Part shown: piece by piece, positions 1-33,845 of the stretch
Position numbering within the stretch: position 1 is the stretch's first letter
Layout of the letters: each line of letters starts with the position of its first letter
Source: Desulfobacteraceae bacterium
GTDB taxonomy: Bacteria; Desulfobacterota; Desulfobacteria; Desulfobacterales; UBA11574
Length of the DNA stretch: 33,845 nucleotides
Assembly: GCA_030604635.1 (NCBI GenBank)
Contig: JAUVVL010000004.1
Coordinates: 1-33,845, forward strand
Reading direction: 5' to 3'
Program-made: the position numbers and the translations under genes
The notes under the pieces: model-generated
Database searches by the model: none
What the model was told of the DNA's origin: nothing
What the model saw: only the letters and a program-made list of their open reading frames with translations

Positions 1-127
1 CACCCCCTTTTGCCCAATTTCTGTGTCAGGCTCAAATTTTAATCCTCAAAATACTCAATGTATTCCTGTGGTTAAAATTTTCGCCTTCCTTGAACTTGAG
101 CAAAATTGAGCATTTTTCAAAGGTCTC
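1..127 (-). repeat. MITE-like element, copy 1 (cut by window start)
   Basis: Reverse complement matches 2048-2174 with about 3 differences in 127 nt; right end is ...CAAAGGTCTC. The missing left end should be 15 nt outside the window. Confidence 0.85.
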
Positions 128-351
128 AATCAGACTCCGGTCGTGTCAAACTCGCGCATAAGTGGGCGTAATGAAAAAGGATGCTTTTCCCGAAATGTGA
201 CAAAGTAGAAATAATATATCCTACCATGATAAAAATTTCCAGTATCCGAATACCGTCCAGAACCAGAAGACGAGCCAGGCCAGGATGGTTACGGGAAGCC
301 CGTATTTAACAAAATCCATTATATCCAGCAATCTTTCACCGGTTGCAGGGT
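128..351. repeat. Segmental duplication of 31890-32133 (3' end and downstream flank of the DASS transporter gene)
   Basis: Near-identical sequence AATCAGACTCCGG...TTTCACCGGTTGCAGGGT versus 31890-32133; this copy has a 20 bp deletion and a few substitutions. Confidence 0.9.
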
Positions 352-541
352 TTCTTCCTCTCCGCTCCCTTTTGTTCTTCACCCAAAATTTCCCAAATCC
401 GCTGATAAGGACATCCTCACCGTTTTCAAGAGTTTTCTTCAAGATTTCCAAAATGGAGTCAACCAGTTGGGTGGAGCGATCATTGGTGAAATGGAGGCGG
501 TCATGGATAGTTTTAGCGATGTGGGCCTTGGTGAGGGTCAT
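221..541 (-). CDS. Chimeric ORF: IHF-alpha-like N-terminus fused to DASS/SLC13 transporter C-terminus
   Basis: MTLTKAHIAKTIHDRL...STQLVDSILEILKKTLENGEDVLISGFGKFWVKNKRERRGRNPATGE is IHF/HU-like; ERLLDIMDFVKYGLPVTILAWLVFWFWTVFGYWKFLSW is the tail of the 32003-33646 transporter. AGGAGA ribosome site upstream of the ATG. Confidence 0.85.
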   Translation of the reverse strand: MTLTKAHIAKTIHDRLHFTNDRSTQLVDSILEILKKTLENGEDVLISGFGKFWVKNKRERRGRNPATGERLLDIMDFVKYGLPVTILAWLVFWFWTVFGYWKFLSW

Positions 542-821
542 GGCAGATCTCCTGTTTTCTCTGAGGAAATTAGCTTTAAGTCCCTATTTTGTCAATGCAA
601 ATCTCAATAAGTCCAAGAAAACAAGAGTGGTGAGTTTAAGGAATGCTTTGCCTTGGTTCTATAATGTTTTTCGGGCACGAAAAGTATAGACTTGTATCAG
701 TATAGGAAAGTTTTTCAGACTTTCATTTTTGCACAATTATAAATACTATACAGGGTTCCTTAAGCAGCCTCTTAGAATTTAGTATGAGATAAACAAACAT
801 TTAACTCAAAGGAGACTAAAG

Positions 822-1631
822 ATGAAAAAGACCCAAGAAACCCCGAGGAAAAAGGATAACACAAAACAGGCGGTATTGCACATGGCATTTGAACCTATAA
901 ATGGCATGATTATTAAGAACCGGTTTGTCCGATCAGCAACATGGGAGGGTATGGCAAAAGATGATGGAACGTGTACCAAAAGGCTGATCGATTTAATGGG
1001 TAAACTGGCCAAAGGAGGTGTTGGGTATCTTTTGAGTCAATTTCTTTCTCCCGCCTTTAATAAACGGCAGGATCAATATGGGGGAAGCATTGAAAATAGA
1101 GTCAATATCCTAATTGAGATTTTGAGCAATATAAGAGCGCGGGTCGGAAATAATTATCCTGTACTGCTTAAAATGAACTCACGTGATTTCCTGGAAGGAG
1201 GTCTTGAACTCGATGATTCATTAAAAGCAGGAGTCATCCTTAAAAATGCAGGTATAGACGCTATCGAACTAAGCGGCGGGACCATTGCATCAGGAAAGGA
1301 GGGGCCTGTAAGAACAGGAATTGTATCAGGGAAAAATGAAGCCTATTTCAAGGACGCAGCTTTTGCCTTTAAAGAAAAGATTGATCTTCCAATTATGCTT
1401 GTGGGTGGAATCAGGTCTTTTTCTCTTGCACAGCAGTTAGTTAACGATAATATTACGGATTATATATCCATGAGCAGGCCGTTTATCAGAGAGCCCGATT
1501 TGATAAAACGCCGGAAGGCCGGAAATCATAATCAAGCTGCCTGCCTCTCTGACAGCAAGTGCTTTATTCCAGCCATGAACGGCAAGGGGATATATTGCGT
1601 GGTGGAAAAAAAGAAGTCGAGAAAAAAATGA
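822..1631 (+). CDS. Old Yellow Enzyme-family NADH:flavin oxidoreductase with internal in-frame deletion
   Basis: MAFEPINGMIIKNRFVRSATWEGMA, YLLSQFLSPAFNKRQDQYGGSIENR, ILVGGIRS and DYISMSRPFIREP are OYE motifs; GGVG is joined directly to YLLSQFLSP. RBS AAAGGAGA. Confidence 0.85.
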   Translation: MKKTQETPRKKDNTKQAVLHMAFEPINGMIIKNRFVRSATWEGMAKDDGTCTKRLIDLMGKLAKGGVGYLLSQFLSPAFNKRQDQYGGSIENRVNILIEILSNIRARVGNNYPVLLKMNSRDFLEGGLELDDSLKAGVILKNAGIDAIELSGGTIASGKEGPVRTGIVSGKNEAYFKDAAFAFKEKIDLPIMLVGGIRSFSLAQQLVNDNITDYISMSRPFIREPDLIKRRKAGNHNQAACLSDSKCFIPAMNGKGIYCVVEKKKSRKK

Positions 1632-1659
1632 AAAACAAATCTAAACAGAGATTACGAAT

Positions 1660-2199
1660 TTACCTGGTTCTTTTGAAATACTTAATACCTTGAGTCGGCA
1701 GTGAGATTTGAAGGGTATCGTTTTGAATCTTCCCTATTACTACGCCACCTGCCCTGGTATGAAGCCTTAACTCGCTGTCTCTTACATCCCATGTAAATGA
1801 GGCCTCATCATCAATCGCTCTCCAAACACTCACACTGTCTCTTACATCCCATCTAAATGAGGCCTCATCATCAATCACTCTCCAAACACCCACACCGTTT
1901 TCCTTAAGTTCGATATAGTTTTCAGGGTGTTCAGTAGATTGGTATATACCTGCATACCTGTCACCGGTGTCACACGAAAAGGTAAGTGTCACAATAAGGC
2001 CCGAAAGAACAATCAAAAAGGTGTTTCTTACATGTCTCAATCTAAGCGAGACCTTTGAAAAATGCTCAATTTTGTTCAAGTTCAAGGAAGGCGAAGATTT
2101 TAACCACAGGAATACATTGAGTATTTTGAGGATTAAAATTTGAGCCTGACACAGAAATTGGGCAAAAGAGGGTGTTTTGCAAAGGTCTCTAAGCATCAT
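1660..2199 (-). CDS. Small putative lipoprotein whose 5' end contains an in-frame MITE insertion
   Basis: Signal-like HVRNTFLIVLSGLIVTLTFSC (lipobox-like LTFSC); codons 5-53 derive from the MITE plus target duplication. Confidence 0.7.
   Translation of the reverse strand: MMLRDLCKTPSFAQFLCQAQILILKILNVFLWLKSSPSLNLNKIEHFSKVSLRLRHVRNTFLIVLSGLIVTLTFSCDTGDRYAGIYQSTEHPENYIELKENGVGVWRVIDDEASFRWDVRDSVSVWRAIDDEASFTWDVRDSELRLHTRAGGVVIGKIQNDTLQISLPTQGIKYFKRTR
1777..1896. repeat. 60 bp x 2 tandem duplication inside the lipoprotein gene
   Basis: GTCTCTTACATCCCAT[G/C]TAAATGAGGCCTCATCATCAATC[G/A]CTCTCCAAACAC... repeated at 1777-1836 and 1837-1896; encodes VWRVIDDEASFRWDVRDSVS/VWRAIDDEASFTWDVRDS. Confidence 0.95.
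2048..2189 (+). mobile_element. MITE-like element, copy 2 (complete, 142 bp)
   Basis: 15 bp terminal inverted repeats GAGACCTTTGaAAAA / TTTTGCAAAGGTCTC (1 mismatch) flanked by 5 bp direct repeat TAAGC (2043-2047 and 2190-2194); no transposase. Confidence 0.85.
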
Positions 2200-2555
2200 G
2201 TCTCCGCTTATCCAGAAGCAGAAAGGCTGTCTTCTGTTCTCATTTTAAGGCCAAATATTCTCTTGCTAAAGCAGTAATGTCCGGTTAGATTCTTGCATGT
2301 AGCCGACAACGTTTTTGTTCTTTGAAAAAAAATGAATCTGTAGAGCTACCGGAATCACGAAGGTCATTTTGTATTTGTATCCGTAGTTCTCTAACTCTTT
2401 TAATTAAATGATCGTAGCATTGGCGCAACTCCTTGTAATTGTTGTTAATATTACAAGTCGCCGCGAAATTTTTTTCCTTAAATGTCAAGCAAAAAATTTA
2501 CTTTTTTTCATTTTTTTCACCGTCTTTTTAATGCATGCAAAAACCTAACCTGACA

Positions 2556-3011
2556 TTACCGGCTAAGGAGGTAAATCTTATCAAATAAGAAAATATGGAC
2601 GATTAATATAAGCCAGCCGATATTCCTGAAAACATTCCACCAGGTAATTTGATCCCCGACATTGCCAAAGCATCCACAGCTGATAGGTGTCCCTCTGTAA
2701 AGATTTATAAGTATAGCAGTCGAAAACACAACAAGAAGTAATCCAATAACAGATGCTGCTGCCCGAGTCCTCAGACCAATGATTAGGAAGAGACCGCAAA
2801 TCAGCTCGATCCAAGGCAAAACCACAGCCAAAGCATTAATAGACCAGTAGGGGAGTATTCTGTAGGATGCCACGGCCTCGCCAAACTCGGCTGGATAATG
2901 AAACTTACTCATACTGGCATAAATGAATATAATCCCTATGTATGTTCTTAGCACAAGCGATAGATATTGACTCTTGGCTATACGTTTGACAAAGGACCAG
3001 ATACTTTTCAT
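2556..3011 (-). CDS. MauE/DoxX-family membrane protein
   Basis: Four-TM protein MKSIWSFVKRIAKSQYLSLVLRTYIGIIFIYASMSKFHYP...TPISCGCFGNVGDQITWWNVFRNIGWL; ATGA overlap with the upstream gene suggests start at 3011. Confidence 0.75.
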   Translation of the reverse strand: MKSIWSFVKRIAKSQYLSLVLRTYIGIIFIYASMSKFHYPAEFGEAVASYRILPYWSINALAVVLPWIELICGLFLIIGLRTRAAASVIGLLLVVFSTAILINLYRGTPISCGCFGNVGDQITWWNVFRNIGWLILIVHIFLFDKIYLLSR

Positions 3012-3922
3012 GGCTCCACAGGATATCCTGAATTTTCCCACTCGACCAGTTCCCCATGTAAGATCTTCGTATTTCTATGTCCACGGAGAACAAACTTCCT
3101 TGCCACCTGTTCATCATAAAGCCTGCTTATGTTTCTACCGTAAAAAATAATTTCTTTGTTTCTATCTGTCTCGCTGAATTCCATCATATAAATAATGTCG
3201 AAAAGGGCCAAAGGGAGATTGATTGCACCTTTTATGTGTCGCTGTTCAAAAAAAAAGGATGGTCGAGCATCTACAAACAGAGTCTTCCCTTCAGTATATT
3301 TTACCATCGCCTCTGAGGTAGATATAGTGGCAATTGTTTCCCCTGACCAGGATTTAGGTATAAGTTTTATACCGTTTGGATTTGACATATTGAATATAAT
3401 ACCAAACAGAAGACTCAGTCCAAGAATGGCAATGAGATCGAACCATGAAAAACCCGGCGCCAGAAATCGTCGTTCAGTCTCTTTCTCAAGTTTCAAACCG
3501 TATTGGTATAGCCACCAGGATATCTGTTTTAGCATGTTTAATGAAACATCAGGATAGTTCTTTAGAATCCGATCAAATTGGTCCTTGGAAATTACGGTAA
3601 GGCGTGTCTCGACCAGAGCCTCGACCGACGATGACCTTGAATGCCCGGTCAACAGGGCCATTTTTCCAAAACTCTTTCCAGGGCCTAAGCGTACCAGCTC
3701 AGTCACCACATCTTTTTTGCCTTTTCGAAAAACCCTTACTCTCCCGGAAATAATGATAAAACAGCTTTCGGCCGGATCACCCTGACTATAGATTGCAGAT
3801 CGGGCAGGAAAAACCTTGTCTTCAGCTATCTGGAACAGTTCAGCCAATATCTCTTCGGGTATATCAGCAAAAATCGGACTTTCAGAAAGCCTGCTTTTTG
3901 TCACGTTCTTCCCTTCCATCAT
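3008..3922 (-). CDS. Cyclic nucleotide-binding domain - TM helix - rhodanese-like domain protein
   Basis: N-terminal cNMP-binding fold (ARSAIYSQGDPAESCFIIISGRVRVFRKG...GPGKSFGKMALLTGHSRSSSVEA), hydrophobic helix FDLIAILGLSLLFGIIF, C-terminal rhodanese fold (LFVDARPSFFFEQRHIKGAINLPL). Confidence 0.85.
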   Translation of the reverse strand: MMEGKNVTKSRLSESPIFADIPEEILAELFQIAEDKVFPARSAIYSQGDPAESCFIIISGRVRVFRKGKKDVVTELVRLGPGKSFGKMALLTGHSRSSSVEALVETRLTVISKDQFDRILKNYPDVSLNMLKQISWWLYQYGLKLEKETERRFLAPGFSWFDLIAILGLSLLFGIIFNMSNPNGIKLIPKSWSGETIATISTSEAMVKYTEGKTLFVDARPSFFFEQRHIKGAINLPLALFDIIYMMEFSETDRNKEIIFYGRNISRLYDEQVARKFVLRGHRNTKILHGELVEWENSGYPVEP

Positions 3923-3938
3923 CTACTTTCAGAAATTG

Positions 3939-4082
3939 AATATTGATGAATTCGTAAAAAGTCGTCACTCCGGTGAAAACCGGAGTCCAGATGGTCTGCA
4001 ACTGCTTGAAAGGACTGGATTCCGGCTTTCGCCGGAATGACGGTTAAGGGGGATGTTGAACTTTTTACGATACCATCAATAT
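3939..4082. repeat. Palindromic REP/MITE-like intergenic element
   Basis: Ends AATATTGATG..TCGTAAAAAGT and ACTTTTTACGA..CATCAATATT are inverted; internal hairpins CTCCGGTgaaaACCGGAG and TTCCGGCtttcGCCGGAA. Confidence 0.75.
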
Positions 4083-4137
4083 TTAGTAAAAATATTTTTA
4101 TGGGGAGGTTGTAAATATGAACAGATCGAGAACAAAT

Positions 4138-4737
4138 TTACTGCTGTTTGTGAAATTTTCTAATTTGGCTTAAAAAATCGTCTATTTCTTTCACCTCACC
4201 ATAGTGGGTGTATAGTACTTCGCCGCTATTTGATGCCAGAATTGTATACGGTGTTCTGGGTTCACCAAACTTCTTATGGATGTCAAACTGCGGATCAACA
4301 AAGAGTGGAAATGGAACCCGGAATTTCATCCTATAGGCATTAACTTCTTTCTGATTGTTGCCTGCGCCTATGCCTATCATCTTAATATCTCTGCTTAAAT
4401 CGGGGTCTTGCTGAATGAACTTATAGATCTTGTTGGCTATTGGCGCTTGCCTCTGGCAAACAGTGCAGTAACAACTATATAATTCGATAAGAACAAATTT
4501 GGCAGAAATTTGGGATATATTGCAACTTTTAATATCCTTAAGCCCCAGATATTGCCTTGTCTTGGCAGAATCAGACACATCCAATGTAAATTCAGGAAGG
4601 TTCATCCCGCAAACAATAGCTTCAGCCCCTAAAGCCTGATTAACGGGAAACCCGATCAAGATACAGACCGTTATGCATAAACCGTACACGAACCTGATTT
4701 GCCTCATGTCACACTTCCCTATACCACGGACATTCAT
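4138..4737 (-). CDS. Secreted thioredoxin/peroxiredoxin-like (TlpA/AhpC-TSA type) protein
   Basis: Signal peptide-like N-terminus (likely start MRQIRF at 4707); FVLIELYSCYCTVCQRQAPIANKIY with CxxC; FPLFVDPQFDIHKKFG. Confidence 0.75.
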   Translation of the reverse strand: MNVRGIGKCDMRQIRFVYGLCITVCILIGFPVNQALGAEAIVCGMNLPEFTLDVSDSAKTRQYLGLKDIKSCNISQISAKFVLIELYSCYCTVCQRQAPIANKIYKFIQQDPDLSRDIKMIGIGAGNNQKEVNAYRMKFRVPFPLFVDPQFDIHKKFGEPRTPYTILASNSGEVLYTHYGEVKEIDDFLSQIRKFHKQQ

Positions 4738-5197
4738 TACTCGTCATATATTCGGTTTGAAGTTGCAAATGTTCGCATCAAGCCAACCCCTGCTTGATAT
4801 TCTATTTGCCCAAATTCCTGGATGATGTCAAGCAAATTCATTGGGCATTGCAAATAGTGTAAGTGCCGATTGGCATCTTTTCTTTTAAGAAGTGTCGGTC
4901 TGGCAACCTCTATCCCGACTTTCGCACTTTAAAAAAATGATCACTTATTACAATTTTTGATTTTTTCCCTTGTACTGCTGAAATAATACGCCTTCCTCAT
5001 ACCGAAAAAAGATGTTTTGACTTAAAAACGGTGCTTGTGTAGAATGTTCTGCATCATAAAATGCGGTTCAATCTCAAAACCGCTCAATTTAGGTATAGAT
5101 AAAAGCGGCATCGTAAGTTATGCATATGTACCGGGTATCAACAAAAGGCCTGGTTAGAGGCTATTGCGACAGAACTGGAGAAGCTAAATAAAAAATA

Positions 5198-5692
5198 ATG
5201 CAAAAGATTGCCGGACAATTAATATATGCTTTGTTAATAATAGGTTCGACCATTGCTTTGCCGGGTATTTTATCAACTGGTCATTCTGATCCTGCCGACA
5301 GGATAATTGTTGAAAGTATGGCTTCTGCTGCTTTTGACAAGATTATTGCCGATCAAGAAAGCCGGCATTTGATTGTTTTTATGACAGCATGGTGCGGCCC
5401 TTGCAGAAAAGGGTTGCCCGAATTAATCAACCTGAATAATAAGTACAAGAGCCGTGGTCTCAAAATAATCGGTATAAGTCTCGACATGGAGCCAATGGCC
5501 CTCCAGCCGCTTATTGACAGGGTGCGTGTTAATTTTCCTGTATATTGGATCAACGAAGGGGTGGCAAAAAAGTATAATATTTATGCCGTGCCGATGTTTT
5601 TTTTTGTAAAACATGGCAAAATTGTTGAAAAAATTATCGGCAATAGACCGGAAAAGTATCTGGATAAGAAAATAGCAGATTTTCTGGGATAA
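5198..5692 (+). CDS. TlpA-like thioredoxin-domain protein
   Basis: HLIVFMTAWCGPCRKGLPELINL (WCGPC) and YNIYAVPMFFFVKHGKIVEKIIG with cis-Pro region; signal anchor N-terminus. Confidence 0.85.
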   Translation: MQKIAGQLIYALLIIGSTIALPGILSTGHSDPADRIIVESMASAAFDKIIADQESRHLIVFMTAWCGPCRKGLPELINLNNKYKSRGLKIIGISLDMEPMALQPLIDRVRVNFPVYWINEGVAKKYNIYAVPMFFFVKHGKIVEKIIGNRPEKYLDKKIADFLG

Positions 5693-5715
5693 AAGTGATG
5701 AGCCCAATCGGTTAT

Positions 5716-5740
5716 GTTGGGTTTCGCACCTAAACCCAAC
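5716..5740. repeat. Hairpin GTTGGGTTT-cgcacct-AAACCCAAC between convergent genes (REP-like or bidirectional terminator)
   Basis: Perfect 9 bp inverted repeat. Confidence 0.6.
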
Positions 5741-6667
5741 CTACAAAGTTTTGCGACTTTGCGACTTTGCGCCTGCGTGAGACGCCCTTAATCTCTGATC
5801 CTCAGGATTTATAACAGGCATGCCGGCAAGCTCATATGAGATAGCTCCAAAACGGCATGATTCATTGAGACACTTCAAACATCTGATACAATCATGCTGG
5901 TTGGCCCCCTCATAGAACTTAATCCCCACTGGACAATTGTTGTAACATTCCCGGCAGTGCGGCGTGCATTTATCAGGATCGTGAATCATCCTGAAAACAC
6001 TGTGTTTGTTAAAAAGCGAATAGATAGCGCCCAGAGGGCATACCACCAGGCAAAATGGCCGGCTGCTTATTATCATCCATATGACAAACATGATAAGTAT
6101 CGTCAACTTGCTGTAAAATAACAGCCCTATGATCTCCCGCAACTCAGGTTTGAGAATCAGCATTGGAATACCGGCTTCCAGGGTGCCGGCAGGACATATA
6201 AACTTGCAGAACCATGTCATACCGTATCCATAATCGTCAACAACCAGAGCTGGAAGAATAAAGATAAACAGTGCCAGAAATAGATATTTAAAATAGGTTA
6301 AAAATTTGGGAATTTTAAACTTGCGGGAGGGGATCTTGGAAATCAATTCCTGCAGGAAACCAAAGGGACAAACCCAGCCGCAGGGCATACGCCCCACCAG
6401 GCTTCCGGTCAGTCCGAGTGTCCCGATAATATATGCGCCAAAATGGTAATGACCTGCTTTAATAGCCGGCCGCAGGCCGGCTATTATGCTCTGTAATGAA
6501 CCAAGCGGGCAGGCGCCTGTTGCAGCAGGGCAGGAATAGCAGTTAAGACCCGGCACACACATTGATTTAAGCGTGCCCTGATATATTCCTTTTGTATGTG
6601 GAAACATCCAGTAGGCATTACTTAAAACAGTTGCAACGATCTGTATCCATCGCCTTAAAACCGGCAT
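5741..6667 (-). CDS. NapH/NosR-like 4Fe-4S-binding membrane protein
   Basis: Multiple TM helices, CGWVCPFG and CLVVCPLGAIY Cys motifs, C-terminal ferredoxin-like Cys clusters (CTPHCRECYNNCP, CIRCLKCLNESC). Start MPVLRRWIQ at 6667 by TAATG overlap with the micro-ORF. Confidence 0.8.
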   Translation of the reverse strand: MPVLRRWIQIVATVLSNAYWMFPHTKGIYQGTLKSMCVPGLNCYSCPAATGACPLGSLQSIIAGLRPAIKAGHYHFGAYIIGTLGLTGSLVGRMPCGWVCPFGFLQELISKIPSRKFKIPKFLTYFKYLFLALFIFILPALVVDDYGYGMTWFCKFICPAGTLEAGIPMLILKPELREIIGLLFYSKLTILIMFVIWMIISSRPFCLVVCPLGAIYSLFNKHSVFRMIHDPDKCTPHCRECYNNCPVGIKFYEGANQHDCIRCLKCLNESCRFGAISYELAGMPVINPEDQRLRASHAGAKSQSRKTL

Positions 6668-6810
6668 TACCCAACCCCTATACAGCCAAGGCAAATCTTC
6701 GTTGCTTTTTCCATGACTGTTGAGACTTCGCCAAGGTTAATGCCAAGGAGAATAAGGATAAGAAAAAGTATAATCAACAAAAAGGGAAGTTTTCTTTTTT
6801 CTGCAGTCAT
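6667..6810 (-). CDS. 47-aa single-TM CxxC micro-protein (CD1871A-family-like)
   Basis: Own translation: MTAEKRKLPFLLIILFLILILLGINLGEVSTVMEKATKICLGCIGVG*. 15 bp after the fdhE stop, TAATG overlap with the next gene. Missing from the supplied ORF track. Confidence 0.75.
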   Translation of the reverse strand: MTAEKRKLPFLLIILFLILILLGINLGEVSTVMEKATKICLGCIGVG

Positions 6811-6825
6811 TGCTTACCAAAATCA

Positions 6826-7704
6826 TTATAAAGCGAAATCTATACCGCTTTTAAATTCCATTTCTTTGGCCTTAATGTCAAGGTGCAAGGTCGCAACATG
6901 CTCAAGGGGAGGATATATAATACGCTCTGTTTTTCTTGTATCTATGGTTTTGATATATTTTTTGCATTTGTTGCACAGATCAACCCTGTATTCTTTTTCA
7001 TCTTCACTAAAGAAATAGTTGAGTGTCTTGGTGTCGGTATTGTCGCAAAACGGGCAATATAATCTTCTCGATGACCATTTATGCCAGCAGAAGGCGCACA
7101 GTAAAAAACGCTCCCCTTCTCCCTGAAACATAGAAAGCCCTGGCGGGCTTCCGCATATAGGGCAGTACCCCTTTCCCCATGGTTTATTCTTATCCAGATA
7201 GGCTGAAAGCTGCTCAGCGCCCAGCGATAAAGAGGGTTTTATGCTGTTGTAAACAATAAAGGCAAGGTCACCTTTTTTGATCGCGTGTTTCTTTGCGGTC
7301 TTTTCAAAAATGGAGTCGTCCTCACCGAGAAGAGCAAAAAACAGGGAATCAAGGTCAAATTCTTCTGCGTCAATGGCTTCCAGTATTGCCCGGGCAGAAG
7401 AGGCCATATCTCCACTTGATTCTTTTATTATGCTGCAAATTTTTATTAAAAGCATCTTAGATGCTTTAGCATCAATTCCAAATTCAGATATATTTACCAG
7501 AGGAAAGCCTTCGTTGGCCTTTATTAAAAGCATCTCGTCTGAAATTTGTATCGGGTCGATCTGTATCTTGTCTTTGGAATCTTCCTGGACAATAAAGATT
7601 TGTTTGTAAAAATCTAAAATAGCTCCATAAGCCGGCCTGAGCTCCTTTAATGACCATGCAGCCTTTGTTATCTGATCTTCGTTAAGTTGAATGTTATCTG
7701 CCAT
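6826..7704 (-). CDS. fdhE: Formate dehydrogenase accessory protein FdhE
   Basis: CPICGSPP...LCAFCWHKWSSRRLYCPFCDNTDTKTLNYF...YRVDLCNKCKKYIKTIDTR: FdhE rubredoxin-like CxxC motifs; next to fdhAB. Confidence 0.9.
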   Translation of the reverse strand: MADNIQLNEDQITKAAWSLKELRPAYGAILDFYKQIFIVQEDSKDKIQIDPIQISDEMLLIKANEGFPLVNISEFGIDAKASKMLLIKICSIIKESSGDMASSARAILEAIDAEEFDLDSLFFALLGEDDSIFEKTAKKHAIKKGDLAFIVYNSIKPSLSLGAEQLSAYLDKNKPWGKGYCPICGSPPGLSMFQGEGERFLLCAFCWHKWSSRRLYCPFCDNTDTKTLNYFFSEDEKEYRVDLCNKCKKYIKTIDTRKTERIIYPPLEHVATLHLDIKAKEMEFKSGIDFAL

Positions 7705-7879
7705 GTGTTCTCCTGCTCAGACCTTGTCAAGTAGTCGCGTAGTTGACTGGTCAAGTGGTTGTTATTATGTTAAGAAATAAGCTTTCATGTTGACTGTTCA
7801 GCGGTCTGTAAGTACAAAGCTTTGCCACTTTGTGCTTCTATAACTATATGTTCTTATCACAGCTGTCTGCAATATAAAA

Positions 7880-7905
7880 GGGGAGAAGATAAAAATCCCC
7901 TCCCC
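7880..7905 (-). terminator. Candidate intrinsic terminator after fdhB
   Basis: On the minus strand AGGGGAtttttatctTCCCCT-like stem followed by TTTTAT, just downstream of the fdhB stop. Confidence 0.4.
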
Positions 7906-7934
7906 CTTTATTTTAATTGCTCACTTAGCTGTCA

Positions 7935-8660
7935 TTAAAGCAGACGTGAAGCAATATTCGTTAACGGGCGAATCATCTGTTTTAATGCCATCTGCCTTGT
8001 AATGTCAAAAACAGCATTTGAGGCCATAGCATCATCGCAGTACAGTTTCGGCTCATAAGCCACAAGATAAATAACACTTACATCATCGGCATCTATGAGC
8101 ATGGCCTTCGGGTATTTCTTTTTAGCAACTGCGAGCTGTTTTCCGGCAAGGGCAAGTATTTCATTGCGATCTCCGAAATTCATTGCCCCTGTCGGGCATG
8201 TCGCAACACATGCCGGAACCAGTCCGTTTACAACCCGGTCTATACACATGTCACACTTGGCAAGTGTGCCGTCAGGTCCTTTTCGCGGAATATTATACGG
8301 ACATGACTCGATGATCTCAGTGATTTCATCGGCATTTAGACGCTTTGTATTTGCAAAGATGATCGCCCCTGTTTTATCATCTCTATAAATGGCTTCTGGA
8401 TCGCCTGCCGTCTCAAGACACGTAGCCTCGATACAATGCCGGCACTGTTCCGGGAAGAAAAGCCAGTTTAACTTTCTATTAATAACCTCTTCACGCATTC
8501 TGACAAGTTTATACGTGTTAAATGAAAGATCAGCCGGATTCTCATAAGTTCCCCTGTTTATGGTCTTCTCTGCGGGGAGATCATGCCATTGCTTACAGGC
8601 TACCTGACATCCTCTGCAGGCCGTGCAACGAGTTGTATCTATTAAAAAAGATTTGCTCAT
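7935..8660 (-). CDS. fdhB: Formate dehydrogenase iron-sulfur (beta) subunit
   Basis: Ferredoxin repeats CTACRGCQVACKQWHDLPAE, CRHCIEATC, CPYNIPRKGPDGTLAKCDMCIDRV, ACVATCPTGAMNFGD. Confidence 0.92.
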   Translation of the reverse strand: MSKSFLIDTTRCTACRGCQVACKQWHDLPAEKTINRGTYENPADLSFNTYKLVRMREEVINRKLNWLFFPEQCRHCIEATCLETAGDPEAIYRDDKTGAIIFANTKRLNADEITEIIESCPYNIPRKGPDGTLAKCDMCIDRVVNGLVPACVATCPTGAMNFGDRNEILALAGKQLAVAKKKYPKAMLIDADDVSVIYLVAYEPKLYCDDAMASNAVFDITRQMALKQMIRPLTNIASRLL

Positions 8661-8676
8661 CTATGATCACCTCCTT

Positions 8677-11600
8677 TTATTTCTTGGTTACGTTGACCAT
8701 AAAGGCCTTGGTTTCAGGTATCCTGGTGTTGGGGTCACCGGTCGACGGGGTGAGCAAGTTAGCGCTCTCCTCGGCGCCGCTTTCAGGCCAGCGCCATCCA
8801 TAATGCCAGGGAATACCAACCTGGTGAACAGTGTTCCCGGCTATCTTAAACGGTTTAAAACGCTTTGTTACAATAGCCGTGCATTCCAGAGTTCCACGCG
8901 CAGATGAAACTATTACACGTTCACCGTTCTTGAAGCCCCTCAATTTCCCAAGCTCTTCGCTCATTTCCACAAAAACCTGGGGCTGAAGTTCAAGCAGCCA
9001 CGGCTGAGGACGTGTCATGAGCCCTGTCTGCCAGTGCTCTGATACACGGTATGTCGTACTGACAAACGGGAACCTTGGATCGCATGTCAAGTATGCATCA
9101 GCATCTGTTCCATATACAGGCGCTGTAGGATTCATCCTTTGTTTGTTCATGAGGTTCTTTTCAATAGGACATTCCAGCGGCTCGTAATGTTCCGGGAACG
9201 GACCATCAGCGCGGCCAGGACCGAATATCTGCCCATGCCCATGCTTTCTCATGATAAAAGGATGCTTTGCATCCTTTCTTTTTGTTCCGTCAGGATTCTC
9301 GAGAGGATACCAGCCACCGTCCGGAACGTCTCCGATCCACTTCTTTGAGACATACTTGCCGTTCTCGACATTTCCTGCGAACCTGATAACCCAGTCTTTC
9401 TTATCCCACGGCTGTCCTTTGGGATCAACAGAAGCGCGGTTGTAAATAATTCTCCGGTTTACAGGCCAGCACCATGCAAAGTTCGGATACAGACCGATAT
9501 TGTTCGGAGCATCTACTTTACTGCGCCTGGCTGACATGTTTCCCTTTTCCGTATAGCTATGACAGTAGAGCCAGTTTGCAGATGAAGTTGAACCGTCAGC
9601 CTGCAGCCATGCAAAGCTTGGCACAAGCGTGCCTTTCTTGCAAAGCTTGCCTTTAACCTTGACATCGCGTGTAAAGTAGCCGTTTATCTCTTTGGCTACC
9701 TTGTGAGCATCATATTCGCCATTTGTCTCATAATCCCACTTGAGGTTGAGTATAGGTTCCGGGAATACTCCGCCCTCTTTGTAAACCTCTTTGATTTTAT
9801 GACCGAGTTGCATAATAATATGGCCGTCAGAAAGGCTGTTTCCAAGCGGTTTTGGCCCCTGATAGCGCCACTGCATCCATCTGCCGCTGTTGGTAATGCT
9901 GCCTTCCTTTTCAACCGACACACATGCCGGAAGCATAAAAACCTCTGTCTTTATTGTGGAAGGATTCATTCCAGGCCCTTTCCAGAATGAGCCTGTTTCA
10001 TTGTCAAAAAGGTTGACATTGACCATCCAGTCAAGATTTTCCATGGCCTTGCGTGTCTTATTTGAATTTGCGCCACTACAGGCCGGATTCATACCCCAGG
10101 CAAAGAAACCCTTGATAGTACCCTTGTACATTTCATCAAAGAGGGTTAACCAGGAATAATCGGTCCCATCGTCCACCTTTGGCAGCCAGTCATACCCGAA
10201 ATCATTTGCTTTAGTGGCGTTTTCACCAAAGAAGGATTTAAGAAGGCTGACTGAATACTTTGGATAATTCTGCCACCAGTTTGCGGAAAGCGGATCATTG
10301 CTTTTTGGAGTCCACTTTTTGTTATAGGCGGCAAGGGACACATTCGAAGCCCTTGGAGTCTTAAGATAGCCGGGCCAGATGTGCCACAGCAGACAGTGAT
10401 CTGTAGAGCCCTGCACATTTGACTCGCCTCGCAGCGCATTGACACCACCGCCGGCAACGCCCATGTTGCCAAGAAGAAGCTGTATCATCGCCATTGTCCG
10501 GATATTCTGGACGCCTACTGTATGCTGGGTCCAGCCCATGGCATACATAACCGTGCCTGCTTTTCCCATGGCGCCGGTAGCGGCATAAGTCTTGTAAACC
10601 TTTACAAGATCAGATTCAGGAGTTCCGGTAATCTCGGAAACCAGCTTGGTATTATACCTGCTGAAATGTTTCTTCAGGAGCTTAAGAACGCAGCGGCTGT
10701 TCTTTAAAGAGCGATCCATTTTCGGGACACCCTTTGAATCCATATCAAAAGCCCACTTGCTCTTGTCATATTTCCTGTTTTTTGCTTCATAGCCGGAAAA
10801 CAGACCATTTCTAAATTTAAATGCCTTTCCAACAATAAACGGCGCATTGGTATAGTTTGCGACATACTCTTTATTGTATAGCTTTTTATCGAGTATGTAC
10901 TTGATCATACCTCCCAGAAAGGCGATATCCGTACCTGAACGAAGAGCTGTATAAATATCCGCCTTTGAGGATGTCCTTGTAAACCGGGGGTCAACACTGA
11001 TTAGCTTGGCTCCCTTTTCTTGTGCCATCTGAACATACTTAAATGATATGGGGTGATTTTCTGCAGCATTGCTGCCCATGATCAGTATGCAGTCACTGTT
11101 CTTAATGTCGATCCAGTGATTAGTCATTGCGCCACGTCCGAACGACTCTGCCAGAGCCGCAACAGTTGCGCTATGTCAGATACGAGCCTGATGTTCAACA
11201 TATACAAGCCCGAGAGCACGCACCATTGCCTGATAAATCCAGCACTCTTCATTGTCTATGGCCGCGCTTCCGACTGAAGCAATGGCTTTTGTCCGATTTA
11301 CCACCTGTCCTTTGGCATTTTTGTGTTCAAATGATGCCTCCCTTGTTGCTTTAACTCTTTTGGCAATTTCCGTCAGCGCCCAGTCCCATGAAACCTTTTC
11401 CCATTTTTTGGAATAGGGGGCTCTATACATCGGTTCAAGAAGACGGTTCTCATTCTCTGCCAGTTGTGACAGGGCAGCGCCTTTTGAACAAAGAGAGCCT
11501 CTGTTGATTACATGATCCGGATCACCTTCGATGTTGATGACACGACCGTCACCTTTCTTGTTGGTATGCACAATAGCCCCGCAACCTACTGCGCAATAGC

Positions 11601-11751
11601 AGCAGATTGTGGTGGTCTCCTTGGCATACTTGGTCTTGAGCATCTGCGCATGGGCTTTGATCGGTGTAAGATCGAATCCCAAACCGCTTACTGCAAGACC
11701 GGCAGCAAAGGCACCGGTAATCTGGATAAACTTCCTTCGAGTAACATTCAT
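8677..11751 (-). CDS. fdhA: Formate dehydrogenase alpha subunit, selenocysteine-containing, Tat-exported
   Basis: ORFs 11176-11751 and 8677-11127 are in one frame separated only by TGA at 11176-11178: ...YVEHQARI-U-HSATVAALAESFGRGAMTNHW...; Tat motif TRRKFIQITGAFAAG, CCYCAVGCG 4Fe-4S site. Total 1024 aa with Sec at residue 192. Confidence 0.95.
11135..11178 (-). promoter_or_regulatory. Sec UGA codon (11176-11178) and putative bacterial SECIS element
   Basis: TGACATAGCGCAACTGTTGCGGCTCTGGCAGAGTC: small stem TGC-GGCTCTG-GCA at the spacing recalled for the E. coli fdhF SECIS. Confidence 0.65.
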
Positions 11752-11808
11752 AAACTCTACCTCCTTTCCTTATTAGTTCTTATTGGTCCTGGTTAATATT
11801 GACAAATA

Positions 11809-12834
11809 TCATCCACCAATTGCCGACATCCGGCCCGCAACCATGACAGGCTGATTGCAGACCACATTGTGGTCAAATGGTTTGTGACTCACAGCTCTCA
11901 GAAAAACATCGGCCAGCTCGCTGTCTAAACATCCTCTTCTAAGAGGGCCTTTAAGATCCTCCTGACGATCTGATAGAAGACATGCCCTCAGCTTTCCGCT
12001 TGCCGTTAATCTCAATCGATTACATTCATTGCAAAAATGTTTGCTTATAGCATGAATAAAACCTATTTCTCCCTTTGCGCCTTTAAATTTATAACGCTTA
12101 GCAGGGCCGTCATTAACCCCATTTTTAACAGGAATCAATTCTCCTAATGCATTGATACGTTTCTTTATTTCAGGTGCAAGCAATTGCTTGCCGATATTAT
12201 TAATATGAGGAGTTCCTATCGGCATGTACTCGATAAATCGAATATGAAATGGATAAGAAAAAGATAATCTAGCGATATCTGTTAATTCATCATCGTTGAT
12301 TCCATTTAGAGCGACCACATTAATCTTTATAGGATTAAAACCCATCTTTTGAGCTAATTCTATACCTTCCCAGACCTGATCAAACATGTCGTGCCCTGTT
12401 ATGTCTTTATATTTTTGTCTGTTCAATGTATCCATGCTGACATTGATTCTTTTTATACCGGCAGATCGTATCTTTTTTATATTATCCTTTAATAATACAC
12501 CGTTGGTTGTAAGGGATACATCTGAAAGTCCATCAATTTGTGTTAATTGGCCAAGAAAATCGTAAACACCTTTCCGGATAAGCGGTTCTCCGCCGGTAAT
12601 GCGGACCTTGGATATGCCAAGGCGTACCCCGATTCTGACAAGACGCAGGATTTCTTCATATCTTAAAATTTCTTTATGTGGAAGGTGCTGACGTGAATCA
12701 TTAGGAACGCAGTATATGCATCGCAGGTTGCAACGGTCGGTAATAGATATACGCAAATAGTTCAGGCATCGATTGTATTTGTCGATTAATTGTAACTCCG
12801 GCAGTTTTATTATCCTTTTATCGATATCTGCCAT
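11809..12834 (-). CDS. moaA: GTP 3',8-cyclase MoaA (molybdopterin biosynthesis)
   Basis: Radical SAM motif ISITDRCNLRCIYCVP, RITGGEPLIRKG, C-terminal CNECNRLRLTASGKLRACLLSD, terminal GG. Confidence 0.95.
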   Translation of the reverse strand: MADIDKRIIKLPELQLIDKYNRCLNYLRISITDRCNLRCIYCVPNDSRQHLPHKEILRYEEILRLVRIGVRLGISKVRITGGEPLIRKGVYDFLGQLTQIDGLSDVSLTTNGVLLKDNIKKIRSAGIKRINVSMDTLNRQKYKDITGHDMFDQVWEGIELAQKMGFNPIKINVVALNGINDDELTDIARLSFSYPFHIRFIEYMPIGTPHINNIGKQLLAPEIKKRINALGELIPVKNGVNDGPAKRYKFKGAKGEIGFIHAISKHFCNECNRLRLTASGKLRACLLSDRQEDLKGPLRRGCLDSELADVFLRAVSHKPFDHNVVCNQPVMVAGRMSAIGG

Positions 12835-12861
12835 TACCGTAACCTTTCAGACAAGCCCCTA

Positions 12862-12903
12862 AAAATAAAAAAACGCCTCCGCATCTCTTTGCCAAAGGCG
12901 TTA
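12862..12903 (-). terminator. Intrinsic terminator (riboswitch expression platform) upstream of moaA
   Basis: Minus strand: AACGCCTTTG-gcaaagagatg-CGGAGGCGTTTTTTTATTTTT. Confidence 0.8.
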
Positions 12904-12914
12904 TTTAAAGCATA

Positions 12915-13010
12915 TCGTGCCCTCAGTAACCCGGCAGTCATGGCCCTTTGGCTGTAAATCCGTAGTTTTGCGTCCCTGCCTTTCAGCAGATTTGCCTTTT
13001 TCTTTGTACG
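12915..13010 (-). ncRNA. GEMM-I type cyclic-dinucleotide riboswitch
   Basis: Minus strand: AAAGAAAAAGGCAAATCTGCTGAAAGGCAGGGACGCAAAACTACGGATTTACAGCCAAAGGGCCATGACTGCCGGGTTACTGAGGGC: GGCAAA, GAAA tetraloop, GGGACGCAAA and GCCGGGTTAC(C/T)GA receptor match the GEMM-I consensus. Confidence 0.85.
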
Positions 13011-13062
13011 TCGAATTTTAATAATTTCAGGGCTCCTGACCTCGCGTAATTTCAAATGCAAC

Positions 13063-13194
13063 TTATTCCTCCTTGAAGACCAACGTCATCCGGGTGCCGG
13101 GGTAGACATAACACTCCTCATTCATGACTTCACATAGTTGTTTGAGTACACGATTTGCTCGGGGTGTAGACATCGTATGAAACTTGACGGTCAT
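13063..13194 (-). CDS. 43-aa hypothetical protein
   Basis: MTVKFHTMSTPRANRVLKQLCEVMNEECYVYPGTRMTLVFKEE with GGAA-type RBS; immediately upstream of the riboswitch. Confidence 0.45.
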   Translation of the reverse strand: MTVKFHTMSTPRANRVLKQLCEVMNEECYVYPGTRMTLVFKEE

Positions 13195-13367
13195 AATTCC
13201 CTGTTCCTCAGAAGGTATTATATCTGCCGGTTGCTGAAAAACACTTCTCAAAAGCTTCTTCTGCTTTTTTGGATATTTTTCATTTTATCCCCCCCTTCAT
13301 AACGTTGTGTCATTCGAGTGCCCTTTTTTTACTTTGTCAGAATAGAGAGGACAATATAAAGATCTTT

Positions 13368-13835
13368 TCACTTTCTCCGCTTGTTTTTGGGAAACAGTTT
13401 AAATGCTGCTGCCGGAGATTCCACCACTTTCTGGATTTTTTCCTGCATATCCTTTTTTTCGTCGGCGTCTTTTTTTTCCCATGCCAATTCAATCTTGGTT
13501 ACAAGTTCATCAATTTCACACGGTTTGGTCAGATAATCGTAGGCACCCAACTTAATCGCCTCAAGTGCTGTATCAACGGAGCCGTGACCGGTCAGAATAA
13601 GGGTTTCGGTAAAGAGCCCCAACTTTTTCATCTCTTTGAGCGTCATAATGCCGTCCATACCCGGCATTTTCAGGTCAAGAACCACCACATCAAAGCTGTC
13701 TTGCTCAAGCATACGTATGGCATTGTCTCCACTATCAACCACCGTAACACGGTATCCCCTGGTTTCCAGGAGTTTTGACACGTTGTCGGTAAAGACAACT
13801 TCATCATCTACCAGTAAAATTTTATAACCTAGCAT
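13368..13835 (-). CDS. Single-domain (REC) response regulator
   Basis: MLGYKILLVDDEVVFTDNVSK...VVVLDLKMPGMDG...ILTGHGS...DYLTKPCE; the longer ORF 13368-14207 overlaps the kinase gene and is not needed. Confidence 0.9.
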   Translation of the reverse strand: MLGYKILLVDDEVVFTDNVSKLLETRGYRVTVVDSGDNAIRMLEQDSFDVVVLDLKMPGMDGIMTLKEMKKLGLFTETLILTGHGSVDTALEAIKLGAYDYLTKPCEIDELVTKIELAWEKKDADEKKDMQEKIQKVVESPAAAFKLFPKNKRRK

Positions 13836-13875
13836 TTGAATTTGCTTGCCTCCTTTCCGAATATGGATATAGAGT

Positions 13876-15648
13876 TTATCTTTGATAGTTGCTTTCCAAA
13901 AGATCCGGAGGTGGACTGTATGGGAGAAAGAAATTGAATTCCGTCCCCTTGTCAAGTTCACTCCGAACCGTAATGTTTCCACCCAATTGTTTAATGGTAC
14001 TGTAAACGATGGATAGGCCCAACCCCGTTCCTTTGCCCACCGGTTTGGTCGTAAAAAACGGATCAAATATCTTTTCCAGATTTTCCGGGGGGATTCCCTG
14101 ACCGGTATCAGCGAATTCGATCTGAACCCCTTGATTTTGATCATCAGAACAGGTCGTGATACGAACCGCACCGTAAAGCTTCCCGCCGTCATGCGCGTCG
14201 ATTGCATTGGTAATCATGTTCAAAAACACCTGTTGAAGCTGGGAGGGATCAGAAAGAATCGGCGGCAGGTTTTCCTCAAAATCGGAAATAAATTTAACGC
14301 CGCTTGTTCTGGCCTCTCTTTCCGTCAGATCAATCAATTCTTTTATGAATGCATTGATGTCAATGGTTTCAATCACCGATGTCGTCCGGCGAGAAAAGCG
14401 GAGCAGGTTATACGTAATGTGTTTACAGCGCTTTGCCTGTATATCGATCTGTGTCAAAGAGTCCAACAATTGGTTTTTAAACTCCTCATCCAGAGCCGGG
14501 CTTCGCTCAACCAAATCGAGCAAGATCTGCTTTTCGGTTACAATGATGGCCATGGGATTGTTGATTTCATGGGCCACGCCGGCCGAAAGCTCTCCGATGG
14601 AAGCGAGTTTGCCGGCCTGCATGAGCTGTTTATCCAACCAATCGGATTCTATATCACGCTTTTTAATGATCGCAATCATATGTCTTGTAATCAGAATTGA
14701 GACTACAAGAATGGTTAAAGCACTCAGGTGAAGAAAAATTAGTGTCGCATAGTTGGCATGGTTGACTTTATTAAATGCCTCTGAATAATTTTGTTTTACC
14801 ACCAGTAACCAGCGGGTGGGGTATTCAAGCCAGGTCTGGCCCGCGATCTGACGCGGGAGCTTATGATTGCGGTTATCCGTGCTTTTTTCTAAAAAGCGGA
14901 TTTTAATACCTTCATGGAAAGTTCCGACGGGATAGGAGGCTTTCTCCATAATCTTACCGCTGAACCGCGAGCTGGTCTGAAAAATCCTATCCTTATTTAA
15001 AAGATATACTTCGCCGGTTTTGCCGATTCTGACATTTTCCACAAGGGAACGAAAAACTTCGGTGTCAATAGTGGCCCTTAAGATCCATTTTTCCCCTTTT
15101 CCAAAGCGGACAACTGCTATAATAAAATGCGGAACCCTGCGAAACCCCATAAACATATCGCTTATGTAAATGCCTTTCTTCATGACTTCTTTAAACCAGA
15201 AGGCCTGGGAATAGTTTTTGTCCATCAGATCGTAGGGGCCGATGTATACTAAATGTTTACCACTGGCATCGATAACCCCCAGATCCATATATGATCCATC
15301 TTCCCGGTTTATAATTTCGAAAATATCATTAAGATTCGATGCTTTTCTCAGGTAGTCCTTGGAGTGGGACTGGGCGATGATTTGGAGTTTGGAAGTGCGT
15401 TCTTTCAAAAATAACTCGATAATTTTTCGATGATGATTTACCTGGGTTCGAAAGGAATTCATCATAGCGGATTTTGCAAAGCGGGTATAATGAAGATTGA
15501 TTCCCCAACCTACCAAAAGAAGCGGAACAAGCGAACATACTATTGTTAACACTACGAATCTGCGGAATAATCTGGAGTAGTAAATTTTCTTCCGTGGCTT
15601 CCCGTTTTGTTCATTAGCGCTGCCGTTTACGGCCGTTCGTTCTTCCAT
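13876..15648 (-). CDS. Cache-domain sensor histidine kinase
   Basis: Two TM segments, periplasmic Cache-like domain ([25 protein letters not shown]), H-box [17 protein letters not shown]-box, [22 protein letters not shown]. Confidence 0.92.
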
Positions 15649-15696
15649 ACAAAAATTTTCCTTTAAGGAGACATCAATTATTCAGGGTTATCGTGT

Positions 15697-15726
15697 CTGC
15701 CTGCGGACACTCTCAGGCAGGCAGAT
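15697..15726 (+). terminator. Hairpin plus T-run between HDAC and kinase genes
   Basis: CTGCCTG-cggacactct-CAGGCAGGCAGATTTTT; no plus-strand gene precedes it, so function is uncertain. Confidence 0.3.
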
Positions 15727-15943
15727 TTTTAGAATATTTGGGTTATTGAGCGGTCAATATGCCGGGCAACCCTCTACGTTCATTAATTCAAAAACCATGC
15801 CACGACGGCCCGCAAGGCTCAGTTACAAAAGTCATTGATTTAGTTGACTTTAATATGGATCGGGGAAAAAATGCGGATTTAATATGGCGGAGTGTAAACC
15901 GTATAGAGACAATAGTGACCATTATAATATTCAGTAAAGATGA

Positions 15944-16996
15944 TTAGCGAAGTATTTTCCAGTATTTTTTCTGGATTCCAATCACTTTTTTTAGCGCAGA
16001 GAACCGGGGGACGCCGTGTAATTTTAGCTTGTCTGTCTTATCTCTGCGCAGCGTCGGTACATTGCACAGTTCCTGAAGGACACGCAGGCCGCATTCCCTG
16101 ATTCCCTTAAGGCTGTACCCCCCTTCCATGATAAACACGATGCGACCATTGCAGACGTTTTCCGCCGTTTCGAGCAGAAGACGGGTTAAAAGAGCATAGC
16201 CCTCGGGTGAAACCTGCATTGCGCCCAGGCGATCATGCATGTAGAGATCGAAACCGCAGGATACCAGAATTATTTCCGGCTGATATTCCCGTGCGACGGG
16301 ATTCAGTAAAAAATGGATGATCCGGGCAAAATCCATATCGCCGTGTCCTTTTCCCAGGGGAATATTAATGGTAAACCCTTCCCCTTTTTTGCGACCCACT
16401 TCACCCAAACTTCCGGTTCCCGGAAAAGCCGGAAATCCATGCATGGAAACAAATAGTACCGCATCGGTATCATAAAAGGCAGTCTGGGTTCCATTGCCGT
16501 GGTGTGCATCGATGTCGACAATCATGACCCTTTCAACAGAATGGCATTCCTTTAAGTATCTGGCCCCCAGGGCGATGTTATTAAAAAGGCAGAACCCCAT
16601 GGCCCTGTCAGGTTCTGCATGATGGCCGGGCGGCCTTAAGGGAACGAAGCCCCGGTCGGCCCTTCCTTTCCAGATTTCATCGAGAAGGCTGAATACGCTG
16701 CCCACAGCCAGGCGAGCGACATCATAAGACTTTTCAGTTGTCTGTGTATCCAGGTCAAACGCAAAAAGCGGCATTCCTGAAGTTCGTGCCACGCGTTCAA
16801 TATAATCGGGCGTGTGCACCATGGCAAGCTCCTGGGGAGAAGCGAGTCTTGGTGCTACCTCCGTCCACTTGCCCGCAAGAGAAGGCTCCTCCAGCACAGA
16901 AAGGATCGCTTGCAATCGTTTGGGATTTTCCAAATGGAAAATCTGTTCCAGGTGATGTGCAAACCGTTCGTCCTTAATGACAAGCAGTGGCTGCAT
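15944..16996 (-). CDS. Histone deacetylase/acetoin utilization-family (class II HDAC-like) deacetylase
   Basis: RPPGHHAEPDRAMGFCLFNNIALGA, MIVDIDAHHGNGTQ, SCGFDLYMHD and EGGYSL: metal ligands present. Confidence 0.92.
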   Translation of the reverse strand: MQPLLVIKDERFAHHLEQIFHLENPKRLQAILSVLEEPSLAGKWTEVAPRLASPQELAMVHTPDYIERVARTSGMPLFAFDLDTQTTEKSYDVARLAVGSVFSLLDEIWKGRADRGFVPLRPPGHHAEPDRAMGFCLFNNIALGARYLKECHSVERVMIVDIDAHHGNGTQTAFYDTDAVLFVSMHGFPAFPGTGSLGEVGRKKGEGFTINIPLGKGHGDMDFARIIHFLLNPVAREYQPEIILVSCGFDLYMHDRLGAMQVSPEGYALLTRLLLETAENVCNGRIVFIMEGGYSLKGIRECGLRVLQELCNVPTLRRDKTDKLKLHGVPRFSALKKVIGIQKKYWKILR

Positions 16997-18169
16997 GAGA
17001 CAAATAAGCCTTTTTGCGCAGAATTTTAAACTGTTTTTTTATGATCTTTCTGATTTCCTCAATCACATTTTCCTTAAGATCCCGGCAATGGTTTGCCATA
17101 ACCAGAACGGCTTTCACCAGATGCCCTTCTGGGCTTTTCAGCACATATTCGGAAATCCTACGGGATTGAAAGCCGGTGGAAGCATAAAACCCCCTGGCCC
17201 CGATTTCGGAATCAAGACGAATCTCATTAACTCGGGTAAAATAGGTTTTCCAAAGCAGCCAGACTCCCGCTACCAGAAGGACGCCGGCACCTTTGACAGC
17301 CGCAGGGGCGGCTTCTACCCGATTCCCGGTCTTGCCGCCCAGGGTGGCAATGAATTTGATTTCCAGAACCTTGCCAAACAGATGATCTTTAAAGACCAGA
17401 TAGACCAATCCCACAATTATTTGTTTTACCACGCATACAAACAGGTTCCTTTCCAGACCCCGGGCCAGACAGTTCAGAATGAATCTTACATGAAAAAATT
17501 CAAGGTTGATCTCGGCGATCTGTATCAGGCTGTCGATACAGTAGGGAAAACGGGCGAAAAATGCCGGCGTGTCAACATCAACCGTACCCCGATACAATAC
17601 ATTAGGATCGAATGCCTCTTCGGGTATCTTGCGTGCCGGGTTGTCTTGCTTGATATCTTCCAGAAAACAAACAAGCCCTTTGTAAAACGCAATGTTTGTT
17701 CCGTTTTTTAAGGGCGCAGGGGGTCTTTCCCCGGAAAAGGATATATTCGGTGGGTGATCCGGGTCGACTCCCAGCTTCTGGAGTTTTTTTTCAAGCGTGC
17801 GATGGCATAATCGATCTCATGGGTCACCATAAACTTGAAGCCTGCCGCCCGAATCTCTGCGGCGGAGTTGGGGTAACTAATAAGATCTTGTTTATACCGA
17901 AGTTCTTGTTTTTTAACCAGCGCGCCGTATTTGATCAAAAGGTGCTGTTCTATGGGAACCGTACCCTCGGTGAAGTAGAGGATTTTATTTACCGTAACCT
18001 TTTGGTTTTGAAAAAGGAAATAGAGATTACCTCCATGGAAGGCTTCGTCCGGATGTGAAGGCACGTCTATCTGGCCCCGGCCGAACATTCGCTCCAGTGA
18101 ATACCCTATATCGGAATCCCTGCGGGATATGGCAGCAATGGCCTGCTTTAAAGTCTCTCTTTTAATCAT
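16974..18169 (-). pseudogene. Hypothetical membrane-associated protein split by a -1/+1 frame change at an A8 run
   Basis: MIKRETLKQAIAAISRRDSDIGYSLERMFG...DYAIARLKK in one frame continues as KLQKLGVDPDHPPNISFSGERPPAPLKNGTNIAFYKGLVCFLEDIK...YRGTVDVDTPAFFARF... after the 8-T run at 17784-17791. Confidence 0.7.
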
Positions 18170-18197
18170 GGATACAATCGCTTCGCGATTTGACAGG

Positions 18198-19871
18198 TTA
18201 AATATGCTCGAAATCGGAAGATTCAATCCGCAAAGGAAGCTCGACGATGAAAGATGCTCCCTTTCCCGATTCGCTCCTGGCAGAGATCGTGCCTCCCAGT
18301 TTTTCAAGAATATCAAGACAGATCGGAAGCCCCAAACCCGTTCCCTCCTGCTTGCTGGTAAAAAGAGGTTCGAAAATCTTTTCCATGTTTTCTTCAGGGA
18401 TACCCGGACCATCATCGGTTATTGTTACGGTAACGCCGTTCGGGCGGGCGCGGGTTGCAAATATGATTTCACCGTCCTTTCCAATCGCGGTGACGGCATT
18501 TAAAACGATATTCTGAAAAACCTGGTGCAGTTTGGAAGGGTCGCTACGGACAGAGGGCAGATGATCCTGGTAATCCCGTTTTACCTTAATCCTTTTAAAA
18601 TCGAGTTCTTTGGTCAGTATTTCGATTAAATCATTCAACACATTATTTACATTTATTTCCATGATCATCGGTTCGCCGTGTCTGATAAATCCGAGGAATT
18701 TATCAATCGATTTGCGGCCGCGCGATGCCTGAGACTTGATTTGTTCCAGGCTTTTTGCGATTTCGCTTAAATTTCCTTTCAGGGTCAAATCCTCCATCCA
18801 CATGCGGGCCACATCGATATTGGCCAGGGTATCCTTGATATCGCGAAAGAAACCGTAAGAGAGCTCCATTGATGATGCCAAATAGCTGGTACAGCGAAGC
18901 TGCCTATCTAAAAACCGGATACTTTGCCGCTTGGCCTCCAGGCGTTCAACCAGATGATTGGTGCAGAGAAGCACGGTAAAAACAATCAAGATAGCCATCA
19001 AAATGAAGACAAAAACGCCGACGGCTCGCATGCGGTGCAGCGACTTTAAGGCCTCACTGCGGTCGATCTGGACGACACATAGCCAGAAAACGTTTTCGAG
19101 CCATATCGAGGCACGGATGCGTCCTTTGGATTCATTCAGCATAACCCCTTTAAAGCGTTTAAGATCTTTAAACTCGGATTGCCCCATCAACCGGCCCGCA
19201 TACCGGGGGCTGGTTTGAAATTTTCCGTTCCCGCTAACCAGAAACACGTCCATGTCCTTTGTATTGATCACTTCCGAGACCAGGTTGTCAAAAAAAACGG
19301 TGTCAACGGTGGCGCGTATGATCCAGACGCCTTCGCTGCCGGTCTGTTTAACGGCGATAATAAAGTGAGGCGCATTTCGGAAACCCATGAACACATCGCT
19401 GACGTATACGTCACTCGCCATAACGGCCTGGAACCATGCCACATTCTGGTAGTTTTTTGAAAGCAAATCATAAGGTCCCGTATAGGCAAGATGCCGGCCA
19501 TCATCATCAATGATACCCAGATCCTTAAAGCACGGCAGTTGCCTTTGCATGGACTGAAAAAGGGCTTCAAGGGTTCCCGGCCGGATCAGAGACGACAGGT
19601 CCCTGTTTTCCGATAGCTGTTTAAGATCCATGACACGTTCCGCCAGAAACTGATCTATGTCCTTCTTGTGGTAGAGCACTTCCGTGCGCAGGAGTTCCAT
19701 GGTTTTTTGCTTTAGAGCGGACGTCGCATAGTAGTACATTCCCCCGCCGATTAAAAGCAGCGGGATCAAAGCGGCGGCCAGAAGCGCCACCACAATGCTG
19801 TTCCACAAACGGCGGAAATAGGGGAAATCTTTTTTTCGAAAACGACGCGGCGTATGGTAGATTTCCGGCAT
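18198..19871 (-). CDS. Cache-domain histidine kinase-like protein with degenerate H-box
   Basis: Paralogous Cache domain (DLGIIDDDGRHLAYTGPYDLLSKNY); ATPase motifs HQVFQNIVLNAVTAI, DDGPGIPEE, EGTGLGLPI intact; H-box region reads LASSMELSYGFFRDIKDTLANI. Confidence 0.88.
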   Translation of the reverse strand: MPEIYHTPRRFRKKDFPYFRRLWNSIVVALLAAALIPLLLIGGGMYYYATSALKQKTMELLRTEVLYHKKDIDQFLAERVMDLKQLSENRDLSSLIRPGTLEALFQSMQRQLPCFKDLGIIDDDGRHLAYTGPYDLLSKNYQNVAWFQAVMASDVYVSDVFMGFRNAPHFIIAVKQTGSEGVWIIRATVDTVFFDNLVSEVINTKDMDVFLVSGNGKFQTSPRYAGRLMGQSEFKDLKRFKGVMLNESKGRIRASIWLENVFWLCVVQIDRSEALKSLHRMRAVGVFVFILMAILIVFTVLLCTNHLVERLEAKRQSIRFLDRQLRCTSYLASSMELSYGFFRDIKDTLANIDVARMWMEDLTLKGNLSEIAKSLEQIKSQASRGRKSIDKFLGFIRHGEPMIMEINVNNVLNDLIEILTKELDFKRIKVKRDYQDHLPSVRSDPSKLHQVFQNIVLNAVTAIGKDGEIIFATRARPNGVTVTITDDGPGIPEENMEKIFEPLFTSKQEGTGLGLPICLDILEKLGGTISARSESGKGASFIVELPLRIESSDFEHI

Positions 19872-19909
19872 GGCCTGTAAACCTTTCCAGCTTCCTATTT
19901 TACTTTATG

Positions 19910-20020
19910 TTCCACATACTGGAAAATATCCTGGAGCCTGATAAACCGGTCAAGAAAAAGAGTAATGGTCTTTGATCTTCATTTCCACATACTGGAAAAT
20001 ATCCTGGAGCCTGATAAACC
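19910..20020. repeat. 38 bp direct repeat (19910-19947 and 19983-20020) at the 3' end of the REC-CBS gene
   Basis: TTCCACATACTGGAAAATATCCTGGAGCCTGATAAACC present twice. Confidence 0.95.
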
Positions 20021-20816
20021 CTTTCACGGTCTCGCCCTCTACAACCGGCATGCACCGGACGTTGTTTTGGATCATCCGCCGGGCGACCTGGATGAGGTTC
20101 TCCTCGGGGTTGGTGGTTATGGGGTGGTCTGGCTGCATGACTTCGCTTAAGGTTTTGGGGGGGAGCCATTGGGGATTTTGGATCAGGTCGGACCAGACAA
20201 TGGAACGTTCGGGATGTTTTTTTTGGGCGGCATCCAGCAGATCTCGCCGGGTGACAATACCCTGAAATCGGTCGCCTGCATCCAGAACATACAGTTTTTC
20301 CTTGACCGGCATTCCCGCGTCCCTGATAAACACTTTCAGAGCTTTGACAAGCGGGTCCTGTGTTTCCAGCCGAATGAACAACGGCAAAGTGATTTCTTTA
20401 ACCAGGTTCCGGGGCCAGAGTACCGGGCGGCGTTTGATGTGCTCGACTTCGCAGGCTTCCATTATTTTTTCGGTCAGATCCTCGATATCGCAGGGCTTCA
20501 TTAAATAATCAAGGGCGCCCTCGCGAATGGCCTCCATTCCGGATTCGAGAGTGGCATAGGCGGTCAGCATGATGACCTGGGTGTGCGGAACCAGTTTTTT
20601 GATCTCAGCAAGGGTGGTTAGGCCGTTCATCCCCGGCATTTTGACATCGAGAACCACCACGTCAAAACGCTCTTTTTCCTTAACGGCATCCAGAGCCTGG
20701 AAACCGTCCAGGGCCGTGGACACCTGAAATCCTCTAAACCTTAACAGTCTGGCCATATTCAATATAAACTGTTCTTCGTCATCTACAAGCAGGACCCTTA
20801 TATTATTATTGCTCAT
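19950..20816 (-). CDS. Response regulator with REC domain and C-terminal CBS-domain pair
   Basis: VLLVDDEEQF...VVVLDVKMPGMNG...LMKPCDIEDL; then ...YVLDAGDRFQGIVTRRDLLDA... and MQPDHPITTNPEENLIQVARRMIQNNVRCMPVVEGETVKGFIRLQDIF. Confidence 0.9.
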   Translation of the reverse strand: MSNNNIRVLLVDDEEQFILNMARLLRFRGFQVSTALDGFQALDAVKEKERFDVVVLDVKMPGMNGLTTLAEIKKLVPHTQVIMLTAYATLESGMEAIREGALDYLMKPCDIEDLTEKIMEACEVEHIKRRPVLWPRNLVKEITLPLFIRLETQDPLVKALKVFIRDAGMPVKEKLYVLDAGDRFQGIVTRRDLLDAAQKKHPERSIVWSDLIQNPQWLPPKTLSEVMQPDHPITTNPEENLIQVARRMIQNNVRCMPVVEGETVKGFIRLQDIFQYVEMKIKDHYSFS

Positions 20817-20907
20817 GATATGTTACCCCCTTTGGATCGTGGCTGAATGCAACTCAAAACCATATTTCTAATTGCTGTTTTTTGGATAGGAGGCGTTTCG
20901 TTGCATT

Positions 20908-21476
20908 TTAAAAAAGATTAGCATGAAGGCGATGTAAATTCAACCGAACGTTCGACTTTTTTTCTTTTAAAAACAGAATGCAAATCAGGCTTAAAACTTC
21001 CGCCATTGCGACCATCGCAAAGGCCCAGTCAAGTCCCATATTCTGGCCTACAAAGCCAATCAAAAGGGGCCATCCCTTTTCTGACCAAAAAGTAACGGAC
21101 GAGGAGCGTCACGGACATTACCGAAAACAAGGCAGCGCCGGCCCCCTGCATTAGGCGGACAAGAATCAGCCATTGGGAGCCAAGAATAAAAGTAGCTCCC
21201 GGACGCCAGCGCAAACACCACCAGCCCCAGGCGCAGGACACGCCATTCACCCCATCGCCCTGACAGCAGCCCGCCCAGTGGTTTGACCAGAATCTCGACA
21301 ATATCATAAAGCGCGATCAATAGCCCGATGATAATAAGACCCGTCCCGGTTTCACGGGAGTAGGCAGGCAGATTGGCAGCGACAATATAGGCGCCGAAAG
21401 AAGTCACGAACCCGGTTAAGCCCAGGACCGTCAGCAGGAAAAGCTCTTTGCGCTTAATCAATGCATTGGGCGGCAA
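20908..21476 (-). pseudogene. Decayed MFS transporter
   Basis: MFS N-terminal half (LIALYDIVEILVKPLGGLLSGRWGEWRVL) continues in another frame (LGSQWLILVRLMQGAGAALFSVMSVTLLVRYF), then a third (LIGFVGQNMGLDWAFAMVAMAEVLSLICILFLKEKK); the middle is missing. Confidence 0.8.
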
Positions 21477-21489
21477 TTCGTTTAATACC

Positions 21490-22023
21490 TCATAAGGAGC
21501 AGAAAAAAACTACGGCGCAGAGTACCAGAGAAATCACCCATACCGAATGAGTTAAAGTGCCCTTGGCAACCGGGTGAAAGTGTGCATCCAGGCGTTTATG
21601 GCCATGTTCGCAAACATATGCCGGGGCCTGTCTGCCGGTTTTTTTATGCACTGTCTTTTTCCGCGTCACCCGGGCACCGCAGACTGCGCCTTCAGCACCA
21701 ATCTTCCGCTTGCAGGTCAGCCGCAGCCCAACAAGGTGGCAGGCGAGGTTATACATCCAGTTCCAGGTTATGCTGATTAAGGTTAGACATCCAAAAAATA
21801 CCAGCAAATGAGTTTTGGAAATACCGATGCCGGCAAGGTTTTCACCCAATTTTGCAGGTTGCAGAGGACCTTCCACGTTGCCGAACAACCCCAGATAATA
21901 CAGGGCAAAGCTGGCTCCCATGACGATCATGGTCCAGGCAAAGTTTTTTAGCCGTTGCTGGAAATACGTTCTGGTATTCCAGCCGGCGTGGGAGACATGG
22001 TGCCTGTCTCCTTGTTTTTTCAT
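21490..22023 (-). CDS. Two-TM membrane protein with Cys/His zinc-ribbon-like C-terminal motif
   Basis: Hydrophobic segments FAWTMIVMGASFALYYLGLF and LLVFFGCLTLISITWNWMY; then LTCKRKIGAEGAVCGARV...YVCEHGHKRLDAHFHP. Confidence 0.6.
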   Translation of the reverse strand: MKKQGDRHHVSHAGWNTRTYFQQRLKNFAWTMIVMGASFALYYLGLFGNVEGPLQPAKLGENLAGIGISKTHLLVFFGCLTLISITWNWMYNLACHLVGLRLTCKRKIGAEGAVCGARVTRKKTVHKKTGRQAPAYVCEHGHKRLDAHFHPVAKGTLTHSVWVISLVLCAVVFFCSL

Positions 22024-22074
22024 AGCATAACTCCCATCCGCTTTTTGAACTGCAATAGCGAGCGCATTCCACGC

Positions 22075-22304
22075 AGCTTGTTGAAGCGAAGCGAAAATCC
22101 CGCTTATCGGGGTTCGTAGCGCAGCGAAGATCCCGCTTATCGGGGCTGCGGGGTTAGGAATTTTAGCCCGCCAAGCTATCGGCGGGTAAACCTTTCGCCA
22201 AATTGATCCCGCAGCCTATGCTGCGGGAGTTATATAAAATCATAGCACGATTTTATTAAAGCCGGCGAATCCGAAAAGGGGACCCCGCAGCAGTACGGGG
22301 TCCC
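22075..22304. repeat. Cluster of REP-like hairpins downstream of the TauE gene
   Basis: Repeated (G)CGAAGAT/AATCCCGCTTATCGGGG; CCGCAGcctatgCTGCGG; TAAAATCatagcacGATTTTA (22235-22255); GGGACCCCGcagcagtaCGGGGTCCC (22279-22304). Confidence 0.8.
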
Positions 22305-22334
22305 GACCAGAGTTTTCGGAAAATTGAAGCCGGA

Positions 22335-23378
22335 TTAACCGGCCAGTTTTGCAATTACGTCAGGGATTATTTTATAAAAGCAGATGGCCGCTACAACACA
22401 GCAATAGGCCGGAACTACAATCTTCCACAACTTTTCGGGAAAGACCCGGGTCATGTAAGGTGCGGCCACCGCTGAAAATATCGTGGGAAGCATCAACGAC
22501 GGCAGCATAATGTAATCTATCACCACCCCCCCGGATAACAACGCGAGCCAGACCAGGATGGCGAAACTGCTCACCGTGCCCTCACATATGGCGGTAACCG
22601 CGAGCATGCTCTTGACCGGAACACCGGAGATCAGACCGCCGATGGTCACCACAGGCCCGTATCCGCCCCCGCCGACACCCTTATTGAAACCTGCCAGGGC
22701 CGCGAAACCTAACATCCGGTTCGGTCGATAAGGACGATCTTTCCTGGCCTGCCATACGGATATAACCCCCATCATCAGCAGCAGTATGGCCACATAAAGC
22801 TTGATCCATATTTTGGCCATTTTTAAATAAGCGTACACGGCGGTGATGGAAAAGGCCACGGCCAGACACCCGGCCACGGAAATGATCAACCACAATCTGA
22901 TCGTTTCCGACATGGGTTTAAATTTCCATTCCACGTTTTCAAACTCTCTGTGCAAAAATGCGCCCACGATTCCGGCCATACCCTGCTGGACCATCACAGC
23001 CGGGACGATCTGTTTGGGATCAAAGCCCATAACCAGCAGCAGCGGGGTAAGGGCGGTTCCGAATCCCATACCGGTGGAAGCGTCCATAAACTCAAAAAAC
23101 ATGGCCAGTGCCACGACACTCCAGAAGATGCCCCATTGATCCGTACCGACCCACCCTCTTTCTACGACAACCGGAGAAGCGATCCTTTGCGTGGCCTCAA
23201 ACGGATTGCCGGCCAGCCAGCACCCGACCAGAAAAACGATTAAAAATACAAAAACACCTCCCAGGGCCGCTCTTATCTGTCGCCACTCGGGAACGAGCCT
23301 TTTAAGCATGGTCTCTTTTTCGGCTTCAACCTCGCGGGCCACTTCCCATCCCATTCTTTTGTCTTTTGTTTCACTCAT
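22335..23378 (-). CDS. TauE/SafE-family permease
   Basis: Eight-plus TM helices with ...DASTGMGFGTALTPLLLVMGFDPKQIVPAVMVQQGMAGIVGA... and GFNKGVGGGGYGPVVTIGGLISGVPVKSMLAVT. Confidence 0.9.
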   Translation of the reverse strand: MSETKDKRMGWEVAREVEAEKETMLKRLVPEWRQIRAALGGVFVFLIVFLVGCWLAGNPFEATQRIASPVVVERGWVGTDQWGIFWSVVALAMFFEFMDASTGMGFGTALTPLLLVMGFDPKQIVPAVMVQQGMAGIVGAFLHREFENVEWKFKPMSETIRLWLIISVAGCLAVAFSITAVYAYLKMAKIWIKLYVAILLLMMGVISVWQARKDRPYRPNRMLGFAALAGFNKGVGGGGYGPVVTIGGLISGVPVKSMLAVTAICEGTVSSFAILVWLALLSGGVVIDYIMLPSLMLPTIFSAVAAPYMTRVFPEKLWKIVVPAYCCVVAAICFYKIIPDVIAKLAG

Positions 23379-23456
23379 AATTTAAACCTTCCTTTTTGCC
23401 AGTGTTAATATTAATTTAAACTTCTGATTTCCATATAATACTCTTATTATATATTC

Positions 23457-24515
23457 CTACCCATGAGCCGTGCCGATGTTCATGGCAAATTGAAGCACCA
23501 CATAACAAAGGTACACGCCCAGAAGATAAACTCCCTGCCAGCGCTTGAAAAAGCCATCCTTGTTCATGGAAATAAAAACCCTGAAGGACCAGAGGATGAT
23601 GAGCATGGCCGGGAAGTGGAAATGGAAAAAGTTGGGAGAAATCGCAAGGTCTCTGGCAGTGGACGCAGCGCCGATGACAAACAGACAGTTCAAGACATCT
23701 GCTCCCACAACATTACCTACCGCGATTTCCGGATGTCCTTTCCTGACAGAGGTTATGGCTGCCATCAGTTCGGGCAGGGATGTCCCGAACGCCACCATGG
23801 TAGCTGCAATGACATCCTCGGGCACACCAACTCGGAAGGCAATTTCCGACGCGCTGGGAACCAGCACCCGCGCGGCCAGCACTACCAAAAACAGACCTCC
23901 AAGAAGCATAAACCAGCATTTGCCCAGGCCCGTCAATTCGCCATCATCTTCGTCTCCTTCATCCAGGGCCAGATCCCCGCCCTGCCTGGCCCAGACATAG
24001 GTCATGTACATATAGATGCCCAGTAAAACCAGAAGGAAAATACCCACCGGTCGCGTCAGCATCGGCTCGCTCTTGGCGAGGAGCATAGCGCCAAGCGAAA
24101 TAAATACAAGCAGCGTTGCCGATCCCACCTGGCACCAGCCGGTCCGATTAAGAATGTATCTGTTTACCGGAACGACGGCCAGTATGCATGTCATCCCGAA
24201 GATCAGGCCGGTGTCGGCAATGATGGAGCCCACGCCATTTCCCAGAGCCAAACCCGGGTTGCCCATAAATGCTGCCATAACCGAAACAAATGCTTCCGGC
24301 ATAGTTGTCCCCAGTGAAATAATCGTGGCGCCGATGACGATTTTGGGCAAACCGGTTCGCCGGGCCAGATCGACAACGCCGTCAATCATCCAGTCAGCCC
24401 CCTTGGATAAAACAATGATGCTGACCACGGCGATAAGTAACAAAGCGTAGGTGGAAAATCCGGCGATTAAATTGTTTAAGAGCGTTTCATCTCCAATCCA
24501 GCGTAAAACAACCAT
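23457..24515 (-). CDS. CaCA-family sodium/calcium exchanger-like antiporter
   Basis: Two alpha repeats: IVIGATIISLGTTMPEAFVSVMAAFMGNPGLALGNGVGSIIADTGLI and VIAATMVAFGTSLPELMAAITSVRKGHPEIAVGNVVGADVLNCLFVIG. Confidence 0.93.
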   Translation of the reverse strand: MVVLRWIGDETLLNNLIAGFSTYALLLIAVVSIIVLSKGADWMIDGVVDLARRTGLPKIVIGATIISLGTTMPEAFVSVMAAFMGNPGLALGNGVGSIIADTGLIFGMTCILAVVPVNRYILNRTGWCQVGSATLLVFISLGAMLLAKSEPMLTRPVGIFLLVLLGIYMYMTYVWARQGGDLALDEGDEDDGELTGLGKCWFMLLGGLFLVVLAARVLVPSASEIAFRVGVPEDVIAATMVAFGTSLPELMAAITSVRKGHPEIAVGNVVGADVLNCLFVIGAASTARDLAISPNFFHFHFPAMLIILWSFRVFISMNKDGFFKRWQGVYLLGVYLCYVVLQFAMNIGTAHG

Positions 24516-24566
24516 AACCTCTACTCCCTGTTTAAATTTATATTTAAAAGCATTATACTTCTGATA

Positions 24567-24582
24567 AACAAAAGGCGTGCCA
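24567..24582 (-). promoter_or_regulatory. Candidate sigma-54 promoter upstream of the CaCA gene
   Basis: Minus strand TGGCACGCCTTTTGTT (GG-N10-GT; -12 element off by one base from TTGC). Confidence 0.5.
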
Positions 24583-24674
24583 AAAAATACCTGTGAAAAG
24601 TAAAAACATAACTTATTAATATATTAATGATTGTGGCGCTGGAATTAGATTGACTTGTCATAAAAATGTCAGAT

Positions 24675-24710
24675 CCGGACCCTTTACCGGACCCTTTACC
24701 GGACCCTTTA
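24675..24710. repeat. 12 bp x 3 tandem repeat CCGGACCCTTTA
   Basis: Three consecutive identical 12-mers. Confidence 0.97.
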
Positions 24711-24799
24711 GTGGACAATTCAAGGATGAAATTGTCACCTGTTTGTTTACACTGTCGTAGTATTAATTCAGACTTCTGAATAAATGGGTACCCAGAAGT

Positions 24800-24886
24800 A
24801 TTCGGGCGATCCGGTTTTAAAGCGGGTCACTGTTCGAGGGTGTTAGCGAGCGAGTTTAACGCGGTTTAAAACCGGATCACCTGAAT
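24800..24886. repeat. Palindromic intergenic element with ~22 bp inverted ends
   Basis: ATTCGGGCGATCCGGTTTTAAA ... TTTAAAACCGGATCACCTGAAT (3 mismatches between arms). Confidence 0.85.
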
Positions 24887-24942
24887 GCGATAATGTTTTT
24901 ACAGGCCCAAATGTTACAATCTTTCTAAGAAAAGTTTTAATA

Positions 24943-24958
24943 TGGCACTTTTATTGCA
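24943..24958 (+). promoter_or_regulatory. Candidate sigma-54 (-24/-12) promoter upstream of the CBS protein
   Basis: TGGCACTTTTATTGCA: matches TGGCAC-N5-TTGCA with GG-N10-GC spacing. Confidence 0.75.
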
Positions 24959-25066
24959 GTTACAACCGCAGTTCCTTATTTCGTCAGCAATAAATTTTGT
25001 GCATTTTGTGGCAAAAGAAATTCTAAACTAAGGAAAGCCTCTTTTTTTCAAATTTACAGGGGAATA

Positions 25067-25315
25067 ATGAGGGAACAGAGAGCAAAAGATATCGTTCTTC
25101 CTTTTAAGGATGGTATGCCGCTTCATCCATCAGTAACCATGAGCGACAAAATAGTTCATGCCATTGAGGTGATGGTGAAAAATGACCTCAAGAGTATCGC
25201 TGTAGTCCATAACAAGCGACCTATCGGTATGATCCGTCTTGAAGACGCTTTCCGAAAGCTGGGGCTTTCAGCGCCACAGAAAGAACGCTTAAGTAAAAAA
25301 TGGAAAAACCATTGA
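25067..25315 (+). CDS. Small stand-alone CBS-domain-like protein
   Basis: ITV-type CBS half-module: HAIEVMVKNDLKSIAVVHNKRPIGMIRLEDAFRKLG; RBS AGGGGA upstream of ATG. Confidence 0.75.
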   Translation: MREQRAKDIVLPFKDGMPLHPSVTMSDKIVHAIEVMVKNDLKSIAVVHNKRPIGMIRLEDAFRKLGLSAPQKERLSKKWKNH

Positions 25316-25349
25316 ATCAGGCCTGCCGTGTTCCTTTAGCTCTAGTACT

Positions 25350-26762
25350 TTAAACTTCCTTTTCGAATTTGTTCCTGAAATCCACGGCATCAATATCCGT
25401 TTCTTTCATCAGCCGGTGAAGGTATTGCCGTTGAATCCCGCCGATTTCGGCAGCCCTGCTGACGTTCCCGTTGCTTTTTTTCAGAAGTGTTTGAATATAC
25501 TCCCGATAAAATTTCCGGATCATCTTCTCTTTGGCGGTCTTGAAGTCCAGCCCGTTTACATCCTCATTGAAATCCGGATATAAAGGCTCGCGTTCATTAT
25601 CCAGGTATAGATCTCTTTTTTCCAGCGTATCGGTTCTGCAAAAGATTACCGCCCGCTCGATGATATTTTCCAACTCTCTGACATTGCCGGGAAAGTCCTG
25701 TGAAAGAATGGTCTGCATGGCCTCCGGCGAGATCGTACGGATATCTTTCTGATTAGCGCGGGCAAATTTTTTAAGAAAATGATAACTTAGAAGCGGAATG
25801 TCCTTTTTCCGTTCGTTGAGGGGCGGCAGTTCAATATGAATCACATTCAGACGATAATAAAGATCTTCCCTGAAACGTTTTTCTTTGATGGCCGTCTTGA
25901 GATTTTGATTTGTGGCGGCAATAAAACGCAGATCCGTCTTTTCAGTGACCAGACTCCCGACCGCTTTATGCTCGCCCTCCTGGAGGAGTCGCAGAATTTT
26001 CATCTGCATGTGAAGGCTGAGGTCGCCAATTTCATCCAGAAAAAGGGTTCCTCCATGAGCCTCTTCAACCAATCCCTTTTTATCTTTCCACGCACCGGTA
26101 AAGGCACCTTTCACATGGCCAAAGAGCTCGCTTTCAATGACCTGTTCAGGGATGGCCGCACAATTTACGGTGACCATTTTTTTTGAAGACCTCAAACTGT
26201 TCTCATGGATGGCTTTGGCGATCAATTCCTTTCCGGTCCCGCTGTGGCCGGTAATCAATACGGTAGCCATGGTTGGCGCCACCTGTTTGATACGTTGAGA
26301 TATCTCCTTCAACTCCGGTGTTGAGCCGACCAGGCCTGAAAGATTCGTTTTTCCAGCCAAAGCTTGGCGAAGGGTCTTATTCTCTTTGACGATCTCCTGC
26401 CACTTCATGGCCTTGTCAATGGTAAGCAGGATTCGTTCGCGCCGGAAGGGTTTGGTTATATAATCATAAGCACCTTTTTGAATTGCTTCCACAGCCGTTT
26501 CAATGGTGGCATAGGCCGTCATAATCACGACAGAAATATCCGGGTTGATTTTCGTGACTTGCTCGAGAAGTTTGATGCCGTCCACTTTCGGCATCTTTAA
26601 ATCGGTAATTACCAGATCAAAATGACGCTCCCTTAACAATTCAAGGGCCTTGAAAGCACTCGCCTCCGTGACCGGTTCATGCTCCGTGCCATCGGAAATA
26701 ATTCTTCCCAAAAGAACCAGCATGTCTTTCTCATCATCAATGATTAATATTCTGCCAGACAC
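25350..26762 (-). CDS. NtrC-family sigma-54-dependent response regulator (REC-AAA+-Fis)
   Basis: ILIIDDEKDMLVLLG...VITDLKMPKVDG; GHSGTGKELIAKAIH; GAFTGAWKDKKG; GTLFLDEIGDLSLHMQ; C-terminal HTH NVSRAAEIGGIQRQYLHRLMK. Confidence 0.95.
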   Translation of the reverse strand: MSGRILIIDDEKDMLVLLGRIISDGTEHEPVTEASAFKALELLRERHFDLVITDLKMPKVDGIKLLEQVTKINPDISVVIMTAYATIETAVEAIQKGAYDYITKPFRRERILLTIDKAMKWQEIVKENKTLRQALAGKTNLSGLVGSTPELKEISQRIKQVAPTMATVLITGHSGTGKELIAKAIHENSLRSSKKMVTVNCAAIPEQVIESELFGHVKGAFTGAWKDKKGLVEEAHGGTLFLDEIGDLSLHMQMKILRLLQEGEHKAVGSLVTEKTDLRFIAATNQNLKTAIKEKRFREDLYYRLNVIHIELPPLNERKKDIPLLSYHFLKKFARANQKDIRTISPEAMQTILSQDFPGNVRELENIIERAVIFCRTDTLEKRDLYLDNEREPLYPDFNEDVNGLDFKTAKEKMIRKFYREYIQTLLKKSNGNVSRAAEIGGIQRQYLHRLMKETDIDAVDFRNKFEKEV

Positions 26763-26770
26763 CTATCCTC

Positions 26771-28912
26771 CTATGTTGTGGTGAGAAGCTTTACGGTAAA
26801 AACGGTTCCGCCGGGTTTGTTCCGGTGGTTACCCCGCTGGCTGACGCACTCAATAGTTCCCCCATATTTGGTGATAATACCGTAGGTTACGAATAATCCC
26901 AAACCGGTCCCCTCTCCTTCGCCTTTGGTGGTGAAAAACGGTTCAAAGATATGGTCCATATCTTCCTTTTTAATCCCGATTCCGTTGTCCTCAAATTGAA
27001 CAACAACCTTGCGGCTACGTGTGCTCAGGTTTGAGCTTATCGCCAGGGTTCCTCCGGCCGGCATCGCTGCCGAGGCATTATTGATCAAGTTTAAGAAAAC
27101 CTGCTGAAGCTGGCGAAAATCCCCCTTAACCAATGGAATGTTATCCGCCAAGGATAAAAACAACGCGATGTCCTTTATTTCTAGAGTATGTTTCACCACT
27201 TGAATTATTTCCTTAAGGCATAGGTTCAAATCAGAGTACTCGGATTTGTCCTCACCCAGCCGGGCAAAGCTAAGGAGGTTTTCTACCACCTGTTTGCAAA
27301 TATAACCCTGTCTTTCAATGGTTTTCAGATCATTATATTCCTGGGAGCCTTTTTCTTTTTCTCGGAGCAAAAGATCGCAAAAACCCAAAATGACGCCCAT
27401 AGGGTTGTTGATTTCATGGGCCACGCCGGCCGCCAGTGTTCCCAGGGAAGCCAGCTTTTCCGTACTGATCAATTGCCTTTCCAGGCTCTTACTCTCAGTT
27501 ATGTCCCGGGCAATACACAGGACGGCGCTAACAGTTCCGGATTCATTTTTTAGCGGCATGAAATTTGCGCTGATCCATATCCGGTGTTCTCCCGTATATA
27601 TTTCAAATTCATCGCGGACACTTTTCCCGAGTTTATAAACCAGTTCAATCAATTTAAGCTGGTTTTCTGCAACCTCCTCAGAAAATAAGGCGGACAGGTC
27701 CTTGCCCAGGAATTCTTCACAATGGCCTCCGAAAAAATTGGCGGTAAAGCTGTTCATGGATTGGAACTTACCCTCTGTATCGACAGTAAAAATAAAGTCC
27801 TCGGCGCTTTCCACTAAAGAGCGGTACCTTTCTTCCGACCTTTTGAGTTCCTCGGTTCTTCTATTCACCTTCCATTCCAGGCGTCGAGACCATCGCATTT
27901 CTATAGACAGGACGCCCGCAGCGCCTAATACAATAATAATAACGGCCAATCCCTGGAGCAGGAGCAGTATCAGGTAGCCCCGATGAACAGCCTCTTCAAT
28001 TTCGGAAACAGGAGCCACTATTGCCGCCGACCATTTTTGAGGCGGATTGTCGGAAATGACGATGGGACAATAAGCGATCAGCTTTTTAATTTCCCCGGTA
28101 ATTCCTCGATGCCAGCCCGAAATATACCAACCCGTGCCTTCCCGTCCTTTAAGCATTTTTTCTTTCTGAATAAAATTGATTTTCCCGTAGGAAATTCGGC
28201 TGTCTCTTTTTTCACGGGCCTTGAAGCAGCTCTTGCCGATAAAAACTGTTTCCGGATGATAAAGAAAGTAACCCGACCCATCAATGATCCAGGCGTAGCC
28301 CGTCTTGCCCGACCGGATTTTCTTCAAAAAAGGTGTCAAAAACCAGGAAACATTTACATTAAAAATAAGCAGCCTCGGGCAATCCCCCGCCAGAGGCACG
28401 GCCAGTACCAGCCTTATTTCAGAAGGCTTTATGCGGGGTCGAGATGTCCAAACATTTTTTCTGTCCAGGGACTCGGGCCGGGGCAGAGCTTCCAATCGTT
28501 CAAGCTGAATATCCTTTTCATACCAGGGTCTATGAGGTGTAAAGATATAGGTCTTTCGGCTCTTTATGTCAATGATTTCAATTTTCCGGACGCCACTTTG
28601 CAGGACACGGATAAGATTCTTTTGGATACCCTCGTACCGCGCCTCCGGGTCAAAAGGTCCTTGAGAAATGTCTTTGCCTGCCAGCAAAATCTCCCTTGTT
28701 AAAAAATTCAGCTCTCTTTCAATCAAACTCGAGACATTACGGGCAACAACCAATTGTTCTTGACTAAACTGATCCACTACAATTCTTCTCATTTCTCCGC
28801 CGGACCACAAGGCAAATCCAGCGCATGCTGTCAGTAGAATAGCGGCCGCTATGGACACAGCAGCAACGATATTTTTATTTATCTTAGGACGTTTTGTTTT
28901 ATCCATACTCAT
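26771..28912 (-). CDS. Sensor histidine kinase (periplasmic sensor - PAS - HisKA - HATPase)
   Basis: Two TM segments; PAS ESAEDFIFTVDTEGKFQSMNSFTANFFG; H-box [47 protein letters not shown]. Confidence 0.93.
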   Translation of the reverse strand: MSMDKTKRPKINKNIVAAVSIAAAILLTACAGFALWSGGEMRRIVVDQFSQEQLVVARNVSSLIERELNFLTREILLAGKDISQGPFDPEARYEGIQKNLIRVLQSGVRKIEIIDIKSRKTYIFTPHRPWYEKDIQLERLEALPRPESLDRKNVWTSRPRIKPSEIRLVLAVPLAGDCPRLLIFNVNVSWFLTPFLKKIRSGKTGYAWIIDGSGYFLYHPETVFIGKSCFKAREKRDSRISYGKINFIQKEKMLKGREGTGWYISGWHRGITGEIKKLIAYCPIVISDNPPQKWSAAIVAPVSEIEEAVHRGYLILLLLQGLAVIIIVLGAAGVLSIEMRWSRRLEWKVNRRTEELKRSEERYRSLVESAEDFIFTVDTEGKFQSMNSFTANFFGGHCEEFLGKDLSALFSEEVAENQLKLIELVYKLGKSVRDEFEIYTGEHRIWISANFMPLKNESGTVSAVLCIARDITESKSLERQLISTEKLASLGTLAAGVAHEINNPMGVILGFCDLLLREKEKGSQEYNDLKTIERQGYICKQVVENLLSFARLGEDKSEYSDLNLCLKEIIQVVKHTLEIKDIALFLSLADNIPLVKGDFRQLQQVFLNLINNASAAMPAGGTLAISSNLSTRSRKVVVQFEDNGIGIKKEDMDHIFEPFFTTKGEGEGTGLGLFVTYGIITKYGGTIECVSQRGNHRNKPGGTVFTVKLLTTT

Positions 28913-29247
28913 TTGAGAAGATTAGCATTCAGGATCAGGGCCTGGTCAATGAGCCGGTTAAGGCTCAAAGGTTTCATCTCCATCCTGGGTTGGCGAGAGA
29001 AAGCCAACAGGTTGGAAACCATCCGGCTGATCCGCCGGATTTCTGTTTCCATGAGATCGAGATACTTGCTGATTTGTTCACCCTCTTCCCGAAGAACGGG
29101 TCCTTCTTTGAAAATCCGTTTGATCAGTATGGTCAGGTTTAATATTCCGGCAATGGGGTTGTTGATTTCATGAACCACCTCTGCGGCGAGCTTGCCCAGA
29201 GAGGCCATCTTGTCCTGGTGAAGCAGTTTTTTACGAGTTTCTTTCAA
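28909..29247 (-). CDS. HisKA-domain-only protein (truncated histidine kinase)
   Basis: KMASLGKLAAEVVHEINNPIAGILNL...LLAFSRQPRMEMKPLSLNRLIDQAL; no HATPase domain; ATGA overlap with the following kinase gene; begins with TTG or an internal ATG. Confidence 0.7.
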   Translation of the reverse strand: MKETRKKLLHQDKMASLGKLAAEVVHEINNPIAGILNLTILIKRIFKEGPVLREEGEQISKYLDLMETEIRRISRMVSNLLAFSRQPRMEMKPLSLNRLIDQALILNANLLK

Positions 29248-29374
29248 CTTTCGGGTTCACTCCTCTACCTTTCAGGGGACTCCGCCGTGGCGGATTGTCG
29301 GCCTGATTTGGCCTGCTGGGAACTTCAAGCATAAGCGGTTGGTGCTTTCCATCTGCAATGTGATTATTGTGCTA

Positions 29375-29824
29375 TCAGTCCTGGTCAAAGACCCTGCCGG
29401 GATAGCGAACCAGTTCCTTTATTTTAGCGTCCGTAATTTTTTTATCATGAGTCGATTTTTTCTCAAATGCGGATACCATTTTTTGTAAAAGGTCTTCAAA
29501 TTTAATCGGTTTCAGACAATAATCAAAAGCACCCAACCTCATCCCCTCAATGCTTGTTTCCACGGAAGCATGCCCTGTAAGGAGAATAACCTCGACTAAG
29601 GGCTGAATTTTCTTGATCTCCCGCAACGCTTCTATACCGTCTATCCCCCCCGGCATTTTGATATCCAGTATAATTACATCAAATAATTGTTCTTTTAAAA
29701 GGGCGATGGCTTCTTCTCCGCTTGCAACACCGGCAGCATTTAATTTTCTCTTTTGCAGTCTATTTACAATTGTATCTAAAAAATCGACTTCATCATCAAC
29801 GACCAAAATTCTGAACATATCCAT
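29375..29824 (-). CDS. Single-domain (REC) response regulator
   Basis: FRILVVDDEVDFLDTIVNRL...VIILDIKMPGGIDGIEAL...LLTGHASVETS...DYCLKPIKFEDLL. Confidence 0.92.
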   Translation of the reverse strand: MDMFRILVVDDEVDFLDTIVNRLQKRKLNAAGVASGEEAIALLKEQLFDVIILDIKMPGGIDGIEALREIKKIQPLVEVILLTGHASVETSIEGMRLGAFDYCLKPIKFEDLLQKMVSAFEKKSTHDKKITDAKIKELVRYPGRVFDQD

Positions 29825-29904
29825 TTTAATCTCCTTATCAATTTGTTTTTACGCTTATATTTTTTTCTAAATATATCGTATAGGAATTTCATTTTTAACC
29901 CTCA

Positions 29905-29945
29905 CCCAAACCCTCCATCTTCAAGTTGGAGGGCAGGGTGGGCGT
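29905..29945. repeat. REP-like hairpin between HK and RR genes
   Basis: ACCCTCACCCAAACCCTCCATCTTCAAGTTGGAGGGCAGGGTGGG: CCCTCCA/TGGAGGG stem. Confidence 0.5.
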
Positions 29946-30079
29946 GTTAGCTTGAGCCAAAATCTCCCCCCTTTAGAGAAAGATTGTACCGCTGTTTCCC
30001 CCTTTTGTAAAGAGGGACTTAAAAGCAATGGTTCTTAAGTAAATTGCAATGACTAATGGCTGGTGGCCTGAGTTAGGTG

Positions 30080-31753
30080 TTACTTTCTTTCCGGGGTTAC
30101 AATAGGAAGATTGACGTTAAAAACAGTCCCTTCTAATTTATTGCTCTCAAATGTTATGTTTCCACCTAATTTTTCGATAATACTATAGCTTACTGACAAA
30201 CCAAGACCGGTTCCTTTGCCTGTCTCCTTGGTCGTGAAAAAAGGGTCAAAGACCTTTTTTCGGTGTTCTTCAGGGATGCCCCGGCCGTTATCCTTTATAC
30301 TTATTACAATCTGGGAATCATCTTGCTGTGATTTTACCTCGATCAGTCCATCCTTTTGGATTGCATCAATGGCATTGTTTATAAGATTTAAAAAAACCTG
30401 TTGAAGCTGGGATTGATCACTTGCGATAATCGGCAGATCAGGATGCAGGTCTTTTTGTATGGCTATGTTGTTTGTCTGGGCATAATTTTGCAAAAGTTCT
30501 ATGGTCTGATTTAAAACATTATTAATATCAACATCATCTAAACGATGCTCCATTCTTCTGGCAAATCCGAGCATATTATGGGTTGTCTTGCGAGCCCTTT
30601 CCACATGTTCTTCAATTTTATCTATGGATTTTTCATACTCTTTAAAATTTTCACTCTCCTGAAATTCTTCATCAAACAACAAATCTCTCATCCATCCTGC
30701 TTTTTCGCCGATTATTGCAAGGGGATTGTTGATTTCATGGGCAATGCCGGCAGCCATCTTACCCAAGGCTGCCATTTTATCAGACTGGATCAATTGTTCA
30801 TTAAGCTCGCTAATTCCCCTGTCAGCTTCTTCTAACTTCCTGAAGATGATACGCATCGCAAAAAAGGTGGTGATAATTATTGCCAGACAACCAAAAACGA
30901 TAATTATGATTTCCGTATTTCTGGTTGTCAACAGGCCGCCTTTCTCATCTGCGACGTCCTGGGTGATCACCAGGAGCCACTGATTATTTTTCAACCAGGT
31001 CCCGGCAACATGTTTTGTTTGGCCGTTAGCCTCAATTTTTTCAGCTACTGTAGTCCCTTCACCAAAAAGTGTTAGGGTCAGATTCGATTTGTCCAATATC
31101 TTGCCGGAAAAACGAGGGGCTGTCTGATAAACTCCGTTTTTATTGATGATATAGGCATCACCTGACCTTCCGGTCTGGGCGGTCCTGACAAGTTTGTTGA
31201 ATATGTCTGAATCGACTGTTGCCCTCAAAATCCAGCTCTGGCCGTTGCTATACCCTCGAACAGCAATAATAAAATGCGGTAATTGACGGTAACCCATGTA
31301 AACATCACTGATATGTTTGCCCTTACTTATAACCTCGCCAAACCAGGCCTGGCGAAAATAATTTAATCCTTTAAGATTATAAGGTCCTGCATATGCCAGG
31401 TGTTGACCGGCGCTGTCGATAACTCCTAAGTCGATCAGGCCTTCCGTGCGCCGGCTTATCACCTTAAATATTCTGGAGAGATTCTCCTGTTGTTTTATGT
31501 AATCAAAAGTATGGGTATCCACAATGGTTGCAAGTATGGCGGTTCGCTCCCTTAAAAAAACTTCCATTGCATCAGCCTGGGACCTTGCCCGGTATTTTAT
31601 CTGATCTTCAATCTTTTCTTCATATGTTCTGGCGAAACGATAATATATCGTCTCGCCAAGAAAGACCAGGGGAATAATGGCAACAAGCAGGATGATAATA
31701 ATGATCGTCCTGTGAAGATTTATATAAATTGTTTTTCTTTTATAAAGTCCCAT
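30080..31753 (-). CDS. Cache-domain sensor histidine kinase
   Basis: [35 protein letters not shown]-box [44 protein letters not shown]. Confidence 0.93.
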
Positions 31754-32002
31754 TAAATTATCCTTGATCCCCCTTTAAAAAGGTCGGATTTCGAATTTTT
31801 AGCAAAAAAACAGGATTTTTGGGTCAAACACTAATTCTACTTTGTCAGATTTGAAAAATCGTGCAAATAAGAGCGCCCGCCTCGATGATAATCAGACTCC
31901 GGGCGTGTCAACCACGCCGAAGGCGGATAAAACTCGCGCATAAGTGGGCGTAATGAAAAAGGATGCTTTTCCCGAAATGTGACAAAGTAGAAATAATATA
32001 TC

Positions 32003-33646
32003 CTACCATGATAAAAATTTCCAGTATCCGAATACCGCCCAGAACCAGAAGACGAGCCAGGCCAGGATGGTTACGGGAAGCCCGTATTTAACAAAATCCA
32101 TTACATCCAGCAATCTTTCACCGGTTTCAGGGTCCCGTCCCATGCCAAAGGCAATGGCATTGTTGGGGGTGCCGACCACGAGAAAATTTGCAAATGAGGA
32201 AGAAAAAGATGTGGCCAGCCCCACTTTCCATACATGAACATTGGCAAGGGTAGCCATGGGGAGAACGATCGGTCCCAGGGCGGCAACCGTGGCGCCGTCA
32301 CTCATAAAATTTGTCATAGTTCCGGTCAGCAGGCTGATACCTATAACCAGCCCGTCGCCTTTGGTCAGAAAATCCGGCAGGAAACTGACAAAGGAATTGG
32401 CCAGCCATAGGGCGCCGCCGGTAAATTTTAAACCAACTCCCATGGCACAGGCGGCAGCATACAGGCCGACCACATCAAAGGCCACACCAGCCTGGATATC
32501 ATCCCAGGTTACAATGCGGCATACAAACATTGCCATGACCGCGTAAAGAGTGGGGCCGCCAAGACCGGCATGTTCGCCGAGAATAATCCAGCCGGTGATT
32601 AAAAGCAGCAAAATTACGGTCATTGTTGCCTCTTTACCGCCGAATTTAGGCATATTCGCCACTTCAGCTTTTACTACTTCGCTGGGATTGACATCCGGTA
32701 CCTTGAATTTCGGCTTAAGGCGAATATACATGTAGGCTCCAATTACCACGGACATGACAGGAACAAACGGCATGCCATATTTCATCCACTGCAAAAACGT
32801 AATAGGTGTACCATATTCCATTAAGTATCCGACCATGATGGCGTTGCGTCCTCCGGCGGCCGGAGATCCCGGTCCGCCGTGATTGGCCGCAAAACAGATT
32901 CCAAGTAAAAGGAAAACAGCCAGAGCCCGGTCTTTTTTAACGCCGTGCATTTTACATGTTACCTTATATATGCCCATGAGCACGGGGATCAAAAGGGCCA
33001 CCAGTGCATGCTCGGATAAAAAGCCGGCTGTTATTGCCAGCAGGGGGAAAAATAAAAATGCAAAGGCCTTGGCGCTTTTAATAGGGCTTAAAAGTATAAG
33101 ACCGATTCGCTTATCCAGGCCGGTCTTGGCAACTCCGACCGCCACCGCCAGGATGCCGAAGATGAAAAAGACGGCATCTTTCATATAGGCTTTGGAAATT
33201 TCATTAATCGGCAGGATACAGAAAAGGTAAATAAGGACACCCACTAAAATATCCGTGGCGCCCAGTGGAAGGGATTCCGTACCCCATAAAAAGGCGGCCA
33301 GAAATAATATGGCAATCATAATCTTGGCCATACCGGCGACCTTTTTAGCATCCATCAGGGTTTCTTCCTCTTTTGCTTGTGAAACAGACTTCCCCTGCTT
33401 GTATGCTGTAAAGGCCTTTGGCCTTAACTTCTTGTTAACGGTTTCAACAATGGTCGTGCAATCCCTTCCCAGTTTATATCCCGGAGGGCTAATTTTTGTT
33501 ACCATATCAATCATACTTTGCGGTGGTGGTATGGTAACCAGTGTAATAAAAACTACCGCTGCTATAATGAATAAAATCGGCTTATAACCCGGTTTGTTTT
33601 TCCAGAAGCTTGGCTGACTCTGAACCATCGATGTGTGATCTGTCAT
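32003..33646 (-). CDS. DASS/SLC13-family anion (dicarboxylate or sulfate)/sodium symporter
   Basis: Polytopic protein; GTESLPLGATDILVGVLIYL, GICFAANHGGPGSPAAGGRNAIMVGYL, FSSSFANFLVVGTPNNAIAFGMGRDPETGERLLDVMDFVKYGLPVTILAWLVFW. Confidence 0.9.
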   Translation of the reverse strand: MTDHTSMVQSQPSFWKNKPGYKPILFIIAAVVFITLVTIPPPQSMIDMVTKISPPGYKLGRDCTTIVETVNKKLRPKAFTAYKQGKSVSQAKEEETLMDAKKVAGMAKIMIAILFLAAFLWGTESLPLGATDILVGVLIYLFCILPINEISKAYMKDAVFFIFGILAVAVGVAKTGLDKRIGLILLSPIKSAKAFAFLFFPLLAITAGFLSEHALVALLIPVLMGIYKVTCKMHGVKKDRALAVFLLLGICFAANHGGPGSPAAGGRNAIMVGYLMEYGTPITFLQWMKYGMPFVPVMSVVIGAYMYIRLKPKFKVPDVNPSEVVKAEVANMPKFGGKEATMTVILLLLITGWIILGEHAGLGGPTLYAVMAMFVCRIVTWDDIQAGVAFDVVGLYAAACAMGVGLKFTGGALWLANSFVSFLPDFLTKGDGLVIGISLLTGTMTNFMSDGATVAALGPIVLPMATLANVHVWKVGLATSFSSSFANFLVVGTPNNAIAFGMGRDPETGERLLDVMDFVKYGLPVTILAWLVFWFWAVFGYWKFLSW

Positions 33647-33758
33647 ACATCCTCCTCGTACTGAATTAAATAAAAAATATGCAACCTAACCCGGACAGTT
33701 GGAACCAAAAAATAGCAGTTTTATTTCGACCTTGAAAACCTGGTCCTTTGGGCCAGGT

Positions 33759-33841
33759 CAGAGTTAACCGGCTCTGCCAGAAGAGACGGCGCAAAAGTTT
33801 GAAGTGACCTGCCCGCCAATGCCTGTCTGCTCTTAACTCTG
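33759..33841. repeat. Inverted repeat at window end
   Basis: CAGAGTTAA (33759-33767) / TTAACTCTG (33833-33841), preceded by hairpin ACCTGGtcctttgggCCAGGT. Confidence 0.5.
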
Positions 33842-33845
33842 TTAA

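Follow-up and report, generated by a model that had tools for sequence, protein, structure and literature searches.

The window analysed here, an entire contig (C178, 33,845 nucleotides) of the 3.54-Mb genome, in 376 contigs, of an uncultured sulfate-reducer-like Desulfobacteraceae bacterium, most likely carries close to one end a real and recent chimeric ORF, in which the start of a gene for IHF-alpha, a protein that bends DNA, continues in frame into the end of a gene for a DASS-family anion transporter (Table 1). On the comparisons set out below, this ORF is likely to be the scar of a recent non-reciprocal recombination, that is, a pseudogene of a redundant ihfA paralogue. An earlier note on this DNA had already described an IHF-alpha start switching in frame to a DASS tail, a description that is borne out by Pfam and NCBIfam matches and by the 98.5% nucleotide identity between the tail region and its donor. 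Absent from that note were the extension of the copy into the dispersed repeat MITE2 and the MITEs themselves, which probably account for one boundary of the event as well as for the point where the contig stops.

Table 1. Features of the chimeric locus, its donor and the adjoining repeats (window coordinates).
Feature	Position	Strand	Remarks
MITE1, 3′ part of a ~145-bp repeat, cut by the contig end	1-127	plus	~40 genome copies
MITE2, 3′ part, interrupted by MITE1	128-211	plus	ends TTCTACTTTGTCA..TGACAAAGTAGAA
Duplicated block spanning a piece of MITE2, the spacer and the transporter's 3′ coding sequence with its stop codon	148-351	minus	98.5% identity to 31930-32133
Chimeric ORF	221-541 including stop (221-223); protein 224-541	minus	106 aa
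Transporter-derived tail, 37 codons, residues 70-106	224-334	minus	hydrophobic C-terminal helix
Joint	335-349	minus	CCTGCAACCGGTGAA (P-A-T-G-E) vs CCTGAAACCGGTGAA in the transporter, 14/15 nt
IHF-alpha part, residues 1-69	335-541	minus	two helices, beta strands, first arm strand to Pro65 and PxTGE tip
5′ leader, conserved in the intact orthologue L063	542-737	minus	includes the ribosome-binding site
Internally deleted MITE2 copy, both ends present, beside the donor gene	31834-31993	plus	
Donor gene, DASS-family sodium-coupled anion transporter (PF00939, TIGR00785), intact	32003-33646	minus	547 aa

In a profile search, the Pfam family PF00216 (Bac_DNA_binding) matches residues 3-70 of the chimera (E 2.3e-18) over positions 1-68 of the 90 in the profile, which is the family hit on which the earlier reading of residues 1-68 depended, and the best NCBIfam family is IHF-alpha (3.2e-21). 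The NCBIfam scores lie below the cut-offs (75.4 vs 111 and 63.9 vs 120.25), but full-length ihfA paralogues of the same genome also fall slightly below them, so that coverage and not score decides completeness. The complete IHF/HU fold of ~90 residues, which includes both strands of the arm and the C-terminal helix, is not present in the chimera: residues 1-71 align with the same residues of solved IHF-alpha (1ihf_A, 99 residues), and the protein is cut directly beyond Pro65, which is retained and which is the intercalating residue at the IHF arm tip, with loss of the return arm strand and of the C-terminal helix (helix 3). Compared with ihfA/himA, residues 1-69, the leader and the arm-tip proline are thus shared, whereas the C-terminal third is a transporter helix instead. 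If translated, the ORF would yield a piece of IHF-alpha with one hydrophobic helix, most likely unable to fold as an IHF subunit. Its ribosome-binding site (AGGAG, 549-553) is intact; a scan for sigma-70-like promoters gave sites no more numerous than in shuffled sequence, and no promoter is claimed.

The tail, first put at ~34 residues, comprises 37 after the shared PxTGE motif. Its end of the chimera is 89% identical in amino acids to the DASS C-terminus (across transporter residues 502-547), but only the last 37 of the 547 residues and the stop codon are shared with the family, far from a full DASS transport domain. At the nucleotide level the copied block spans 204 nt and goes ~75 nt beyond the transporter stop codon, into MITE2, with 148-228 being 100% identical to 31930-32010. 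Within the coding tail there are two substitutions with respect to the donor, both of them amino-acid changing (V to I and A to T), so the tail seems to carry no sign of constraint, although substitutions so few neither allow a test nor decide whether the sequence is alive or dead. The two regions also differ by a 20-nt indel and by the insertion of MITE1.

The history of the other half can be read from an intact orthologue, L063 (JABXJY010000061.1, a Desulfobacterales MAG), which encodes 95 aa with 79% amino-acid identity across residues 1-72. Its nucleotide match to the window, which covers 390 nt at 84% identity and takes in 196 nt of leader, stops at position 348, inside the joint. Differences from this orthologue fall at the three codon positions as 8/6/28 (dN ~0.12, dS ~0.89, dN/dS ~0.13), which indicates old purifying selection on a gene that was constrained for most of its history. 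In its own genome the orthologue is followed by tRNA-Glu and tRNA-Gln, but the synteny differs between both loci upstream as well, so that the ancestral neighbourhood cannot be reconstructed. Tracing a displaced 3′ half of ihfA beside tRNA-Glu/tRNA-Gln/leuA-type neighbours led to tRNA-like and leuA-like matches on other contigs, with no ihfA remnant adjoining them.

At the joint itself, an exact run, AACCGGTGAA, continues into the copied block, and the switch from one gene to the other lies inside it. The 14 of 15 matching nucleotides that the earlier note ascribed to both parents hold for the chimera against the transporter, which is how the figure is measured; the same 15 nt read CCCCGGACTGGGCGT in the intact orthologue, and three ihfA paralogues of the same genome agree with the transporter at ~11-12 of 15. 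The extent of the parental microhomology is accordingly uncertain when judged from these relatives. Both motifs are conserved within their own families, IHF-alpha and transporter, so that the two coding sequences resemble each other here by coincidence, and because PxTGE is read in the same, fixed frame in the two genes, the frame was kept across the joint. A search for the joint sequence in viral contigs found none.

No second occurrence of the fusion was found in 60 relatives or in 389 genomes of the order with the chimera as query; the matches in relatives cover one half only, either residues 1-72 (IHF genes) or ~61-106 (transporters). Intact ihfA-like genes are present elsewhere in the genome: of its 12 matches to PF00216, five are full-length and ihfA-like by best model, so the loss of one copy would be unremarkable. 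IHF/HU genes are expanded here and in the family, where the chimera as query gives as many as 18 matches in a single genome. Two broken ihfA-like fragments were also noticed on contig C132 (L087, 10019-10201; L086, 2137-2202), one without the first ~28 residues and the other keeping only residues ~72-93; this decayed 3′ fragment was considered as the missing end and rejected, as it sits after an unrelated gene with no link to the locus. Neither a transporter-5′/ihfA-3′ product nor another close transporter copy was found in the assembly. A reciprocal exchange is ruled out by the intact transporter and by the lack of another close copy, and the intact donor together with the missing reciprocal product indicates one-way copying. 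The earlier suggestion of a recent recombination scar is supported by the identity of the copies, the intact donor, the intact orthologue elsewhere and the end of homology at the joint.

On the other side of the copied block lie two nested repeats, both of which are short, multi-copy and non-coding, with terminal inverted repeats and, for MITE1, target duplications, as is characteristic of MITEs. Complete MITE1 copies start with GAGACCTTTGCAAAACG and end with CAAAGGTCTC, these ends being inverted, and 5-bp target duplications flank other copies (L012, L013). Complete MITE2 copies of the same genome measure ~300 bp and are numerous, with inverted ends TTCTACTTTGTCA/TGACAAAGTAGAA. The copy beside the donor has an internal deletion that joins GTAATGAAAAA to GGATGCTTTTCCC and that, among the copies inspected, is found only there and on the chimera side; this private deletion implies common descent of both copies and not independent insertion. 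The AATCA that follows MITE1 in the window fits an insertion into MITE2 at GATAATCAGACTCC, and the left MITE2-MITE1 junction predicted from it was not found elsewhere in the assembly with up to 3 mismatches allowed. In the part of MITE2 next to MITE1 (128-147), the chimera side has the common genome variant and the donor a 20-nt insertion; the exchange may have stopped there, or one of the copies may have been altered afterwards, which leaves the exact end of the exchange uncertain. Many MITE1 copies lie at contig ends of this genome, and a repeat with that many copies explains why the contig stops here; MITE1 seems to be a main cause of assembly breaks in the genome. On contig C140 (L022, 1501-2320), MITE2 comes immediately after an HU-family gene and has a MITE1-like element nested in it, so such repeats do occur 3′ of IHF/HU genes in this genome. 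A further MITE1 copy, inverted, lies at 2041-2174 and forms the apparent N-terminus of a lipoprotein-like ORF (1660-2199, minus strand), which also contains a 60-nt in-frame tandem duplication (1775-1894).

The most plausible course of events would be the one-way copying of approximately the last 130 nt of the DASS gene, together with the MITE2 that follows it, with the 3′ end of ihfA being overwritten. The event would probably have one boundary inside MITE2, a dispersed repeat offering homology at many sites, and the other in the short microhomology within the P-x-T-G-E codons; MITE1 may have entered MITE2 earlier or later than this copying. Events with homology at one end and a microhomology of 3-10 nt at the other have been described (PMC8504540; PMC3240628), and MITEs have been described as recombination hotspots (PMC10969869). 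The pattern fits homology-facilitated illegitimate recombination, as known from Acinetobacter, pneumococcus and, at low frequency, E. coli, with which it shares a small non-reciprocal patch and, probably, the repeat anchor and the microhomology joint. However, those cases come from laboratory transformation or conjugation, whereas here the process is deduced from a finished product: identity ends within the dispersed MITE2, the flank beyond MITE1 is absent from the assembly, and with it the second boundary and the original ihfA 3′ end are out of sight, so that the anchor in MITE2 is presumptive. The locus also resembles the gene remodelling associated with Rickettsia palindromic elements and Coxiella QMITEs, where miniature elements likewise adjoin the remodelled gene as possible recombination sites and where in-frame fusions are known, but in the present case the added coding sequence comes from the transporter beside the MITE and not from the MITE itself. 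The locus would thus be a young and clear case of dispersed miniature repeats and a chance coding microhomology copying a gene end and leaving an open fused frame, an ORF of a kind that annotation could easily list as a partial IHF or small hypothetical protein.

The main rival of a recombination scar is an error of assembly, in which the transporter end of a strain variant would have been joined to ihfA near the contig end through a chimeric read or the wrong resolution of a repeat. Such an error would be helped by the short microhomology of the joint and by the nearness of the contig end, ~340 nt away, where the sequence breaks off within a repeat of ~40 copies. On the other hand, the tail is no plain duplicate of the donor, from which it is set apart by the two substitutions, the 20-nt indel and the MITE1 insertion, while the ihfA half and its leader match the orthologue. 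Moreover, identity to the ihfA side across the joint extends over ~15 nt at most, and the k-mers usual in assembly are longer than that. Judged from the assembled sequence, this origin appears unlikely.

If the 31.8-kb segment that separates the two PxTGE sites had been duplicated in tandem or excised as a circle, an ihfA-5′/transporter-3′ joint would equally arise, and both sites do lie on the same contig and in the same orientation, with the chimera showing the polarity of a duplication junction. The segment would nevertheless be expected twice, but 29800-31830, which lies beyond the transporter end and holds a kinase gene (30080-31753), has no second copy in the genome, the closest other match reaching 69% identity; homology ends inside MITE2, no contig break occurs at the donor, and a duplication of recent date would not show the differences observed, all of which makes this origin quite improbable. 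A working new protein, in which the transporter helix would hold an IHF-alpha fragment at the membrane, has in its favour the open reading frame, the intact ribosome-binding site, the conserved leader and the hydrophobic tail, but it is very hard to reconcile with a single occurrence among the 389 genomes, with the loss of half of the DNA-binding arm and of helix 3 relative to solved IHF-alpha, with a tail devoid of signs of constraint and with the five full-length paralogues.

The membrane-tethered nucleoid fragment that had been offered in the earlier note as the other outcome is likewise unsupported, given its uniqueness in the order, the missing return strand and helix, and tail differences that all change amino acids. 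That the chimera is expressed as a membrane-anchored IHF-alpha fragment, for instance one that titrates IHF-beta or holds DNA at the membrane, is very improbable; if it were functional, which nothing here supports, a nucleoid protein would have become membrane-tethered in one step, through a single microhomology event.

Apart from the scar and its repeats, some other features of the window deserve mention. The formate dehydrogenase alpha subunit gene (8677-11751, minus strand) is split at codon 192, the usual position of selenocysteine, by an in-frame TGA (HQARI-U-HSATVA), and gives a single protein of 1024 aa when this TGA is read as Sec. A major-facilitator-like transporter ORF (21029-21476, minus strand) is apparently broken by a frame change and a truncation. 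Finally, the region 13368-31753 (minus strand) holds several sensor histidine kinases and response regulators alternating with transporter-like genes (TauE/SafE-like, Na+/Ca2+ exchanger-like and DASS).

Follow-up and report, generated by a model that had tools for sequence, protein, structure and literature searches.

GEMM-I riboswitches are known mainly from genes for the cell envelope, motility, attachment, and extracellular electron transfer. Cd1 of Clostridioides difficile is an OFF switch in which the terminator and the aptamer coexist, unlike the ON switch pilM (PMC9262584). In the GEMM-Ib RNAs of Geobacter, including the pilM and pgcA leaders, an A is found at position 20, and avoidance of the terminator, which excludes the aptamer, is the rule (PMC6456294, PMC9262584). 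An A20G exchange in a Geobacter GEMM-Ib RNA switches selectivity from cGAMP to c-di-GMP (PMC6456294); this position is a selectivity factor and no hard filter (PMC9262584), and the omcST-operon riboswitch responds to both cyclic dinucleotides (PMC6456294). A structured leader is also found before molybdenum-cofactor genes, including moaA, in the form of the Moco riboswitch (Moco RNA motif, PMC2408646).

We analyzed a leader upstream of moaA in a contig of 33,845 nucleotides (hereafter the window) from a metagenome-assembled genome (MAG) assigned to Desulfobacteraceae. With Cd1 it shares the aptamer consensus and structure, the G/A/C contacts, the tetraloop with its receptor strand, and a downstream terminator that can coexist with the aptamer, and a putative antiterminator is predicted that would engage the C92 strand as in Cd1; however, a canonical P1 is predicted in the moaA leader, whereas Cd1 was reported without P1 (PMC9262584), and motility or envelope genes, the targets of Cd1 and other GEMM-I RNAs, are replaced by moaA and formate dehydrogenase genes. 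With the Geobacter GEMM-Ib leaders it shares the clan, the fold, and the link between cyclic dinucleotides and electron metabolism, but it has G instead of A at position 20, and its terminator does not overlap the aptamer. The Moco riboswitch resembles it in its place before moaA, but the RNAs are unrelated, and no gathering-level match to the Moco motif (RF01055) was obtained in the window or in the 15 loci scanned. We propose, with fair confidence, that the moaA leader is a c-di-GMP-I riboswitch acting on transcription termination, and that it most likely works as an OFF switch.

The moaA leader and the genes behind it

The covariance-model search gave a sole gathering-level Rfam match in the window, to RF01051 (c-di-GMP-I / GEMM-I), which covered model positions 1-87 of 87 with 71.9 bits (E 2e-12) against a cut-off of 35 (table 1). 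The aptamer contains GGCAAA, a GAAA tetraloop on P2, GGGACGCAAA, and the GCCGGGTTACTGA strand, and the GAAA loop and the conserved P3 receptor strand align to the RF01051 consensus as a GNRA tetraloop with its receptor. A first-pass annotation had named the GEMM-I class and these landmarks and had called for the RF01051 search; both the class and the landmarks were borne out, and by sequence and structure the leader is a genuine member of the family. The open reading frame at 12834-13061, which the same annotation had called spurious, overlaps the whole aptamer, and stops break its frame in the homologous leaders; therefore, it most likely is spurious.

Table 1. Coordinates of features in the window (contact residues mapped onto Vc2 numbering by hand)
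Feature	Position	Strand	Basis or remark
c-di-GMP-I aptamer	12922..13006	-	RF01051 full model; conserved in L033, L086, L116
Ligand-contact equivalents	G20 = 12996, A47 = 12969, C92 = 12926	-	alignment to model and 29 other GEMM-I RNAs
P1 5' strand CGUAC	13006..13010	-	pairs with 12916-12920
P3 segment GCCAAAGG, exact 8-nt complement of terminator arm CCUUUGGC (12891-12898)	12945..12952	-	nascent-length folding; window-specific alternative antiterminator
Predicted antiterminator 5' strand UUACUGAGGGC (aptamer 3' strand with C92 equivalent and part of P1)	12919..12929	-	complementary to 12889-12899
Intrinsic terminator hairpin with U7 tract; putative switching strand: 5' arm, 12889-12899	12867..12902	-	folding; conserved in four leaders
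moaA, GTP 3',8-cyclase	11809..12834	-	TIGR02666, 356 bits against cut-off 284
fdhA, formate dehydrogenase-N-type alpha subunit	8677..11751	-	formate dehydrogenase-N alpha signature
fdhB, Fe-S subunit resembling formate dehydrogenase beta	7935..8660	-	profile match below equivalog cut-off
fdhE-like accessory gene	6826..7704	-	follows terminator-like hairpin at 7906-7881(-)
Transposase C-terminal remnant, directly upstream of the leader at the site of the relatives' TTGACA promoter	13063..13257	-	PF21804, E 2e-13; upstream alignment

Downstream of the aptamer, the sequence AACGCCTTTGGCA-AAGAGA-TGCGGAGGCGTT, followed by T7, folds into a hairpin of -13.6 kcal/mol (z about -2 for 12868-12900). A generic terminator scanner did not detect this hairpin in the moaA leader, probably because its stem is interrupted. 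The GC-rich hairpin and the T7 run described earlier are thus present, but the distance from the end of T7 to the moaA ATG (12834) is 32 nt and not 28 nt.

The MoaA equivalog match and the start at 12834 support moaA as the target, as first annotated. The fdhA gene is a single frame broken only by an in-frame TGA (Sec, U192) at 11176-11178, and it follows moaA after 57 nt in the window. The moaA-fdhA order was found with gaps of 46-57 nt in eight loci, the window included, and it occurs in loci with and without the riboswitch. A scan of the moaA-fdhA interval gave neither promoter- nor terminator-like sites; this result, together with the adjacency of the two genes, agrees with the earlier suggestion that control probably extends to the Sec-fdhAB genes by co-transcription. 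Behind fdhB, at 7906-7881(-), there is a terminator-like hairpin, although such scans yield about as many hairpins in shuffled sequences; thus, the riboswitch transcript may be moaA-fdhAB, with the fdhE-like gene possibly outside it.

Conservation of the leader and history of the window copy

The closest MoaA proteins (84-93%) were found in Ca. Desulfaltia, Eth-SRB1, and other Desulfobacterales MAGs. A GEMM-I aptamer (70-78 bits) is located at the same place in three further MAG species with orthologous moaA genes, namely CSMAG_410 (L033), CSMAG_2504 (L086), and a third MAG (G106, locus L116), and the same terminator is present in all three leaders. Four other full-length close relatives have no such aptamer before moaA, and the leaders read from four riboswitch-lacking relatives were unrelated. 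Across the four moaA leaders, the aptamer and terminator helices were 94% paired versus 32-42% in slid registers, and four base pairs were changed on both sides as compensatory changes; these results therefore point to selection acting on the RNA structure. Because the MoaA tree was poorly resolved and required two changes for riboswitch presence, gain and loss of the riboswitch were indistinguishable.

The MAG was placed in one family (f1), but the genes of the window contig side with the family of Ca. Desulfaltia and Eth-SRB1 (f23): MoaA is 92% identical to f23 proteins versus at most 71% to those of f1, FdhA 92% versus at most 73%, and a histone-deacetylase (HDAC)-like protein 70% to two f23 genomes versus about 40% or less elsewhere. 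One exchanger gene on the contig has no close relative in either family, and the MAG also holds a second MoaA, 48% identical, on contig C169. Either mis-binning or horizontal transfer would explain f23-like genes in an f1 MAG, and one or the other is probable for this contig, as judged from these similarities. The HDAC-family gene itself lies at 15944-16996(-) (PF00850, E 3e-92); of the 24 other genomes searched, only 2 have a 70% relative. Clustered two-component systems (dCache histidine kinases, response regulators, and one sigma-54 activator) occupy 13368-15648, 18198-20816, and 25350-31753 on the same strand.

Upstream of their leaders, L033, L086, and L116 have CTTGACAGGAG in common, followed after 17-18 nt by a -10-like element. 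This conserved TTGACA promoter is not intact in the window, where a transposase remnant adjoins the leader; the window copy may be expressed less strongly or from a different promoter. Scanning the minus strand for sigma-70-type promoters revealed no such site. In addition, the window P1 3' strand, GCACG (12916-12920), makes one A-C mismatch, whereas CGUAC/GUACG is perfect in all three relatives. The window contig could thus carry a relic, a leader that was kept but is no longer properly driven or folded. However, high scores persist for the aptamer and for the whole leader (162.7 bits), the P1 change preserves the antiterminator pair (U-G to C-G), and the promoter scan covered the sigma-70 type only. 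We consider a relic unlikely.

Predicted direction of switching and ligand

The preferred reading, an OFF switch acting on termination, was examined from the layout of the leader. P1 extends to 12916 and the terminator starts 14 nt further on, at 12902, so that no nucleotides are shared; in four of four moaA leaders the terminator overlaps neither the aptamer nor P1. Therefore, the aptamer and the terminator are compatible with each other. The 5' arm of the terminator is complementary to the strand with the C92 equivalent, with 42 of 44 cells paired in the four homologues versus 39-59% in slid registers. By nearest-neighbour energies at nascent lengths, the antiterminator was favoured in L033, L086, and L116 before the terminator 3' arm was made, and the terminator won thereafter. 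In the window, the conserved antiterminator was not the favoured fold, and the terminator arm was predicted to pair with P3 instead. Since both pairings break the aptamer, a ligand-bound aptamer would free the terminator, as expected of an OFF switch.

We propose the following mechanism. With c-di-GMP bound, the aptamer would retain its own 3' strand and P3, which would leave the terminator 5' arm free for its 3' arm, and transcription would stop before moaA. Without ligand, the 5' arm, GCCUU(U/C)GG, would pair with the C92-equivalent strand of the aptamer (in the window also with P3), termination would be delayed or avoided, and moaA and the Sec formate dehydrogenase genes would be transcribed. 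High c-di-GMP would then mean less pyranopterin cofactor and less formate dehydrogenase.

The antiterminator pairing was also assessed in a set of 20 leaders from the order. These were selected for their resemblance to R2, our whole-leader model, a choice that favours the terminator arm. The helices between the aptamer strand and the terminator arm averaged 5.95 bp versus 4.17 bp in letter-shuffled sequences (0 of 500 shuffles), but they were no longer than those obtained in these leaders with arms swapped between them, and antiterminator covariation was not above shuffles with either 4 or 20 sequences. Thus, the OFF direction is predicted from layout and complementarity, not from covariation. 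The aptamer 5' strand AAAGGC, considered as another partner of the terminator arm, was uninformative, being fixed by the aptamer consensus.

The same aptamer and ligand could also form an ON switch: the bound ligand would block the terminator and increase moaA-fdh expression, in the manner of the Geobacter cGAMP riboswitches. This arrangement is the rule among the GEMM-Ib RNAs of that genus, and the other GEMM-I RNA of the same MAG (L002) looks built that way. However, in none of the four moaA leaders does the terminator overlap the aptamer or P1, which leaves a bound aptamer no obvious way to block terminator formation, and the terminator arm and the aptamer are complementary. We therefore regard an ON switch as quite improbable and retain the OFF switch as the working model.

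With regard to the ligand, the discriminating residue is the first G of GGCAAA (12996; Rfam position 11). It is G in four of four moaA leaders, and the A at position 20 of the cGAMP class GEMM-Ib is found in none of them. The first-pass annotation, which had read this residue as G (c-di-GMP type), was therefore correct on this point for the window and its three relatives. From the G at this position, we infer that c-di-GMP is the likely ligand, and GGDEF domains were encoded in six of six genomes checked. Binding of 3',3'-cGAMP, or of both cyclic dinucleotides, in place of c-di-GMP alone would have a precedent in the dual-sensing omcST-operon riboswitch, would be compatible with a residue that influences selectivity without filtering strictly, and would match the occurrence of a cGAMP-signature GEMM-I (L002) in the same MAG; nevertheless, cGAMP-specific relatives have A where all four moaA leaders have G, and we rate such binding as very unlikely. 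Chance similarity, or membership of another RNA class, is scarcely credible, given a full-length match far over the cut-off and a leader that is independently conserved in four species, compensatory changes included.

The only other GEMM-I RNA of the MAG, L002, is located at 1500-1580(-) of contig C155 (RF03167, 65.8 bits). It carries the cGAMP signature, A at the G20 position, and its terminator overlaps the 3' strand of the aptamer, an ON-type layout. A retron-like reverse transcriptase and an HTH gene (PADLOC RT_VI 1.5e-78, HTH_VI 2.5e-20) lie about 70 nt upstream of this RNA.

Occurrence of GEMM-I leaders at moaA and their possible meaning

In a search of 390 genomes of the order with R2, scores were 157-168 bits for the four moaA leaders and about 100 or less for all other GEMM-I leaders, and 262 of the 390 genomes had some match. 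Outside the four, no R2 match overlapped a MoaA locus among the matches and loci listed. Most of the next 16 leaders stand before genes for M23-peptidase-like, ComEA-like, membrane, or secreted proteins, as judged by eye from translations. Our own aptamer model, applied to 100 moaA loci, matched L033 and L086 only among those listed; the L116 and window aptamers were found by Rfam scans. In 60 relatives, no GEMM-I RNA adjoined moaA among the matches listed, a survey that rare cases could escape. In the three relatives with the riboswitch, no MoaA-level match was obtained other than the moaA gene behind the riboswitch, and further radical-SAM matches reached about 50 versus about 700 bits; these MAGs are 93-97% complete, and a second moaA copy could be missed.

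A search of the open-access literature, with most subscription papers and supplements outside its scope, returned no report of a GEMM or c-di-GMP riboswitch with moaA, molybdopterin, or molybdenum cofactor; the moaA leader thus belongs to a known riboswitch class and has an apparently unreported target. For a lineage of the Ca. Desulfaltia/Eth-SRB1 family, we tentatively infer a role in which c-di-GMP would directly gate the whole supply of Mo/W pyranopterin cofactor via its only moaA, and with it the Sec formate dehydrogenase, so that formate-linked electron flow would track the motile/sessile decision; we hold this to be possible, if somewhat doubtful. If true, a lifestyle signal would be tied directly to the first step of Mo/W cofactor synthesis and to formate metabolism in anaerobic relatives of sulfate reducers. 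Because the moaA leader is short and conserved, the proposed link between c-di-GMP and cofactor or formate is testable in vitro without the uncultured host.

In family f23, two other GEMM-I RNAs (L180 and L184) precede homologous open reading frames of 424-444 aa that share the sequence MQI(T/S)GSYSNYLT.
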